IMG/VR virus record: IMGVR_UViG_3300026544_000002
Span: 1 to 64,000 of that record
DNA from: a virus
Strand: one strand, 5' to 3'
Length of the DNA: 64,000 bases
The notes beneath the pieces were generated by a model. That model made no database searches. It was not told the DNA's origin and saw only the letters and a list, made by a program, of their open reading frames with translations. How positions within the stretch are numbered: the stretch's first letter is position 1; each line of letters opens with the position of its first letter. This document shows, piece after piece, positions 1-64,000 of this stretch. The translations under genes and the position numbers were made by a program.

Positions 1-1
1 A

Positions 2-811
2 AATGATGATGGTAATATTGAAAAATATGGCAAATCGGGTATATCTCAAAATAATCATGATCATTGGAAGTCGGAAGGCAAAATAACTGTTGATCCAAAT
101 TCTTCATATATTGCAGAAAATCTTTTTAGAAAAATAATAGAAGATACAACAAAAGAATACACAGAATCATTTGGTAATCTACCTGGTGATTTACAAGTTA
201 AGATAGATAAATTTTTAGCTCCTCCAAAACTTCCATATTATTCGATCATAAAAAAATTGGTAGTAGGTAGTAGATTAGGAAAACAAAAAATATCATATTC
301 AAAATTAAATAGAAAACGAATGTATGTTTTCACCAAAGAAGATGAATTAGGTATGAAATTTATGCCACCATTTCCGGGTAAGACAAATGATAAATCATTT
401 AAAATTGGTGTATTATTAGATACTTCTGCATCTGTTCCAATAACTGATGACGGTATTTATGAAGCATTAAACGGTCTTGAATCTATTTTGAAGGAAGATC
501 AGAATGCTGAAATTATCTTATTACAAGTAGATACAGAAATTCGTGAAGAAAAGAAATTGAAATCGATAAAAGATATTCATCGGATAGAAGTTAAAGGGAG
601 AGGTGGTACAAGATTATTACCAGGTTTGAATAGATTAAAAGAATTGAAAGTAGATGTTTCATTGGTATTTACTGATGGATATTTCGAAGATATTTGTCAA
701 TATGTCTATTCATTACCAAAGAAAATAGTTTGGATTCTTCCTGATAAAAAATCAACAGATTATCGAATTGGGAATATTGGACATATAATTCATTTTCCAG
801 TTAAAGAATAG
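2..811 (+). CDS. VWA-like domain protein (DUF2201/COG3864-like), 5' end outside window
   Basis: The reading frame is open from base 2, so the gene starts before the window; about 269 codons are visible. The C-terminal part has a von Willebrand A-like core: a hydrophobic strand followed by LLDTSASV, which resembles the DxSxS metal-binding site, then GRGGTRLLPGL and LVFTDGYFE, where the third metal-binding loop is expected. This pattern fits the C-terminal half of predicted metal-dependent peptidases of the COG3864 type. Such proteins usually sit beside a MoxR-type AAA ATPase, which would lie upstream and cannot be seen here. A metallopeptidase N-terminal domain would also lie outside, so peptidase activity is not shown. 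An ATG at 257 exists but has no ribosome site. The next gene follows after 11 bases with its own GAGGAG. Confidence 0.65.
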   Translation, partial: NDDGNIEKYGKSGISQNNHDHWKSEGKITVDPNSSYIAENLFRKIIEDTTKEYTESFGNLPGDLQVKIDKFLAPPKLPYYSIIKKLVVGSRLGKQKISYSKLNRKRMYVFTKEDELGMKFMPPFPGKTNDKSFKIGVLLDTSASVPITDDGIYEALNGLESILKEDQNAEIILLQVDTEIREEKKLKSIKDIHRIEVKGRGGTRLLPGLNRLKELKVDVSLVFTDGYFEDICQYVYSLPKKIVWILPDKKSTDYRIGNIGHIIHFPVKE

Positions 812-822
812 AGGAGAATAAA

Positions 823-1224
823 ATGTCAAGATTTTATAAAATGGGTTTTACCATAACAGGATATAACAAAGAAAAAGAAATTGATATAATCGAAGCTATT
901 TCTTTAATTTGGGATATTGATACGGATAATTGTTATATTGATTCTAGTAATCAAAGAGCAGTTGATATTATTAATAATAAAAATAATTTGAATTTACCAT
1001 GTACTTATTGTTTTGTAGATGGAGAAGGTAATTTATGCGGCGGTGAATCCGAAGATGAATTTGCAGAACGAGCAAGTTTGTTGATATGGGAAACAAATGG
1101 TGGTTTTTGTGGTGTTATGATAACTGCTACATATTTAGAAGATTCTCCGTATGAACAATATGAATATCGTGATCATGATAAATATATCGAAATGATGAAA
1201 CGTGAAAAGGATAAAAAGAAATGA
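823..1224 (+). CDS. Conserved small phage protein, function unknown
   Basis: A 133-residue protein with GAGGAG 7 bases before the start. The central part (GEGNLCGGESEDEFAERAS, then WETNGGFCGVMITATYLE) has a style I associate with a widely shared phage hypothetical protein, but I cannot name a function. The C-terminus is strongly charged. The stop overlaps the start of the topoisomerase B gene by 4 bases (ATGA), so the two are probably translated together. Confidence 0.75.
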   Translation: MSRFYKMGFTITGYNKEKEIDIIEAISLIWDIDTDNCYIDSSNQRAVDIINNKNNLNLPCTYCFVDGEGNLCGGESEDEFAERASLLIWETNGGFCGVMITATYLEDSPYEQYEYRDHDKYIEMMKREKDKKK

Positions 1225-3023
1225 CAACAGAATATTCTTCGAATGATATTCGAGTATTGGATGGGTTATCGCATGTCCAATTACATCCAAATATGTATAT
1301 ATCAACAACGAAGAATCCTTGCCACCTCATCGAGGAAGCATTAGACAATGCCCTCGATGAGGCGATTTCTGGATATGCTGATATTATAGCAGTTCGTGTT
1401 GATACAAAAACAGGTATATGTGCGATACTTGACAATGGTAGAGGAATTCCAATTGATACGGATGTTGCAATTACAATTTCAACAGAATTATTTTCTGGTG
1501 CCAAATTCACGGATTGTAAAACTGCATATTCTTCAAGCTCGGGTTTACATGGCATTGGTCTAGTAGCTATTTATGCATTATCATCTGAATATAGAATTGA
1601 AATTTATAAAGATAACAGACATGTATTATATGAAAAAAAGAAAAAGAAATTCAAAAAAACAACAGATGAAATTTTTGATAATAAGAAACCTCCTTTTTCA
1701 ACAAAAATAGAATTTAAAGCAAGTGAAGAATATTTTGATTCTATAATTCCAGATATTGACATAATTAGAAAAAGAATGACAACGGCATCCGTTGAATTAC
1801 CGAAAGTGCGATTTGTTCTCGTAATAGATGATAAAACAGAAGTGATTCATTATACATTAGATGATTACTTTAAAAATGAATATATTAATGATTATGCATC
1901 TGGTAATTTCAGCAAAAGAATTGATATAGAAGCAATTAATAATGATGAGAGGTTAGCTGTTTCGTTTTGTTATGAATATGGGAATTCGATAACACCAAAA
2001 TATTCATCAGCGGTTAATATACTTCCTGTTAAAAATGGTGGGACACATATCAATTTTATCAATGAAATTATAAGAAATTATTTTCTTCAAAAAGCAAAAA
2101 AGACAGATTTTAAATTCAATCCAAAAGATACAATAATTGGATTTAGATCATATATTTCTTTGTCATTGAAGAAACCAAAATTAAAAGGACAGTCAAAAGA
2201 AAGTCTTGAAAATACAAAAGCTCAATTATCTCATTTATTGAATGATTTTCAGAAACAACTAGCAGTAAAAATGAACAAAGAAATAGAAACAACAAATGAA
2301 ATCATGAATTATTTTCATGATTATAGAACAAAAATAGAATTGAAAAATTTAAAAACTGAAAAAGCTTCTAAAGGAAGAGGCTTGAAGAAGTTTACCAAAT
2401 TGAGAGATTGCCAATCACGCAATGGGGAATTGTTTATTGTTGAAGGTGATTCTGCTGCCGGTGGTATTATTCAAGCAAGAGATCCGAAGAAAATAGCTGT
2501 TCTGCCATTGAAAGGGAAGATTCCTTCATTTTCTAATAATAAGAATATTTTAGAAAATAAAGAAATTGGTGAAATGGTGAATGCATTTGGAACTGGTGTA
2601 GAACCACATTTCGATTTGAAGAAATTTCGTTATGATAAAATAATTTGTTGTTGTGATGCCGATGCCGATGGTGGTCATATTGCGACATTATTAACAATGA
2701 ATTTGGCTATGATGGTTCCAGAATTGATTAAACGAGGACATTATTATATTGCATATACACCTTTATATGCAATAAATGAAAAGAAAGTATTTATTCCTTT
2801 ATGGAATCAGATCGAATTAGATAAAGCAATAAAAGATAAAAGAAAAATTACACGATACAAAGGTCTTGGTGAATTAAATATTAGTGATCTTAAAACATGT
2901 TTGTTAGATGAAAAATCTAGAAAACTTGTTCAAGTACAATGGACAGATAAATTGGATCGATTGGTCGATTTAATGAACAATGTGAATGATAAAAGATTGC
3001 TTTTAAAAGGAGAATTTGAATGA
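1221..3023 (+). CDS. Type II DNA topoisomerase, ATPase/Toprim (B) subunit
   Basis: A 600-residue GyrB/ParE/T4 gp39-type subunit. It has a GHKL ATPase domain with the N-box (E38, D42, N43, D46, E47) and DNGRGIP near residue 72, then a glycine-rich ATP lid (SSGLHGIGL). A transducer follows, and then the Toprim domain with EGD at residues 408-410 and DADADGG starting at D479; these acidic residues bind the metal for strand cleavage. RYKGLGEL near residue 550 is the usual C-terminal Toprim motif. It supplies ATP hydrolysis and metal for strand passage, with the A subunit encoded 1.7 kb downstream. Unlike T4, where this protein is split between genes 39 and 60, it is one intact ORF. A strong hairpin (1325-1362) is embedded in the codons of the N-box. 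Confidence 0.96.
   Translation: MTTEYSSNDIRVLDGLSHVQLHPNMYISTTKNPCHLIEEALDNALDEAISGYADIIAVRVDTKTGICAILDNGRGIPIDTDVAITISTELFSGAKFTDCKTAYSSSSGLHGIGLVAIYALSSEYRIEIYKDNRHVLYEKKKKKFKKTTDEIFDNKKPPFSTKIEFKASEEYFDSIIPDIDIIRKRMTTASVELPKVRFVLVIDDKTEVIHYTLDDYFKNEYINDYASGNFSKRIDIEAINNDERLAVSFCYEYGNSITPKYSSAVNILPVKNGGTHINFINEIIRNYFLQKAKKTDFKFNPKDTIIGFRSYISLSLKKPKLKGQSKESLENTKAQLSHLLNDFQKQLAVKMNKEIETTNEIMNYFHDYRTKIELKNLKTEKASKGRGLKKFTKLRDCQSRNGELFIVEGDSAAGGIIQARDPKKIAVLPLKGKIPSFSNNKNILENKEIGEMVNAFGTGVEPHFDLKKFRYDKIICCCDADADGGHIATLLTMNLAMMVPELIKRGHYYIAYTPLYAINEKKVFIPLWNQIELDKAIKDKRKITRYKGLGELNISDLKTCLLDEKSRKLVQVQWTDKLDRLVDLMNNVNDKRLLLKGEFE
1325..1362 (+). other. Hairpin embedded in topoisomerase B coding sequence
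   Basis: CCTCATCGAGG (1325-1335) pairs perfectly with CCTCGATGAGG (1352-1362). Inside it GCATT (1338-1342) pairs with AATGC (1347-1351) around an AGAC tetraloop. The stem uses codons such as CTC, ATC, GAG, GCC and GCG, which are unusual in this AT-rich genome. It lies about 100 bases after the start codon. Confidence 0.7.
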
Positions 3024-3286
3024 CAAAAACTTTTTGTGATAAATGTGGTATCGAATTAACAGAAAATCATATTATGAATTATGAAAACAATATTACATTT
3101 ACTATTCTTGATGTTGAAATAGATGGGCGACAAAAAATTGCACATGTATGTTTGAATCCTGTGCATTCTTGGGATAATTTTGATATTTGTCGTAAATGTG
3201 CTTTGGAAGCTATGAAAAGTTTTATCGATGGGATTGATTTTTCTGATGAACAATCTTTTAAAAATGATATCGAGGTATCTAAATGA
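3020..3286 (+). CDS. Small zinc-ribbon-like protein
   Basis: An 88-residue protein overlapping the topoisomerase B stop by 4 bases (ATGA). Two cysteine pairs, CDKC near residue 6 and CRKC near residue 57, are spaced as in a zinc ribbon; a further Cys and His lie between them. No other domain is recognised. Binding of zinc and perhaps nucleic acid is inferred from the cysteines only. Confidence 0.75.
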   Translation: MTKTFCDKCGIELTENHIMNYENNITFTILDVEIDGRQKIAHVCLNPVHSWDNFDICRKCALEAMKSFIDGIDFSDEQSFKNDIEVSK

Positions 3287-3678
3287 CAACAGACATAGCA
3301 AAAAAAGAAACATTCGAAGAAAAAATGAAATCACGAATTATCGATTCAATTGGTGATTTAATGCCAGATGAAGAATTAGAAAAAATCATCAGTAGAGCAA
3401 TCAATGAAGCATTTTTCCAAAAAATAGTTGTTCAAGAAGGATATCACAAAAAAGAATTAGATCCTTGGATATATGGTGTTGTAAAAGATTTATTACAAGA
3501 TCATATGAAAGAGCAAGTTGAATTGTATATGAAAGAACATAAAGATGTTATTTTAAATAATATAAATGATATTATAAAAAATGGTATATCAGAATGTTTC
3601 ATTTCAACTATTAAAAATTATTTTAGTCAACAATTTTTTGATTTTGAAGTTAATATTAGAAACAAAATGGGAATTTAA
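3283..3678 (+). CDS. Hypothetical protein, helical
   Basis: A 131-residue, charged, probably all-helical protein overlapping the upstream gene by 4 bases (ATGA). No recognised motif. A conserved-looking centre (LDPWIYGVVKDLLQD) lies between helices rich in Lys and Glu. Position in the topoisomerase operon is the only functional hint. Confidence 0.65.
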   Translation: MTTDIAKKETFEEKMKSRIIDSIGDLMPDEELEKIISRAINEAFFQKIVVQEGYHKKELDPWIYGVVKDLLQDHMKEQVELYMKEHKDVILNNINDIIKNGISECFISTIKNYFSQQFFDFEVNIRNKMGI

Positions 3679-3680
3679 TT

Positions 3681-4019
3681 ATGTATGAAAATAAATACGG
3701 TGTTCATCGGACACATTGCTGTGTATTACATGGATGTAAATATGGAAAAGAAGATTGTCCAGTTACTTCTGGCCAAATACCACAAGATTATATTTGTCTT
3801 GATTGTGAAGAACAAGGGATCAAATCAATTGATCATTTAAAAAAAGAAATTGATCGTATTAATAATGAAATATCTTGTTATGGTGATATAGATAGAAAAT
3901 CTGATTTAGATATTTTAGAAACATGGGTGAATATTCAATTAACAAAAAGTATAGATCCTTGGATTCATTCTCATGATCTAATCAACACTATCAATGCTAT
4001 AAGAAATAGAAAAAAATAA
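3681..4019 (+). CDS. Cysteine-rich small phage protein
   Basis: A 112-residue protein whose first 45 residues hold a dense cysteine/histidine cluster: HCCVLHGCKYG, then CPV, then CLDC. This suggests one or two bound zinc ions. I have the impression of a recurring phage protein with this HGCKYG signature but know of no function. The C-terminal half is helical. The stop and the next start overlap (TAATG). Confidence 0.7.
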   Translation: MYENKYGVHRTHCCVLHGCKYGKEDCPVTSGQIPQDYICLDCEEQGIKSIDHLKKEIDRINNEISCYGDIDRKSDLDILETWVNIQLTKSIDPWIHSHDLINTINAIRNRKK

Positions 4020-4264
4020 TGATATATATACAATTTTTAATAAAAAATAATAAAGGTAAAATTGATGATCTTCTTGGTTCGGATGGTGTTTTTAAATTAG
4101 ATGGGAGATATACATTACAACGACATATTGTGACAGCACATGAAAGAAAAGAACAATTAAAAAATATTCATCCAAACATATGTGGTTATAAAATTTTTAA
4201 AGGAGAACGATTTGCTGATAATAATTATTTGATAACAGGTGGGATTTTTGAAAATGATTATTGA
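4019..4264 (+). CDS. Hypothetical protein
   Basis: An 81-residue protein translationally coupled to the upstream gene through TAATG. No motif is recognised. It overlaps the next gene by 11 bases. Confidence 0.6.
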   Translation: MIYIQFLIKNNKGKIDDLLGSDGVFKLDGRYTLQRHIVTAHERKEQLKNIHPNICGYKIFKGERFADNNYLITGGIFENDY

Positions 4265-4547
4265 TAATCGTATATCTAAAAAAGATTTGAGTGTAGAAGA
4301 ATTAGTAAAAATATTGAATGATAATGGTTATTCTAATATAACTATTGAACGAATATTGCAATTAGAATTTGGTATTTTGAATAGATGGATTTCTGGAAAA
4401 GAAGATATTACTTGTGTTGGTTTATCATTATTACGGATTCTTTCAACATTTCCGTGGATGTTAAAAATTGCTGAAAACAATTTTGATGAGAATATAAAAA
4501 TCAATTTATTAAAAGAAATTATTGATAAAAAGAAAAAGGAGATATAA
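4254..4547 (+). CDS. Helix-turn-helix protein, antitoxin/XRE-like
   Basis: The ATG at 4254 is chosen because GGTGGG lies 10 bases upstream; an in-frame GTG at 4239 is less well placed. The 97-residue product has a segment (ERILQLEFGILNRWISGKED, then a leucine-rich helix and a proline) resembling the DNA-binding helices and following PxLL segment of XRE/MqsA-type regulators. Function as a DNA-binding regulator is inferred from this weak resemblance. No toxin gene is visible beside it. Confidence 0.5.
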   Translation: MIIDNRISKKDLSVEELVKILNDNGYSNITIERILQLEFGILNRWISGKEDITCVGLSLLRILSTFPWMLKIAENNFDENIKINLLKEIIDKKKKEI

Positions 4548-4717
4548 TGGCGAATATGGGGTATTGCAGATTTGAAAACACTCTTAGAGATTTAGAAGAT
4601 TGTTATGAGAATATGGATGATAATGATCTTAGTGATTCAGAAACAAAGAGCCGAAGAATATTAATTAAAACATGTAGAAATATTGCTGATGATTATGAAC
4701 ATGAATTAGAGGATTAA
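4547..4717 (+). CDS. Small conserved phage protein (MANMGYCRF type)
   Basis: A 56-residue acidic helical protein. The start overlaps the upstream stop (TAATG) and AAAGGAG lies just upstream. The N-terminal pattern MANMxYCRFxNTLxDLxDC is one I recognise from small conserved phage proteins of unknown role. It overlaps the topoisomerase A start in the same TAATG fashion. Confidence 0.7.
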   Translation: MANMGYCRFENTLRDLEDCYENMDDNDLSDSETKSRRILIKTCRNIADDYEHELED

Positions 4718-6072
4718 TGATGGGTGAAAAAATAGATATGTTTGATTTTGTCACTGAAAGTTATCGTAATTATGGTGATGAAGTTAATAAGAATAGAATG
4801 ATATCACTATCAATTGATGGTTTGAAACCAATAGAAAGACGAGTATTGGTTTCTGCTTTTACTATTGCTAAAAATAAAAAAGTAAAAAGTGTACAAATTG
4901 ATGGATATTGTCTTGGACATTTTCATCCACATTCAATGTGTTATGGAACAATTGTACAGATGGTTAAACAGGGATTTCTTGATGGTCAAGGTCAGTTCGG
5001 TGCCAATATTGGCACCGAACCAACTTCTGCCGCCGCTTCTAGATATACAGAATGTGGTATAAGTGAATTTACGAAATCATTGGCATTTGAATTAATCGAA
5101 TATGTTCCGTGGATAGAAAGTGAAATTTCTGCTGATATCAAAGAACCATTGTATCTTCCAACGAAATATCCATTTTGTTTAATTGGTAACACACCAACAA
5201 GTGGTATTGGTTTTGGATATGCTGCGAATGTTCCTTGTTATAGAATTGAAGATTTGAACAAACGATTGATGTGGTTATTGAAGCAAAGAAAACGTGAACC
5301 AATTATTGAACCAATTACAGATTGTGATATAATCAGTGACAAAACTAAATTGCAAATATTATTGACAGAAGGAAAAGAAACCTTGATCTATAAAGGTCGA
5401 TATGATGTTGACAGAGTAAAGAAACAAATTATCTGTCGTTCTTTGCCTCCTAAGACATCGTTCAGTGTAATATACTCCAAATTACAGAAGAAATATAAAG
5501 ATTTGGCTATATTGGATTCATCATGTGATGAACTAGGCACATACGTCATATTTTATCTTGATAGGGTTCGTAAGCAACAAGAATTGTTTGATGAATTGGT
5601 AAAAGATTTTGATGATATTGTTGTGAAAAATGCTAGTTTTGAAAACAATCAAATTCGATATAATGATTCAGACGACTTGCATAATATGGAATTAATGTGT
5701 ATGTCTATTGACAATATGTTATTGGACACATTCAACAATTATATGAAATTATATGAAATGATGTTGGATAAACAAATACACATCAAAAAGAATAAAATTG
5801 CTTCGTTGGAAATTCTTTCTTTAATCAAGAAGGTTCTTCCAAAATATTTAAATGATATCAAGAAAAAACCAGAAATGGTGATGAAAGAAATTTCCAAAGA
5901 AATAAAAATAGATATTGATATTATAACAAAAATATTCAATAATTATACTATAATTAAATTATTAAATGTTATTGTAGATTCTGATAAATTAGGAAATGAA
6001 ATATTGGTTATAGAAAAAATAAAAAAAAATCTTTTTGATCATATGATTAAAGAATATCAGAAATTGGGTTGA
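4717..6072 (+). CDS. Type II DNA topoisomerase, cleavage (A) subunit
   Basis: A 451-residue GyrA/ParC/T4 gp52-type subunit. The catalytic tyrosine is Y110 in SRYTECG, just after DGQGQFGANIGT, which matches GyrA DGQGNFGS. GIGFGYAANVP follows as in the family breakage-reunion domain, then a helical coiled region. The C-terminal beta-pinwheel of cellular GyrA is absent, as in T4 gp52 (about 440 residues), so the enzyme probably relaxes or decatenates DNA rather than supercoiling it. Two ATGs (4717, 4720) are possible; AGAGGA fits the second better. A 26-base perfect palindrome lies in the codons just before the catalytic tyrosine. Confidence 0.96.
   Translation: MMGEKIDMFDFVTESYRNYGDEVNKNRMISLSIDGLKPIERRVLVSAFTIAKNKKVKSVQIDGYCLGHFHPHSMCYGTIVQMVKQGFLDGQGQFGANIGTEPTSAAASRYTECGISEFTKSLAFELIEYVPWIESEISADIKEPLYLPTKYPFCLIGNTPTSGIGFGYAANVPCYRIEDLNKRLMWLLKQRKREPIIEPITDCDIISDKTKLQILLTEGKETLIYKGRYDVDRVKKQIICRSLPPKTSFSVIYSKLQKKYKDLAILDSSCDELGTYVIFYLDRVRKQQELFDELVKDFDDIVVKNASFENNQIRYNDSDDLHNMELMCMSIDNMLLDTFNNYMKLYEMMLDKQIHIKKNKIASLEILSLIKKVLPKYLNDIKKKPEMVMKEISKEIKIDIDIITKIFNNYTIIKLLNVIVDSDKLGNEILVIEKIKKNLFDHMIKEYQKLG
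4995..5020 (+). repeat. 26-bp perfect GC-containing palindrome inside topoisomerase A gene
   Basis: GTTCGGTGCCAAT (4995-5007) is followed at once by its exact reverse complement (5008-5020). It encodes part of FGANIGTEP. The codons used (GGT GCC AAT ATT GGC ACC) are richer in G and C than the surroundings. As RNA it would form an 11-12 bp hairpin. Confidence 0.75.
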
Positions 6073-6087
6073 AAAATAATAATTTAA

Positions 6088-6105
6088 ACAACATAGTATT
6101 GATGA
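6088..6105 (+). promoter_or_regulatory. Candidate phage promoter upstream of tRNA-Arg
   Basis: ACAACATAGTATTGATGA resembles the element GAACATAATATTGAAGA found at four other gene starts in the window. It lies 18 bases before the tRNA and after the topoisomerase A stop. It is the most divergent of the set. Confidence 0.35.
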
Positions 6106-6122
6106 AAAAAATAATTAATTAT

Positions 6123-6200
6123 GCGCCTGTAGCTCAGTTGGATTAGAGCAACGGATTTCTAATCCGTAGGTCGTAGGTTCGATTCCTACCTGGCGTACCA
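6123..6200 (+). tRNA. tRNA-Arg (UCU)
   Basis: A full cloverleaf with encoded CCA. Acceptor GCGCCTG pairs with CTGGCGT (one U-U mismatch), the D-arm is GCTC/GAGC, the anticodon stem is ACGGA/TCCGT with loop TTTCTAA (anticodon TCT at 6158-6160), and the T-arm is GTAGG TTCGATT CCTAC. It reads AGA, the main arginine codon in these AT-rich genes. Confidence 0.93.
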
Positions 6201-6245
6201 AATAAGGAATATGAAACTATTTGAAAATAAATAATAAGGAGAATT

Positions 6246-7199
6246 ATGTATTATTTAGAAAGAGAATTCAAGGTGCCAGTTGGTCATCGTTTATCTAAAC
6301 ATAAAGGATTGTGTAAAAATATTCATGGACATACTATAAAAATCGTAGTCACATTGATGTCTTATAGATTGAATAATAATGATATGGTAATAGATTTTTC
6401 TGATTTAAAGAAAATGGTTGAAGAATTATTTCTTAAAAATTTTGATCATTGTTTACTTTTGAATTCCGAAGATATTATTGAATCGAATCATTGTAAAAAG
6501 AATAATTTGAAGTATATATGTTTTGACCAATTAGATCCTACAGCAGAAACAATATCTAAATATATATATGATATCATTGATGCATATATAAGAAAATTTT
6601 ATGGAAATCATATGTTATGTTGTCGTCGTGTTGTAGTATGGGAAAATGAATCATCTAGTTGTGTATACATGGATCATAAAAAAATTAAAGAATATATGAA
6701 ATTAGAAAAAAGTGTAAATAGATCAAATGAATATCAAGATAAAAATGAAAAAGAAACATCTGTTGATGAATTTGTTACAGATGAATCGGGTTTGTTTTTA
6801 AAATATTTTGTTTTGAAACCAGGTGGAGATAATGTTTATGCAGAAGCATCTAGAAAAGCAATGTTGGAATATGCCAAACATATCGATTCAACAGATAAAA
6901 AATTTAGTAATGATTTAAGAAAAATGGTAGCGATGTATACACCATTGGTAAAAGTAGATAAAACTATTCAAATTGGTGATATTCATAAAAAAAATTGGGA
7001 ATTGATTGAAAAAAATAATATAAAAGTTGGTGATATATTTGTTATGAAAAACAGTGAATATACAGAAACATTGATGCATATTCATTCTCTTTATGGATGG
7101 TTAACAACTGATACAGATAGACAAAAATTACCACAATCAGTTGAAGAAGCATTGCAATTATATGATCATTGTCCAATGATTGGGGAGTTATCATGTTAA
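6246..7199 (+). CDS. QueD-like 6-pyruvoyl/6-carboxytetrahydropterin synthase with extra C-terminal domain
   Basis: Residues 1-150 form a T-fold QueD/PTPS domain. Zinc histidines are H14 (PVGHRL), H27 and H29 (NIHGHT), C23 is the likely catalytic cysteine, FDHCLLLN supplies the Asp-His pair, and WENESS holds the substrate-binding glutamate. The family converts dihydroneopterin triphosphate to 6-carboxytetrahydropterin for queuosine and other 7-deazaguanines. QueD is usually about 120 residues. Here about 150 more follow, including KYFVLKPGGDN and YAEASRKAMLEYA, a motif I have seen in unrelated phage proteins. FolE2, which makes the substrate, is encoded at 34.1 kb. GGAG lies 5 bases before the ATG. 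Confidence 0.85.
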   Translation: MYYLEREFKVPVGHRLSKHKGLCKNIHGHTIKIVVTLMSYRLNNNDMVIDFSDLKKMVEELFLKNFDHCLLLNSEDIIESNHCKKNNLKYICFDQLDPTAETISKYIYDIIDAYIRKFYGNHMLCCRRVVVWENESSSCVYMDHKKIKEYMKLEKSVNRSNEYQDKNEKETSVDEFVTDESGLFLKYFVLKPGGDNVYAEASRKAMLEYAKHIDSTDKKFSNDLRKMVAMYTPLVKVDKTIQIGDIHKKNWELIEKNNIKVGDIFVMKNSEYTETLMHIHSLYGWLTTDTDRQKLPQSVEEALQLYDHCPMIGELSC

Positions 7200-7459
7200 T
7201 ATTTAGTAAAAGAGAATTTTATATAACATGTTCTTTTATAATAGCATGGCCTTTAACAATTTTAGCTTTTATTCAAGATTATATGGGGAAAGATGCTTGG
7301 ATAAAATTTTTAGAAAAAAATTGGTGGGATATACATTATAGTGTGTGGATCATAATATTCATTTTATCAATAATTATTGTCTCACAATATCTTATAATAG
7401 CTTTGAAAAAAGGTATTATAATAAAAGATAAGATTGGATATGATATAAAATGGGAATAG
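7193..7459 (+). CDS. Small membrane protein, two TM helices
   Basis: The start at 7193 is supported by GGGGAG 8 bases upstream, inside the end of the QueD gene. The 88-residue product has hydrophobic stretches near residues 10-27 and 50-70 separated by a charged, Trp-rich loop, so it is probably an inner-membrane protein. Function unknown. Confidence 0.65.
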   Translation: MLIFSKREFYITCSFIIAWPLTILAFIQDYMGKDAWIKFLEKNWWDIHYSVWIIIFILSIIIVSQYLIIALKKGIIIKDKIGYDIKWE

Positions 7460-7468
7460 GAGATATTT

Positions 7469-7498
7469 ATGATAATCACATGTAACAGAGGAAATTGA
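7469..7498 (+). CDS. Possible 9-codon leader ORF before the UvsW-like helicase
   Basis: ATG at 7469 has AGGAGA 5-6 bases upstream, and its TGA ends one base before the helicase ATG. The helicase has its own weaker AGAGGAAA. The product would be MIITCNRGN. It may set helicase translation by coupling; it could also be chance. Confidence 0.25.
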   Translation: MIITCNRGN

Positions 7499-7499
7499 G

Positions 7500-8930
7500 A
7501 TGATTGATAAATTGGTTCATCATGATAGATTAGGATATAGAATATCATCACAATTTGCTGATCAATTTTATTATCAACAAATTAAGAAATTATTAACTGT
7601 TTCTTCACAGGATTATTATACAAAAAAAATTGTATATAATGAATATTTTTATGAAACAGAAAAAGCTTTATTGATACCTAGATTATTTCCTATTGAAAAA
7701 TATTTCGATAAAAATTCTATTGATAAACAAGAAATATGGCATAGTAAAAAAATAAAAATCGAATCATTGGTGACACCTAGAAATAAAATACAAGAAGATT
7801 CGATCAATCATTTATTAAATACACCACATTGTTTATTACAATTGGATCCTGGTTCTGGAAAAACTGTTATTGCCATCGATGTTATGTGTAAATTAAAATA
7901 CAAAACAATTATATGTGTGCATCGTGATGGATTGTTAAAACAATGGTATGAAAGATTAAAAGAATTTTCAGATATATCTGATGATAAAATTGGGGTTTTA
8001 AATACACAATCATATGAATATGTTATCGAGAATAGTGATGTTATATTAACAACTGTTCAAGCATTTAATGCTATATTGAGAAATGATGATCATAGAAGAA
8101 ATTTCCAGTCAAAAATGTATCATTCTGGAATTGGTTTGATGATTGGTGATGAAGTTCATACTACTGTAGGAGCTCCTACATTTTCCAGAACATCTTTGTT
8201 CATTCCATGTCATAGAACTATTGGATTATCAGCTACTCCTGATAGAGAAGATGGAACATTTAAAATAATGAAATATCATTTGGGAGAAGTTTTTATCAGT
8301 CAATATGCATCAGGCACAATGGATGCAGAAGTAAATGTTGTTATGGCAGATTTTGATTTATTAAAAAATCGGGAAAGATGGTTATTTTGGGAAGGACAAT
8401 TTCAATATAGTAGATATTATCAAATTTTAAAAAATTCAAAAATATTTTTAAAATTAATGGATATTGTTATAAATACGATAGTTGATCAAAATAGACACGT
8501 TGTTATCATGGGAGAAAGAATTAAATTATTTGAAAAATTAACGAAAATATATAAAGATTATGATTGTTTTATATTCAAATCCGGTGTCGGAAATGAAGTA
8601 TTGACGAAAAAATTAATTTTTACCACACCTGGTAAAATGAGAGATGGAATAGATGCACCGTGGAAAGATACATTGATAATGACATCTCCGATTAATAATA
8701 TCAGTCAAGCGACAGGTCGAATAGTTCGACCTTATGATGGTAAACCAAAACCATTAGTTGTTGATTTTGTTGATACAGGGATTTCTAATATAAGAGAATC
8801 TTTTCGAAGAAATAGACTTCCATTTTATAATAAGAAAAATTGGATTGTTAAATACTATGCAATCGAAGAAGGAGTATTAACTGAAATGGGAAAAGACAAA
8901 GCGTTTAGATTATCAGGGATGAATAAATGA
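7500..8930 (+). CDS. SF2 DNA helicase, UvsW-like
   Basis: A 476-residue superfamily 2 helicase: Walker A PGSGKT at 117-122, the DEVH box at 217-220, motif III LSATPDREDG, and motif VI QATGRIVR starting at Q403. About 110 N-terminal residues precede the motor, as in T4 UvsW, which unwinds R-loops and branched recombination intermediates. The SbcD/SbcC pair immediately downstream supports a recombination and replication-restart role. The stop overlaps the next start (ATGA). Confidence 0.9.
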   Translation: MIDKLVHHDRLGYRISSQFADQFYYQQIKKLLTVSSQDYYTKKIVYNEYFYETEKALLIPRLFPIEKYFDKNSIDKQEIWHSKKIKIESLVTPRNKIQEDSINHLLNTPHCLLQLDPGSGKTVIAIDVMCKLKYKTIICVHRDGLLKQWYERLKEFSDISDDKIGVLNTQSYEYVIENSDVILTTVQAFNAILRNDDHRRNFQSKMYHSGIGLMIGDEVHTTVGAPTFSRTSLFIPCHRTIGLSATPDREDGTFKIMKYHLGEVFISQYASGTMDAEVNVVMADFDLLKNRERWLFWEGQFQYSRYYQILKNSKIFLKLMDIVINTIVDQNRHVVIMGERIKLFEKLTKIYKDYDCFIFKSGVGNEVLTKKLIFTTPGKMRDGIDAPWKDTLIMTSPINNISQATGRIVRPYDGKPKPLVVDFVDTGISNIRESFRRNRLPFYNKKNWIVKYYAIEEGVLTEMGKDKAFRLSGMNK

Positions 8931-9193
8931 TTACTATTATCAGCATATTTGAAGATAATAGAAATTTATTAGTAAAAATGAGGGTAGGGGATGAGTTTAG
9001 TATTTTATTGTATGGAAATTTGACAAAAAAAGAATTTTTAGATAATCAACATTTAGTTGGATATGAACAAGTATTTAGGCATGTAAAATTTGAACCAATT
9101 GCAAAATTTTGTGGTGATCTATGGGGATGGGAAATGGGAAAATTGGCAATGGCAATAGATACAGAAAAAGTGATAAAAGAATCACACTCATGA
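8927..9193 (+). CDS. Hypothetical protein
   Basis: An 88-residue protein in the helicase-SbcD operon, overlapping genes on both sides by 4 bases (ATGA at each end). No motif recognised. Confidence 0.6.
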   Translation: MITIISIFEDNRNLLVKMRVGDEFSILLYGNLTKKEFLDNQHLVGYEQVFRHVKFEPIAKFCGDLWGWEMGKLAMAIDTEKVIKESHS

Positions 9194-9486
9194 TTTCTAT
9201 TTTAACAATGCGACAATTTGATAAAAATAATCAAGAACGAATAATCAAATTAATAACTAAACATAGAGTACAAAAAATTCAAGAATTCAAACAATTTATT
9301 ATTGAAAAAACTGATAGATTCACAAAAGAAATAAAATTTTCCGAAGGAGCTTTATTTATTTCATTATATGAAGGTGCAATGGAAGAATTGAGTTGTTATG
9401 ACAATTGGGGAATTACAATTAATGATATTTTTAATAATCCAGATAGTCCTTTAAGACAAGTATTGCAAATATTTAAAACGTGGTAA
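9190..9486 (+). CDS. Hypothetical protein
   Basis: A 98-residue helical protein whose ATG overlaps the preceding TGA, which favours this start over an in-frame one at 9121. No recognised domain. It lies directly before the SbcD-like nuclease gene. Confidence 0.6.
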   Translation: MISILTMRQFDKNNQERIIKLITKHRVQKIQEFKQFIIEKTDRFTKEIKFSEGALFISLYEGAMEELSCYDNWGITINDIFNNPDSPLRQVLQIFKTW

Positions 9487-9496
9487 AGGAGATAAA

Positions 9497-10519
9497 ATGA
9501 GATCAGTTGTTACAGGAGATTTACATTATTCTCTTTATGGTTCTGATCCAGTTATGGAAAATGGATTGAATGAAAGACTTTATTATATTGATAAAGTCTT
9601 TCGTCAATCTATTCTTCATTATGCAATTGATAATAAAATTGAAAATTGTATTATAGCTGGTGATATTTTCCATAATAAGAGTATTATACATTCATTAGCC
9701 ATATCAACATTTGTTGATACGATAAGAGATTTTCCACAAATACATTTTTATTTAATAGATGGGAATCATGATCATTCAAAAATGTCAGGTGATGGTGTTT
9801 CGTCATTAAAAGCCTTATCAAGAGAACCAAATGTAACAGTTGTTCATGATACTTTACAAATTGAAAATATTTATATGGTAGCATGGAATAGTAAAATGAA
9901 AAAAAATATTACTAAATACAAAGGAAGTGATTATTTGATTTCTCATTTTGGTTTGAATGAAGCGTCTTTGTCATCTGGTATTTCAATTGTTTCTGATTTA
10001 GGAATGAAAGATTTGAAAAAATATAAATATATTTTATTGGGACATTATCATAAACCACAATCAATAGAAAAAAATGAAACACAATTGTATTACGTTGGTT
10101 CTCCTATTCAGTTGGATAGAGGAGAACGTCATGAAAATAAAAGATTTTTAGATGTTGATTTTGAGAATAATGATATTATATCAATAGAAACAACTGGATA
10201 TAAAAAATATTTTCAAATAGTAATTGATAAAAATGAAACTGTTGATGAAATTTTATTAGAAGCAAAAAAATTAGAAGAAGCAGGTCACGAAATTACTATT
10301 GAATTAACAGGGAATAATATTGATGTTAGTAAAATATCAGAAGATTTTAGAAAAATCGATAAAAGAGATATTGATATAACAAACAGAGGAGTATCTTTGG
10401 ATATGTCAGAAGAAGAAAGATTAAAATCTTTTCTTTCTATAAAAGAAATTCCAGAAAATTCTATTGATTATTATTTAAATATAGCTAAAGAAATTATAGG
10501 AGAATGTGCTAATGAGTAA
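9497..10519 (+). CDS. SbcD/Mre11-like nuclease subunit (T4 gp47-like)
   Basis: A 340-residue calcineurin-like phosphoesterase. Metal ligands: D8 and H10 (GDLH), D56 (AGDIFHN), N90-H91-D92-H93 (GNHDH), H150 (SHFG) and H183/H185 (LGHYH). It forms with the SbcC-like ATPase at 10952-13615 a complex that trims DNA ends and hairpins for recombination-dependent replication. The capping region after about residue 220 is short. AAAGGAGAT precedes the start. Confidence 0.95.
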   Translation: MRSVVTGDLHYSLYGSDPVMENGLNERLYYIDKVFRQSILHYAIDNKIENCIIAGDIFHNKSIIHSLAISTFVDTIRDFPQIHFYLIDGNHDHSKMSGDGVSSLKALSREPNVTVVHDTLQIENIYMVAWNSKMKKNITKYKGSDYLISHFGLNEASLSSGISIVSDLGMKDLKKYKYILLGHYHKPQSIEKNETQLYYVGSPIQLDRGERHENKRFLDVDFENNDIISIETTGYKKYFQIVIDKNETVDEILLEAKKLEEAGHEITIELTGNNIDVSKISEDFRKIDKRDIDITNRGVSLDMSEEERLKSFLSIKEIPENSIDYYLNIAKEIIGECANE

Positions 10520-10754
10520 AGAATATCTTGTTGTTGGTTTTATTAAAGAAGTATATATTATTGATACTATTGATGCTTCTTCAAAAGATGAAGCTCTTGA
10601 TAAAATTAAATTAGGAGATAATGATAAATATATTATAGAAGAAGATCAATTCAATTCTTTTATAAAAAATAAAAAACGAATTAGTAGGGATTGTGAAATT
10701 GATGTTGGTGTTTTGAATAAAGATACTTCACAAATAGAATTCAATGTAGATTGA
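10512..10754 (+). CDS. Hypothetical protein between SbcD and SbcC
   Basis: The ATG at 10512 lies 8 bases after AGGAGA and overlaps the SbcD stop by 8 bases; an in-frame GTG at 10506 is less likely. About 80 residues, beta-rich at the N-terminus, no known motif. Confidence 0.6.
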   Translation: MSKEYLVVGFIKEVYIIDTIDASSKDEALDKIKLGDNDKYIIEEDQFNSFIKNKKRISRDCEIDVGVLNKDTSQIEFNVD

Positions 10755-10757
10755 CAA

Positions 10758-10955
10758 ATGAATAAAGATAATGAATATGTAAGAAATATTTTTGCTAAAA
10801 ATAATCCGTGTATGTATCATGGAGAAATATTATGTAAAAATTGTAAAACATATTTAGATTGTGATATGGCAGCTGGTAGAGAACTTCATGAATTTTATTT
10901 CATGAGTGGTTTTATTCATGGAATAGAATTTATTAAAAATGAGGAAAATAAATGA
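10758..10955 (+). CDS. Small cysteine-rich protein
   Basis: A 65-residue protein with four cysteines in CMYHGEILCKNCKTYLDC, which suggests a small zinc site. It overlaps the SbcC start by 4 bases (ATGA). Function unknown. Confidence 0.6.
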   Translation: MNKDNEYVRNIFAKNNPCMYHGEILCKNCKTYLDCDMAAGRELHEFYFMSGFIHGIEFIKNEENK

Positions 10956-13615
10956 AGAATATTAATTTCAAAAAAGTATACATGGAAAATTATTGTGGTT
11001 ATATAGAACCTATGGAATTTTTATTTGAAAATTCTAAAATCACTTTGATTTCTGGTAAAAACGGAGTGGGAAAATCTACGGTATTCAGTGTGATTCCATT
11101 TGCACTCTATGGTATCACACAAACTGGACAAACAGCAACAGATGTTTTAAACAACAAAACTGAAAAAAATTGTAAAACAGAATGTTATTTTGCAATTGAC
11201 AATGTTAATTATAAAGCAGTCAGGGGATTAAAATCTCCAAAAGCACAAGTATTTGCTGCTTTATTTATTGATGGTAAAAGAGATCCTATTGCAAAAGGAG
11301 CGAGAGAAGTAACAAATAAAATAGAAGAATTGTTTGTTCCTAAAGAATTGTTTTTTAATACAGTTTTGTTTGGACAAAAAGTAAAATCATTTTTTACAGA
11401 TTTACCAGATTCTAAACAAAAAGAAATATTTAGAAAAATTCTACAATTGGACTCATATGTAGATTATCAAAGAAAATCTTCTGAAAAGATAAATGTGATC
11501 AGTGATGAAATTAGTGACATAGAAAGAATTATTGATAAAATAGATGCTTCTATTGATTCTTTGAGATTCAATATTGAAAAAATAAATAATATCATATCAA
11601 ATAGAACAGTAAATCATAGTGAAATAAAAGCATTTATAGAAAAATTACAAAATGAAAAAAAAATACAAGAAGAATATTTATATAGTTTGGATGAAGAACG
11701 AGAAAATGATCAATTGCAATTATTATTAGATAGAAAAAATAGTCATGAAAATGAATTGGTCAATTTAGAAGCATTGAAAAATAGTAAAATGTCAGAATTA
11801 TCTGCACAAGTTACATCTAAAATAGCACAATTGAAAGAATATCATTCAACTGAGATATCTAAATGTAATAATCAATTGAATGACGAAATAAATAATATAA
11901 AAAATAAATTAAACCAAGAACTAGCTGATATAAATAAAGAAATTAGTGACTTGAGAGAAAATTATTTAATTGAGAAAAACGAATTATCAAACAAACATAA
12001 TAATGCTATAAATAATTTTAATAATTTAATTCAAACAAAAAAAGATGAATTAAGAGATATTAGAGATAAATTTAAAGATGAACTCAATGATATTCTTAAA
12101 AATGATCATAGTCAAGAAACTAAAGAATTAAATCAAGAAACTGAAAATTTTAAGAATATAGAACAATTGATTAATGACAAAATCAATAATCTCAAAAACG
12201 AAATATCTTCATTAGAAAAAGATCTTATTATTCAAAAAAATAAAATAGATAATTCGACAAATAAAATAGAACAATATGAAAAATCTATTGAATTAAAATC
12301 TACTATTTGTCCAACATGTCATCAACCTTGGGATGATGTTTCACATATTCAAAAATCTATAACAAAAGAAAAAGAATTATTGGCAACATTTATAAATATT
12401 GAGAAAGATATTCAATCAGAAATTACCAAATATAAACAACAGATAGATAATAATACAAATGATCTTAAAAAAGATATTGATGCATTTAAAATTTGTTTGG
12501 ATAATATTAGAGAAAAATATGTAAATGTTAGAAATATTCATTCTGATAAAATTATAGAATTAGAACAACAACAAAATTTGGAATATGAAAGTATTTTAAA
12601 TAAATTAATATCTGATAAAATTATAGAAGAAGAATCTTATAAAACATTATTATCTGAATTAGACAATAAATATACAAAATTAGCTGACGAACAAAAACAA
12701 TTAAAAATTGATACAGAATATAAATTCGGTGAAATGATAAATATAAATGAATCAGATAATAAAAATTTAATTGATAATTTAGATAATAGATTAAATATTG
12801 CTATTGAAACGGTATCATCAAAAGAAGCTGAGAGTAAAATAGTTATTTCTAAAGAATTTGATGATAAAGAAAAAGAATTAAAAGATAGAATACAAAATTT
12901 TGAAGATAATATTGTTAGTGTAAAACACAAAATAGCAGTAATTGAAAGTCATAAAAATAAAATAAAACAAACTGATGATGAAATTAATTATGCTAATAAA
13001 GAATTAAAACAATGTGAAGAAGATATACAAAATAATAAAAATATTATTAAAGAAACAAATGATGAAATAACACAAAAATATAACCATAAAGCAGAATTTG
13101 AAAATAATATAAAAGATTCAAAAGAAAAACAAAAAGTATGTAAATTTTGGAAAGAAGCATTTTCATCATCTGGTATTCCATCTATGTTAATTGATGAATC
13201 AATACCTTTCATGAATAGACAAATTTCAGATTATTTGGAACAGATGTCAAATGGGAGATATATTGTTACTTTCGATACACTCCACGAAACAAAAAAAGGA
13301 GAATTTAGAGATAAAATAAGTATTAATGTATATGATGCAGAAACACATTCTAATTCCAGAGTAAATCTATCTGGTGGCCAAACCAAATTAATTGACATCG
13401 CAACTATTTTGACATTATCAGATTTACAGGAAAGTGTTCAAAAATTTAAAACTAATATTTTATTATTTGATGAAATTTTTGATGCACTGGATGATGAAAA
13501 TATATCTAATGTTTCAAATATGTTACGAAGAATATTGATAGATAAATCAATCAATATTATTACTCATAGACATATTGATCAAGTAGAAGCTGATGCAATA
13601 TATAATTTTGGATGA
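10952..13615 (+). CDS. SbcC/Rad50-like ATPase subunit (T4 gp46-like)
   Basis: An 887-residue SMC-type ATPase. Walker A is GKNGVGKST (35-43). Long coiled-coil arms meet at a zinc hook CPTC (C453, C456). The C-terminal half has the signature NLSGGQ, Walker B ILLFDEIFDALD and the H-loop ITHRH. It powers the SbcD-like nuclease encoded just upstream. The extreme Lys/Glu/Asn content of the arms reflects AT-rich coding. Confidence 0.96.
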   Translation: MKNINFKKVYMENYCGYIEPMEFLFENSKITLISGKNGVGKSTVFSVIPFALYGITQTGQTATDVLNNKTEKNCKTECYFAIDNVNYKAVRGLKSPKAQVFAALFIDGKRDPIAKGAREVTNKIEELFVPKELFFNTVLFGQKVKSFFTDLPDSKQKEIFRKILQLDSYVDYQRKSSEKINVISDEISDIERIIDKIDASIDSLRFNIEKINNIISNRTVNHSEIKAFIEKLQNEKKIQEEYLYSLDEERENDQLQLLLDRKNSHENELVNLEALKNSKMSELSAQVTSKIAQLKEYHSTEISKCNNQLNDEINNIKNKLNQELADINKEISDLRENYLIEKNELSNKHNNAINNFNNLIQTKKDELRDIRDKFKDELNDILKNDHSQETKELNQETENFKNIEQLINDKINNLKNEISSLEKDLIIQKNKIDNSTNKIEQYEKSIELKSTICPTCHQPWDDVSHIQKSITKEKELLATFINIEKDIQSEITKYKQQIDNNTNDLKKDIDAFKICLDNIREKYVNVRNIHSDKIIELEQQQNLEYESILNKLISDKIIEEESYKTLLSELDNKYTKLADEQKQLKIDTEYKFGEMININESDNKNLIDNLDNRLNIAIETVSSKEAESKIVISKEFDDKEKELKDRIQNFEDNIVSVKHKIAVIESHKNKIKQTDDEINYANKELKQCEEDIQNNKNIIKETNDEITQKYNHKAEFENNIKDSKEKQKVCKFWKEAFSSSGIPSMLIDESIPFMNRQISDYLEQMSNGRYIVTFDTLHETKKGEFRDKISINVYDAETHSNSRVNLSGGQTKLIDIATILTLSDLQESVQKFKTNILLFDEIFDALDDENISNVSNMLRRILIDKSINIITHRHIDQVEADAIYNFG

Positions 13616-13626
13616 AAGGTTTGATA

Positions 13627-13926
13627 ATGAATAAGAAAATTATTTATGTTTTGACAGTATATTATAAATATAGTATGTTGGACATGTCTTTTGATTTTAG
13701 AATCAAAGGAAATATTACATATCGGAATAAAAAATATGCTATTGATGCAATGAAAACACATGATGGTCCTGAATTTCATTATACATATTTTGAAAGACCA
13801 AGTGAAATTATGATAGAAATATTACGTTCAATATCATCAAAATTGTTATCTGTTATAGATGAAGATTTGTATAGAAACGGACCTGTTCAAAATAAGGAGT
13901 ATACTGGTGAAATTGAAATTGAATAA
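13627..13926 (+). CDS. Hypothetical protein
   Basis: The start at 13627 is favoured by AAAGG 7 bases upstream; the ATG at 13612 has none. About 99 residues, mostly beta-strand at the N-terminus. The 3' end overlaps the radical-SAM gene by 20 bases. No motif recognised. Confidence 0.55.
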   Translation: MNKKIIYVLTVYYKYSMLDMSFDFRIKGNITYRNKKYAIDAMKTHDGPEFHYTYFERPSEIMIEILRSISSKLLSVIDEDLYRNGPVQNKEYTGEIEIE

Positions 13927-14926
13927 TAAAATTCAATTAGTAAATTGGATTTTGACAAGAAAATGTAATTTAGAATGTGATTATTGTGGTATTGTTAGAA
14001 ATAGTAATGAAACAATATATCCCAATATTAATTATTATAATTCTTTTCAAATGAATTATAATTATGTCATAGAATCATTAGAACAATTTAAACAATATTT
14101 ACCAGATTGTTTTCATATTTTTTATGGGGGAGAACCATTTATGTTTCCTCATTTAGATAAAGTTATTCAATATTGTAATGATAATAATATTTGGTACACT
14201 ATTATAACAAATAATTCTAAAAAAATTCAACCTAAAATAATAAAAGTATTAGACAAAGTTGGATTGTTTAGAGGATTAACAGCTAGTATTGATCCTATTA
14301 TTTATGATCCGATTTTTCATCCATCTAAAAAAGATAGAAGAGAAAAAAGTTTAGCTGGTTTGGAAAATTTAATTTCTATTTCTGATAGAGTAGATGATAT
14401 GATGGCTGAAATTACTATTGATAAAAGTAATTTGGAGTATATTTATCAATTAGTAGAAAAATTGACAAAACATAAAATTTGGTCAAGTATTACATTTGTG
14501 GATATTAAGAAATCAAGATATTATGATTTTTCAAATGTTACTGATATAAATGAATTAGTTGATGATACACAAGCATTGAGAAGTGTTTGTGCGAAAATGA
14601 TAGATGATGGTTTATGGATTCATATGGGAGAAGAATTATTAGATAGGACATTGAATATTCTTCCATCTACATTTAATTGTGAATTAGAAAATTATATGCA
14701 CAATTTAACAATAGATGCAGATGGTAGTATTCGTTTGTGTTTAAGAATAAAAGGAAAATACACATCAGATTATTATGTAAAAGATTTCTTTAATGATTTT
14801 GAAAATATTCATAATGCAATGATTGTAGATAAAAAAGAATATTGTAAATTATGTAATTGGACCTGTCCTATTATGAGCAAATTAGCAGTTGAAGAGGATA
14901 TGACAAAAGATATTTTACATATATAA
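13907..14926 (+). CDS. Radical SAM protein with C-terminal SPASM-like cysteines
   Basis: GTG at 13907 lies 7 bases after AAGGAG. The product (339 residues) has the radical-SAM signature CNLECDYC (C20, C24, C27), which binds the 4Fe-4S cluster that cleaves S-adenosylmethionine. FYGGEPF corresponds to the GGE motif. The C-terminus holds CKLCNWTC and an upstream Cys (SIRLCLR), arranged like a reduced SPASM/twitch auxiliary cluster. This differs from the short QueE enzymes, so a 7-deazaguanine role is not supported even though QueD is nearby. The substrate, perhaps a peptide or nucleotide, is unknown. Confidence 0.82.
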   Translation: MKLKLNNKIQLVNWILTRKCNLECDYCGIVRNSNETIYPNINYYNSFQMNYNYVIESLEQFKQYLPDCFHIFYGGEPFMFPHLDKVIQYCNDNNIWYTIITNNSKKIQPKIIKVLDKVGLFRGLTASIDPIIYDPIFHPSKKDRREKSLAGLENLISISDRVDDMMAEITIDKSNLEYIYQLVEKLTKHKIWSSITFVDIKKSRYYDFSNVTDINELVDDTQALRSVCAKMIDDGLWIHMGEELLDRTLNILPSTFNCELENYMHNLTIDADGSIRLCLRIKGKYTSDYYVKDFFNDFENIHNAMIVDKKEYCKLCNWTCPIMSKLAVEEDMTKDILHI

Positions 14927-14992
14927 AATCATAATTTATCACAATCATTATATATATCAAATATTACTATTGAGAAATTTGATAGTAATATT

Positions 14993-15069
14993 GGGCCTTT
15001 AGCTTAGTTGGTTAAAGCCTCCCGCTCATAACGGGAAGATCCTGTGTTCGATTCACAGAGGGCCCACCA
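14993..15069 (+). tRNA. tRNA with CAU anticodon, probably tRNA-Ile2
   Basis: A complete cloverleaf with encoded CCA: acceptor GGGCCTT/AGGGCCC, anticodon stem TCCCG/CGGGA, loop CTCATAA, and T-arm TGTG TTCGATT CACA. CAU could mean Met, but the acceptor and D-arm resemble bacterial tRNA-Ile(CAU), which reads AUA after host TilS converts C34 to lysidine. AUA is abundant in these genes. The remaining gap to 15178 shows nothing else. Confidence 0.88.
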
Positions 15070-15177
15070 TTTTTTAAAAAACAAAGGATTGTTATGATTA
15101 TATTGTTTTATATTTATTCTGTTTTATAATATTTGTAAACAAAAAGAAAAATTAAGAAAAAAATGTAGGTAATAATT

Positions 15178-15435
15178 ATGTATTATGGTCTATTTAGAGT
15201 TATCCATGATGATTTTCGTTGTGAAGAATTAATTTGTGTTTCAAAAGATATAGAGGAATTAAAAACTTTATTTAAAAACGAATATAAAAAATATTATGAT
15301 TTGTTACCATATGATATATCGAAAGAAGTTGAAACGAATCATTATATCATACGTAAATGTAAAATTTGTTTAAAGGAGATTATTAATGGCGACAACAGAA
15401 AGTTTGGTAAAACAAGCAGAACAAAATTGCCTTAA
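15178..15435 (+). CDS. Hypothetical protein
   Basis: An 85-residue protein with a CKIC pair near residue 62. It overlaps the next gene by 50 bases. The ribosome site is weak (GTAGGTAAT). No function recognised. Confidence 0.5.
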   Translation: MYYGLFRVIHDDFRCEELICVSKDIEELKTLFKNEYKKYYDLLPYDISKEVETNHYIIRKCKICLKEIINGDNRKFGKTSRTKLP

Positions 15436-15811
15436 TGTGGCAAAAGATTTACAAGAATTATTGAATATTATCGATGCATTATCACGAGCTGGTTCAAATA
15501 TGTTCGATGCTTCATATAATCAAAATAATGATTTAAATGATTTTTCAAAAGGGATTGGTTTAATCAGAAAAGCTATTTATACAAAATATACTCATAGTAT
15601 TATGAATTGTTTTATGTTTACTGGTGTTGGTGGCGAAGAAGCAATCGAATTTGCATATGAACAATTCGTAGAAAGATTCGGAGAAGATAAATATATTATC
15701 ATGAATTTGTTAAATAGATATGGAAATATCCCTCCTAGATGGAATTGTGATGATGAAGAAAATTTTAGAAAAGAAGCTAAAAAATTAATCAATAATAAAA
15801 AGAAAAAATAA
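15386..15811 (+). CDS. Hypothetical protein
   Basis: A 141-residue helical protein with AAAGGAG 7 bases before the ATG. No motif recognised. The C-terminus is a lysine-rich tail. It leads a short run of genes ending with the RecD-like helicase. Confidence 0.6.
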   Translation: MATTESLVKQAEQNCLNVAKDLQELLNIIDALSRAGSNMFDASYNQNNDLNDFSKGIGLIRKAIYTKYTHSIMNCFMFTGVGGEEAIEFAYEQFVERFGEDKYIIMNLLNRYGNIPPRWNCDDEENFRKEAKKLINNKKKK

Positions 15812-15832
15812 AATATAATAAGGAGAAACAAA

Positions 15833-16168
15833 ATGGCTGAACAATTAGAAAATGCAATTGATTTTTTAGAAATGCTAACAGATGATGAATATGTAAAAGT
15901 ATTTTTTGTAAAAAAGAATGGTGAAAAAAGATTGATGAAAGCAACTCTTAATTTCAAACATATTCCAAAAGAATTTCATCCGAAGGGGTTTAATTTAAAA
16001 GGTATTTTGAAAAAGATCAAATCATCAAATGTATTATCAGTATTTGATTTAGAAAAAATGGCATGGCGATCAATAAAATTAGATACTGTTATTAGTGTTG
16101 TTTCGGCTAAAAATAAAGTGCTTGAATTTAAAATAAGTATGAATCAGTTTCATAATATCGGAGTCTAG
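15833..16168 (+). CDS. WYL_2/DUF2693-like small beta-barrel protein
   Basis: A 111-residue protein with AAGGAG before the start. The central pattern, VFFVKKNGEKRLMKATLN, then LSVFDLEKMAWRSIKLDTV, fits the SH3-like fold of the WYL_2 (formerly DUF2693) family, small phage and bacterial proteins with a presumed nucleic-acid or regulatory role. The assignment is by pattern only. Confidence 0.6.
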   Translation: MAEQLENAIDFLEMLTDDEYVKVFFVKKNGEKRLMKATLNFKHIPKEFHPKGFNLKGILKKIKSSNVLSVFDLEKMAWRSIKLDTVISVVSAKNKVLEFKISMNQFHNIGV

Positions 16169-16170
16169 AA

Positions 16171-16545
16171 ATGGTAATCATTGAGACCACAGAAAGATTG
16201 TATAAACAATATACTTCTACTGTTTTAGCTGAAAAAGAAGATGAAGAATCATTGGTTTCTTCATTTGATTTCTTTGATGAAGATTTGATTGATAAAGACG
16301 ATAGAAATAATTATTTCTTTGTTGAAGATACTATTATCAGATTTTATAAAGCAACATTGTCAGCTGATGCAGATGAAGAAGATGAAGAAATTCTTCAATG
16401 TTTGAAGGATTTTGCAAAATCTGATTCGCCTGAATTACGATATTGGTTCAAAGATTTACCAAAAGGTAATTGTATTTTAAAGACTTCGTGGGAAATAATA
16501 GAATCAGAAAATGTTAAAGTATTAATATATGATGGGTGGTTGTAA
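16171..16545 (+). CDS. Acidic hypothetical protein
   Basis: A 124-residue, very acidic protein (runs such as DADEEDEEIL), ending directly against the RecD-like gene with no spacer. Function unknown. Confidence 0.55.
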   Translation: MVIIETTERLYKQYTSTVLAEKEDEESLVSSFDFFDEDLIDKDDRNNYFFVEDTIIRFYKATLSADADEEDEEILQCLKDFAKSDSPELRYWFKDLPKGNCILKTSWEIIESENVKVLIYDGWL

Positions 16546-18837
16546 ATGCCTATCGATTTTTCTAAAATAAGAAAAAATTTAGAGTTAACTGATACCACTG
16601 CACCCGATAGTTCGATGAAAAATGAATCAAAAGTTTTTTCATTTTTAGAATATAAAATTTTAGATGATAGTTTGACTGAATATACTGGATATATATCTAA
16701 AATTATTTTCCAATCTCCTAAAGGTGATTACATGGTTGCTATTTTTAATCCAAAAGATTATGATGAAACTATGAAAATAACCTGTCAATATGTTACAAAC
16801 ACAGAATCGGATATAACTATTTTTGGAGAATGGGAAGAATCTGAAAAATGGGGAAAACAATTTAATTCAACAAAATTTGCAATGGATTTGGATTTGAGTA
16901 AAAATGGATTATTAAAGTTTTTGATTAAATCATCTAATATTGTAGGTATTGGAGAAGCAAAAGCAAAAAAAATAGTAAATAATTATGGTGATAATTTTGA
17001 AAAATTTATGGAAACAGAAACATATATATTATCACAAGAATTATCTATCAATGAAGATATCATTGATAATCTAAAACATGTATGGATTACCCATAAATCA
17101 ACTAATCAAATAGCTGTTAATTTATCAGAATTTCCATTATCACAAAATCATATAATGGAATTAGTTAGATTATATGGACCTGCTGCTATTGAAAAAATTA
17201 GAGAAAATCCATATTTTTTAATCACTGTTCTTCCTTCATTTGGATTTAAAAGAGCAGATGAAATAGCAATGCAAAATGGAATTGATCCAAATAGTTCTAT
17301 ACGAAAACAAGCATGTTTAGATTATTTATTAATGTCTACAGAAAATAGTGGAAATTGTTGGATAGATTATGATTTTCTTATAGATAAAATGAAAAAAGAA
17401 TTATCAGATGTTTCGTATGAAAGTATTCGATATTTTTTAGATGATCAATATGATACCGATACAGTCAAAAAATTTGAAGATGATGGTATTATTAAATTGT
17501 CATCTGTGAATATATTTGACAAAGAAAAATATATAATTAATTATATTATAGAAAATTCTGATTATGTAGAAGAATTTGATTATTTCAAAGGTGGTGTTAG
17601 TGCAGAAGATTTAGAATCATTGAATGAAGATCAAAAAAAAGCTGTAACAAATTCAATGAATTATACTTTTTCTGTTATAACCGGAAAAGCGGGAACTGGG
17701 AAAACATTTGTTATTTCAAAAATTGTTGAAATATTTAGAAGAATAGGAATGGAAGTAGCGTGTGCTGCTCCAACTGGAAAAGCAGCTAGACGTATGGAAG
17801 AAGTAACATGTTATCCTGCTTCTACAATACATAGATTGTTGAAATCAAATGGAGAATTTTTCGAATATAATGAAACAAATAAAATGGAAGATTATGATGT
17901 AATAATTATTGATGAATTTTCTATGGTGAGTATTCCATTAGGGTATCATCTATTTGCAGCATTGCCTAAAAATACAAAAGTGATTATTGTTGGTGATCAT
18001 AATCAATTAACAGCCATCGGAGCTGGTAATATATTCAATGATATTTTAGAATATAATAAAAAATCTAATGAAAAAGTAAAATTCAGAGTATCAGAATTAT
18101 CAAAAGTGGTTCGACAGGCTGGGGATTTGAAGAAAAATTCTGTTGCTATATTAGATGGACAAATTTCTCATGTAAATACAGATGATTGGAGAACTTCTTT
18201 CACAGATCAATTTGAAGATGATTATAAATTATCTTCTTTCGTTGTTGATTTGATGATTAATTCTGATAAATATACTGGATATCCATTGAAAGATGTTCAA
18301 TTGATAATTCCAATGAAAAAAGAAACATTAGAATTATCAACATTTAAAATGAATAAATTATTACAAAAAGCTATTCAATATAAAAAATATGGTAATTTAA
18401 TTGAAATTACTAAATATCAAGATATTTTATATAAGCACGATAAAGTTATGCAAATAAAAAATGATTATGAAATAGAAGTCATGAATGGAACGATTGGAAA
18501 TGTTTCATATATAAGTAGTGATGGTAATATCACAATTGATTTTGAAGGAGGGGTTTCTATTACATATTCGAAAGGGGATGTTAGATTAAATAATGTTGTT
18601 TTAGCATATGCAATGACAACTCATAAAACACAAGGATCTGAATATCCTTGTGTTGTATTTGTGATGCATAATTCACATTATAATATGTTAAATAGAAATC
18701 TTCTTTATACCGCAGTTACAAGAGCAAAAGAAAAAGTAATGATTTTTGGTGATCGTCGTTCTATTGCAATTGCATTGAGTAGAGATGATACATCTGATAA
18801 AAAAACAAATTTTGATTATCATATGATTCAATATTAA
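16546..18837 (+). CDS. RecD2-type SF1 DNA helicase
   Basis: A 763-residue helicase. The N-terminus resembles the RecD2 OB and helix-hairpin-helix region (IVGIGEAKAKKIV). The motor has Walker A GKAGTGKT (380-387), PTGKAARR, the DEFSM box at 456-460, GDHNQLTAIGAGN, and C-terminal THKTQGSEYP and YTAVTRAKEKV. RecD2 enzymes are 5'-3' helicases; in phage they may act like T4 Dda in replication and recombination. The transcription unit ends in a strong hairpin terminator. Confidence 0.94.
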   Translation: MPIDFSKIRKNLELTDTTAPDSSMKNESKVFSFLEYKILDDSLTEYTGYISKIIFQSPKGDYMVAIFNPKDYDETMKITCQYVTNTESDITIFGEWEESEKWGKQFNSTKFAMDLDLSKNGLLKFLIKSSNIVGIGEAKAKKIVNNYGDNFEKFMETETYILSQELSINEDIIDNLKHVWITHKSTNQIAVNLSEFPLSQNHIMELVRLYGPAAIEKIRENPYFLITVLPSFGFKRADEIAMQNGIDPNSSIRKQACLDYLLMSTENSGNCWIDYDFLIDKMKKELSDVSYESIRYFLDDQYDTDTVKKFEDDGIIKLSSVNIFDKEKYIINYIIENSDYVEEFDYFKGGVSAEDLESLNEDQKKAVTNSMNYTFSVITGKAGTGKTFVISKIVEIFRRIGMEVACAAPTGKAARRMEEVTCYPASTIHRLLKSNGEFFEYNETNKMEDYDVIIIDEFSMVSIPLGYHLFAALPKNTKVIIVGDHNQLTAIGAGNIFNDILEYNKKSNEKVKFRVSELSKVVRQAGDLKKNSVAILDGQISHVNTDDWRTSFTDQFEDDYKLSSFVVDLMINSDKYTGYPLKDVQLIIPMKKETLELSTFKMNKLLQKAIQYKKYGNLIEITKYQDILYKHDKVMQIKNDYEIEVMNGTIGNVSYISSDGNITIDFEGGVSITYSKGDVRLNNVVLAYAMTTHKTQGSEYPCVVFVMHNSHYNMLNRNLLYTAVTRAKEKVMIFGDRRSIAIALSRDDTSDKKTNFDYHMIQY

Positions 18838-18841
18838 AATA

Positions 18842-18888
18842 AAAATAGCCCCCATTATTTTTAACAATAGATAATGGGGGCTATTTTT
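18842..18888 (+). terminator. Intrinsic terminator after RecD-like gene
   Basis: A perfect 17-bp stem (18842-18858 with 18871-18887) with the GC core GCCCCC/GGGGGC, ending in T residues and followed by ACGTT. It separates the helicase operon from the ubiquitin-like operon. Confidence 0.88.
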
Positions 18889-18943
18889 ACGTTCAGATAA
18901 AGAGGTATGAAATGAAATATAAAAAAAGTAAAAGACAATCGAT

Positions 18944-19282
18944 ATGAAATATTGGTTAGGAATTTCTAAATTTTCAACGAGTAAAAATAGAATAAATATA
19001 ACTTCTGAGGATGGTTTTCATATAGTTATATATTTAATAGATGGCGAAAAATTTTTATATAACAAATGCGAATCTACATTGAAATTACAATCAAAAGAAA
19101 TATTTATAACAAAAACAAAAGGTAGTGGACAAACAAAATCTATAATGGGTTTCGCTTCTTTTATGTCTAATATTGGGTTATTGTTAAAAAAACATATTAT
19201 AAATAAAAAAATAAAAAAATATGATTTGAATAATTTTTATGAAAATATTTTCAATATTATAAAACAAATTTTGGAGGAATAA
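18944..19282 (+). CDS. Hypothetical protein at head of ubiquitin-like operon
   Basis: A 112-residue protein. No clear ribosome site precedes the ATG. Instead an 11-codon ORF (18912-18947) with AGAGGT upstream ends across its start (ATATGA), suggesting translational coupling. The first half is beta-rich and the C-terminal helix is basic. First gene after the terminator; role unknown. Confidence 0.55.
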   Translation: MKYWLGISKFSTSKNRINITSEDGFHIVIYLIDGEKFLYNKCESTLKLQSKEIFITKTKGSGQTKSIMGFASFMSNIGLLLKKHIINKKIKKYDLNNFYENIFNIIKQILEE

Positions 19283-19291
19283 TATAAGAGA

Positions 19292-21625
19292 ATGGAAACT
19301 ATTCATTTAGAATCTTCGTTAGAATTACCAGCTACATATGTATTATCGAATCTCATAGTGAACACACAACCTGAAAGAATTATGAAATATAAATATGTAT
19401 ATGGAACATTTGATGATATTTATTGGACAAAAATGTTTATTGTGCCAATGGGGGTAAGATCATTTTTATTTGATACTTCTTTTGAAAATCATTTTAAAGA
19501 TGTTTTGTATTCTACAAAAGTGACTATAAATAATAGATCATATAATAAAATAAAATTGTTGATGCCAGATTTATTATTTGTTGTAAAATTACATCCTTAT
19601 GGATCAAATGAAATTGCTCAATTGTATGTACAACAAATAAATGGACCTTTTGATGTTAACAATATTTCAAATTTGTCAAATGCCCCATTGCCAAATTTAT
19701 ATGATTCTGGACAAGTATGTCAATCTGGAAAAATTTCTATCATGAAAATGTATAAAAACAAATCATATGTGTTGAAAAATATGTTTGATATATCAGAATA
19801 TTATATTGATATGTTTTTGAATTCTGCATTTAATAATGATTTGACCAGTACTTACCAATATTCAATTATAAAAAAATTAGGATTTCTATCAATTACTGAT
19901 TTTTTAAATATAGCAAGTGACCCTAAAAAATATAATATATTAAAGAAGTTATATATCAAAAATCATCTAGATGACCATAGTTCTTTAAGAGAAACATTTA
20001 AAGCATCTTTTTTAAATAATAAAAATAAAGGAGTGTGTAAGTCATTATTTGAAAATAATTTTATAAAATCAAATGATAATGATATGGTTACAAGATTAAT
20101 TATAAATAATGATTCTTTTATAAACAGTATCAGAATTAATGATTATATAAAATATGATAATGAAATTGTAAAAGTATTATCATTTGGAGAAAATGTTACA
20201 AATAGACAAGTTTTTATGAGTTCGTCAAATTATGAAGAAGGTCATTATATAAAATATATGACAGACTCTTATAGAATTGGAACAATTCATTTTTCAGAAA
20301 TATTGGAAAAAGTTGAATTAGATTCAATAGAAGATGTTGATGAAAAAGATTATCCAATTGATATTAAAAACAAATTCATAAGAAGTTATAAAACAGAAAA
20401 TCTTCATTTAATAGTTGGAATCGTAAAAACTATTATGAATAATGACTATTTTTATAAAATTAAAAGAGGGATAGATTCCGTTGATTTTGTCAAATTTAAT
20501 ATCGAACGACCTCGTGATATATATAAAATAGTAGAATTGGGATTACCCGATGTTTTAAATAACGAATGTTACAGAAGTAAATATGTTTATGGTGGGGAAA
20601 ATGCTCATATAATGTCTATTGATACAAATAAAACATATTCTTTTGATTCTATAAAAGATCGTTTGATTGAAGTATCTAATAGTTTTATAACAATGTTAAA
20701 CGAAGATGAAACAGAAATCGAAGAGTTGAATACAAATTATTTGGTTAAAAAAGATATATATGAGAATCATTTGAACATGGATACTTCTGATATATCTATT
20801 ATTATCGACATGGATAATTCTGTTATTCCATTGCATGATAATAATTTGAAATTTAAATCAGATAGAGAAAACTCTTTGTATGGATTAGATATTGATGCTT
20901 CATTATATATAAGAGAAAATATCGATGAATATTTAGAAAAATTAGTTGCTACATGGAATAAAAATGGTGAAGCAAAAAATATCAAATATTGGGATAGAGA
21001 AAAAGGTAATTACGCAATAATGGATTTGGTATTAAAGAAAGATCAATTAAGATTGCCTATTGATATCAATGATCAATCATTTTGTAGTAAATATTCGATT
21101 GAAGATTTTTATTATGATAATGATGTAACATCAATATTTGTAAATGTCAAAAATTTGGAAAATAAAGATGAAGAAATTTATGGGTTAACTTTGATAAAAA
21201 TTTTAGAATTTTATAAAAATAATTCAAATGAACCAGTGTCTTATTTTAAATCAGATATAGAAAATAAAGATAATAGATATATTAATAAATATGTTAGTAT
21301 TAATAAAAAAGTACAATTCAATAGTGTAAAATGTGAAATTTCAAAAGCATTTAAAGTATTTCAAATAATAGATACTGATTTTACATCATCTGTTAGATTT
21401 AATAGATTTTTTACTTCTGATAATATTGTCATATGTATCAATAAAGAAATTGATCCTTTTGAAAAAATATTTGAAATAAGAGAAGCCTCTGAATTTACTG
21501 ATCATAGAAATGTTGAAATAATAATGACATCTTCGTATCAGGCATATAATTATGTTCCTCGTGATACATATATTGCTAATTTTCTAATGAATCCTAGATA
21601 CAACCAAGTTTATCTTGGTATATAA
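19292..21625 (+). CDS. Candidate E2-like protein (PRTRC protein B / Prok-E2_D type), 777 residues
   Basis: Within residues 85-180 the pattern MPDLLFVV, EIAQLYVQ, APLPNLYDSGQVCQSG, then ISEYYIDMFLNSAFN follows the layout I know for PRTRC system protein B, an E2/UBC-like family. There a 'P-LLF' strand leads to an 'APLPN-Y-G-xC-G' loop and an 'F-S-F' helix. The Cys in that loop is C143 here, the candidate thioester site. PRTRC B proteins are much shorter, so about 600 C-terminal residues are a phage addition without recognised motifs. Downstream lie a likely paralogue, a JAMM protease, an E1-like enzyme and a ubiquitin-like protein. The E2 call is by pattern and context. Confidence 0.55.
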   Translation: METIHLESSLELPATYVLSNLIVNTQPERIMKYKYVYGTFDDIYWTKMFIVPMGVRSFLFDTSFENHFKDVLYSTKVTINNRSYNKIKLLMPDLLFVVKLHPYGSNEIAQLYVQQINGPFDVNNISNLSNAPLPNLYDSGQVCQSGKISIMKMYKNKSYVLKNMFDISEYYIDMFLNSAFNNDLTSTYQYSIIKKLGFLSITDFLNIASDPKKYNILKKLYIKNHLDDHSSLRETFKASFLNNKNKGVCKSLFENNFIKSNDNDMVTRLIINNDSFINSIRINDYIKYDNEIVKVLSFGENVTNRQVFMSSSNYEEGHYIKYMTDSYRIGTIHFSEILEKVELDSIEDVDEKDYPIDIKNKFIRSYKTENLHLIVGIVKTIMNNDYFYKIKRGIDSVDFVKFNIERPRDIYKIVELGLPDVLNNECYRSKYVYGGENAHIMSIDTNKTYSFDSIKDRLIEVSNSFITMLNEDETEIEELNTNYLVKKDIYENHLNMDTSDISIIIDMDNSVIPLHDNNLKFKSDRENSLYGLDIDASLYIRENIDEYLEKLVATWNKNGEAKNIKYWDREKGNYAIMDLVLKKDQLRLPIDINDQSFCSKYSIEDFYYDNDVTSIFVNVKNLENKDEEIYGLTLIKILEFYKNNSNEPVSYFKSDIENKDNRYINKYVSINKKVQFNSVKCEISKAFKVFQIIDTDFTSSVRFNRFFTSDNIVICINKEIDPFEKIFEIREASEFTDHRNVEIIMTSSYQAYNYVPRDTYIANFLMNPRYNQVYLGI

Positions 21626-21644
21626 AAAGGAGATTTAAAAAGAA

Positions 21645-23702
21645 ATGATTTTGAACCAAGAAGAAATATTTGATGATGGGTATATATGTGTTAAAAATCC
21701 AAATTTTACAATAACTCGTACTAATTTCTTAAAAAATTTATTAAATTATACAACCAATGAAATAAATAATGAGAATTGTATATGGTTTAGAAATAATGGA
21801 ATAATGTGGCATACTTTATATACAATAGAACCTGGATATAAAGAAATGATGATAAATGATAAAGAAATTATTTTATCATTGCCTCAATTAGTGATACATG
21901 TTGGAAAAAATAAGTATTCTAAATATGAAATAGATATATTTTTTCAAGATACCAATGGTAATTTAGATAATGTTTATGAATCTTTTTTACATGTAGATAA
22001 TATCGATATTGATATTGGAGAAAGTAATTATGTAAAAGAATCAACATTATTAATTAATCATATTTTACATGAATATAATTTTCAATATGATGGAAGTATT
22101 GATGAGCTATATATGATGATAAATCAGAACAATGTATTTGATAATTTTCCTATGATTGATATTAAATTATCAGATATGATAGAAATTTGGAAAAAAGAAA
22201 TAGATGAATGTATAAATTTGAATATTATTTATAATATGGTGATTAAACAAAGAAATGACTTTACCCCCATGTCTTATTATATTAAAAAGAAAATATTCAT
22301 GGGTGTATTATATGAAACAATGAAACATATTAAATTAGGAAACAAAAAATATTTGATTTATGGTATTGATTGTTATGAAAATATAAAAGATTCTATTAAT
22401 AATAATTTTAAAAATGATAAAATTTTATTATATGATTTGGAACAACGTAAGAAAGTTGCATTACCATTGAAAAGAATAATAGAATCTAAATTCAAAATGT
22501 TTGAAAATGGACATTCTATTATACCAAATAGTTCTATAAAAATAGGGAATTATATAAAATATGTAAATAGAGGTAGCGATGGTCCTGTTGCGATAACTCC
22601 TGAGAAAATAATTAATATCAGATTAGATAAAGATAACTATTCATTGATTTTGGAAACAAATCGTTTAAAACGGAATAAAGAAGTTATAACAAATAATATT
22701 TCGTATAATTTAATCGAAGAACCAAGAAATATTGATGCATTAGATATTTATCAATTAATTGGTCTTAAAGATAATAAAGAAAAATTTCCAATTTTTAAAA
22801 TAAAAGATTCTACGATTGTTTCAAAAAAAGATAATAATCAAGAAAAATATTATTTGAATGATATATGTGATTTTATTGGTTCACATTGTTTTTATAATAA
22901 AATAGAAGATTTTTATTTTGATATACTTAGTAGAAAACAATTTGTTGATATGTTAAATATTTTGAATAAAGAAATAAAAACTTTAAAAAATAATTATTAT
23001 TTTGGTTATATACCTAATAATAAAATGCTTGGAAAAAAATTATTAAAATGTGATAATTTATATATCGATGATGAAGCAGGTGTTATACACTTACAATGTG
23101 ATGATGAATATTTTAATAAAGAAATTGATGATATAAAATTAACTGATCATGAAGCTGATGTTGTTATGTTGCCTTGTGTTATCAATGATGTTCATATAGA
23201 TCCTGATGAAATCTATATTTCTCATTTAAAAAGATTTTTTAATAGAAGAATACGAATCAATGGTGTACGTATAGAAAATAATGAATTGGTTTATATGTTT
23301 ACAACAATTGATGATATGGAAAATCATACAAATACAATCCGTGATAACTATTTTTGTGGAAAACAAATTTATATAGAAGGATTGCAAATTGGTCAATATG
23401 GTAAATTAAAAGATATTGGTGCTTCATTAGGATTTAAAAAATCTTTATGGCATGGTATCAAATATTTTTATGAGAATAAAAATGGTGAAAAAATGGTATT
23501 GTTTGAAAATAATATTGCTGTTAATGTTAAATTGATTGATATTGATTATTTTAATAATACCTCTAGAAATGTAAAAAAGAGAAATATGACATTTTTGTCG
23601 AGTAATGATTTACGATCTATAAGAATGTCAACAAAAAGAAAAATAACAGATCATATTTTACACACATTTGATTCTATTGCTTGTGAAATTCATACAAATT
23701 AA
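21645..23702 (+). CDS. Large protein, likely divergent paralogue of the upstream E2-like gene
   Basis: A 685-residue protein. Its segment PQLVIHVGKNKYSKYEIDIF (residues 80-99) aligns with PDLLFVVKLHPYGSNEIAQL of the upstream protein. Later parts also resemble it (IKIGNYIKYVN against IRINDYIKYDN; EEPRNID against ERPRDIY). The cysteine loop (PLPN..G.VC) is not found, so if it is E2-like it has lost the active site, as eukaryotic UEV proteins have. An AAAAGGAG ribosome site is present. Confidence 0.5.
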   Translation: MILNQEEIFDDGYICVKNPNFTITRTNFLKNLLNYTTNEINNENCIWFRNNGIMWHTLYTIEPGYKEMMINDKEIILSLPQLVIHVGKNKYSKYEIDIFFQDTNGNLDNVYESFLHVDNIDIDIGESNYVKESTLLINHILHEYNFQYDGSIDELYMMINQNNVFDNFPMIDIKLSDMIEIWKKEIDECINLNIIYNMVIKQRNDFTPMSYYIKKKIFMGVLYETMKHIKLGNKKYLIYGIDCYENIKDSINNNFKNDKILLYDLEQRKKVALPLKRIIESKFKMFENGHSIIPNSSIKIGNYIKYVNRGSDGPVAITPEKIINIRLDKDNYSLILETNRLKRNKEVITNNISYNLIEEPRNIDALDIYQLIGLKDNKEKFPIFKIKDSTIVSKKDNNQEKYYLNDICDFIGSHCFYNKIEDFYFDILSRKQFVDMLNILNKEIKTLKNNYYFGYIPNNKMLGKKLLKCDNLYIDDEAGVIHLQCDDEYFNKEIDDIKLTDHEADVVMLPCVINDVHIDPDEIYISHLKRFFNRRIRINGVRIENNELVYMFTTIDDMENHTNTIRDNYFCGKQIYIEGLQIGQYGKLKDIGASLGFKKSLWHGIKYFYENKNGEKMVLFENNIAVNVKLIDIDYFNNTSRNVKKRNMTFLSSNDLRSIRMSTKRKITDHILHTFDSIACEIHTN

Positions 23703-23728
23703 AACTATATTATAAAAAAGAGGAAAAA

Positions 23729-24781
23729 ATGTCTAAAAAGATTTTTGTATTAGATAAGGATTTGGATTTGTCAGAAGTTAAAAAATCTAATCATTGTTAT
23801 ATTATTGCAAAGAATGGTGTATTCTTTAAAGATAATCAACATAACATTGAAACATGTACTAAAATTGATAGTATTGAAGGATTGTCTTCTTTGCAACCAT
23901 ATATTAAATGGAGATTTCCAAAAATCACCAAAAGACAATTTAACATGGTTATTCAATTTTTCAGAAAAGTTTATACAAAGCATAAATCAGAATGTATGGT
24001 ATTGATAGGTTGGGATAGAAAGAAAAAAGATATTATATTATTTGCTCCTGATTCACAAGAAGTGTCAGGGGCGAGTATCAAATATCAAATGACTAATATC
24101 CCAGGTGTTGCTTTAATTGGTTCGATTCATTCACATGCCAGTATGTCAGCGTTTCATTCTGGAGTTGATATTGCTGATGAAATGAATTTTGATGGTTTGC
24201 ATATTACAATTGGAAAATTTTCTGATAAAACAAATACTTTTCAAATTTCATCTCAATTAACTTCTGGTAAAATGAGAGAAACTATTGATCATACTCAAAT
24301 AATTGAAGATATCTATATTAATTATAATGTTAAATTAGAAGGAAAAGGTTTGAAAGATTGTAGCAATGACAGCATCATAGAAGCTATCATGAATAATAAA
24401 TGTGATATTAAATATGATGGTGAAATGTGTATTGATGAAAAAGAATTAGATAAAGAAGATAAAGAAATTATCGAAAGTTGGTTAGAAACAGTTGTCCCCC
24501 CACGGACATATATTTATGGTAAAAATTGGCACAGTGGTTATGGATATAACAAGCAACAGAGTTTCACACCTATTAAGAAAGATGTACCAGCAGTTGAACA
24601 TCCAATAGGAAGCAATGATTCTTTGTTACAAGTACAAGATGAAATTGATTTAGCTACAATGTATGGAGTAGAAGAATTAGATGAATTGTTAATTGATGAT
24701 AATTATGATTTAGATATTATGGATAATGCTAATATTTTTAATAAAGGTAATAAAAATAACGCTTCAAAAGTGGAGATGTAA
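23729..24781 (+). CDS. JAB/MPN (JAMM) metalloprotease, PRTRC protein A-like
   Basis: A 350-residue protein with an exact JAMM motif: HSHASMSAFHSGVD gives H134, H136, S144 and D147, with E88 (SECMVLIGW) as the upstream glutamate. It is followed by DGLHITIGKFSD, which also fits PRTRC A/Prok-JAB proteins. Such enzymes remove or mature ubiquitin-like modifiers. The C-terminal third is acidic and probably flexible. The stop overlaps the E1-like start (TAATG), so the two are translationally coupled. The likely substrate is the ubiquitin-like protein encoded at 25.5 kb, or its conjugates. Confidence 0.88.
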   Translation: MSKKIFVLDKDLDLSEVKKSNHCYIIAKNGVFFKDNQHNIETCTKIDSIEGLSSLQPYIKWRFPKITKRQFNMVIQFFRKVYTKHKSECMVLIGWDRKKKDIILFAPDSQEVSGASIKYQMTNIPGVALIGSIHSHASMSAFHSGVDIADEMNFDGLHITIGKFSDKTNTFQISSQLTSGKMRETIDHTQIIEDIYINYNVKLEGKGLKDCSNDSIIEAIMNNKCDIKYDGEMCIDEKELDKEDKEIIESWLETVVPPRTYIYGKNWHSGYGYNKQQSFTPIKKDVPAVEHPIGSNDSLLQVQDEIDLATMYGVEELDELLIDDNYDLDIMDNANIFNKGNKNNASKVEM

Positions 24782-25491
24782 TGAAAACAAATATTTATTT
24801 AGTAGGCATGGGAGGAATTGGTTCACAATTATGTGAACCAATTTGTCGATTTGTTAATTATTTAGAAAATAAATCTGATTATTGTATTACTTTCATTGAT
24901 GGTGATGAATATGAATCTTCTAATCAAACAAGACAAACTATTGAATTAGCTGATATTGGACAAAACAAAGCAGTTAGTCAATATAGTAAAATGTATAATT
25001 TATTTCCAAATTTAGAAATAAATGCAAATGCTATATATATCAATAATCAGAATATCAAAGATTGTTTTAATAAACCAGATGAAAACACGATTATTCTATC
25101 TGGTGTGGATAATAACAAAACAAGAAATGTTATTCAACAATATTGTCTTGCATTAAAAAATGTTCTGTTACTATCAGGAGGTAATGAATATATTGATGGT
25201 GATGTGCAAATTTATGCAAGAAAACAAGGAGTTGATTTGACTCCCCCGATTTGGAAATGGAATCCTAATATTAAAAATCCAAAAGACCGGTCGCCGGAGG
25301 AGATTGGTTGTGATGAATTAGTAGAATCCACACCTCAGTTGATTTTTACAAATGGTATGGTTTCCGCTTGTATGTGTATGGCATTTTATAATTATTATAA
25401 AATGTTTGATACTGATGTTTCCATTGACAAAAGTGTAGTAATGTTTGATATCCCTGAATTATCAGTTGTATCAAAGATGAGAAATCTGTAG
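24781..25491 (+). CDS. ThiF/E1-like adenylating enzyme, PRTRC ThiF-like
   Basis: A 236-residue Rossmann-fold enzyme. The nucleotide loop is GMGGIGS (9-15). D40/D42 lie in FIDGDEYE, N48 and R51 in SNQTRQ, and K63 in GQNKA, all as in E1/ThiF/MoeB. SGVDNNKTR supplies the magnesium aspartate D110. C177 in GCDELVESTPQLIFTNG is placed where PRTRC-type E1 proteins have a conserved cysteine before a Q-x-x-x-x-N stretch, so it is the candidate thioester Cys. It should adenylate the C-terminus of the ubiquitin-like protein encoded next. A strong hairpin lies in codons 12-21. Confidence 0.9.
   Translation: MKTNIYLVGMGGIGSQLCEPICRFVNYLENKSDYCITFIDGDEYESSNQTRQTIELADIGQNKAVSQYSKMYNLFPNLEINANAIYINNQNIKDCFNKPDENTIILSGVDNNKTRNVIQQYCLALKNVLLLSGGNEYIDGDVQIYARKQGVDLTPPIWKWNPNIKNPKDRSPEEIGCDELVESTPQLIFTNGMVSACMCMAFYNYYKMFDTDVSIDKSVVMFDIPELSVVSKMRNL
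24816..24843 (+). other. Perfect 12-bp hairpin near the start of the E1-like gene
   Basis: AATTGGTTCACA (24816-24827), loop ATTA, then TGTGAACCAATT (24832-24843). It starts 35 bases after the ATG, within the codons for the glycine-rich loop, so it could affect ribosome entry or early elongation. Confidence 0.7.
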
Positions 25492-25543
25492 TAAAATTAA
25501 CTAGTTGATTTAAAAAAGAAACAAATTAAAGGAGAACAAAAAC

Positions 25544-26152
25544 ATGTCTGATTTCAATTTTGATAGTGTTGTTGCTGTAGCTGATTTGCAAGAAATGACT
25601 GTAAAAGACCTTCGGGGTATTTGTGCTGATCTAGGATTGGCTCGGTATAGCAAGGCACCAAAACCAAATTTGGTTAAAATGATTTCTGAATATTATTCAG
25701 ATGCGTTAATGGAAATGACTGCAAAAGATTTACGATCTATTTGTGTCGATCGTGGTATTACTGGAGTTGCTAAAACAACAAAACCTAATTTGATTGATTT
25801 GCTTTTAAAATCTGTTCAGCCAGTAAATGCACCAGAAGAAATTTCGTCAGAAGATATTGTTGATATTTCTTCGGATGATAATGAAAATAATGAAGATTCC
25901 GATTCTTCATCTGGAACTATTACCGTTATTAACGGTGCTCGCTCTCGGACGATTCCCTTTGAAGAAGGGAAAACAGTGTGGGATATCCATCAACAGATGG
26001 CTAATGAAATGGGGATTGCCGCACATCCAAGTTTTACAGTAAATGATACAGATGCACCAAATAATGTTGTTATCCGTGAAGGTGACACTATTGAATTCTT
26101 TAAAGTAAGTGGGACTAAAGGAATCATAGGTACACTTTTGAAAAAATGTTAA
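25544..26152 (+). CDS. Tandem SAP-like plus ubiquitin-like (beta-grasp) protein, PRTRC protein C-like
   Basis: A 202-residue protein. Residues 15-50 and 56-91 are two copies of a SAP/HeH-like unit (EMTxKDLRxIC, then KPNLxxxI), usually DNA-binding. After an acidic linker (98-122), residues 124-193 look like a beta-grasp domain: TITVINGARSRTIPF, GKTVWDI, then REGDTIEFFKVSGTKG. The GTKG at 190-193 is how I recall PRTRC C-type proteins ending. Here nine residues (IIGTLLKKC) follow, so the JAMM protease may have to trim it. AAAGGAG precedes the start. The SAP modules suggest that DNA-bound partners are tagged; this is inference. Confidence 0.72.
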   Translation: MSDFNFDSVVAVADLQEMTVKDLRGICADLGLARYSKAPKPNLVKMISEYYSDALMEMTAKDLRSICVDRGITGVAKTTKPNLIDLLLKSVQPVNAPEEISSEDIVDISSDDNENNEDSDSSSGTITVINGARSRTIPFEEGKTVWDIHQQMANEMGIAAHPSFTVNDTDAPNNVVIREGDTIEFFKVSGTKGIIGTLLKKC

Positions 26153-26175
26153 ATTATTAATTCATAAAAATATAT

Positions 26176-26219
26176 AAGAATGTCTCGTATATGTTTATCG
26201 TATACGAGACATTCTTTTT
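26176..26219 (+). terminator. Intrinsic terminator after the ubiquitin-like gene
   Basis: A perfect 16-bp stem (26176-26191 with 26201-26216), 9-base loop and a T-run. It closes the operon that starts after the terminator at 18.9 kb. Confidence 0.88.
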
Positions 26220-26256
26220 CATATAAATAAAATATAAAAATGGAGATTAATAGAAA

Positions 26257-26598
26257 ATGATGATTATTGATGATATTTTAGAAAATATAGAACAATCTGA
26301 TTTTAGAAAAGATTTAATTATTCTCTGTGATAAAATGAAAGAACAAATAACAGAAAAAAATGATAGATTAGATGAAACAGAAATTTTGTATTATTATTGT
26401 TATTCTTCAACTAAATTTTTTAATAAATTTCTTGTATTAACAATGGATATTTTTGATGAAGAAATTTACTATATTGATGTATGGGCATTTAATAAAAAAA
26501 CAGAAGAATATAAACGATATAATACAAAAACAGTGAATGCTTCATCTGCTAAAGAATTATTAATTAAATATGCAAAAATACTAAAGAATTTAATATAG
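26257..26598 (+). CDS. Hypothetical protein
   Basis: A 113-residue protein with GGAG 10 bases upstream. A central beta hairpin rich in aromatic residues (FLVLTMDIFDEEIYYIDVWAF) lies between helices. No family recognised. It is the first gene of the short unit that carries the second ThiF-like protein. Confidence 0.6.
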   Translation: MMIIDDILENIEQSDFRKDLIILCDKMKEQITEKNDRLDETEILYYYCYSSTKFFNKFLVLTMDIFDEEIYYIDVWAFNKKTEEYKRYNTKTVNASSAKELLIKYAKILKNLI

Positions 26599-26610
26599 AA
26601 TGGAGGAATT

Positions 26611-27408
26611 ATGATAGGAATAATCGGAGTGGGATCAATTGGTAAAAATTTATTAGATTCTTTAGTATCAAAACTTCCAAATGAAAAATTTATAGTTATA
26701 GATGATGATACGATTAATAAACATAATATCCAATACAACAAAAAATATATTGGATTTGAAAAAACATTAGCATGTGTCGATCAGTATAAAAATGTATCGG
26801 CAATATCAGAATATGTTAATAACGATAAATTATCAACATTAATAAAAAAATCATTAGACCAATGTTCTACTATTTTTGATTGTAGAGATACTTTTGAAAA
26901 CAGAATAACATTTGATGCTATTAAAATATTCGTCAATAAAGATAAATTAATAATTGATTTTAGAAAAAAAATTTTGTATAGGTATGATGTTGAAGGTGAA
27001 TATGTTAGTTATATAAGTGACCAATTTATAAAATCATTGATCATAACTTTTGTAAACATGTGGATAAATAAAAAATCTTGTATTGAAAAATATATTAAAA
27101 ATGAAAATGCGATTTCGATTAATCAAATTGGTTCGATTGAAGAATTATATTCTTCTGTTGCAGTAGCAAAAGATATTGAAAAAATTATAAATAATAAAAT
27201 AAAAGATATCGATACTGTCAAAGTAGATATTTTTGATGGTTTGTATAATATAGTGAATAAAACATATGATTTAAAAGAGTATAAACCATCTGATATCGTC
27301 AGTATAATTAATAGAGAAACTCATTGGTTTCCAGCTATGTATTTTATGCCAGAAACAATAAAAAATATCATGTATCTAAGAATCTTTAATCAAACAGGAG
27401 GTGCGTGA
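26611..27408 (+). CDS. Second, divergent ThiF/E1-like Rossmann protein
   Basis: A 265-residue protein starting IIGVGSIGKNLLDSL, a GxGxxG nucleotide loop, then VIDDDTINKHN with the two aspartates at the end of the second strand, and IFDCRDTFENR where ThiF proteins have the Mg-binding Asp and a following Arg. The arginine of the usual NLxRQ motif is replaced (NIQYN), and no cysteine stands in the expected catalytic position. It is probably a non-canonical or inactive E1-like partner. The C-terminus is TGGA. TGGAGG precedes the ATG. Confidence 0.6.
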   Translation: MIGIIGVGSIGKNLLDSLVSKLPNEKFIVIDDDTINKHNIQYNKKYIGFEKTLACVDQYKNVSAISEYVNNDKLSTLIKKSLDQCSTIFDCRDTFENRITFDAIKIFVNKDKLIIDFRKKILYRYDVEGEYVSYISDQFIKSLIITFVNMWINKKSCIEKYIKNENAISINQIGSIEELYSSVAVAKDIEKIINNKIKDIDTVKVDIFDGLYNIVNKTYDLKEYKPSDIVSIINRETHWFPAMYFMPETIKNIMYLRIFNQTGGA

Positions 27409-27429
27409 TCAAAAAATACGGAGTGTTAT

Positions 27430-28107
27430 ATGCCACATAATATTGATACACCAACCGTTTCAAATCATATTGTTTTACGAGAAGACAATTCATTGATATT
27501 GATTGATTGTAATATTGTTCCACGATACATAGAATGTTTTGGATTACGATTGATGATAAGTAAGATACATGATGAAACATGTATCATAAAAAAATTATTG
27601 ATTAAATGTATTCCAAGAAATAAAGAAAACCAACAAGCAGAAATAACTAACGTGTGGCTGATAGATGCATTGCATCCAAATGCTACTATTATTCAAAAAG
27701 ATTTTAATTTTGATAATAATGTGTTAGATGAATTATCTGATTATACAACAAATCCAATAAAACAATCATTTGATTTATTTAAATTTTGCAAAGATCCATA
27801 TTTATCGTATGCAGGAGATAAAATTAATATAAGTATTTTAAAATTAGTGAATGATCTATCATTCTGGAATTTTGATTCTGGATATTGGAATGATATGTCA
27901 AAAATTTCTATTGACATTGGTGATGCAGATGAAGTATATGATCATCAAAGTAAAAAAATGATATCTGCAAAAAAAGCGAAAAGAAGATTACGATTAGGAA
28001 GATGTATGAATTTGATTCAAAAACCTTTTTCGTTATTAACGAATGAGAATGAAAAATATTGTTTAGATGAATCGATGCGAATTTTTAAAAATATTAAATT
28101 GGTATAA
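27430..28107 (+). CDS. Hypothetical protein
   Basis: A 225-residue protein with CGGAG upstream. The C-terminal third has a basic patch (SAKKAKRRLRLGR) that could contact nucleic acid. No recognised family. Last gene before a hairpin terminator and the RNA polymerase genes. Confidence 0.6.
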   Translation: MPHNIDTPTVSNHIVLREDNSLILIDCNIVPRYIECFGLRLMISKIHDETCIIKKLLIKCIPRNKENQQAEITNVWLIDALHPNATIIQKDFNFDNNVLDELSDYTTNPIKQSFDLFKFCKDPYLSYAGDKINISILKLVNDLSFWNFDSGYWNDMSKISIDIGDADEVYDHQSKKMISAKKAKRRLRLGRCMNLIQKPFSLLTNENEKYCLDESMRIFKNIKLV

Positions 28108-28109
28108 CG

Positions 28110-28160
28110 AAAATAAGAAAACAGTCTATGAATTCAATCATGGGCTGTTTTCTTATTTTA
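28110..28160 (+). terminator. Hairpin terminator before the RNA polymerase genes
   Basis: A 15-bp perfect stem (28110-28124 with 28145-28159), extended by about six more pairs including G-U. The U-rich 3' arm serves as the tract. It lies between the unknown gene and the beta' gene. Confidence 0.8.
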
Positions 28161-28230
28161 TTCCAACATAGATATACAAACAATAAAAAGATTTTTTTCT
28201 TGAATATTAGACAATGGAGTTGACTGTGAG

Positions 28231-31005
28231 ATGCCAAAATTACTGAATAGAAATTTCGCCAAAGATTTACCTGAAATAACAACATCTAATTATTTTGAAA
28301 AGAAAAAAAGATATCATAAAGATGGTTTGTTTTCTGAACATATATTTGGATTGTCAAACAATTATACTTGTCGATGTGGTATTTATCATGGCAAACATGC
28401 CGAAGGACAAAAAAGCAAATGTGGTGGGAAATTTTGTACTGATTTAGAAATTACAAACAGCATAAAACGACGAAGACAATTTGCAAAAATCACTTTACCA
28501 ATACCTTTGCTGAATAGAACATATTTGGCATTAGTAAAAAGAACTTTACCTGTAACGGAAAAAGAATTATTTGATGATGTAAATAAATTGATGAAATCTC
28601 ATAGGACAATTCTATTAAAATATGATGATGAATATATGATAAAATCATTAGATGAAGAAGAAAATATAAATGAATTGAAATATGAATTTTGGCAAATGCA
28701 TGAAGCAGTTGAAAAATTAATTAGACATGTTATAACCATTTATATTACAATTGATCCAACAAATGAAGATTATAAAATGTTGCTTAAACAATTAGAAGAA
28801 CAATTGTTTATGTATGAAGTAATTGTTATACCTCCTTCAATGAGACCTATTTCTCAAATAAATCCAACAACAAACTCCGTTGATCAGTTAAACCAATTCT
28901 ATTATCAATTATTAGTAAAAAAAGAAATTATGGCAGCTGGTGATATTGATGTAACCCGTCATATGAAAATTTATCAGCAATATTATATGCAATTTCAAAA
29001 AACAGTTGATGATATGTTTGATTATGTAATAAATGCTGTTTCTAAAAAAGAAGGATTGATTCGTGGGAATATTTTAGGAAAACGAATTGATTTTTCAGGA
29101 AGAGCTGTTATTGCGCCATCACCGACAATTGAATTAGATGAATGCATATTACCATATCGAATGGTATTAGAATTATATAAAATTCCTATTGCTAAGAAAT
29201 TGATTGAAAAAGGATATTTTAAATTTATCCATTCTGCACTAGAACGAGTCGAATCATGTCAATTTTATAATGATCCACAATTGATTGAAGTTTGTAGATC
29301 GGTTATTGGTGAAGATGTATGTTTACTTAATAGACAACCTAGTCTTCATAAATTGAGTTTGGTTGCATTTAAAATAAAAGTTGAACCTGTTGATGTTATT
29401 TATATTCATCCAATGGTTTGTCGTGGTTTCAATGCTGATTTTGATGGCGATGCAATGGCAGTATATCTTCCTGTTACAGAAGAATCACAAGCAGAAGCTA
29501 AATCACAAGCATTATCAACAAATTGTTTGTTAAATCCAACTGATATGAAAATAACTACGACTCCTAGCCAAGAAATGGTTTTAGGATTGTATATGTTAAG
29601 TACAATTTCTAAAGGAAAATATGCAAAGAAAGTTTTATATAAAGGTGAAGAAATAACAGAAGGAATGAAAATAATTAATGAATGTTTTCCAGATGATTTT
29701 CCTTTGATTAACAAACCAGTAACATCTGATGTTATTCGACAATATATTTATAATTCGTTTAATTTATATAATGGTGATATTAAAAATATTTTAGATAATA
29801 TCAAAACTGTTGGATTTGTTTATGCTACTTTGATTGGACATACGATTTCTTTACAAGGAATGTTATCACAAACTAAATTACGTGATGAAATATATGCACT
29901 TCCAAAAGTAACTGATCAAATTAAAGAAATAACAGGTGATAGAGTTTCTAAATTTTTGAAAGAACATTTTAAATATACTGATATGATAGAATCAGGAGCA
30001 AGAGGAAGTTGGGATCAAGCTCGACAATTAATTCTTTCTCGTGGATTTATTTCTAACTTCAAAGGAAATATATTAACAACTCCTATTGAAAATTCATTTG
30101 TTGATGGATTAACACCAATGGAATTTTTTACATCATCTTTTGGTTGTAGGAAAGGATTATTAGATGTTGCTGTTAAAACATCATTTTCTGGATATCTTTT
30201 TAGAAAATTTACATTTGCTTGTTCGAATTTGATGTTAGATCATGATAATGAAGATTGTGGAACAGATCAATATGTTTCTATTTATATTTCTGATATCAAA
30301 AAAGCACAATCTATAAATGGAAGATGGGTTACATTAGAACCTAATGATCATGAATCATTATTCATGGTAGAACCGTCTAATATGAAAAGAATCATTGGAA
30401 AAAAGATTTTCATGAGAAGTCCAATGTATTGCAAAACTGAAAAAATTTGTAAAAAATGTTATGGTGAATTATATAGATATTTAAACAAAAGTCGATTTAT
30501 TGGTTCTATTGCTGCTCAAGCATTAGGAGAATCAAATACACAAATGGTTTTGAGAACATTTCATACATCTGGTGTTGCCTCTATTGATGAAAATTCTATC
30601 AACGAATCAGGTGAAATGGAACAAAAAGATATTGTTGGTGCATTAGCATTAATTTCTAAATTAGTTCACATTTATGAAAAAGATAAAAATGCGGATGATT
30701 TGGTGTCTGATCTTTTTGAAATTTATTCTAAAGATAGATTCTTTATGCATGTTCATTTTGAATGTTTGGTTTCACAATTAATGTGGTATAACGATAAACA
30801 GAAATGGAGAACTGTAGAAAATCGTCATGAAAAACCATACCAGATGAAATCAATTGTAGCGATTCCGTCATTAGAAAGTTGGATAATGGGAATTTCTTTT
30901 TCAAATACTAAAAAAGAATTAATTAATAGTATGTTACAATCTGGAATATATTCAGGGGGTGTCATAGATAAAATAATGTGCGGTGTTTCATATAAAAACA
31001 TTTAA
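28231..31005 (+). CDS. DNA-directed RNA polymerase beta' subunit, compact and unsplit
   Basis: A 924-residue beta' homologue. An N-terminal zinc site (CRCG, later CGG and C) is followed by GKRIDFSGRAVI (double-psi barrel region), LNRQPSLHK and the catalytic triad NADFDGDAM (D403, D405, D407). A bridge helix/trigger loop region contains AAQALGESNTQMVLRTFHTSG, preceded by a second zinc-type cluster (CKTEKICKKC). C-terminal ISFSNTKKELI matches the cellular SFQxTTxVL element. All core regions are present in one chain, unlike phiKZ-type phages in which beta' is split, and it is about two thirds of the cellular length. The ATG has no strong ribosome site (TGGAG 17 bases away). Confidence 0.95.
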   Translation: MPKLLNRNFAKDLPEITTSNYFEKKKRYHKDGLFSEHIFGLSNNYTCRCGIYHGKHAEGQKSKCGGKFCTDLEITNSIKRRRQFAKITLPIPLLNRTYLALVKRTLPVTEKELFDDVNKLMKSHRTILLKYDDEYMIKSLDEEENINELKYEFWQMHEAVEKLIRHVITIYITIDPTNEDYKMLLKQLEEQLFMYEVIVIPPSMRPISQINPTTNSVDQLNQFYYQLLVKKEIMAAGDIDVTRHMKIYQQYYMQFQKTVDDMFDYVINAVSKKEGLIRGNILGKRIDFSGRAVIAPSPTIELDECILPYRMVLELYKIPIAKKLIEKGYFKFIHSALERVESCQFYNDPQLIEVCRSVIGEDVCLLNRQPSLHKLSLVAFKIKVEPVDVIYIHPMVCRGFNADFDGDAMAVYLPVTEESQAEAKSQALSTNCLLNPTDMKITTTPSQEMVLGLYMLSTISKGKYAKKVLYKGEEITEGMKIINECFPDDFPLINKPVTSDVIRQYIYNSFNLYNGDIKNILDNIKTVGFVYATLIGHTISLQGMLSQTKLRDEIYALPKVTDQIKEITGDRVSKFLKEHFKYTDMIESGARGSWDQARQLILSRGFISNFKGNILTTPIENSFVDGLTPMEFFTSSFGCRKGLLDVAVKTSFSGYLFRKFTFACSNLMLDHDNEDCGTDQYVSIYISDIKKAQSINGRWVTLEPNDHESLFMVEPSNMKRIIGKKIFMRSPMYCKTEKICKKCYGELYRYLNKSRFIGSIAAQALGESNTQMVLRTFHTSGVASIDENSINESGEMEQKDIVGALALISKLVHIYEKDKNADDLVSDLFEIYSKDRFFMHVHFECLVSQLMWYNDKQKWRTVENRHEKPYQMKSIVAIPSLESWIMGISFSNTKKELINSMLQSGIYSGGVIDKIMCGVSYKNI

Positions 31006-31025
31006 AAGAAAAAGGAATATAATAC

Positions 31026-34000
31026 ATGTATCCGAATAATCCAACATTGCGCTTACCAGATAGAAATATATTTAATATACGACAAGAAAATTATAATCAA
31101 TTAATGGAAGATATTGAAGAAATGTTAAAAGTTCCATTAAAATATGGATTTGAAATTGAAAAATTTGAAAAAGTAAACACTCGATACCACGGAAATAATT
31201 TAATAAATACAGTAAAAGAAAATATTGTACTTAAATTATCAAAGGGTGGAAAAATAATTGATCTATCAATGCAGATTCCAAAATTAATTGATGGACAGTG
31301 GTTCATAATAAATAAAAGAAAGAAAATTCCAAAATATCAATTATATGATATTCCTATTTTAACATTCAATACTCCAAAAAATAAAGAAATACGAATACAA
31401 ACAAATATTGGTAGAATTTCTGTATTTTGGAAACATAAAAAGAAAAATAAATTTGATTTCTTTGTTACATTGTCAGCATTTGGTAGAAGTATTCCATTTG
31501 CTATCGTGTTAAATGCTTTCTATGGACCTGATATTGTAAAAGAAAAATTTCTTTCAGATATAAATGAGAGAGATATTTTATCAAATGAAAAATTATCAGT
31601 ATTACAATTGTTACAATTAGATTTATTGAATTTAACAAATGATAAAATAACGAAAAAAGACTTTATACATAATATTGGATTAACTTTTTCTGAAAGAAAT
31701 CCTAATGACAAAAGTGCTGATTATATGTTTTCTTTAGAAAACATTCTTAACATTGATGTTATGACAAAAAGATTTATCGAAGAAGAAAATGTTATAGAAT
31801 GTTTGTTAAATATTATAGTTAATGATTTATGGATCAATGATTTAAATTATACAAATAAAAGAATCAGATGTTTTGAATATGCTGTATTACAATATTTCAT
31901 AATAAATATTTATAAATTATGTGTTAATTGTAGAAATGAAACAAAACCAAAATTTAATGTATCTAAAACAAAAATTTTAGGAGACAGCAATACTTCTGAA
32001 ATTATTCAATTTGATTTTAGTATAAATCCAATAGATCAGATTGCTCAGATTGCTCAGATTTCATTAACAGGTCCAAATGGATTCAAAAAGAAATCTGTAC
32101 CAACTAAATTAAGAGATTTAGATAGAACAATGACAGGTAAAATTTGTCCAGTTGATACTCCTGATAGAGAAAATTGTGGTGTTGTTCAAAATCTTGTACC
32201 AACTGCTAGATTTGATGATAGATTTAAATTTATTGATGATATTACAGAAAATGGTGCTATAACTTCTATTCCTATCACAATGATTCCATTTTTAGAACAC
32301 ACTGATCAGACACGCTTACAAATGGCATCTGGACAAATGAAACAATCTATTCTTTTGAAGAATTTTCATGTTCCTTTGATCTGTTCTGGTGCTGAAAAAA
32401 GTTTTTCTGAACATAGTAGTTTTTTATATAAAGCCAAAGAAGATGGTGAAGTGATTTTTATTAATAAAAATCATATGATAATTGGATATAAATCTGGTGA
32501 AGTATGTGTATATGATATTGGGGTCATCCCGATAACATCAGAAAATATGAATGTTATGATGACTGATCTGAAAAAAGGGGATAATATATCAAAAGGACAA
32601 GTAATCACATATAGTGTGTTTTGTCAAAATGAAGGTATCACAATTGGTCAAAATTTCAAAATAGCGTTCATGTCATATTATGGATATAATCATGAAGACG
32701 GAATAGTAATTTCTGATAGATTGGTCAAAGATGGTTGTCTAACATCTTTGCATTATGTTGATATGTCATTTAATATTTCTCCTACAAAAGTATTGTTAGA
32801 TTTACCAAATAATGATAGTGATAAATATTTACCACTATATCCTGTTGGAACATCTTTACAGAAAGGTGATGTATATGCCATTTTGAAAGAAATGTATTTA
32901 TTTGGTGCTATGAAAAATAATTCTTATAATATTTTTGAAGATAGTATGGAGAAAATTGCAAAATATGATTTATTAATTGAAGATATTACAATATATGCAA
33001 ATGAATGGTACACAGATTTAAAAGAATATGATAATTGGGTAAAAAGTAAAATTGATGAACAAATAAATAAAGATAATGCTATTATAAATGCTATTGTATC
33101 TAATACTGACAAAAAAGATGCGAAACGAATTATTACAGAAAATAATTTAGATTCTCATAGTCATCCTGGTAAATATAAAAACAAAGATGAATTAATTAAA
33201 GGAATTCGTATTGATATAAATGGTGTATACGAAAGACCAATTCAAATTGGTGATAAATTGGCAAATAGACATGGAAATAAAGGGGTAATAACTGTTATAA
33301 AAAAACATGATCAAATGCCACGATTACCAGATGGTTCTCATATAGACATATGTTTAAATCCAGTTGGTGTTATATCTCGTATGAATACTGGTCAGTTATT
33401 TGAATTATCTCTTAGTAAATCATTAGTTGATTTGAAAAATAATATGAAAAAAATGTTGGATGAATCTGTTGATCAGCATGATATTAAGAAATATTTTATA
33501 GATTATTTACATATAGCAGATAAAACATCTGAAAAATGGATTGTTAGTTATGTGAAAAATAATTTACCCAAAGTAATCAATCATGATTATATTGACAAAA
33601 TATATCTCATTCAGCCAATGTTTGCTTCTATTAATAACCAAGATTTGCATAAATTAATGAAATACACAGGAACAAATTTTGAAGAAAAAATATATGATCC
33701 TGTATCTGGTGAATATGTTATTAATGAAATAGCCACTGGTTATATGTATCTTATGAAATTGATTCATATAGCAGAAAAGAAATTAGCTTTTCGAAGTATT
33801 GGTATAACATCACAAAAAACTATGCAACCTGTCGCAGGTAAAGTAAATAACGGTGGTCAGAAATGTGGTGAAATGGAAAGTATTTGTTTAGTATCGAATG
33901 ATATGCCAATCAATCAACATGAATTTTATACAACAAAATCAGATTGTGTTGATGGAAAAAATAATTTTCTTAAAAAAGCAATTGGTACTGATTATCTCGA

Positions 34001-34094
34001 TTTAGAAGAAAATCCAGATATGGAATCAGAAACTTTGAAATTATTTAAGGCATATATGATGACTATAGGTCTTGATATAAATGGGGAAATATAA
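31026..34094 (+). CDS. DNA-directed RNA polymerase beta subunit, compact and unsplit
   Basis: A 1022-residue beta homologue. Conserved elements are CPVDTPDRENCGVV (cellular CPxETPEGxNxGL), YNHEDGIVIS (NxEDxxxIS), IGDKLANRHGNKGVI (active-site lysines and RHGxKG) and near the C-terminus NNGGQKCGEMES (GGQRFGEME). It pairs with beta' just upstream (20-base gap, AAAGGA). No alpha, omega or sigma gene is visible in the window, so promoter recognition must come from elsewhere in the phage or host. Confidence 0.95.
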   Translation: MYPNNPTLRLPDRNIFNIRQENYNQLMEDIEEMLKVPLKYGFEIEKFEKVNTRYHGNNLINTVKENIVLKLSKGGKIIDLSMQIPKLIDGQWFIINKRKKIPKYQLYDIPILTFNTPKNKEIRIQTNIGRISVFWKHKKKNKFDFFVTLSAFGRSIPFAIVLNAFYGPDIVKEKFLSDINERDILSNEKLSVLQLLQLDLLNLTNDKITKKDFIHNIGLTFSERNPNDKSADYMFSLENILNIDVMTKRFIEEENVIECLLNIIVNDLWINDLNYTNKRIRCFEYAVLQYFIINIYKLCVNCRNETKPKFNVSKTKILGDSNTSEIIQFDFSINPIDQIAQIAQISLTGPNGFKKKSVPTKLRDLDRTMTGKICPVDTPDRENCGVVQNLVPTARFDDRFKFIDDITENGAITSIPITMIPFLEHTDQTRLQMASGQMKQSILLKNFHVPLICSGAEKSFSEHSSFLYKAKEDGEVIFINKNHMIIGYKSGEVCVYDIGVIPITSENMNVMMTDLKKGDNISKGQVITYSVFCQNEGITIGQNFKIAFMSYYGYNHEDGIVISDRLVKDGCLTSLHYVDMSFNISPTKVLLDLPNNDSDKYLPLYPVGTSLQKGDVYAILKEMYLFGAMKNNSYNIFEDSMEKIAKYDLLIEDITIYANEWYTDLKEYDNWVKSKIDEQINKDNAIINAIVSNTDKKDAKRIITENNLDSHSHPGKYKNKDELIKGIRIDINGVYERPIQIGDKLANRHGNKGVITVIKKHDQMPRLPDGSHIDICLNPVGVISRMNTGQLFELSLSKSLVDLKNNMKKMLDESVDQHDIKKYFIDYLHIADKTSEKWIVSYVKNNLPKVINHDYIDKIYLIQPMFASINNQDLHKLMKYTGTNFEEKIYDPVSGEYVINEIATGYMYLMKLIHIAEKKLAFRSIGITSQKTMQPVAGKVNNGGQKCGEMESICLVSNDMPINQHEFYTTKSDCVDGKNNFLKKAIGTDYLDLEENPDMESETLKLFKAYMMTIGLDINGEI

Positions 34095-34095
34095 A

Positions 34096-34959
34096 ATGTT
34101 TGATGCTGATCTTCCAGATGTACAAGAAGCATACAAGCCAGAATATGAAATTTATCTACCAAAAGTGGGAGTTGAAAATATCAAACTTCCATTTAAATTA
34201 TTATTACGAAATTTAAAAAATCGAGATTTGATTGCTAATACATCGATATCAACAGATTTAGATAAAGAAAAGAAAGGTATTTCAATGTCTAGACTGTTGT
34301 TATCGATACAAGATTTATTGAATTATGGTTTGAATTGGGATATTATCAAACAATGTTTATATAATATTTCTGATGCAATTGGCAGTGCAAATAGTCATAT
34401 TAAATTTGATTTTGAATTACCGATTGATAAAATCTCACCATTATCGGGTCATATATTTCCATTATTTTATAAATGTTATTTTGAAGGATATAAACATAAT
34501 TCAAAATATACATTCAATCAATCAGTTATAGTGCAGTATTCATCATACTGTCCTTGTTCAGCTGCTCTATCTGATGATTTAATAAAAAATGGATTTTCTC
34601 AAGGATTCCCACATGCACAACGATCTTTTGTAAAAATTATTGTTGATATGGATTTACAAAATAAAAAACATATATGGTTAGAAGATATTATTGACATTGT
34701 TAATGATAATATTCATACACAACCATACCCAATTATAAAAAGAATAGATGAACAAGAATTAGCCAAAGTTGCATCAAATAACCCATTATTTGTGGAAGAT
34801 GCTATTAGAATAATTTCCTATCATTTAGAGAAATTGGTAGGAAATGGAATAAACGATTGGATTGTAAAATGTAAACATGAAGAATCTATTCATACACATG
34901 AAGCAATTGCAATTAATTTTTCAAAAGTTGTTAACGGTTTTCGTTATAACGACATTTAA
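34096..34959 (+). CDS. folE2: GTP cyclohydrolase IB (FolE2)
   Basis: Start ATG 34096 has GGGGAAA 7 bases upstream; an in-frame ATG at 34081 lacks one. 287 residues. The FolE2 signature is clear: YCPCS with the zinc/catalytic Cys at C152, GFPHAQRS (H173) matching GAHNQRS, IIKRIDEQ...NPLFVED matching LLKRxDE...NPxFVED, and HEESIHTHEA matching ENxESIHNHxA. It converts GTP to dihydroneopterin triphosphate, the substrate of QueD. It follows RNA polymerase beta directly. Phage FolE2 and QueD usually serve 7-deazaguanine DNA modification; QueC, QueE and a DNA transglycosylase are not in this window. Confidence 0.93.
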   Translation: MFDADLPDVQEAYKPEYEIYLPKVGVENIKLPFKLLLRNLKNRDLIANTSISTDLDKEKKGISMSRLLLSIQDLLNYGLNWDIIKQCLYNISDAIGSANSHIKFDFELPIDKISPLSGHIFPLFYKCYFEGYKHNSKYTFNQSVIVQYSSYCPCSAALSDDLIKNGFSQGFPHAQRSFVKIIVDMDLQNKKHIWLEDIIDIVNDNIHTQPYPIIKRIDEQELAKVASNNPLFVEDAIRIISYHLEKLVGNGINDWIVKCKHEESIHTHEAIAINFSKVVNGFRYNDI

Positions 34960-34986
34960 AAACAAAAAACATAGAGGAGATTTAAA

Positions 34987-35811
34987 ATGGATTTGGATTT
35001 GACCAGTATGATTGAAAATTCAATAAAAGATGATTCTGTAGAAGAAACTATTGTAGACGAAAATATTGCTGATAATGAAATGGTTGATATGATTTCTCCT
35101 AATCCTGATATTGATCACATGAAAATGATCAATGAGGATGAAACATATTCAAATGATGAACAACAAGATGCATCATCTGATGTTGATTCTTATATTGCAA
35201 ATGTAGTTGATTTTAAGAAAAATATTTCTGATAATATTAATAATTTACAATTTACAAAATGTTTAACTATTACGTCTGACGATATTTCAAATGAAGATGG
35301 GATAGTCATATTAAAATCAACAGAAGATTCAAAAAGTATTATTCAATTATATAAAAATATGAATAATTATAATGTATTTGATCATGAAGTTGATTATATG
35401 AAATTATGTGGTGAAAATGGTTTTATGATTAAATATAAATCTATTGATAATTATCATTGGAAACTATATGGAACAAAATCTTCCATATGTGTTACGATGT
35501 TCATAGAAGTTGATGAAAATCAATATCCAATTTATCATAGAAAATTTACAAAAACTAAATTCGATAAAGTAGAATTACCTGAAAATTTCTATTTGATGTC
35601 AGTTGATGAATATCGAGAAAAATTAGAAGATGATAGTAATTTCGATATCGAATCATGTTGTATTTATTATCCACCTTTATATAAAAAGATGGATGAATTG
35701 ATTACTAAAAAAATAGTAATGCAAAAATTACATGATATTTTAGTTAAAACATATGATATTGCACACTGTATCAAAATATTTAATGCAATGACATATATTA
35801 TTAATATGTAA
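34987..35811 (+). CDS. Acidic hypothetical protein
   Basis: A 274-residue protein with a very acidic, probably disordered first 75 residues, then a globular part. GGAG precedes the start. No known motif. An acidic N-terminus just downstream of RNA polymerase genes could mean a transcription-associated factor, but nothing shows it. Confidence 0.65.
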   Translation: MDLDLTSMIENSIKDDSVEETIVDENIADNEMVDMISPNPDIDHMKMINEDETYSNDEQQDASSDVDSYIANVVDFKKNISDNINNLQFTKCLTITSDDISNEDGIVILKSTEDSKSIIQLYKNMNNYNVFDHEVDYMKLCGENGFMIKYKSIDNYHWKLYGTKSSICVTMFIEVDENQYPIYHRKFTKTKFDKVELPENFYLMSVDEYREKLEDDSNFDIESCCIYYPPLYKKMDELITKKIVMQKLHDILVKTYDIAHCIKIFNAMTYIINM

Positions 35812-35817
35812 TTTAAT

Positions 35818-35862
35818 TTGAGGAAAGATTATCTATTTTATATGTAGATAATCTTTCCTCAA
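35818..35862 (+). terminator. 18-bp perfect hairpin between genes, no U-tract
   Basis: TTGAGGAAAGATTATCTA (35818-35835) pairs with 35845-35862 across a 9-base loop. It is not followed by a T-run; the next ribosome site (AAGGATT) is fused to its 3' arm. It may be a terminator, a processing site or a translation switch. Confidence 0.55.
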
Positions 35863-35871
35863 GGATTATTT

Positions 35872-36612
35872 ATGATCAATAATAGGAAGAAACATCAATA
35901 TATCTATAAGAATATATATTCTTATGATATTCCATCATGTCATTATAATATATTGAAAAATAGTGGTTATGATGTGAGTCATATTGATCCTGTTGATAAA
36001 TTTGAAAGAAATAAAGCAATTGGATTAATGATGAGAAATGATTCAGAATTAACAAAATTTCTTAGAAAAACAACAAAAGAAATTATTGATTTCTATATTT
36101 CTAATAATATGTTAGCACCATCTGATATCTTATTACGACAATATGATGGTTTTTATTCGACTAAATCTTTAGATGTTTCTCTTAGAAATGATTTTCCTGC
36201 TAAATTAGAATTTAAAAATTTATATGATATTTTTATTTTTTCTATAAACATGAAAATGTATCTAGGGATAGATTGTTATAACGATTCATTATTAATGAAA
36301 GGTATTCCTGCTAGATATGATGAAATTGATAATTTATATAAAAAAATTCTAAATATTAATTTTTTAGATATAAAGAGTATTATAAATTCTTTGAAAAAAT
36401 ATAAAGATTATATAATGACCACTAATAAAATAAATTTATTTATGATTCCAATAGATGATAATAAAATAAAATTATTTTTGAAAGATATTGGTGAAATTAA
36501 TATAAGTAAAAAAACAATGGATATGATTGATGATGATGAAATAGACAGAAAAAAATATTTTCAAATTTATTTCGAACCTTTTTTCAAAGCAATTATATAT
36601 GAAACATTTTGA
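35872..36612 (+). CDS. Unknown protein with weak polymerase-palm-like motifs
   Basis: A 246-residue protein. YSYDIPSCHYNIL near residue 16, ERNKAIGLMMRND near 43 and LLRQYDGFYSTK near 87 resemble, in order, motifs A, B and C of family B DNA polymerases, but the spacing is far too short for a complete enzyme. A palm relic or a nucleotide-binding protein of another family is possible. Overlaps the hairpin-coupled ribosome site upstream. Confidence 0.6.
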   Translation: MINNRKKHQYIYKNIYSYDIPSCHYNILKNSGYDVSHIDPVDKFERNKAIGLMMRNDSELTKFLRKTTKEIIDFYISNNMLAPSDILLRQYDGFYSTKSLDVSLRNDFPAKLEFKNLYDIFIFSINMKMYLGIDCYNDSLLMKGIPARYDEIDNLYKKILNINFLDIKSIINSLKKYKDYIMTTNKINLFMIPIDDNKIKLFLKDIGEINISKKTMDMIDDDEIDRKKYFQIYFEPFFKAIIYETF

Positions 36613-36808
36613 AATAAAAAAATTATCTATATTAATATTTTCATTTATATGGAGATATAGATTAAAAGGAATCCATTGGCATCCAAAAGCTACATATCCA
36701 GCTAAAGTGATAAAAATAAAAGGTTGGCGAACAGCTATTATTGATCCACCTCTTGGTTCTAGAAGAACTGTTACATTCTTGTTTGATATATTTGGGTTTT
36801 ATATTTAA
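36599..36808 (+). CDS. Doubtful small ORF
   Basis: A 69-codon ORF that begins inside the preceding gene without a ribosome site. The composition is protein-like (WHPKATYPAK, GWRTAIIDPP), so it could be real and coupled. Otherwise the gap 36613-36920 holds only the promoter-like element at 36815 and a short GAGGAT/ATCCTC inverted repeat. Confidence 0.3.
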   Translation: MKHFEIKKLSILIFSFIWRYRLKGIHWHPKATYPAKVIKIKGWRTAIIDPPLGSRRTVTFLFDIFGFYI

Positions 36809-36814
36809 AAATAT

Positions 36815-36834
36815 AGGAACATATATATTGAAGA
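36815..36834 (+). promoter_or_regulatory. Candidate phage promoter
   Basis: AGGAACATATATATTGAAGA closely matches the elements at 48808 (+), 45734 (-) and 63163 (-). It lies 86 bases before the next start codon (36921). Confidence 0.5.
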
Positions 36835-36920
36835 GGATTATAAAGATCCTCATAACCAACCTTAGATCGACTTTAAACAAATTTAGAATTTTAGTCGGTA
36901 ATTCTTTAAAGAGGTGCATC

Positions 36921-37721
36921 ATGATGTATAGTGAAAAATTAGTAGCATGTATCAAAATCAATGGCAAAGTTATTCGTGAAGATGGTGAAAATGTTTATAT
37001 TCCTTTTGGATCGGATTATTCTATTTACTTTAAAAATTTGCATACTGAAAAATGTAAAATATCTGTCACTATCGATGGAGAAAATGTTTTAAATGATGTC
37101 AGTATTTTATTAGGAGCAAAAGAATCTATTGATCTAGAAGGATTTTTACAGAATAATCGTGTGAAAAATAAGTTTAGATTTATAGAAAAAACCCATCAAA
37201 TTTCAAAACATAGAGGTGATAATCCAGAAGATGGATTAATTGTCATTACTTATTGTTTTAACCAACCTATCCAATCTTCTTCTGGTACTGTATGGTATGA
37301 TTCTTCTTACCAATTCGATTTTAATAACCAAAAATTTAACACAGCTGCAAATCCTCTTCTAAACAATATCAATATATGTTCAACAAATAATCATAATCTA
37401 GGCAATTCTTCTAATACTTATTCGTGTAATATAAATTCATGCGAAGTAAAAAGTAGTTATTCTTGTGATCATTCATTAAATGATAAAGGAATAACAGTTA
37501 AAGGAAAAGAAACTGATCAACAATTTAGAAATGATAATTCATTATATTTTTGGGGAACTGATAAAACAATGATTATTCATTTGAAAGGAGATATTGATCA
37601 GAAAAAAATAAATAAAATTGTTACCACTCATAAAAAAATAAAATGTGAAATATGTGGTATACGAAATAAAAGTAATAGTAAATATTGTAGAAATTGTGGT
37701 ACATTTTTATCGATGTATTAA
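36921..37721 (+). CDS. Unknown protein with C-terminal zinc ribbon
   Basis: The start at 36921 has AAAGAGGTG upstream; longer in-frame starts lack one. About 266 residues. The N-terminal 120 residues (LVACIKINGKVIREDGENVY, then PFGSDYSIYFKN, later FRFIEK and HRGDNPEDGLIVI) look like a compact beta domain I associate with hypothetical viral proteins. The C-terminus CEICG...YCRNCG is a zinc ribbon. The middle is Asn/Ser rich and probably flexible. Function unknown; the terminator follows 19 bases after the stop. Confidence 0.7.
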   Translation: MMYSEKLVACIKINGKVIREDGENVYIPFGSDYSIYFKNLHTEKCKISVTIDGENVLNDVSILLGAKESIDLEGFLQNNRVKNKFRFIEKTHQISKHRGDNPEDGLIVITYCFNQPIQSSSGTVWYDSSYQFDFNNQKFNTAANPLLNNINICSTNNHNLGNSSNTYSCNINSCEVKSSYSCDHSLNDKGITVKGKETDQQFRNDNSLYFWGTDKTMIIHLKGDIDQKKINKIVTTHKKIKCEICGIRNKSNSKYCRNCGTFLSMY

Positions 37722-37740
37722 AATTTTAATATAACAAAGG

Positions 37741-37793
37741 TTTCCTATATATATTCAATATTAATAATGTTGGGTGTATATAGGAAATTTTTT
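37741..37793 (+). terminator. Intrinsic terminator
   Basis: TTTCCTATATA (37741-37751) pairs with TATATAGGAAA (37777-37787), followed by T6 and ACGTT. It shares the tail TTTTTACGTT with the terminators at 18.9 and 42.0 kb. Confidence 0.8.
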
Positions 37794-37820
37794 ACGTTTT
37801 TGAATATTAAAAGGAGATAT

Positions 37821-38030
37821 ATGAAAATAATATGTACAAAAAGAAATTGTGGTGGTCATATGAAAATAGGAATCGCCATTCAAAATACTTTTGTAGGAAT
37901 ACCAGATTTTATTGGAGATGATAGAATAGTAACAATGTCATATGGTGGAAGTGGAAAATTGATAACATGTTATAAATGTCCAAAATGTGGACATTCTGTG
38001 TATCGTTTTAAGGAGAAAAAGAAAATATGA
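37821..38030 (+). CDS. Small protein with two CxxC-type zinc sites
   Basis: ATG 37821 lies after AAGGAGATAT; an earlier in-frame ATG (37767) is inside the terminator and is rejected. 69 residues with a leading C...C(GGH) pair and CYKCPKCGH near residue 52, a rubredoxin-like knuckle. Overlaps the next start by 4 bases (ATGA). Confidence 0.7.
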   Translation: MKIICTKRNCGGHMKIGIAIQNTFVGIPDFIGDDRIVTMSYGGSGKLITCYKCPKCGHSVYRFKEKKKI

Positions 38031-38644
38031 AATTAATTACTATGATGGAAGCAGGTAAAATTTTAAATGTATTACCACAAACCGTTTCAAATAGTATAAA
38101 ACCTGATGCAACACAAAAAAGTGGAAAAGGTGGACCCCCTACCACTTTATATTATTTACATAGAATATTAGAATTGAAGGAAAAAAAACTAGAAAAAAAA
38201 AGAAAAACAGCAGAAAGAAGAGAATATATTTTATCACATATCAAAAAACCCGAACCTGCTGATGAATGGTTTGATAGGATTGAAGCAGAAGAATTATTTC
38301 CTTCTGTAAAAGGATTTTTAACAAACAATGCCGATTTTCGTTTAGTTACATATAAAAAATTAGCTATCAAATTATATCACATTGATGAAATAGAAAAAAT
38401 AGCAAAACAAGATTCTAAAGAATTATATAGAAAAAGTAGAAAAGAATTATTAGAAGATCCATTTGGTGTTATGATAAAACCAAAAAAACAAAAAAGAAAG
38501 TGTCCTAGACGTGGACCTACTTGTTTAGTTGAATTAGAAGAGGGACAATATATGTGCAAAAATTGTAAACCAGAAAATCAAATAAATGAAAATTTATTTG
38601 ATGCATATGAAGCATATGGGGAAATAAACGTAAAGGGAATATAA
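38027..38644 (+). CDS. Putative HTH protein with zinc knuckle
   Basis: 205 residues. The first 25 (MMEAGKILNVLPQTVSNSI) fit a helix-turn-helix of the MerR/excisionase type. A long basic helix follows, and CPRRGPTC...CKNC near residue 165 forms a likely zinc site. A DNA-binding regulator is a reasonable inference. Confidence 0.6.
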   Translation: MKLITMMEAGKILNVLPQTVSNSIKPDATQKSGKGGPPTTLYYLHRILELKEKKLEKKRKTAERREYILSHIKKPEPADEWFDRIEAEELFPSVKGFLTNNADFRLVTYKKLAIKLYHIDEIEKIAKQDSKELYRKSRKELLEDPFGVMIKPKKQKRKCPRRGPTCLVELEEGQYMCKNCKPENQINENLFDAYEAYGEINVKGI

Positions 38645-38648
38645 AAAC

Positions 38649-39176
38649 ATGATAAAAATAGCTTTAGTAGGACCTGCTTGTTCAGGAAAAACATCTGCAT
38701 ATGAATATATAAAAAAATTATGTGATGAAAAAAATATATATTTATTAAAATTTGCTCAACCTCATTATGACGTATTAGCCATATTACACCAAGAAAAACA
38801 TAGACCATTTTTACAAGAATTTAGTGATCTTGCTAAAGAACATTTTGGCGAAGATATTTTTGTAAAAATATTTGAAGAAAAAGTAAATGATATTTCGCAA
38901 GATAATATTGGTATTTTAATATGTGATGATTTAAGATATTTAATTGAATATGATTCATGTTATTTTTATGATTGGAATTTTATTTATATAGACGCACACG
39001 AATCAATTCGAAAAGAACGTTCTGATAAATTAGGTTTGAAATGGAATCCTAAACACAATTCTGAACAATGTCATGTATTCAAAGATAAATGTGCAATTCA
39101 GATTGAAAACAATGATTTATTAGATGATTTTTTGAATAAAATAGAATCAGTTTTTCATAATATAATAAATCAATAA
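38649..39176 (+). CDS. P-loop nucleotide kinase, dNMP-kinase-like
   Basis: 175 residues with Walker A GPACSGKT (8-15) at the N-terminus. It has the size and layout of nucleoside monophosphate kinases such as T4 gp1: KFAQPHYD where the NMP-binding loop is expected, an FxQEFSDLAKEHFGED helix, and a lid-like basic segment (ESIRKERSDKLG). The specific substrate is not evident. It would feed dNTP synthesis. Confidence 0.7.
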   Translation: MIKIALVGPACSGKTSAYEYIKKLCDEKNIYLLKFAQPHYDVLAILHQEKHRPFLQEFSDLAKEHFGEDIFVKIFEEKVNDISQDNIGILICDDLRYLIEYDSCYFYDWNFIYIDAHESIRKERSDKLGLKWNPKHNSEQCHVFKDKCAIQIENNDLLDDFLNKIESVFHNIINQ

Positions 39177-39191
39177 AGGAATTTTATTAAC

Positions 39192-39566
39192 ATGGGAAAA
39201 GAAAAAATTGATTGGATAACACTTTTGAATATAGATATAGATAAAAAAAGATTTTTGAGAATTTTTAGAAAAGAATTAATACAACATCCAGATTTACTTC
39301 CATATATTTTAACGATTGCATCAGGTGCTGCAATCGATTTCGAAACAAAATGCAAAACAGAAAATGATAATACATTGAGAAATGCATTAGGTGATGCTGT
39401 TCATCTTTTAGCTATGGATAAAAAACCATCATTAAAATATATGTCAAAAAATTATTGTCAAAGAATTAAAAAAGCATTATATCCAAATGGTATTTCTAAT
39501 TATCATCATCAAGGAGAAAAAATGTTCTTTAAAAAAATGAATTGGGATAAAGATGAGGTAACATAA
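39192..39566 (+). CDS. Hypothetical protein
   Basis: 124 residues, helical and charged. AAAGGA lies 14 bases upstream. No motif recognised. The stop overlaps the next start by one base (TAATG). Confidence 0.55.
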   Translation: MGKEKIDWITLLNIDIDKKRFLRIFRKELIQHPDLLPYILTIASGAAIDFETKCKTENDNTLRNALGDAVHLLAMDKKPSLKYMSKNYCQRIKKALYPNGISNYHHQGEKMFFKKMNWDKDEVT

Positions 39567-39973
39567 TGGATACTCCATATATAAATTTAAAATTAACAAT
39601 TAATCAAGCTCGTTTATTATCAAGAACATGTGAATTAGTTAGCAGATTACATATGGGGCAAACAGATGTTTTAATGGATATTTCATCTAATGCAAATTGG
39701 GATAATTGTTTATTAGTTAAAAAAATATTATTTCCAGAATTTCAATCTGGTGGTTATTATGGAATTAACAGCAATGAAATATCTGATGAAGCACGACAAT
39801 TAACAGATATAAAACATGTTGTGCGACATCATTTAGCATGGAGAGAACAGAAAAATACACCAGAAACAAGAAAATGGCCAGAACAATTAGGGGTTCATTT
39901 TGATACTCCTAGTCGATATAGTCATAAAGAACCATTGCCAGAAATAGAAGAAGTTGATGTTAGAAAAGATTAA
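39566..39973 (+). CDS. Conserved phage hypothetical protein
   Basis: 135 residues, coupled to the upstream gene by TAATG. The C-terminal part (DIKHVVRHHLAWRE, TRKWPEQLGVHFDTPSRYS, EPLPEIE) follows a pattern I recall from phage hypothetical proteins. Function unknown. Confidence 0.65.
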   Translation: MDTPYINLKLTINQARLLSRTCELVSRLHMGQTDVLMDISSNANWDNCLLVKKILFPEFQSGGYYGINSNEISDEARQLTDIKHVVRHHLAWREQKNTPETRKWPEQLGVHFDTPSRYSHKEPLPEIEEVDVRKD

Positions 39974-40016
39974 TTTTTAACTAAAATAGAATTTAATATT
40001 AAAAAGGAGATGAAGT

Positions 40017-40187
40017 ATGGCTAAAGAGAAAAAAATAGAAACCCTTCGTGAAAAATTGACATCAGCAGATAAATTCAAAAAGCATTGTGAAAATGCTGGT
40101 GTCGAAGCAACTACGAGACAATTGTCGAAATATCAGATGAAAAAAGGCAAAGTGTATCGTTCACAAGTTTTAAAAGAGACTGTATAA
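40017..40187 (+). CDS. Small basic protein
   Basis: 56 residues with AAAAAGGAG 8-12 bases before the ATG. Highly charged, helical, net basic; possibly nucleic-acid binding. Followed at once by a strong hairpin. Confidence 0.7.
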   Translation: MAKEKKIETLREKLTSADKFKKHCENAGVEATTRQLSKYQMKKGKVYRSQVLKETV

Positions 40188-40190
40188 AAT

Positions 40191-40228
40191 TAGAAGTGTG
40201 TGTAAAAATCTTTTTACACACACTTCTA
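40191..40228 (+). terminator. 17-18-bp perfect hairpin without U-tract
   Basis: TAGAAGTGTGTGTAAAAA (40191-40208) is followed after two bases by its complement (40211-40228). The ribosome site AAGGAG of the next gene begins 4 bases later. Same arrangement as at 35818. It could be a terminator, an RNase III-type processing site or a translation control element. Confidence 0.55.
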
Positions 40229-40240
40229 AATAAGGAGAAT

Positions 40241-40558
40241 ATGGAAAATTTGAAATTAATCAAATCCGATTCTTTTGGGATATATGAAATTCCAGAAGCA
40301 ATTAATGATTTTCGTAAATTTTGGGAATGTAAATTTGAACAAGTTCCGAAAGAATATCAAGATTCTATCACAATCGATTTTATGTTTTATGATAGTTATG
40401 GTGCACCTGGTTTGGATGTAACTATTTATTATCAAAGAGAGAAAACAAAAGCAGAAATTGAAGATGAAAAGAAAAAATTTGATCATATACAAATGAAGAA
40501 AAGAAAACGACAGAGAGAAGAATATGATAGATTGAAAAAAATCTTCGAAGATGAATAA
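40241..40558 (+). CDS. Hypothetical protein
   Basis: ATG 40241 follows AAGGAGAAT; an earlier in-frame ATG lies in the hairpin and is rejected. 105 residues, with a charged helical tail. No motif recognised. Confidence 0.65.
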   Translation: MENLKLIKSDSFGIYEIPEAINDFRKFWECKFEQVPKEYQDSITIDFMFYDSYGAPGLDVTIYYQREKTKAEIEDEKKKFDHIQMKKRKRQREEYDRLKKIFEDE

Positions 40559-40559
40559 T

Positions 40560-40745
40560 ATGAAAATTACTATTGAACTATATCAAGGTCCAAATCATGA
40601 TCCAGAAGTTACAAAAAAAGATATTCAAAGAAACATCGAAACAATTGATAGATATTTAAATGGGAAACAAACTGCTAATGATTACATATCATTGTTGGAT
40701 ACACAATCTATTTTAATAAATATTCGGAAACAATTAAAGGATTGA
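40560..40745 (+). CDS. Small hypothetical protein
   Basis: 61 residues from ATG 40560 (an alternative ATG at 40551 overlaps the upstream stop). Begins with a short beta stretch MKITIELYQGPNHDPE, then helices. Unknown. Confidence 0.5.
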   Translation: MKITIELYQGPNHDPEVTKKDIQRNIETIDRYLNGKQTANDYISLLDTQSILINIRKQLKD

Positions 40746-40746
40746 T

Positions 40747-41682
40747 ATGCAATTTTCAGAAATAGAAAATAATATCATTTTAGAATATCCAGTTGGGTCA
40801 CATTTATATGGTACAAATACCAAAGATTCTGATCAAGATTTTTCTGGTATTTTCATTGCTCCTATCGATTATTATTTTGGAATGAAAGATGTTAAGGAAA
40901 TAGATTTTTCAATAGCGTCAAAACATGAAAATGGAAAGAATGATAAAAATGCAATCGATAGAAAATTTTATGAATTAAAAAGATTCATAAAATTAGCTGC
41001 TGATAATAACCCCGCAATTATAGAACAATTATTTGTACCATTAGAAATATTAATCAATTCTACTTTTAGAGGATTAGCAATTTTAAATCACAAAGAAATA
41101 TTTCTACACAAAGGATTGTATCAGCGATTTCTTGGATATGCATATTCCCAAAAAAAGAAAATGATTGTTAAATTAGATAATCATGATAAATATGAACATG
41201 TGAAAAAAGTATTGGAGGAAGCAAATCCGACCGATACACTGCATCATGTTAAAAATATTCTCGGAAAATATTTTGATAAAGAACATATGGCAGTTGGTGA
41301 TATCAAAATACCTTTAGGTGTATTGAATAAAAAAGCATTATCGATTATTAATAAAAGATTTTCTAATATGTCACATAGGAAAGAATTGATTCGTAAACAT
41401 GGTTTCGATACGAAATTCGGTTCTCACCTAATTCGTTTGACGTTAGAAGGAATCGAATTGTTGGAAACAGGAAATTTGGTTTTTCCATTAAAAGAAAATA
41501 AATTAATTATAGATATAAAAAATGGGAAATATGATCTGAAAGTATTATTAGAATTATTCGATGAATTAGAAAATAGAATCAAAAAAGCAAAAGATAATTC
41601 AGAATTACCAAAGAAACCAGATTTTGATAGAATCAATAATTTATCTATTGATTTAATATCATCATTTTTTGATAATTGTTAA
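40747..41682 (+). CDS. RlaP-type nucleotidyltransferase
   Basis: 311 residues of the COG3541/RlaP group of the polymerase beta superfamily. The signature GSHLYGTNTKDSDQDFSG (17-34) gives the metal-binding D29 and D31 after the Gly-Ser loop. Family members in T4-like phages are of uncertain target. It could modify RNA or a small molecule by adding a nucleotide. Confidence 0.85.
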   Translation: MQFSEIENNIILEYPVGSHLYGTNTKDSDQDFSGIFIAPIDYYFGMKDVKEIDFSIASKHENGKNDKNAIDRKFYELKRFIKLAADNNPAIIEQLFVPLEILINSTFRGLAILNHKEIFLHKGLYQRFLGYAYSQKKKMIVKLDNHDKYEHVKKVLEEANPTDTLHHVKNILGKYFDKEHMAVGDIKIPLGVLNKKALSIINKRFSNMSHRKELIRKHGFDTKFGSHLIRLTLEGIELLETGNLVFPLKENKLIIDIKNGKYDLKVLLELFDELENRIKKAKDNSELPKKPDFDRINNLSIDLISSFFDNC

Positions 41683-41696
41683 AGGAGATTATTCTG

Positions 41697-41945
41697 ATGT
41701 TAGAAAAAAAAGATACATATAATTTAGGTTGTCGTGCAGAAGATATAATAACAGAATTTCAAGGTATTATTACAGGTTTTTGTAGATACATTACAGGATG
41801 TGATCAATATTTAATCACTCCTAAAGTAGATAAAGAAGGAAAACCCGTATCTGCAAAATGGTTCGATGAAAATAGAATTGAAATATTAGATTATGAACCT
41901 ATTGTTATCAACACTGGTATGAGTGAAGAAGCTCCTATTAAATAA
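41697..41945 (+). CDS. Conserved small phage protein
   Basis: ATG 41697 follows AAAGGAG by 9 bases. 82 residues. LGCRAEDIITEFQGIITGFC, then YITGCDQYLITPK and WFDENRIEIL, are features I recognise from a common phage protein of unknown function whose usual form reads 'DKITGFxGIxTG...YLTGCxQYxV'. Confidence 0.7.
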   Translation: MLEKKDTYNLGCRAEDIITEFQGIITGFCRYITGCDQYLITPKVDKEGKPVSAKWFDENRIEILDYEPIVINTGMSEEAPIK

Positions 41946-41956
41946 GCATATTCGAT

Positions 41957-41996
41957 AAAATCCCCTCTTGATCAAAAATTCAAGAGGGGATTTTTT
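41957..41996 (+). terminator. Intrinsic terminator
   Basis: A 15-bp perfect stem (41957-41971 with 41980-41994), GC core TCCCCTCTTGA, 8-base loop, T6 then ACGTT. Confidence 0.9.
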
Positions 41997-42012
41997 ACGT
42001 TATGGAGTTTGA

Positions 42013-42333
42013 ATGAAAAAAATAATTCTCCAAGAAGAAAGAAATTTAGATGATGTGTTAAAAAGTGCTATCAGAACATTTCCAAATGGTTGTAATTTTC
42101 GATTAACAAAAGAAGCAAATGATAAATATTATCTTGAATATGGTTGTTATGGTGTTCTTGTTAATTTATTAACAGGAGATGAACGATTATTATACAAATG
42201 GTTTATTTCAAATAACAAAGAACAAATCAGAAAATGTTTATCAGATGTTGTTTCTTATGAAACTATATTGTTTTTATTAAAAAAAGAAACGTGTTCAGTC
42301 TGTGGTGGTATAAGATTTTTTAAAAAAAATTAA
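42013..42333 (+). CDS. Hypothetical protein with C-terminal CxxC
   Basis: 106 residues; TGGAG 7 bases upstream. Ends with ETCSVCGGIRFF, a single CxxC pair. No family recognised. Confidence 0.6.
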   Translation: MKKIILQEERNLDDVLKSAIRTFPNGCNFRLTKEANDKYYLEYGCYGVLVNLLTGDERLLYKWFISNNKEQIRKCLSDVVSYETILFLLKKETCSVCGGIRFFKKN

Positions 42334-42343
42334 AGGAGATAAT

Positions 42344-42802
42344 ATGAAAAAATATAAATTACCTGTTTCATGGGAAGCATATGGTATATTACAAATAGAA
42401 GCAAAAGATGATATTGATTTTTTAACTAAAGTGAGAAATTATAAAATCAATAGCGATGAATTACCATTACCACAAGAATCTGATTATATAGATGGTTCTT
42501 TTAAAATAGAAGAAGAAGATGATATAATTTTAGAAATGAATAAAATTGAAATAACTGATATAGATGCAGCAAAAATTTATATCAAATCATATTTAGATTC
42601 ACATACAGAATATCCAGAAGACAAATGGGTGCAAATATCTAATGATAATGATTTAAATATGTGGATAACAGATGATACAAAAGCAAGAAAAGCAGCATTG
42701 TATCCAGTTAAAAATGGAAAAACAGATACATCTGTTTGGGTAAAAATTAACGTACGTGAATTAGAAAAGGAATGTAAAAATGTTGCTAAAAAAGATAGCT
42801 GA
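42344..42802 (+). CDS. Hypothetical protein
   Basis: 152 residues after AAAGGAG. Begins with a beta segment LPVSWEAYGILQIEAKD, and the middle is acidic. Overlaps the next gene by 23 bases. Unknown. Confidence 0.6.
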   Translation: MKKYKLPVSWEAYGILQIEAKDDIDFLTKVRNYKINSDELPLPQESDYIDGSFKIEEEDDIILEMNKIEITDIDAAKIYIKSYLDSHTEYPEDKWVQISNDNDLNMWITDDTKARKAALYPVKNGKTDTSVWVKINVRELEKECKNVAKKDS

Positions 42803-43655
42803 TATAAAAGGACCTTTATTAACAGAAGAAAAATATGGACATGAATTTACTATTCGTGAAATTCTTGAATATTATTACAGTAGTAATGATATGACGAATT
42901 ACAAAGAATTAGCTGAAAAATATATTCAATGTCATGGATCATCAAATAAAACCGTTCAAGATTTAAGAGAAAAAAATAATGATATTATGTTTGGAGATTT
43001 GGATAAACACCCTTCATATGGAATGGTTTCTATTAGTAGAACTTCTTGTCATCCAAGTGTTCCTGCATATGGCAGTAAAATAAAACATAACACATTAATA
43101 TCATTAAAAGTTATGAGATCTGAAAAAAATCGTGATTTATATTCAGAACATTTTTTCTCAAAAAAAACTATTGTAGAATTATATTTTACACCATCACAAT
43201 TTGCACAAATGGTATCTAGTATAAATACATCAGGCGTACCATGTACATTACGATTCATTGAAGGTGAAGGTTGGTTAGAAGATACTCCTACGAATGATGT
43301 TAAAAGAGAAATGATAGATGATATTGATAGACAAATGGTTAAATTAAAATCAGTAATTGCTAAATTATCGAATGAAGCATCTGATTTACTTGAAAAAAAA
43401 GGAAATTTGAAAAAAGATGATAAAAATAATATATCATCTTTGTTAACTAGAATATATAATGAAATTAATTCAAATTTCGATTTTCTTAATAGATGTCAAA
43501 AAGAAAAATTAGAAGATACAGTAGCAGAAGCACAAGCACAAGTAGAGGCTACAATTAATAAAACTATTTCTGATTATGGGATGAATGGTATCAAAGAAAA
43601 AATGATAAGTTCATCGAAAATACATGATACGTTGGAGATATCTAATGAAGAATAA
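42780..43655 (+). CDS. Conserved phage protein
   Basis: 291 residues. The middle, YGMVSISRTSC, YGSKIKHNTLISLKV, FTPSQFAQMVSSINTSGVPC, follows a pattern I recall from many phage hypotheticals, where GSSIxH and QFAxxITSxN-GVP are conserved. A helical, partly coiled-coil C-terminal half follows. Function unknown. Confidence 0.7.
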   Translation: MLLKKIADIKGPLLTEEKYGHEFTIREILEYYYSSNDMTNYKELAEKYIQCHGSSNKTVQDLREKNNDIMFGDLDKHPSYGMVSISRTSCHPSVPAYGSKIKHNTLISLKVMRSEKNRDLYSEHFFSKKTIVELYFTPSQFAQMVSSINTSGVPCTLRFIEGEGWLEDTPTNDVKREMIDDIDRQMVKLKSVIAKLSNEASDLLEKKGNLKKDDKNNISSLLTRIYNEINSNFDFLNRCQKEKLEDTVAEAQAQVEATINKTISDYGMNGIKEKMISSSKIHDTLEISNEE

Positions 43656-43893
43656 AATTTTAATAGAAGTATCTAGTGGAACAATTACAAATGTTAGAGC
43701 AACAAATAATGATATTGATGTACATATTATTGATCATGATATTGAAGATGATGATTATCCGACTGAAATAATGGAAGAATTTTATAGTAAACCGATTGAT
43801 TATTATGGTGATCCATTAACAGATGAAGAATTTACAAACATGTTAAATAATCTTATAGAAGATGCAAAAAAGCATATAGAGGAGGATTTATAA
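43645..43893 (+). CDS. Small acidic protein
   Basis: ATG 43645 is preferred (TGGAG 6-9 bases upstream) over an in-frame ATG at 43624. 82 residues, very acidic (DHDIEDDDYPTE). Ends one base before the next gene. Confidence 0.6.
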   Translation: MKNKILIEVSSGTITNVRATNNDIDVHIIDHDIEDDDYPTEIMEEFYSKPIDYYGDPLTDEEFTNMLNNLIEDAKKHIEEDL

Positions 43894-44799
43894 ATGTCAT
43901 TTCTTACAGAATCCCTTGAGATGGGATTAGAAACAATTGATCATGGTTTATATGAATATCGTGATCGATATTCATCAGTTTGGTACGAGATATTGAGAGG
44001 TGTTACCAGACCTGATGAATTACCTTCATTGGCAATTTTCACAGGAGGACCGACTACACCAATTGATGATAGACAATATGTTGGAGCAGTTTCTACAGAA
44101 TACAAATTCTTTGGAAATGCAATGGCTGTTGATGCAGTTATGGAATCTGTTAATAATTTATCATCAGGAAATAATAATATTTCTGAAAAAACAATTTTTT
44201 CTGCCAATATGACTCAATTGTCATCCGAATTGATGATTATCAATCGTTCATCTAATTCAAATAGTAGAGAAATTGTTGTTCCAATGATCAATATTGAAAA
44301 TTCATATAATGGCACAAAAGCCGCTATGTATTCTTTTGGTATTGGTATTGTTGATGAAAATTTTAATTTGATTGGAAGTGTTTCTCTTAAAAAGAAAATT
44401 TCAAGCATGAGACAGATTCATATCATGTGTTCTAATACACAATTAGAATCAAATATTGGTAGTTATATTGATGTATTTAATACGAATATTACTGATTTGA
44501 TAAATGAAAATTTTGAAAAAGTTATTCCAGCAGAAGATGCAATGAAAGCATTGGGTATGGTAGAAAAGTTAGGAAAACGAAGATATGCAGCAGTTGTCCA
44601 TAATCTTGCCAATTTGACAAATAATGGAAACGAATTTGATGAAGATAATATTCCTCCGATTAATGCATGGAATATGTTTATGGCTATTGCTACTTATTCA
44701 TGTAAAGAAGAGAATATCAATGCGAAGAAAATGCTTGATAATATTGCAGAAAGAACATTGAACATTCCTACCAGAATGTTGTCTGCATTGAACGGATAA
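43894..44799 (+). CDS. Unassigned phage protein
   Basis: 301 residues with GGAGGA upstream. No motif is certain. The layout, and a C-terminal stretch NAWNMFMAIATYSCKEE, faintly recall DUF932-type plasmid/phage proteins. The first 90 bases contain two perfect hairpins (43910-43928 and 43952-43975). Codon use is less AT-biased than in its neighbours, which may mean high expression. A terminator follows. Confidence 0.65.
   Translation: MSFLTESLEMGLETIDHGLYEYRDRYSSVWYEILRGVTRPDELPSLAIFTGGPTTPIDDRQYVGAVSTEYKFFGNAMAVDAVMESVNNLSSGNNNISEKTIFSANMTQLSSELMIINRSSNSNSREIVVPMINIENSYNGTKAAMYSFGIGIVDENFNLIGSVSLKKKISSMRQIHIMCSNTQLESNIGSYIDVFNTNITDLINENFEKVIPAEDAMKALGMVEKLGKRRYAAVVHNLANLTNNGNEFDEDNIPPINAWNMFMAIATYSCKEENINAKKMLDNIAERTLNIPTRMLSALNG
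43952..43975 (+). other. Perfect 10-bp hairpin near gene start
   Basis: ATGAATATCG (43952-43961), loop TGAT, CGATATTCAT (43966-43975), within the first 85 bases of the 301-residue gene. Confidence 0.55.
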
Positions 44800-44804
44800 G
44801 AAGT

Positions 44805-44839
44805 ACAAAAAAAGTCACTGAAATGGTGACTTTTTTTGT
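44805..44839 (+). terminator. Intrinsic terminator before the stem-loop unit
   Basis: ACAAAAAAAGTCAC (44805-44818) pairs with GTGACTTTTTTTGT (44826-44839). Followed by CTATTT. The sequence to 44959 holds a TATCAC/GTGATA inverted repeat and AT-rich, promoter-like stretches but no clear promoter. Confidence 0.85.
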
Positions 44840-44959
44840 CTATTTATGCTCTAAAACGCTATATCATATATTCTTTTATACGACTATCACACTGTTTTTA
44901 TATATATTAATTAGTGATACCAAACGAATGATATTTTTAACTATATAAGGAGAAATAAA

Positions 44960-45250
44960 ATGACGAATTCGATAGCAGTAAAAAACGTGGTAGAAGTAGA
45001 ATTTGATTTTTCTTGTGATGTTGTTCTCGCAGGAGAAAAATCAAATATCTTTCAAGAAATCAAACTGACTGATTTTTATAATCGGTCGGTTTCTTTTAAC
45101 TTTTCGAAAGAGATGGTCTGTTCAAACAGAGATCTCTTTGAGAAGGTTAAAAGAAGTCAAGTAGCTGGTGGGTTGTTAACACCTAGCTACTTGACAAAAT
45201 TAGTTGAAGAAGCTGATGGCTTCTTCAACAGGCATTGTTTCGCATATTAA
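44960..45250 (+). CDS. 96-residue ORF folded into a stem-loop array; coding status likely
   Basis: ATG has AAGGAG 8 bases upstream. The protein matches nothing I know. From codon 14 to the stop almost every codon lies in one arm of six successive stem-loops. 3' arms use codons rare in this genome (GGC TTC TTC AAC AGG, AGC TAC), as needed to complement the 5' arms. The transcription unit is short, with terminators on both sides. It may be a real protein with an RNA-level constraint, or a structured RNA that happens to be open; the good ribosome site favours the former. Confidence 0.55.
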   Translation: MTNSIAVKNVVEVEFDFSCDVVLAGEKSNIFQEIKLTDFYNRSVSFNFSKEMVCSNRDLFEKVKRSQVAGGLLTPSYLTKLVEEADGFFNRHCFAY

Positions 45251-45258
45251 ACAATGCC
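45001..45258 (+). other. Array of six consecutive stem-loops (structured RNA candidate)
   Basis: Arms: (1) 45001-45013/45034-45046, 13 bp perfect; (2) 45062-45074/45080-45092, 13 bp with two G-U; (3) 45093-45100/45146-45153 with inner 45107-45114/45132-45139, 8+8 bp; (4) 45156-45166/45185-45195, 11 bp, plus GGTG/CACC inside; (5) 45203-45213/45219-45229, 11 bp; (6) 45231-45240/45249-45258, 10 bp. Spacers are 15, 0, 2, 7 and 1 bases. A terminator hairpin follows after one base. Confidence 0.85.
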
Positions 45259-45259
45259 G

Positions 45260-45291
45260 AAAAATCTTCTCTCATCTGGAAGATTTTTTTT
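45260..45291 (+). terminator. Terminator after the stem-loop array, possibly bidirectional
   Basis: AAAAATCTTC (45260-45269) pairs with GAAGATTTTT (45279-45288), followed by more T. On the minus strand it follows the secreted-nuclease-like gene and also ends in five T. Tail TTTTTTTGTCTATTT equals that of the terminator at 44.8 kb. Confidence 0.85.
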
Positions 45292-45293
45292 GT

Positions 45294-45704
45294 CTATTTT
45301 TCCATTACACTAAATTCCAAATCCTCTGGAAATATAATAAATAATTTGATATCATATTTATCACATAATACTTTGATACGATAAACAAATTTCATATCTT
45401 TCATCTCTTCGACAATCAATAAAACTGCTGGTTTCAATTTCATCATTTCTGCATAATACAAAGATTGTCCAATCGATTCTGCCCACTTTGAAGCAAAGTC
45501 AACTTCTATTGCATATTCATTTGTGACGATATCTACTCTCGTTCTATCAGGTAAAATATATTCAGTAGCAATAGCATCATTTTCATCTGCCCAATACATT
45601 TGATATATCTTTTCTTTATGTAAATGTTTTGCGTAAGAATTGGTAATAAGAATAGGAACATAATATTGTAGAAGTATGATTAATAGAATAATTATTTTTT
45701 TCAT
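45294..45704 (-). CDS. Secreted PD-(D/E)XK-nuclease-like protein
   Basis: 136 residues starting MKKIIILLIILLQYY, a clear signal peptide or membrane anchor with a cut likely near ITNSYA. The mature part has RTRVDIVTNEYAIEVDFASKW, with D and E-x-D spacing like the PD-(D/E)XK core, then AESIGQSLYYA and a hydrophobic strand LLIVEE. I recall this 'YAIEVDFAxKWAEAIGQ' pattern in exported bacterial proteins. It is the only minus-strand gene within the 0-57 kb plus-strand part and has its own promoter-like element. A periplasmic nuclease that blocks superinfection is possible. Confidence 0.7.
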   Translation of the reverse strand: MKKIIILLIILLQYYVPILITNSYAKHLHKEKIYQMYWADENDAIATEYILPDRTRVDIVTNEYAIEVDFASKWAESIGQSLYYAEMMKLKPAVLLIVEEMKDMKFVYRIKVLCDKYDIKLFIIFPEDLEFSVMEK

Positions 45705-45733
45705 GATTTCTCCAAATAAAAGATTATGATTAT

Positions 45734-45750
45734 TTCAATATTATGTTCCT
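45734..45750 (-). promoter_or_regulatory. Candidate phage promoter for the minus-strand secreted protein
   Basis: On the minus strand it reads AGGAACATAATATTGAA, 30 bases before the start at 45704. It matches the elements at 36815, 48808 and 63163. Confidence 0.55.
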
Positions 45751-45772
45751 AATGAAAACAAGGTAAAAATAA

Positions 45773-47152
45773 ATGGCAAAATTAGTCAATGGTGGTGATC
45801 CAAAAATTCTACAAGTACCTACTGGATTTGTATTAGAATTAGTCATAGATGAATATGATTATGAACCAGATTTACAAAGTATGCGAATCATTTCAACATT
45901 TAATAGTCCATATCCAATGTTTATTTTTAATTTGAATATAAAACCTATTGAAATGATCCGTCATAAATTATTAGGGGATATAACAATAAATTTGACTATT
46001 CATATGAAAAATCATGACGGAACAGATATGCAATTTTCTCCTTTTACAGTTGATTTATTATATTTATCCGGTGAATATGAAGTCCCGATATCAAATCAAT
46101 TATTAAATAATGAAGAATCACTACAAGATCAAAAAGCATTTACAATAAGAGCTGTGCCAGAACATGCATATCGTGTAATGACATATAACATAAATAAAAT
46201 ATATAGAAATCAAAGTCCCCATAAAATTTTATTCGATATGATATCTGATTTGATTCCTGAATTCAATAGTTCAAGAACAGGTTTTAATATAAAAACAGAT
46301 ACAGCTGGTGCAAATAATATTCCTATTGAACAAATAATTTTACCTCCAACTGTTGTGAAAAATCATTGTGATTATTTATTAAATGAATTTGGTGTTTTTG
46401 ATGGATATGGTGTTTTTTATTCTAGTATAGGTCATGCTGATAATGATTATGAAGCATCTATAAATTATAAAATAATGAATATAACCGATAGATGGTTACA
46501 TTTTGATCCAGTTTTTAAAATAATCCAATTAGCAAACGACGAAGAAGATACAGATAAAATAACAAATAATTTTATATTAGGAAATTATACAGATTATTAT
46601 ATCTATACTGATGTAACTACTAAATATGTAGCAAATGGTGTTTATTCTGCTATTGGAAGAGATAATTATTATATAAACAAACCAATAGATAAATTCTATA
46701 GAATAGATAATATAGAAACAGATGAATATATCAATAGATATATTGATTACCCTGAATTAGCAGCTAGTATTTATGATAGAAAAAGATATATATCAAATCA
46801 TATATGTCACAATAGAGATATAGAAAACTATTCACAAATAGCAGTGAATAATCAATATGACGGAACTCCAATACAAGATGAATATTGGTTATCTGCTAAA
46901 TTGAACAAAGCAGTTTTTAATATGACTAGATTAAATGTCACTGTTAACAGAGATTTTCCATTACACTTATTCACAAATATTGGAGAACCAATTGAATTTG
47001 AATCAAGAACAAATGATTATGATAATTTAAATGGTAGATACATATTATTTTCTACAGATGTTACATTAAGAAGAGAACAAGGTGGATGGAAATCATCAGC
47101 TAATATAACTTTCACTAGACCAAATTGGAGCAGAGAACAGTTTAATGTCTAA
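45773..47152 (+). CDS. Probable baseplate hub protein (gp27/gpD-like)
   Basis: 459 residues, beta-rich. The order fits hub proteins of the late-control D/gp27 group: an N-terminal beta domain, a middle region with PPTVVKNHCDYLLNEFGVFD, which matches the usual 'helix-x-LLxxxG' stretch of the second domain, and a C-terminal NLNGRYILFSTDVTLRREQGGW that ends as such proteins do before an R-P strand. It would sit at the centre of the baseplate, carrying the spike. Overlaps the terminase gene by 8 bases. Confidence 0.55.
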   Translation: MAKLVNGGDPKILQVPTGFVLELVIDEYDYEPDLQSMRIISTFNSPYPMFIFNLNIKPIEMIRHKLLGDITINLTIHMKNHDGTDMQFSPFTVDLLYLSGEYEVPISNQLLNNEESLQDQKAFTIRAVPEHAYRVMTYNINKIYRNQSPHKILFDMISDLIPEFNSSRTGFNIKTDTAGANNIPIEQIILPPTVVKNHCDYLLNEFGVFDGYGVFYSSIGHADNDYEASINYKIMNITDRWLHFDPVFKIIQLANDEEDTDKITNNFILGNYTDYYIYTDVTTKYVANGVYSAIGRDNYYINKPIDKFYRIDNIETDEYINRYIDYPELAASIYDRKRYISNHICHNRDIENYSQIAVNNQYDGTPIQDEYWLSAKLNKAVFNMTRLNVTVNRDFPLHLFTNIGEPIEFESRTNDYDNLNGRYILFSTDVTLRREQGGWKSSANITFTRPNWSREQFNV

Positions 47153-48809
47153 TAAAAAATTAGCTAAAAAACAACAAAAAATGGAAGAATGGTTAAAATG
47201 TCAACAATCATTTTTTTATTTTTGTGCTAGGTATGTTTTATTAGAATTACCAGGTGGTGATGTTAAATTTGATATGTATGATTTACAAAAAACTTTAATA
47301 GATATGATTGAAGATTTGCATCATGTATTAGTATTAAAATCCAGACAGGTTGGTATATCAACAACACTCCAAGCTTATTGTGCATGGTTATTAATATTTT
47401 TTCCAAATGTAGTAGTTGGTATTGTTTCAAAAGATGGCCCGGAAGCAACTACTTTTGCAAGAACAATTTCAGGAATGATAGATAAATTACCAATATGGTT
47501 AAAACCACCAGGTGGACAATCTAATCAAAAAGGATTTGCAAAAAGATCAGAACAATCTTTTATTTTAACAAATGGTTCTAAATGTTTTGCTGCCACAGTC
47601 AATCCAAAAGCACCTGGAAAAACTCTTCGTGGTAAAGCTATTACTTTTCTTGTTATCGATGAAGCTGCTTTTATTGAACATATTGATGAAGCATGGACAG
47701 CAATGGTACCTGCTTTATCAACAAATCAAAAACATGCTAAAAAAGCAGGGGTTCCATATGGAACATTGATATTATCAACTCCTAATAAAACATCTGGTGT
47801 TGGTTCATTTTATTATAGACAATATACAAATGCTATATCTGGTAATAGTTTACTTACTCCTATGGTTATTCATTGGAGAGATATAAAAGAATTGGCAGAT
47901 GATCCTGATTGGTACAAACAACAATGTATGTTGTTTGATAATGATGATCGAAAAATTAAACAAGAATTAGAATTAGTTTTCTTACCATCAGCAGGAGCTT
48001 TTTTCTCTGATAAAACATGTCAAATTTTACAGGAATTAACCAAAGATTCTAATCCTAATATTAGGAAAATGTTTAATGGAACTGTGTATGAATTCAAGAA
48101 AGCTGTCAAAGGTCGACCTTATATGATATGTGTTGATACTGCATCTGAACATGGTAATGATTATTCAGCAATAAATATTACTGATTATATAACAGACGAA
48201 CAAGTATGGGAATATCAAGGGAAAAGTGCTGTAACAGATTTTGGAAAAGTAGTTTTATATGCGGCAACTGTTTATGATTCTGGACCCATTGTTATTGAAA
48301 ATAATTCATATGGTACACAAGTGGTTGAATTTATGGAAAGAACTCCATTTAGTATGAGATTATATAAAGAACATCCGACAGAAAATACTGTTAAAACAGG
48401 TTTAACAACAACAGGTAAATCTAGACCGTTGATGATAGATGCATTATATTCAATGATAACAGAAGATCCTTCTGTTATTAAATCAAAAAGAATGGCACTA
48501 GAATTGATTGGATTGGTTTCGAAAAATAATGGAAAAGTAGAAGCTGATTCTGATTGTAATGATGACCTTGCGATGACAAAAGCATTTGGATGTTATGTGA
48601 AAAAATATGATCCACCATTGATGTTAGATGTTGATTCTCCTGCTACTGATGAATTTGCAGATATAATGGCGATGAATGATGATATATATACAGAAAATTC
48701 AAATCCTTATGAAATAATAGATAAAAATTTATTAGCTAAAAATTTAAATGATTTTATAAATGAACATAGAAATGTTTCTACAATTGATACATTTGAATTT
48801 TTAAATTAA
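47145..48809 (+). CDS. Terminase large subunit (T4 gp17-like)
   Basis: 554 residues. The ATPase has the variant Walker A SRQVGIST (66-73), with the adenine-binding Q further upstream, and Walker B FLVIDEAAF (D172, E173), then the coupling motif LSTPN. The RNase H-like nuclease has D331 in CVDTASEHGNDYSA, E in VIENNSYGTQ and D473/D474 in NDDLAMTKA. It packages DNA into proheads and cuts the concatemer. The small subunit is not obvious nearby. Confidence 0.95.
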   Translation: MSNKKLAKKQQKMEEWLKCQQSFFYFCARYVLLELPGGDVKFDMYDLQKTLIDMIEDLHHVLVLKSRQVGISTTLQAYCAWLLIFFPNVVVGIVSKDGPEATTFARTISGMIDKLPIWLKPPGGQSNQKGFAKRSEQSFILTNGSKCFAATVNPKAPGKTLRGKAITFLVIDEAAFIEHIDEAWTAMVPALSTNQKHAKKAGVPYGTLILSTPNKTSGVGSFYYRQYTNAISGNSLLTPMVIHWRDIKELADDPDWYKQQCMLFDNDDRKIKQELELVFLPSAGAFFSDKTCQILQELTKDSNPNIRKMFNGTVYEFKKAVKGRPYMICVDTASEHGNDYSAINITDYITDEQVWEYQGKSAVTDFGKVVLYAATVYDSGPIVIENNSYGTQVVEFMERTPFSMRLYKEHPTENTVKTGLTTTGKSRPLMIDALYSMITEDPSVIKSKRMALELIGLVSKNNGKVEADSDCNDDLAMTKAFGCYVKKYDPPLMLDVDSPATDEFADIMAMNDDIYTENSNPYEIIDKNLLAKNLNDFINEHRNVSTIDTFEFLN

Positions 48810-48828
48810 GAACATAATATTGAAGAGA
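48808..48828 (+). promoter_or_regulatory. Candidate phage promoter
   Basis: AGAACATAATATTGAAGAG lies right at the end of the terminase gene, 30 bases before the next start. It equals the element before the minus-strand gene at 45704 in both sequence and distance. Confidence 0.6.
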
Positions 48829-48857
48829 ATTATTAATAAAAATATAAAGGCAAAATT

Positions 48858-49784
48858 ATGATTTTATCCGAAAATGAATTGTTAAAGGAATTATTTGCAA
48901 TTCCAATTAATCCTAAATTGGTTGCGGTATTGGATGGAAAATTAAAATTATATTCATCCAAAGTCCTAATAAGCAAATTCAAACAATCTTTGTCAAAAAA
49001 CAAATCAACATCTTCATCATATAAATTTCTAGATAGAATGATTGATAAACAAATGTTGACTCCTGTATATTTAACAAGAGGTTTATTGTCATATTCATTT
49101 ATGAAAGTATGGGGTCATTCAATGGAAGGAATTAATGCCTTTTATGATCCAAATTCAAATAGAATATTTATATTAATTGACAATAATACGACATTCGGAT
49201 TTTCATCTGATGAATGGATTGGGAGATTGTCTATTCATGAATGTATGCATATGGCATGTGCTCATGGCAAAGGAAATTTTTTGAAATTGTTTTATAATGA
49301 ATTTGTTCATTTTTATAATGTATTTTTTCATATTCTTGCAGATAAGAATATAAAAACCGATACTTCAAAATTAATTGCTAAAGATATAGATGCTTATCTA
49401 AAAGTATTTTATAACACAGAAGTACATGGTAAAGATTTACAAACAGCAGTATTCAAAAAAGGATTTCAAATTATTCATTCTATTTTAACAAAACTTGGTG
49501 TAGAAAAAAAATTGATTTCTATCATTCAAGATGGTTATAAAAAATTGATTTCTCTTTTTGTCAATTACCAATACGCTGGTATAATGAAAGCTATGCAAGA
49601 TCCATCATGTTATTATATAATGTCTTGTTTACAAAAAACATATCCAGCTATATCTAATAACAAAGCTAAAACTTTAGCAATTCAAGAATTAATTTTTCCT
49701 TCTGAAATAGCCGCAGTATTTTCTGAAATTCGTGTATCAGCTAATAAGATACCCAAAGCCATGTCAATGATCAAGGTGAAATAA
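48858..49784 (+). CDS. HExxH metalloprotease-like protein
   Basis: 308 residues. LSIHECMHMACAHGKG contains HECMH (127-131), the zincin motif, with a further His at 136 and possible ligands downstream. It lies between terminase and tape measure, behind its own promoter-like element, so it is likely a late protein, perhaps a virion protease or a fold that lost activity. No family name is certain. The next gene starts 2 bases after the stop. Confidence 0.6.
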   Translation: MILSENELLKELFAIPINPKLVAVLDGKLKLYSSKVLISKFKQSLSKNKSTSSSYKFLDRMIDKQMLTPVYLTRGLLSYSFMKVWGHSMEGINAFYDPNSNRIFILIDNNTTFGFSSDEWIGRLSIHECMHMACAHGKGNFLKLFYNEFVHFYNVFFHILADKNIKTDTSKLIAKDIDAYLKVFYNTEVHGKDLQTAVFKKGFQIIHSILTKLGVEKKLISIIQDGYKKLISLFVNYQYAGIMKAMQDPSCYYIMSCLQKTYPAISNNKAKTLAIQELIFPSEIAAVFSEIRVSANKIPKAMSMIKVK

Positions 49785-49785
49785 T

Positions 49786-52700
49786 ATGGCAATAAACGAT
49801 GTTAGTGATATTTCGTTTAATAATTTAGCACAAAATGCTAAAAATTATAAATCGAAAATACAAGATAAAAAGAAAAATAATTATTCAATTGGTGGTATAT
49901 CTAAAAAAACAGAAAAAAACATCAGTGATTTAGTTATTTCTTCAAATAAAGCTATATTATTAGCAACAAAATTAGCCAATGAAAATAATAAGAAATTTTC
50001 GGCGCAATATACAAATATCCCTGATCGTTTGAAACAAATTAAAAAAGAGAAAGCTAAAATAAAAAGAGAATCGACTGCTAATGATGCAAAATCACCAACA
50101 ATGGCAGTTATGTCTATAGATAGAAATGTAAAGAAAATTTATAATTTATTGAATAGAAAATTTGGATCTGTTTCGGATAGAAAAACAAAAAATTCATTAG
50201 ATGCAAGTGCTGCATATGATGCTAAAAAATTAGGTATAGAAGGAACTGGTAAAACATGGAGTGCTAATTTATTTAGTCTGATATCAACAGCTATGCGACA
50301 AAGCACATTAAGTTCTTTGAAAGTAGACCAAGATACATATTTCCATTCACGATTCGGTGAGGGTGAAAAGAAGAAAGGTTTCATTGGATCAGCTATTCGT
50401 GCATATAAAGTAGCAAGTGATGAAACAACAATGTCTACCCAAGAAAAAATGGTAAAGGCATTGATTGAAATAAATAATTCACTTTCTGGAAAAGATTCTG
50501 TTTTTAGATTGACATATGAACGTCTATTGATGGAACATGCAGCATTTAGGAATATTGTATGGTTTTTGAAAAAAGGTCAAGATACATTAATGGCTATCCC
50601 TCGTATATATAGATGGGCAACAAAATCAAGAGGAGGATATCAAAGTAAACTCCCAAGAGGAAAAGGAACTGCTGAACATACTGCTGCTGTATTGGATATG
50701 ATATATGTAGATAGTATGTGGCGATTGGATAATATTGTTCATCATCTGAAACAACAATATAATCTATGGAACAAATATATGATGAGTCAAACTGGCTCCT
50801 CAGCAAATGGTATTAATGATATCGATGATGGTAAATATCAATTTACGAAAGGAATTAAGCAAAGATTTAAAGATTGGAGGAATAAAAGAAAAAATGCTGC
50901 TGAAGTTCCTGAATATCAAAAATATCAAGTAACACAAAAAGATTTATTGGAAAAACAAGTAAAAATTGGATATACACAAATTCAATTATTACGGATAATT
51001 GGCGCATCTATAATCCATCTAGGTTCTCCTGATGTTGCTGGGAAAAAACGAACAACAAAAGAAAAACGTCATCGTGCTGCATTACAATCTTCTTTATCAG
51101 GGGCAATTGGTAGATTAGATGTCGGCAGAATCGATGCTGATAATAGATTGAATGAAGATGCTTATATTACCAACAAGAAACACCCTCATAGATTATTATA
51201 TTGGAAAGCTAAAACTAAATTAGAAAAAGATAAACAAAGTAAATTCGAAAAAACACAAGCTATTATAGAAAAAAATAAAAAGAAAATAGAAGACAGAAGA
51301 AATAAAAAAATAGCTAAACGGGTGTTTAAATCATATAAGAAAGATCCAAATGGATATGCAAAAGATTTGAATCAACAAGCAGATGAAAATCTTAGTTTAG
51401 CTATACAAGCAGGACCTGCACGATTCGCTATTGCTGCTGGAAAGAAAATTGGAAAAAGTAAAATATACAAATCAACAATTGAAAAAATGAAAGGATTCAA
51501 TGAATCTGCTTCTGATAAAATTGATAATTTCAAAAACAAAGCAATAGCTGGAACATATAAATTTCTTTCTCCTGATTCTTCTCCACAAAGAGTAAGAGAA
51601 GCAGCTAGAAAGCAAGCAGTTGGACAAGATAATATTACTGATAGATTGGTATTGAAGATGGATCAATTGATCAGTGAAAATTCAATTGCAAATAAATTGA
51701 GTCGAAATAGTTATCGATTATCTTTTAAATCTTTTTTAGCAGATGAAAAAGATAGAATGAAAAGAAAATTAAAAGATAGTTGGTTAGGTAAAATACTAGG
51801 TACTGGATTTGGATGGATAAAAGGATGGGGTAAAAGTATAATCAAATCCATATCAATGATATTAGGAGTGATGGGAGTCAAAGGATTAGTAAAATCTGGC
51901 ATGGCAGGATTATCTAGAATGCTATTCAAAGATGGATTCAAAGAATTTGCTAAAAGAAATATGAAATCCTTTGGTGCTAAATTGATGACCGGAAGAGGTA
52001 TGGCTGGTATGGCTGGCCTCGGTATGATGGGATATGATGCATACGGAGGAGTAAAAAAATCTAAAGAATGGGGTACGTCTAAATTAGCTAGTGGAATTGC
52101 TGGTGCATTGGGTGGTACTGGCGATGGTGGTGTAGGAAGTGCTTTAAAAGGTGCTGCAAAAGGTGCTCTTATTGGTTCGATGATTTTTCCGGGTATCGGA
52201 ACAGCTATTGGTGGAATAGCCGGTGGTTTGCTTGGATATTTTGGAGGAAAAAATATAGCGAAATCCCTAGATGGTATAATGGGAGGTTTTAAAAAAGCAT
52301 GGGAAGTTATAAAGAAAGCTATTAGTTATCCCATAGAAATGTTTAAATGGATTGGTAAAAAATATATACAATATTTCACCTTCATGAAAGAAGGATTATC
52401 ATCTGCTATTAGTGGGGCATATGCATGGCTATATGACAAAGCGCCTTGGTATCTCAAAAAAGTTCTTCCAAAACCAAAAGAAGCACCCAAAACGACAGAA
52501 GAATCTGTCAAAGGAGCAATTGCCACACATAAAAAAGGTAATTCTATTTCAATGTCTGCTTCATTAGTTGATCCAGCTTTTTTGAGTGTAGTTGATAAAC
52601 AACAAAAGAATGATTTATTAGCTAGAACATCTGTTGTTTCTGGATTGCAAACACCTTCTCCTAATAAGCCAACTACAGGTAAAAAACCATATGCTTTTGA

Positions 52701-54648
52701 TAATAAAAATCGTCTATCACCAGAAGAAAAACAAGCAAATGTAGCTAGTCAAAAAATATATGCAGAAGAACATAAAGTAGGACCAACGATAGCTAGATCT
52801 GCGGCAAAAGGATTAGCAGCATTACCAACACCAAAAGAAGTGCAGACTGCTGGTGGTAATTTATGGGAAAAAACAAAGAAATTTGGTAGACAATTAGGAA
52901 GTGATGCAATTTATATAGCAAATGATCTTGGGAATAGGACACAAGATTGGATCAATAAACATCCAAAATATTTACAACTACAAAAAGATTTGCAAAAAGA
53001 ATATGGCGGTTCATGGGATAAAATAAAAACATTTGCAGATATACAAGCTATTAAGGCAGAGGGAAAAGGAAGAGATTGGATATCAAAATTTAATACATCT
53101 GATTTTGCACATTCTCTGAGCATATATGCCACACGAGCAGAATGGAATTGGAAGAAATTTAAACAATCTGATTTATATAAACAAGCATCAACATATGGTA
53201 TAACATCAGAAAAAAGATTTAATGCAGCAATGGCAGCAGTTACCAATTCACCAAAATATATTAAATTACAAGGAGCAATTGCTAATAAGGAAAATAGATG
53301 GAATGAGAATGATATAAGACAAGGTGCCACTGGTGTACAACAACAAATGGTCTCGGGAGCTAAAAAAGTACAACATACCATAACAGATTCAGTAGCATAT
53401 ACACAAGCAGAAAGTTTGGCAAGATCACAAGAAAATAGAGAGATTTTGGTAGATAGAATTGTGAAAAAAGGAAGAGAATTAGGAGAAACTGTACAAGAAA
53501 ATGTTTCTACAGTTCTTCCTAAACAAAATTTAGTTCATAAAAAAGTTAGAACTGATTTGGTTAAAAAACATAAATCAAAAAAGAAAATAATATCACGAAA
53601 AAAATTAACATATGGAGATAAATTAAAAAATAAATTCAAAAAAGCTCTTGCTAAATATGAAAAATTAAAATCAGATTATTTAAAAATTCCTGAAGATTCT
53701 CGTAGTTTAATGATTCCTAAAACACGTCAAGCTTATATGGCAATAGAAGAAGCAAAACAAAAATTATTGGATATATCATATAAATATTCTCGTATGGATC
53801 ATGATGGAAATCCTAAATATGAAACAAAATCAGCTTTGGGTAAAAAAATATTCGAATTGGGAATAGCTGGTAGACAACAAGATTCGACTAAAGAAGAACA
53901 AATAAATATGAACAATATAAGACCTTCTGAGAGAAAGAAAATATTAAATAAGAAAACATCTATGAAAGATTCATATGGCAATTTTATAGATACAACGCAT
54001 GGTAAAATAATTGACATTTATAAAAATGCAACCAAATCAATAGATGAAATTTTATCAGGGAAAAAACAATATTCCGATGATTCTGATATGACAACAATTA
54101 ATACCAGTAAAGGTGTATTAGCAACAGAAAGAAGAACATCTACTTTTGGGAAAAAAGATTTAGAACAAGCAAAGAAAACAAATCAAAAAGGAATCCTTTT
54201 AGGAATAAAAGGAATTGATAAACAATTAATCACAGCTAAATCAAAAGGTGATCAATCACAAATTGATAAATTATTAGCAGCTAGGAAAAAATTAACAAGC
54301 AAATTAGATGCTTCGAATGCAACTTCTGTATCACCCCCTCCTGTTATGACAGGAAAAGATATTGCATCTGCACATATCGAACAAGAAAAAATAAAATCAG
54401 ATAATCAAGACAAAAGTTTAAATAAAGCATTGAGCAATCAAACTACGCAAATTAACAAAAATCAAAAAGAATCAACTGCACATATCGTAGCAGCTAATAC
54501 ATCGATGGCAAATACAATTATAACAAATAATAATTCATCAGTACAGAATAGTAGCACTGATGGAGGAAGTGGAAATTCAAAACCACAACAATCAGATGCT
54601 TTTGCTGATGCTGTTATGATAGGTCAATTTGATAATTTTGGACTTTAA
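49786..54648 (+). CDS. Tape-measure protein candidate
   Basis: 1620 residues, the largest gene here. Long helical and charged segments surround a Gly/Ala-rich hydrophobic region (about residues 735-825: GMAGMAGLGMMGY, GIAGALGG, GIGTAIGGIAGGLLGYFGG), the typical sign of a tape-measure protein that spans the tail and inserts in a membrane. It sits between terminase and baseplate genes. The C-terminal 80 residues are Asn/Ser/Gln rich. No lysozyme or peptidase motif was seen. Confidence 0.72.
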   Translation: MAINDVSDISFNNLAQNAKNYKSKIQDKKKNNYSIGGISKKTEKNISDLVISSNKAILLATKLANENNKKFSAQYTNIPDRLKQIKKEKAKIKRESTANDAKSPTMAVMSIDRNVKKIYNLLNRKFGSVSDRKTKNSLDASAAYDAKKLGIEGTGKTWSANLFSLISTAMRQSTLSSLKVDQDTYFHSRFGEGEKKKGFIGSAIRAYKVASDETTMSTQEKMVKALIEINNSLSGKDSVFRLTYERLLMEHAAFRNIVWFLKKGQDTLMAIPRIYRWATKSRGGYQSKLPRGKGTAEHTAAVLDMIYVDSMWRLDNIVHHLKQQYNLWNKYMMSQTGSSANGINDIDDGKYQFTKGIKQRFKDWRNKRKNAAEVPEYQKYQVTQKDLLEKQVKIGYTQIQLLRIIGASIIHLGSPDVAGKKRTTKEKRHRAALQSSLSGAIGRLDVGRIDADNRLNEDAYITNKKHPHRLLYWKAKTKLEKDKQSKFEKTQAIIEKNKKKIEDRRNKKIAKRVFKSYKKDPNGYAKDLNQQADENLSLAIQAGPARFAIAAGKKIGKSKIYKSTIEKMKGFNESASDKIDNFKNKAIAGTYKFLSPDSSPQRVREAARKQAVGQDNITDRLVLKMDQLISENSIANKLSRNSYRLSFKSFLADEKDRMKRKLKDSWLGKILGTGFGWIKGWGKSIIKSISMILGVMGVKGLVKSGMAGLSRMLFKDGFKEFAKRNMKSFGAKLMTGRGMAGMAGLGMMGYDAYGGVKKSKEWGTSKLASGIAGALGGTGDGGVGSALKGAAKGALIGSMIFPGIGTAIGGIAGGLLGYFGGKNIAKSLDGIMGGFKKAWEVIKKAISYPIEMFKWIGKKYIQYFTFMKEGLSSAISGAYAWLYDKAPWYLKKVLPKPKEAPKTTEESVKGAIATHKKGNSISMSASLVDPAFLSVVDKQQKNDLLARTSVVSGLQTPSPNKPTTGKKPYAFDNKNRLSPEEKQANVASQKIYAEEHKVGPTIARSAAKGLAALPTPKEVQTAGGNLWEKTKKFGRQLGSDAIYIANDLGNRTQDWINKHPKYLQLQKDLQKEYGGSWDKIKTFADIQAIKAEGKGRDWISKFNTSDFAHSLSIYATRAEWNWKKFKQSDLYKQASTYGITSEKRFNAAMAAVTNSPKYIKLQGAIANKENRWNENDIRQGATGVQQQMVSGAKKVQHTITDSVAYTQAESLARSQENREILVDRIVKKGRELGETVQENVSTVLPKQNLVHKKVRTDLVKKHKSKKKIISRKKLTYGDKLKNKFKKALAKYEKLKSDYLKIPEDSRSLMIPKTRQAYMAIEEAKQKLLDISYKYSRMDHDGNPKYETKSALGKKIFELGIAGRQQDSTKEEQINMNNIRPSERKKILNKKTSMKDSYGNFIDTTHGKIIDIYKNATKSIDEILSGKKQYSDDSDMTTINTSKGVLATERRTSTFGKKDLEQAKKTNQKGILLGIKGIDKQLITAKSKGDQSQIDKLLAARKKLTSKLDASNATSVSPPPVMTGKDIASAHIEQEKIKSDNQDKSLNKALSNQTTQINKNQKESTAHIVAANTSMANTIITNNNSSVQNSSTDGGSGNSKPQQSDAFADAVMIGQFDNFGL

Positions 54649-54673
54649 TAAAATATATAGAGGAAAAATTTAA

Positions 54674-57082
54674 ATGGCTACATTACCACCTATTATTGGT
54701 TTACCACCTTTGTTCGATGATAACATTGGAAATATCAATGAAAAAATGATAGATTCAATGCCAATAGCTACAATAACTCCTTCATACCCACAATTCAAAG
54801 CTGGTATGTCTACAATGATAATTAGTAAAACAAAAGGAATGGGTAAATATAAAGAAATTTTAAGGAAACATGGATATTCTTTATCTAATCCAAAAAATGG
54901 ATTAAAAGTAGCTTTTCTTGCTGATAGTTTTCCAACAGATTCTTTTTCTAATTCATACACAGAAGGATTCTTACAAGATTTTTCAAATGGATTATCTAAA
55001 AAAGCATCTACATTAATTCAAACATTTGGTGGTGATACTGGATTAGATGCTTTTGCACAGATAACAAAAGCAATGTCAAAAGAATCTGCTGATTTAGGAA
55101 GTTTTGGAAAATTAGCTAGTGGAGTATTAGGGCAAGCATCTTCTTTTGCAGGAGGATTGGATAAAAAAATAAAAAATAGACAAATGTCTGATAATAATAC
55201 TGTTAATAGTATTGCTGGAAATTTAAATGCTATAGCAGCTGGTGCAAGAGTTGATTTTCCGCAAATATGGTCAGATAGTCAATTCACTCCTTCTTATACA
55301 ATGACTGTTCGTTTATATAATCCTGATCCAAGTAATTTAGAATCTACAAGAAAATTTATAATAGGTCCTGTTGCTGCTTTGATGTTATTAGGAATCCCGA
55401 TTTCGGCAGATGGGAATAGTTCCACATATAATTATCCATTTTTACATGATATCAATGCACCTGGTATTTATCATTTAAATCCATGTTATATAAGTAATAT
55501 TGCAATAATCAAAGGTGGGGATCAACAACAAATTGCATATAATCAAGCAATGGGAATTGTTGATGTTCGATTAGATTTTGGTTCATTATATTCTTCTATT
55601 TTAGCTTCTAACGATGATGAAATAAAAGACAGACCTACATTAGCATCATATTTAAAATCTTTTGAAGAAGGTAAAATTTTAAAATATAAAAATCCAAAAT
55701 CATCTAGTGGTAAATCAGAAGAAGAAGAAGAAGAATCAGAAGATTCTGGATATGATATTCCTGATCCAACTGGAAAAGATGGTGAGCCTAGAGATCCTGA
55801 TCCATATTTAACAAAGAAAATGTTTTCTGATGCTGTTAAAAAAGCTGGAAGTTTGTCACAAGCAATTAAAAATGGATTAGCTATACCAGAAAGTATGGCA
55901 AAAGAATTGTTTAAAGATGGTTTGATCAAACTACAAGATTTGTTAGCAAGTTTCCCTGATATTAGCTTAGAAGGTTTAGAAAAATATATAAAATCATTAC
56001 CGCCTGATTTTATAACTAATTTAACAGACGAACAATTAAAATATATATCTGGTAATATGTTGCAAAATATTATTGATAGTTCATCTTATTTAAATCTCCC
56101 ACAAGTTGATGTTTTCGGTATGAATCAAAATATACTTAACAATATTTCATCTATAGCAGATATAAATAATTTATCTGTTGATAATATAATAAAAAATCAA
56201 CAATCATTTTTTTCATCATTAACAAGTTCAATTGCAAATGGTGCAAAATTTACATTTAATGGTGTGAAGAATTTATTTTCCAGTGCGGGTTCTATAGCAA
56301 GTAAATTAGGAATGGGAACAAATGATGTTTTACGAATGGGAGATAGTTTATTTGCTAATTTATCACATAATATCGGAGGGGTATTAACTAATAATCAATT
56401 AATAAGATCAGCAGGTAGTATGCTAGGTTCTATTGGAAATAGAATGACTCCTACCGAAGGATTTTCTTTATTGAAAAATTTACAGTCCACTATAGGAGAT
56501 TTTAGTTTAACATCTGGTATAGATTTAGTTAATAAAGTAAAAGCTGTTGCAGAAGGAGATATTTTTGCTAGTTTGGATTTGGTAGAAAATGTTAAAAAAT
56601 TAGCAAAAGGTATGGGAATAGAAGATAATGCTATGTTATCTTCATCTATTGGGATTTTTGATGGATTACAAAATACTGTCAATGAAACAGGGATTCTTGA
56701 TAATCTTGTTGTAGCGGGAGGAATTGAACTATTTAAAAATAATTATCAATATTATGATAGTTATGATTTATCTCTTAGATCATCTTCTAGTTTATTACAA
56801 TCTATGGCACACATTGCAGATGATTTGAATTTAGATGGTAGTGATGTAATAACAACTGGATTTAGTACATTTAATAATTTATCTGAAATTCAAAATACAT
56901 TACAATGGACAGATTCTAATATATTAGAAACAAGTTCTAATATATTAGAATCTGTTTCTAATATATCACATGATTTAGGAATATCAGAAGAAGAGACGGT
57001 TAGATCAGGAAAAAATACATTGGATAATATGAGTAAAATAACCAATGATGTTGAGACGATGATGTATATAATCAAAAGTTAA
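54674..57082 (+). CDS. Virion structural protein with C-terminal helical repeats
   Basis: 802 residues. The N-terminal half contains FTPSYTMTVRLYNPDPSN and PVAALMLLGIP, then PFLHDINAPGIY, which I associate with baseplate/tube-associated proteins of large myoviruses, perhaps a tube cap. An acidic linker (SEEEEEESEDSG) follows. The last 330 residues are degenerate repeats of about 30 residues, each with a pattern like 'LGxxxxDVLRxGxSLFxNLSxI'. The stop shares bases with the convergent gene's stop (TTAA, 57079-57082). Confidence 0.6.
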   Translation: MATLPPIIGLPPLFDDNIGNINEKMIDSMPIATITPSYPQFKAGMSTMIISKTKGMGKYKEILRKHGYSLSNPKNGLKVAFLADSFPTDSFSNSYTEGFLQDFSNGLSKKASTLIQTFGGDTGLDAFAQITKAMSKESADLGSFGKLASGVLGQASSFAGGLDKKIKNRQMSDNNTVNSIAGNLNAIAAGARVDFPQIWSDSQFTPSYTMTVRLYNPDPSNLESTRKFIIGPVAALMLLGIPISADGNSSTYNYPFLHDINAPGIYHLNPCYISNIAIIKGGDQQQIAYNQAMGIVDVRLDFGSLYSSILASNDDEIKDRPTLASYLKSFEEGKILKYKNPKSSSGKSEEEEEESEDSGYDIPDPTGKDGEPRDPDPYLTKKMFSDAVKKAGSLSQAIKNGLAIPESMAKELFKDGLIKLQDLLASFPDISLEGLEKYIKSLPPDFITNLTDEQLKYISGNMLQNIIDSSSYLNLPQVDVFGMNQNILNNISSIADINNLSVDNIIKNQQSFFSSLTSSIANGAKFTFNGVKNLFSSAGSIASKLGMGTNDVLRMGDSLFANLSHNIGGVLTNNQLIRSAGSMLGSIGNRMTPTEGFSLLKNLQSTIGDFSLTSGIDLVNKVKAVAEGDIFASLDLVENVKKLAKGMGIEDNAMLSSSIGIFDGLQNTVNETGILDNLVVAGGIELFKNNYQYYDSYDLSLRSSSSLLQSMAHIADDLNLDGSDVITTGFSTFNNLSEIQNTLQWTDSNILETSSNILESVSNISHDLGISEEETVRSGKNTLDNMSKITNDVETMMYIIKS

Positions 57083-58203
57083 TTTTTACATACAAAATTT
57101 TTTAAAGACCAACATAAATAAAATATTATAAAATTTAAATAAGCATATTTACTTTGTTGAGTTAATTTTTTATAATTTTTTTCTATATTTGCTTTTTTGA
57201 TTGAATGTTCTAATAATTCTAAATTAGCTTCTTTGAAAAATTTTGTTTTTGAATTTTTCCCTCTAATTATAGATTTTAATTCAGATACAAATTTATGCGA
57301 ACATAATGAATTTATATTTTTTAAATTTGCAATATATGATCGATAAATAGTTAATAATATATCAGAATTGTAAACAGCACTTATTTCTTTTACAATTTTT
57401 TCTGCATATACTTTGTTAACGGAATTTAATCTAGCAGCACTTTCCATAGCTTTTATATCAACAAATCTATGAATGGTAATTTTCTCAACTAAATCAACTA
57501 TTTTTTGTGGAGTTCTAACTTGTCCTCCTACTTCTGATGTTTCCCCATGCTCATTCGTTATTTCTTCTCTAGTTTGTCCTATTTTATTTCCTTTTTCAGA
57601 ATTATTATAATATGAAACAGTGAAACTTTTTAAACTTTGTGCGTGTCTATGTCTACATTCTCGTACAAATTTTGAAACCATCATAGGATTATTTAATTTT
57701 TCGAATTCTCTTTCCCACCTATGAACCATTTGATTACTGAAATGATATATTGCATTTGCAATGGTTTTCTCTCTTGAGTAAATATGACTTTTACTCATAT
57801 TTTCCATTGTATATTTAAAAACGTCTGGTTGACAGAATTTAAAATTTCGATGGAATAAATTAGAATACTGTCTAATATTATAGAATATCATTGTAGCACG
57901 AAATCCAATTTTATCTTTATTTATAGCAAAATAATGAAGAATCAAAATTAATAAATTTGTTGTTGTATCATTTTCCAATAACCATTTCTCTGCTGCTGTA
58001 CCCTTGTAAAAACTCTTTATTTCTTGTTGTAATTCTTTTTTGGATACATTCACCATATCATACAATGAATCTTCATATTTACGCAATTTAGGCGTATAAC
58101 AAGGTTCTGATAAATTTAATAATTCTTGACTAGTAATTACATGAAAAAATTTACGTAATTTTATCTTGTGTATATGCCATTCATCTGTGATAATATTTCG
58201 CAT
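57079..58203 (-). CDS. Hypothetical, probably virion-associated protein
   Basis: 374 residues, helical, with a central segment ECRHRHAQSLKSFTVSYY and EEITNEHGETSEVGGQVRTPQ. No family recognised. It is the last gene of the minus-strand baseplate operon and its stop overlaps that of the plus-strand structural gene. Confidence 0.6.
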   Translation of the reverse strand: MRNIITDEWHIHKIKLRKFFHVITSQELLNLSEPCYTPKLRKYEDSLYDMVNVSKKELQQEIKSFYKGTAAEKWLLENDTTTNLLILILHYFAINKDKIGFRATMIFYNIRQYSNLFHRNFKFCQPDVFKYTMENMSKSHIYSREKTIANAIYHFSNQMVHRWEREFEKLNNPMMVSKFVRECRHRHAQSLKSFTVSYYNNSEKGNKIGQTREEITNEHGETSEVGGQVRTPQKIVDLVEKITIHRFVDIKAMESAARLNSVNKVYAEKIVKEISAVYNSDILLTIYRSYIANLKNINSLCSHKFVSELKSIIRGKNSKTKFFKEANLELLEHSIKKANIEKNYKKLTQQSKYAYLNFIIFYLCWSLKNFVCKN

Positions 58204-58209
58204 AATTTA

Positions 58210-60756
58210 TTATTGTACCAATCTAATTGTTATATTTGTTGAATTGAAATATAATAATTCTGGTGTATAATGTAATAATTGATCAGTAGTTAATTCTTCT
58301 AATCTATAATTATAGAATATATTCGTAACAGGTTTTATTAGACGGCAATGATCAACTCCTTGTGTGTTTTGGATAGTTGCTACTATTTCACTTCTATTCA
58401 AATATGATTGACATACCATTCTTGATTTATAATCATTTAATATATTTTCTTTTATTTCATCAATAAAAGCTTGTTTATCAATAGAATAATTATCTTGCAT
58501 TCTAACATCTGCTTCTATTAATAATGGTATTTCAAAAATAGGTTCGATCCAATCATGACCTGTATATATATATTTCTTTTCAGTATTTTTTGCATAAATA
58601 ATATCATCCATTTCTGGTTTTACATATGACCATTCTGTTGAAGATGTGCTATCAGCTCCTTTTGTACAAATAGCAATATAGCCAATTGGTACATCTTTCC
58701 AATCAATTATATCATCATTAACAATAAATCTTTCGTTTGTTTCTGGTTCGTGTTCGAATTGAGAAATATTGATATAATCAATTGGTAATCTTGTTTCTCT
58801 ATTTAATAACATATTTTTTAAATATTGAGAAGTATTTGCAAATTTAATATTTGTAAAATCTGTTATCATTCTAGTCTTCTTAAAATCAACATTATCAATA
58901 ATTCTTTGGAAAACATGATATTCAAACTCTTCTTTATTTTCAACAGCATCATAATATTTTTTATTTACAACAGGAATATCATAAACAGAAACAGTACCAT
59001 CGTTATTTACAATAGTATTTGATAACATCATCTGATCTAAATTTTTACGGAAAGTAAAATTAACAGAATAAGTATTTAATTGACCAAGATTGCTATGTGA
59101 AAAAATAAAAGTATATGTTTCATTACTTTCTGGTAATCTCTCATATGGTTCGATATATACTTCAAAAAAACCTTCGCTCGTATCACCATTATTAGATTGA
59201 ACAATATTCATAGCAGATGTATTTAATGTCATTGGAACATTTATCATTGTGTTTGAAACTGTCATTGTACATGATATTTCATTATAATCAATTTCCATCG
59301 TTTGAAAAAATATACGTAATCTGATTCTATTGTCATATGTTTGTACATATAAATAATTACCAAAAAAGACATAATCTTCGATAGGGATATTTGTCGATTC
59401 TAGAACCAAATTATATTTGACACTATTAGTTATATATTTATAACGAGTTACTTCTAAATCAGGATCAACTAATAAATCAAAAGGTGACACAAATTCTTCA
59501 TTATTAAATTCAAATATTGTATATTTATCAATTACAATACTATTCGTGGTGTCTAGTTCAATATAAATATTTTCTGTTGGTACGATAGTGTTATTGTATT
59601 TCAATAATGTAAATAATTGAATTTCATTTGTCCGTATATCACTTCGTTTTAATACTGGATAAGTATTTAATGCTAATGGAGAATTTGGCATTAACGAACC
59701 AACATTCATATAATCATTTTCAGAGACAAATCTGTGTAATGCAGTTAGATTATCAATTGCTAAATATTTGATTTCTTCGAGAGTTGGTTCGTTAATTCCT
59801 CCCACACCAGGTGTACCATTCAAAGCTGAATAATTAACAGTGAAATGTTCTCCTGTATCAGTTGCAACAGCATTTATTCTTGGTGTATTTGTTATAACTC
59901 CTTTTATGACATTACCATCAAATCCAGATGTTGTGTAAGCAGTTACATATATTCTCGCTCCTACTGGAGGTTGTACTCCGATCAAGCCATTCCCGAAAGA
60001 CAACTTATATCCATTGTCTGTTTTTCTTGCAACAAAACCATGATCAGTTGAAGACATTAAATAAATAGATTTAAATTGTTCATATATTTGTTCTATCGTG
60101 CTTCCATCTTCTACTATTATTACTTTTATTTTTGCTAATTGTCCAGATGTTTTGATGGCATAATCAGTAAATCTATATTCAGTTGAATTAGCACCAACAG
60201 AAAATTCAAATTTTTCTATTTCCATTTGATCTAATGATACCATTATATTGAATACGTGTTCTTCTGGAATGATAGTAACAGGAACTATTTCTGATTTTCC
60301 ATCTTTGAATTTATAACATTGTACCATTGAATTTGCTGTCACGGTTGTTCTTATCGAATAATTTAAAATAAATTTTGTTTCTAATGCTCTGAATTCAGTA
60401 CCTTCTGGTATTTCAAAAATAATCTCATTGAATTCGAATCTAAATGGGAATGTTAAAATAACTTCTACGGAAGAACTTTTTGCATTTTCTGGTTTATATC
60501 CAATACTAGCAGCACCATCTATTACAGAATTATCTAATTGTGCTTTTGTTAAAAAGAATTCACGGTAAACTGATATCTGATAAAAAAGAATATTAGCAGT
60601 TAATGTGGATAATATACCAATTATATAAGATAGAAAAGAAGATTTAGTTAAATCTACATCTGTTAATTCAAGATAATTTTTTATTTCTTTAATTATCTGA
60701 CTTTGTATCGCATCCCGTGAGAGAAATATTTCTTTAGACAAAGATGAAATTTTCAT
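58210..60756 (-). CDS. Baseplate wedge protein, gp6/J-like
   Basis: 848 residues. The N-terminus (FLSRDAIQSQIIKEIKNYLE, SSFLSYIIGILSTLTANILF, QLDNSVIDGAASIGYKPENA) matches the start of baseplate J/gp6-type wedge proteins, where 'A...L..lA...G' is conserved. The middle NGLIGVQPPVGARIYVTAYTTSG and FVSENDYMNVG are also typical of that family. It builds the wedge that joins the hub and sheath contraction ring. Confidence 0.82.
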   Translation of the reverse strand: MKISSLSKEIFLSRDAIQSQIIKEIKNYLELTDVDLTKSSFLSYIIGILSTLTANILFYQISVYREFFLTKAQLDNSVIDGAASIGYKPENAKSSSVEVILTFPFRFEFNEIIFEIPEGTEFRALETKFILNYSIRTTVTANSMVQCYKFKDGKSEIVPVTIIPEEHVFNIMVSLDQMEIEKFEFSVGANSTEYRFTDYAIKTSGQLAKIKVIIVEDGSTIEQIYEQFKSIYLMSSTDHGFVARKTDNGYKLSFGNGLIGVQPPVGARIYVTAYTTSGFDGNVIKGVITNTPRINAVATDTGEHFTVNYSALNGTPGVGGINEPTLEEIKYLAIDNLTALHRFVSENDYMNVGSLMPNSPLALNTYPVLKRSDIRTNEIQLFTLLKYNNTIVPTENIYIELDTTNSIVIDKYTIFEFNNEEFVSPFDLLVDPDLEVTRYKYITNSVKYNLVLESTNIPIEDYVFFGNYLYVQTYDNRIRLRIFFQTMEIDYNEISCTMTVSNTMINVPMTLNTSAMNIVQSNNGDTSEGFFEVYIEPYERLPESNETYTFIFSHSNLGQLNTYSVNFTFRKNLDQMMLSNTIVNNDGTVSVYDIPVVNKKYYDAVENKEEFEYHVFQRIIDNVDFKKTRMITDFTNIKFANTSQYLKNMLLNRETRLPIDYINISQFEHEPETNERFIVNDDIIDWKDVPIGYIAICTKGADSTSSTEWSYVKPEMDDIIYAKNTEKKYIYTGHDWIEPIFEIPLLIEADVRMQDNYSIDKQAFIDEIKENILNDYKSRMVCQSYLNRSEIVATIQNTQGVDHCRLIKPVTNIFYNYRLEELTTDQLLHYTPELLYFNSTNITIRLVQ

Positions 60757-60769
60757 ATATTACAAATCC

Positions 60770-61426
60770 TTATATTAAATAAAAACCAGTATGTTCATCA
60801 AAACGGTTTTTAACTATATTTTTTAAATTAGAATTAGTTTCTAATAATTTCAATAAAATATTTGCATTTTCTATTGTATGTATTTGTTTAGCATAATCAA
60901 AAAACATATATGTATCAAGGGTTTGGTTTTCTACTTCTGAAATTTTTCTAGATTGATCAACTTCTAATTTTAATTTCCAGAAACGCCTATCTGTATTAGG
61001 AGCTATTTCTACACCAGATACATGATAAACTGGATGTGCATTTGGATACATTTGTAAATAATCTTGTTCGAATTGTATAATATCATGTGGTAATGGTGTA
61101 AAACCATATTCGGAAGGGATGACACAATATGTTTCTGTTAATTTATTTTGACCTATTTCAGATGCATCAAAACCAATTGAAGATATTTCGTCAATGAAAA
61201 AAACAGGTAATAATAATATTTTATCCCATCTTATTCCTGTTAATTCTCCAATTTCCTCATACGCACCACCCATCAAATATTCATTATCCCAAATAGTTTC
61301 ATCATTATTTAAATGAAAATACGTAGTCAAAAAAGCTACTGCATCTTTTGCATAATATTCATAAGCTAGATATTGATATTCATGAATATAATGATAAAGT
61401 CTTTCCCATAATTGAGGTGATGACAT
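60770..61426 (-). CDS. Virion structural protein, neck or baseplate
   Basis: 218 residues from ATG at 61426 (TTG at 61432 also in frame). The C-terminal half (SEYGFTPLPHDIIQFEQDYL, VYHVSGVEIAPNTDRRFWKL) resembles the 'GDxxxF...F.VxxVE...' stretch of T4 neck proteins, but the match is loose. Flanked by wedge genes, so a baseplate part is equally likely. Confidence 0.55.
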   Translation of the reverse strand: MSSPQLWERLYHYIHEYQYLAYEYYAKDAVAFLTTYFHLNNDETIWDNEYLMGGAYEEIGELTGIRWDKILLLPVFFIDEISSIGFDASEIGQNKLTETYCVIPSEYGFTPLPHDIIQFEQDYLQMYPNAHPVYHVSGVEIAPNTDRRFWKLKLEVDQSRKISEVENQTLDTYMFFDYAKQIHTIENANILLKLLETNSNLKNIVKNRFDEHTGFYLI

Positions 61427-61428
61427 AA

Positions 61429-61548
61429 TCAATTTCCATTATTTGATAATTTTTTAAAAATATAATATAAAAATTTATCAATATAAATAAGATTTTTCTC
61501 TACATATATTGCAAATAAAAAACCTAAAATAAAAAAAAATAAATTCAT
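61429..61548 (-). CDS. Tiny membrane protein candidate
   Basis: 39 codons: one hydrophobic helix (NLFFFILGFLFAIYV) then a charged tail. The ATG overlaps the TGA of the tiny ORF before it (ATGA), and the stop lies 3 bases before the next start. Position and overlaps suggest it is real. Confidence 0.4.
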   Translation of the reverse strand: MNLFFFILGFLFAIYVEKNLIYIDKFLYYIFKKLSNNGN

Positions 61549-61634
61549 TTTATACTCTTAATAAAACCTATTATGATTTTCAAAAAAATCATAGCAAATA
61601 TACCCAATAAAAAATACCTCCATTCATAATTCAT
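61545..61634 (-). CDS. Tiny membrane peptide candidate
   Basis: 29 codons, one hydrophobic helix (YFLLGIFAMIFLKIIIGF). It starts right after the gp25-like stop without a clear ribosome site; a TTG start nearer the internal GGAGG is possible. Confidence 0.3.
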   Translation of the reverse strand: MNYEWRYFLLGIFAMIFLKIIIGFIKSIK

Positions 61635-61635
61635 A

Positions 61636-62067
61636 TTATTGACCGTATGAGTTGATTATATCTAATGATAATTCTTTGACAGTACCTTTGTATTCAACAT
61701 CTATTTTAACATTAAATCCTTTTTTAGAAGAAACTCCTTTTAAAAATTTAACTGTTATTTTATTTATTTTAGCACGATTATCATAATAATATACACTGTT
61801 ATATATTTCTTCTCTTATTATATTTTGAGTATCCCCATCAACTGGTTCAAATATCAAATCAAATAAACCACTACCATAATTAGGATCATGGTCAAAAGTA
61901 CCTCTTGGTGTCAACAAAATATTATTCCAAGAATTTATGATAACATCTATATTTTCTATTCTTATAAAATCTTTAGTGGCATCATTTTTTGGAATATAAT
62001 CAAAATATTTTATTTCAGTTGTTCTAGTTCTAGATGATAAATGAAATCTAGATAATGGATTTGCCAT
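61636..62067 (-). CDS. Baseplate wedge protein gp25-like
   Basis: 143 residues. INSWNNILLTPRGTFDHDPN, YGSGLFDLIFEPVD, then IIREEIYNSVYYYDNRAKIN follow the gp25/GPW family: 'I..I..IL.T..G.R...P..G..L...lFEP'. It is part of the wedge core that clamps gp6. The first gene after the chaperone; AGAGGTTTTAT precedes the start. Confidence 0.88.
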   Translation of the reverse strand: MANPLSRFHLSSRTRTTEIKYFDYIPKNDATKDFIRIENIDVIINSWNNILLTPRGTFDHDPNYGSGLFDLIFEPVDGDTQNIIREEIYNSVYYYDNRAKINKITVKFLKGVSSKKGFNVKIDVEYKGTVKELSLDIINSYGQ

Positions 62068-62112
62068 ATAAAACCTCTGAAAATGTTGAATTAATGGAAG
62101 AAATGAATCTTA

Positions 62113-62313
62113 TTATGAATTCATTTCTTCCATTAATTTTTGTTTTTTATCTTCTAAATCATGTTTCCATTTTAAATACGCAGTTAATCTTAAAACAGGC
62201 ATCTGCATAATATTTTGATATGGTTGTTTACCTGCCTCCATGCAAGAAAATATCAATTCATTGTTTGTTTTGATAAATTCTTCACGAAATTCTTCACTAG
62301 TACATTGATCGAA
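62113..62313 (-). other. +1 frameshift extension of the tail-chaperone gene
   Basis: The frame one base ahead of the upstream gene is open for 66 codons after the last codons of that gene, without a ribosome site of its own. It begins FDQCTSEEFREEF and contains QMPVLRLTAYLKWKHDLEDK, the protein-like pattern expected for the C-terminal part of XkdN/gp26-type chaperones. Likely slip site: TTT CGA (62309-62314), where Phe-tRNA can move from TTT to TTC while the Arg codon CGA waits. Confidence 0.6.
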
Positions 62314-63082
62314 AGAAATTATCGACTAAGTCGATATCAATTACCTCCACTTTACCACATGCTGGACAATTCACTTTCATTTTTAATGAAATTTTATATT
62401 TTCCAAAATTTTCTTTATAAGCATTTTTGATAACAGTTTTATCTTTTGCTGGTAAAGATTCGTATGCAGAAATAATATCATCAAATTCATTATATATAGT
62501 AGGAATAGTAGCTTCTTCTGTTGTTTGTTCGAAGCTATCAATAATCAAACAATCCATTAGGATATCATTTGATTTTCTAGCAGTAAATGCAAATCTACGA
62601 TTGATTTCGTTTTCATCATTTAAAGTAGGTTGTTTGATTTTAAAAACAACTCCTTTTAAAATTTTCAATGGAACAGAAATAACTTTTGAAAGAATTTCAT
62701 TTTCTTCACCTGGATACAAATCCATAGAAAATGTATCAGATGCATTCACTGTTACATCATGAGATTTTCCACAATTACCACAACTAACAGAATAATTTCT
62801 AATTTCTTCATATGTTATATGATATAATCCATATAACAATGCATCACGATCTTTCAATGTTACTGTTTCAAGAAATTTCTTTAAAGTATAACCTTCTGGT
62901 TTTTCTGCAATAGCGTCATATAAACATTTGTTCAAATGTGATAAAATTTTCGATTCATTCATCATACTAGCTTTCAATCGTTCTTCATCACCAACTGTCA
63001 TACTTTTTAATTTGAACGATTGTTTTGTTTGTGGAACAATTACTTCGTACGTGGGCAAAATTGCATTAAATGATGTAAACAT
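62297..63082 (-). CDS. gp26-like baseplate/tail assembly protein with zinc ribbon
   Basis: 261 residues. Resembles the T4 gp26/baseplate chaperone family: an N-terminal FKLKSMTVGDEERLK, then a helical domain, a cysteine pair SCGNCGKSH near residue 110 and a second pair NCPACGKVEV near 240, together a likely zinc site. The family is related to XkdN-type tail assembly chaperones, in which a frameshift makes a longer form; a downstream frame supports this here. The start has AAAGGAGT upstream. Confidence 0.75.
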   Translation of the reverse strand: MFTSFNAILPTYEVIVPQTKQSFKLKSMTVGDEERLKASMMNESKILSHLNKCLYDAIAEKPEGYTLKKFLETVTLKDRDALLYGLYHITYEEIRNYSVSCGNCGKSHDVTVNASDTFSMDLYPGEENEILSKVISVPLKILKGVVFKIKQPTLNDENEINRRFAFTARKSNDILMDCLIIDSFEQTTEEATIPTIYNEFDDIISAYESLPAKDKTVIKNAYKENFGKYKISLKMKVNCPACGKVEVIDIDLVDNFFRSMY

Positions 63083-63162
63083 AATCTTTGTTACTCCTTT
63101 TCGTTTTTAGTTATTTTTATTACTTTATGTCTCATTTTATAAAACAAACTTCTAAATAGTTT

Positions 63163-63182
63163 TCTTCAATATTATGTTCCTT
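63163..63182 (-). promoter_or_regulatory. Candidate phage promoter for the minus-strand baseplate operon
   Basis: On the minus strand AAGGAACATAATATTGAAGA lies 81 bases before the start at 63082. It agrees at nearly every base with those at 45734 and 48808. Confidence 0.6.
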
Positions 63183-63203
63183 AAATATAAGTCGAAATCA
63201 TAA

Positions 63204-63782
63204 TTATTTAGATTTTAATTTTTGTAATCTAATTTCTATTTTTTTCTTGAATGATTTTGGATCACTTGTTTTATCAGCCATTGATAAACTTTTCTTTAGT
63301 GCATTTTGTTGCATTTTATATGCATTAGCACGATAATTATTCATACATGCTTCTTTTTCAGAAGCAGTTTTTCCTTTACATGCTTTCGCTGCTTTAGAAA
63401 AATAATTCTTATAAATTTTATATGAAGCAGTTATGACAAGAGCTGCCAAAGCAGTTGCACCAATAACACCACCATGATTCTTGATAGTATCCCAAATAGA
63501 TTTAAAATCCACCATTGGTTTTGGTTTTTCTACACCATTTGACATAATACCTTCTGTTATAATATTTTTGTATTCTTTATTTATATCTTCGATTAATTCT
63601 CCTGTTACTTTTGCTCCAAAAATATTTACACAATCACGATAATTATTTTGCACAAATAACATAGTAGAACCAATTTCAGAAAGCATCTCAATTTCATTTA
63701 ATTCTTTTCGATCAATTCCAAATTGGCCTAAAAAGCTATCATCATTTAATTCATTGATTGTTTCTAATAGTATAGATGACAT
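63204..63782 (-). CDS. Membrane-anchored or virion protein, unknown
   Basis: 192 residues. A hydrophobic helix (GGVIGATALAALVITAS, near residues 105-121) sits between an acidic N-terminal half and a basic C-terminal tail. Cysteines in CKGKTASEKEAC could pair. Possibly virion internal or membrane-active. AAAGGAT precedes the start. Confidence 0.6.
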   Translation of the reverse strand: MSSILLETINELNDDSFLGQFGIDRKELNEIEMLSEIGSTMLFVQNNYRDCVNIFGAKVTGELIEDINKEYKNIITEGIMSNGVEKPKPMVDFKSIWDTIKNHGGVIGATALAALVITASYKIYKNYFSKAAKACKGKTASEKEACMNNYRANAYKMQQNALKKSLSMADKTSDPKSFKKKIEIRLQKLKSK

Positions 63783-63803
63783 CTTACAAATCCTTTTTAA
63801 TTT

Positions 63804-63841
63804 AAAAAAAGGGAGAGAGATTTAAAATCTCTCTCCCTTTT
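63804..63841 (-). terminator. Intrinsic terminator for the minus-strand basic gene
   Basis: AAAAGGGAGAGAGAT pairs with ATCTCTCTCCCTTTT across TTAAA; on the minus strand seven T follow. Confidence 0.88.
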
Positions 63842-63859
63842 GATTAAGAAATTAAATTC

Positions 63860-63997
63860 TTATTTTTTGATTGCAGCAATTTTTGCATTCAGAGCAGCTC
63901 GTGCTTTAGCAGGATTGGTAGAATTTCTGGCAAGAGAAGCACCTTTTCGAAGTGAAGCAATACGAGCTCGCTGTGCTTGTTGTTTTGCTTTCGCCAT
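63860..63997 (-). CDS. Small basic Ala/Lys-rich protein
   Basis: 45 residues: MAKAKQQAQRARIASLRK, then RNSTNPAKARAALNAKIAA and a Lys end. Very basic and helical, so possibly a DNA-binding or virion internal protein. The ATG lies 3 bases from the right edge, so the ribosome site is not seen and an earlier start cannot be excluded. The codons are richer in G and C than in its neighbours, consistent with high expression. Confidence 0.6.
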   Translation of the reverse strand: MAKAKQQAQRARIASLRKGASLARNSTNPAKARAALNAKIAAIKK

Positions 63998-64000
63998 ACA

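Follow-up and report, generated by a model that had tools for sequence, protein, structure and literature searches.

A tailed phage carries, side by side, separate genes for an E2-like protein, a JAMM protease, an E1-like enzyme and a ubiquitin-like modifier. The motifs of the proteins and the company the genes keep in related phages make it likely that this block is a functioning PRTRC-like ubiquitin-like conjugation system, encoded by the phage and core to its lineage.

The window, that is the whole stretch of 64,000 nucleotides that was analyzed, comprises bases 1-64000 of a virus record of 102,491 bases. Its source is a tailed phage, as judged by genes for a terminase large subunit, a baseplate wedge protein, type II topoisomerase subunits and two large RNA polymerase subunits. 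The features that matter here are collected in Table 1. All five open reading frames that a first-pass annotation had placed within 19292-26152 are there, and so are the two strong terminators it had drawn around the operon. The upstream hairpin was read directly off the sequence; its loop is too long for the terminator scanner. Since this hairpin precedes the 112-aa ORF, that ORF is counted in the unit. The annotation was right about the motifs and about a PRTRC-like E2/JAMM/E1/Ubl set; what it lacked was the E1b gene further downstream, the link to RNA polymerase and the core status of the block throughout a lineage.

Table 1. Positions of the conjugation genes and their neighbors within the window
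Feature	Position	Strand	Remarks
Terminator-like hairpin, 5' end of unit	about 18843-18886	+	16-bp perfect stem, 12-nt loop, T run
112-aa ORF, first in unit	18944-19282	+	no significant family match
Long E2-like protein, 777 aa	19292-21625	+	E2 domain at about residues 40-200, putative catalytic C143, long extension
685-aa protein	21645-23702	+	no support from E2 profiles or Pfam
JAMM protease, 350 aa	23729-24781	+	H134, H136, S144, D147
E1-like adenylating enzyme, 236 aa	24781-25491	+	putative thioester C177
Modifier, 202 aa	25544-26152	+	two Rho_N/SAP repeats, ubiquitin-like domain to G-T-K-G193, 9-residue tail
Terminator-like hairpin, 3' of modifier gene	26176-26216	+	18-bp stem
113-aa ORF	26257-26598	+	small family, usually directly upstream of E2 in relatives
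E1b, second E1-like protein	26611-27408	+	ThiF 8.8e-05; no Cys at C177 position; C-terminus TGGA
Phage RNA polymerase beta'-type subunit, syntenic anchor	28231-31005	+	found also in relatives
Phage RNA polymerase beta-type subunit, syntenic anchor	31026-34094	+	recurrent family in relatives

Proteins of the unit

The 350-aa protein is well supported by its sequence as a JAMM/MPN+ protease. The exact HxH-x7-SxxD motif claimed for it is present as HSHASMSAFHSGVD, a pattern that occurs once in the window and in 0 of 100 shuffles, and the protein matches PRTRC_A (4.9e-12, NCBIfam), Prok-JAB (3.8e-4, Pfam) and a profile built without the window (4.1e-21). H134, H136, S144 and D147 are invariant in 28 of 28 lineage members. 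Equally well supported is the 236-aa protein as a member of the E1-like/ThiF superfamily, through its matches to ThiF (5.8e-19, Pfam), to PRTRC_ThiF (1.6e-12, NCBIfam) and, at 2.2e-39, to a profile from which the window had been left out. The nucleotide residues and C177 that had been read from it are all in place, and GxGGxG, R51, Q52, K63, D110 and C177 are invariant (29/29 members).

The 202-aa protein is supported reasonably well, by sequence and by model, as a ubiquitin-like modifier with a beta-grasp fold. It had been described as a SAP-SAP-ubiquitin-like protein bearing GTKG. There are indeed two repeats, and GTKG lies at residues 190-193, but the repeats are closer to Rho_N (3.9e-12) than to SAP (3.3e-07; both Pfam). 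The C-terminal part gives a ThiS-like match (0.002) and a TGS match too. A beta-grasp fold had been looked for at residues 124-193, and the AlphaFold model (mean pLDDT 74.8, about 74-88 over most of the ubiquitin-like domain) has a beta-grasp-like beta-beta-alpha-beta-beta order over residues 123-186, after five helices. Ubiquitin-like folds dominate its Foldseek matches in the PDB, largely ISG15, elongin B, FAT10, NEDD8 and SUMO, with probabilities up to 0.99 and E-values of at least 0.06; none reached E<0.001. K192-G193 is invariant in 30 of 30 members. What comes after it is not: most modifiers end at KG, some have one additional residue, Cys or Phe, and some have longer tails, nine residues (IIGTLLKKC) in the window and sixteen in the L126 phage, whose modifier gene spans two sequence pieces. 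Because the tails past KG vary in this way, they look like those of a precursor trimmed by the JAMM protease at a predicted cut.

The evidence concerning the 777-aa protein supports a divergent E2-like protein. The cysteine on which the candidate was originally proposed, C143 in APLPNLYDSGQVCQSG, is present, and profiles and synteny speak for a divergent E2; the fold by itself does not decide the matter. Prok-E2_D matches the protein at E=0.0074, under the curated cut-off (Pfam search). HHalign links a profile of 26 lineage E2s, the window left out, to the window protein with a probability of 88.8% (E=2.5e-6); HMMER with the same 26-member profile does not report it. The combined profile of plasmid and phage E2s, again made without the window, detects the E2 in 13 lineage loci and misses that of the window, to which BLASTP connects the E2 of relative L235 at 4e-4. 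Low E-values for the window E2 from profiles that included the window are partly circular. Residues P92, N135, C143 and N181 are invariant across lineage members (C143 in 29 of 29), and the lineage alignment contains no invariant or nearly invariant His.

The AlphaFold model of this protein has an overall pLDDT of 57, with block means of 55-88 over roughly residues 41-150, where strands, a helix, a beta-meander, the Cys loop and then helices follow in an order that fits UBC. The model is weak, and Foldseek against the PDB matched it mainly to tandem Tudor domains, with E2 enzymes at E of about 1-2.6; among viral models the best match was a 241-aa protein (1.8e-3). When PDB sequences were searched with the long-E2 profile, nothing significant came up, nor did any E2. 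As for the INDEPENDENCE of the E2 call, the protein is accepted as E2-like because its cysteine is invariant, its gene position is shared and HHalign provides a link. E2 lengths cluster at 200-270 aa, and the window E2 is the longest among the matches listed, the next having 712 aa. Relative L235 encodes its E2 as a separate 233-aa protein, followed by a protein of 717 aa.

The claim that the 685-aa protein is a second large relative of the E2 is not supported: BLASTP to the 777-aa protein yields E=0.38 over 31 residues, HHalign to E2 profiles reaches at most 4%, and the lineage E2 profiles lend no support. The phrase "E2-like proteins over 680 residues" is supported for the 777-aa protein and unsupported for this one. 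The 685-aa protein has no Pfam match and does not resemble the proteins of 525 and 559 aa in the plasmid and KLEB27-3 cassettes. Three relatives (L243, L272 and L274) carry two E2 paralogues, so a second E2 is possible in the lineage, though not established for the window.

E1b retains GxGxxG, D31, K51 and mostly N39. The Arg-Gln pair is absent, and there is no conserved Cys where the E1 has C177; 29 of 30 members share another cysteine, C91, within DCRD. The C-terminal region of the protein, about 75 residues long, closes in nearly all members with xG(A/G/S)A, most often ETGAA. A strand pattern judged by eye raises the hypothesis that this region is a second ubiquitin-like domain; Pfam reports nothing ubiquitin-like in it for any member. 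In L278 and L280, a more distant set, E1b is short and has beside it a separate gene of 84-92 aa with a similar ending. E1b itself may be a regulatory or pseudo-E1 partner.

The block in related phages

An alignment of the RNA polymerase beta' subunit, scanned as bait against viral contigs, brought out a lineage in which most beta' sequences share 42-46% identity with that of the window; scans of the viral contigs with single JAMM, E2 or beta' proteins brought out no relatives. The lineage contigs are up to 248 kb long (IMG/VR completeness is absent for these records), their E2 is mostly 780-925 aa, and their gene order is E2 - JAMM - E1 - Rho_N/SAP-Ubl - E1b - beta' - beta. By a hand count of 30 informative records, 29 have E2-JAMM-E1 upstream of beta' and 27 have all five families; the 30 include the window and exclude duplicates and contigs that end before the region. 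Relative L247, a 43.7-kb contig with no JAMM match, is missing the block at the locus. The module is probably a fixed core part of an uncharted lineage of large phages. L274 has the Rho_N-bearing region and E1b within one ORF.

The link to RNA polymerase is a matter of gene order only. Neighboring radical-SAM and SbcCD-type genes are also syntenic in the lineage, and because of this the proximity to the polymerase genes could be ordinary synteny.

The search was not confined to beta'. Scanning with a degenerate DNA pattern for HSHxxMxAFxSxxD gave at least 120 viral stretches and 94 genome stretches; among the matches listed, nearly every stretch has a gene for a JAMM relative, and the majority have one for an E1 too. 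Trees place L126, L069 and L224 nearest to the window among those matches, with moderate support. The last of these lies on a contig of 211 kb that was deposited as part of a Woesearchaeota genome; the contig, on which the same block and polymerase gene are present, is probably phage DNA that was misbinned.

The module genes are under purifying selection, as judged by dN/dS values that lie well below 1 where they can be estimated. Where synonymous change is unsaturated the ratio is 0.065-0.215 for the modifier, 0.126-0.147 for E1, 0.121-0.213 for JAMM and 0.157-0.361 for E2, all of these being rough on account of large synonymous distances. Counting against conjugation, no E3, reader or dedicated protease was identified for the module. 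Nor is there support for a degradation machinery of the phages' own that would act on tagged proteins: the ClpP family is absent from five phage records, and a proteasome-family protein occurs in G008 only.

Relation to known systems

In the type 6d operon, Ubl, JAMM, E1 and E2 are encoded by separate neighboring genes, the E2 has a conserved Cys with an absolutely conserved His downstream, the JAMM protein has an N-terminal alpha+beta domain with conserved Arg and Trp, and the operon adds an alpha-helical protein (PMC1779556), to which the 685-aa protein could correspond. The same arrangement of separate, adjoining genes is found in the window, whose JAMM protein also has an N-terminal region. 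The likeness to PRTRC and type 6d sets extends to an E1 unfused to JAMM, PxxN...C in the E2, G-x-K-G at the end of the Ubl and HSHxxMxAFxSxxD in the JAMM protein. The window differs in that its E2 has 777 aa rather than about 200-270 and no conserved His after the Cys, its modifier is fused to Rho_N/SAP, there is an extra Cys-less E1-like gene, and the set is fixed beside phage RNA polymerase genes.

Formal membership in PRTRC is another question. PRTRC_A scores 45.8 bits of the 101.8 in its curated cut-off and PRTRC_ThiF 47.3 of 144.75; PRTRC_B and PRTRC_C (NCBIfam) match none of the window proteins, and PRTRC ParB (TIGR03734) has no match on the 102-kb contig, which may be a fragment. Between lineage Ubl and PRTRC_C-type Ubl profiles, 15 columns around G-x-K-G align, at 13% probability. 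The PRTRC_C protein of a Vibrio plasmid terminates exactly at GTKG. Because the scores fall under the cut-offs, the contig has no ParB and the E2 no conserved downstream His, I do not file the set as PRTRC. Its original reading as PRTRC proteins B, A, ThiF and C is kept insofar as the set is PRTRC-like in its E2, JAMM, E1 and Ubl. That it would be a distinct version on a phage is borne out by the very long E2 and by the fusion of the modifier to SAP-like (Rho_N) repeats.

To say that such sets are known from plasmid cassettes is correct but incomplete, in that annotated phages carry them too; the plasmid cassettes resemble the phage PRTRC-like sets. Bacillus phage vB_BauM_KLEB27-3 and Vibrio phages D69, D181 and D148 have E2-like, JAMM and E1 genes near a Ubl gene whose repeat units end in GVKG or GTKG, and on that account phage carriage alone is not new. 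These sets differ from that of the window in their tandem Ubl polyprotein (four or three copies) without Rho_N, an E2 of about 230-270 aa and other gene surroundings; in D69, moreover, it takes more than one reading frame to cover the E1.

The chemistry of E1, E2 and JAMM is shared with CBASS Cap2/Cap3 and with types 6a and 6b (PMC10097602; PMC1779556). Cap2-type proteins have E2 and E1 fused and act in host defense on a cGAS-like enzyme (described in part in PMC10449767), whereas the enzymes of the window are separate, the Ubl is dedicated and the carrier is a phage. Lambda-type tail assembly, with TAPI and TAPK, likewise provides a phage Ubl and a JAMM peptidase, the JAB/NlpC protein (PMC1779556), but has no E1 or E2 and belongs to tail assembly. 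In the literature covered, with subscription papers and most preprints outside its scope, there is no relevant paper that joins PRTRC with ubiquitin, none on the function of phage PRTRC, and no description of a ubiquitin-like tagging set as a core part of a virus, all of these absences being weak evidence. The chemistry is of a known kind; the novelty lies in the set being core to a lineage, in a modifier fused to Rho_N, in the giant size of the E2 and in a second E1 that lacks the Cys.

What the module may do

I infer the following route, its catalytic steps, processing site and targets all being predictions. JAMM would cleave the Rho_N/SAP-Ubl precursor after Gly193 of GTKG, releasing IIGTLLKKC. 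E1 would then adenylate Gly193 and hold the modifier as a thioester on its C177, from which it would be handed to C143 on the long E2 and finally joined to lysines on target proteins; choice of the substrate may fall to the extension of this E2. The JAMM protease would undo the bond between modifier and target; a double role as maturase and deconjugase has been predicted for such operons (PMC1779556).

Must the enzymes serve the phage in this way? They might instead clear the way for infection by tagging host defense proteins, or by removing or blocking ubiquitin-like conjugates of the host, those of CBASS or of other bacterial defenses. Bacterial E1/E2/JAMM systems act in anti-phage defense (PMC10097602), a phage would benefit from such interference, and PRTRC-like systems are mobile (PMC1779556). 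The block, however, sits at a fixed place in nearly all lineage members, and its being core to the whole lineage makes an accessory counter-defense role less likely. Anti-defense genes are usually patchy and grouped with other accessory genes. Furthermore, a dedicated modifier gene is conserved alongside the enzymes, so the module should be more than a deconjugase. I consider counter-defense unlikely.

The ThiS and TGS matches of the Ubl bring to mind another role, in which E1 and Ubl act as ThiF/ThiS or MoeB/MoaD do, providing a carrier of sulfur or the like whose activated C-terminal group is delivered to a modification of nucleotides or tRNA, and JAMM only matures the carrier. Nearby FolE2, QueD-like and radical-SAM genes do suggest modified-nucleotide chemistry, and JAMM-E1-Ubl sets occur with sulfur metabolism (PMC1779556). 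Yet carrier pathways need no E2, and an E2-like protein with an invariant Cys is part of the block in 29 records; in addition, the modifier tail is GxKG rather than GG and the modifier is fused to Rho_N. All this renders a carrier quite improbable. Least credible is a selfish or decaying plasmid-type cassette that hitchhikes with no present conjugation role, or an addiction-like module, for although plasmids carry PRTRC-like cassettes, which are mobile, and L247 lacks the block, the catalytic residues are invariant across deeply diverged members, dN/dS is low where measurable and synteny is fixed.

If the block is a conjugation system, its Rho_N/SAP part would lead the tag, or whatever protein bears it, to DNA or RNA. 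Such targeting to nucleic acid would point to nucleoproteins of transcription or replication, perhaps to the phage's own RNA polymerase, whose genes adjoin the block; I regard either target as possible rather than probable. Somewhat more doubtful is the full extension of the idea, that conjugation is an obligate core process of a widespread lineage of large phages, in which a Rho_N-fused modifier is placed on the transcription or replication machinery of the phage by a split E1 (E1 plus a Cys-less E1b with a ubiquitin-like tail of its own), amounting to a viral, SUMO-like control of nucleoproteins.

Bacterial ubiquitin-like conjugation is known mainly from patchy mobile operons and from host antiviral defense. 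The phage lineage makes the function of a PRTRC-like system, and the proteins it tags, directly testable in a setting where the proteome is small and L247, lacking the block at the locus, provides a natural point of comparison, and the Rho_N fusion and polymerase neighborhood supply a concrete hypothesis as to the target. With a full E1-E2-JAMM-Ubl set fixed across a lineage of large phages, at least one group of viruses may depend on ubiquitin-like tagging.

The C-terminus of the second E1-like protein

When the second E1-like protein of the window (E1b) is aligned with its relatives, the cysteine at the position of C177 in the E1 of the block is absent, and the proteins end almost invariably in xG(A/G/S)A, which in most is ETGAA. 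Judged from sequence, the strand pattern of the C-terminal region is possibly ubiquitin-like, and the region may serve for docking or as another modifier.

Tandem ubiquitin-like copies and other cassettes

Two phages carry polyubiquitin-like genes (see table), whose ubiquitin-like units end in GVKG or GTKG. A distant set of phages (L278, L280, L266, L268, L273, L275 and L311) has a different cassette, with two E1-like genes and a JAMM motif of HxHP...FSxxD or similar. The cassettes of L278 and L280 additionally contain an E2-like protein with HPN...C and a separate gene of 84-92 aa, its product ending in TGAA or TGTA. Then there are the viral contigs with E1 and JAMM and no E2 detected by profile: L118, L084, L062 and, among the matches listed, about 100 more. 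In the three named, which were inspected, a small possible ubiquitin-like protein (72-100 aa) lies close by, and L062 has the E2-like motif HPH...PCLG.

Relatives and their gene content

FolE2, QueD-like and radical-SAM proteins are present in the window, which suggests that this phage has nucleotide chemistry of the 7-deazaguanine type. The long insertions in two proteins of a relative, the L126 phage, are possibly inteins. Only one of five records searched gave a proteasome-family match above the cut-off.

Features of the window and of related loci
Feature	Record	Positions	Strand	Remark
E1b	window	26611-27408	+	
FolE2	window	34081-34959		
QueD-like	window	6246-7199		
Radical-SAM	window	13859-14926		
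RlaP-like RNA repair nucleotidyltransferase	window	40747-41682		
Proteasome-family protein	G008 (248-kb contig of L250)	43161-43673	minus	above family cut-off
RNA polymerase beta', long insertion	L233 (L126 phage)	9248-13279		
Topoisomerase, long insertion	L234 (L126 phage)	16233-19766		
Polyubiquitin-like gene	L002 (Bacillus phage KLEB27-3)	4177-4881		four tandem copies
Polyubiquitin-like gene	L004 (Vibrio phage D69)	5307-6095		three tandem copies

Contig BPGB01000002 (211 kb; L224/L235) was deposited in a Woesearchaeota genome; it contains both the phage block and a phage-like RNA polymerase and is probably a misbinned phage. A further relative, L247, has beta' and beta close to those of the window. 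The E2-JAMM-E1-Ubl block was not found upstream of its polymerase genes, nor JAMM anywhere on the 43.7-kb contig, and L247 is a natural comparison for phages that carry the block.
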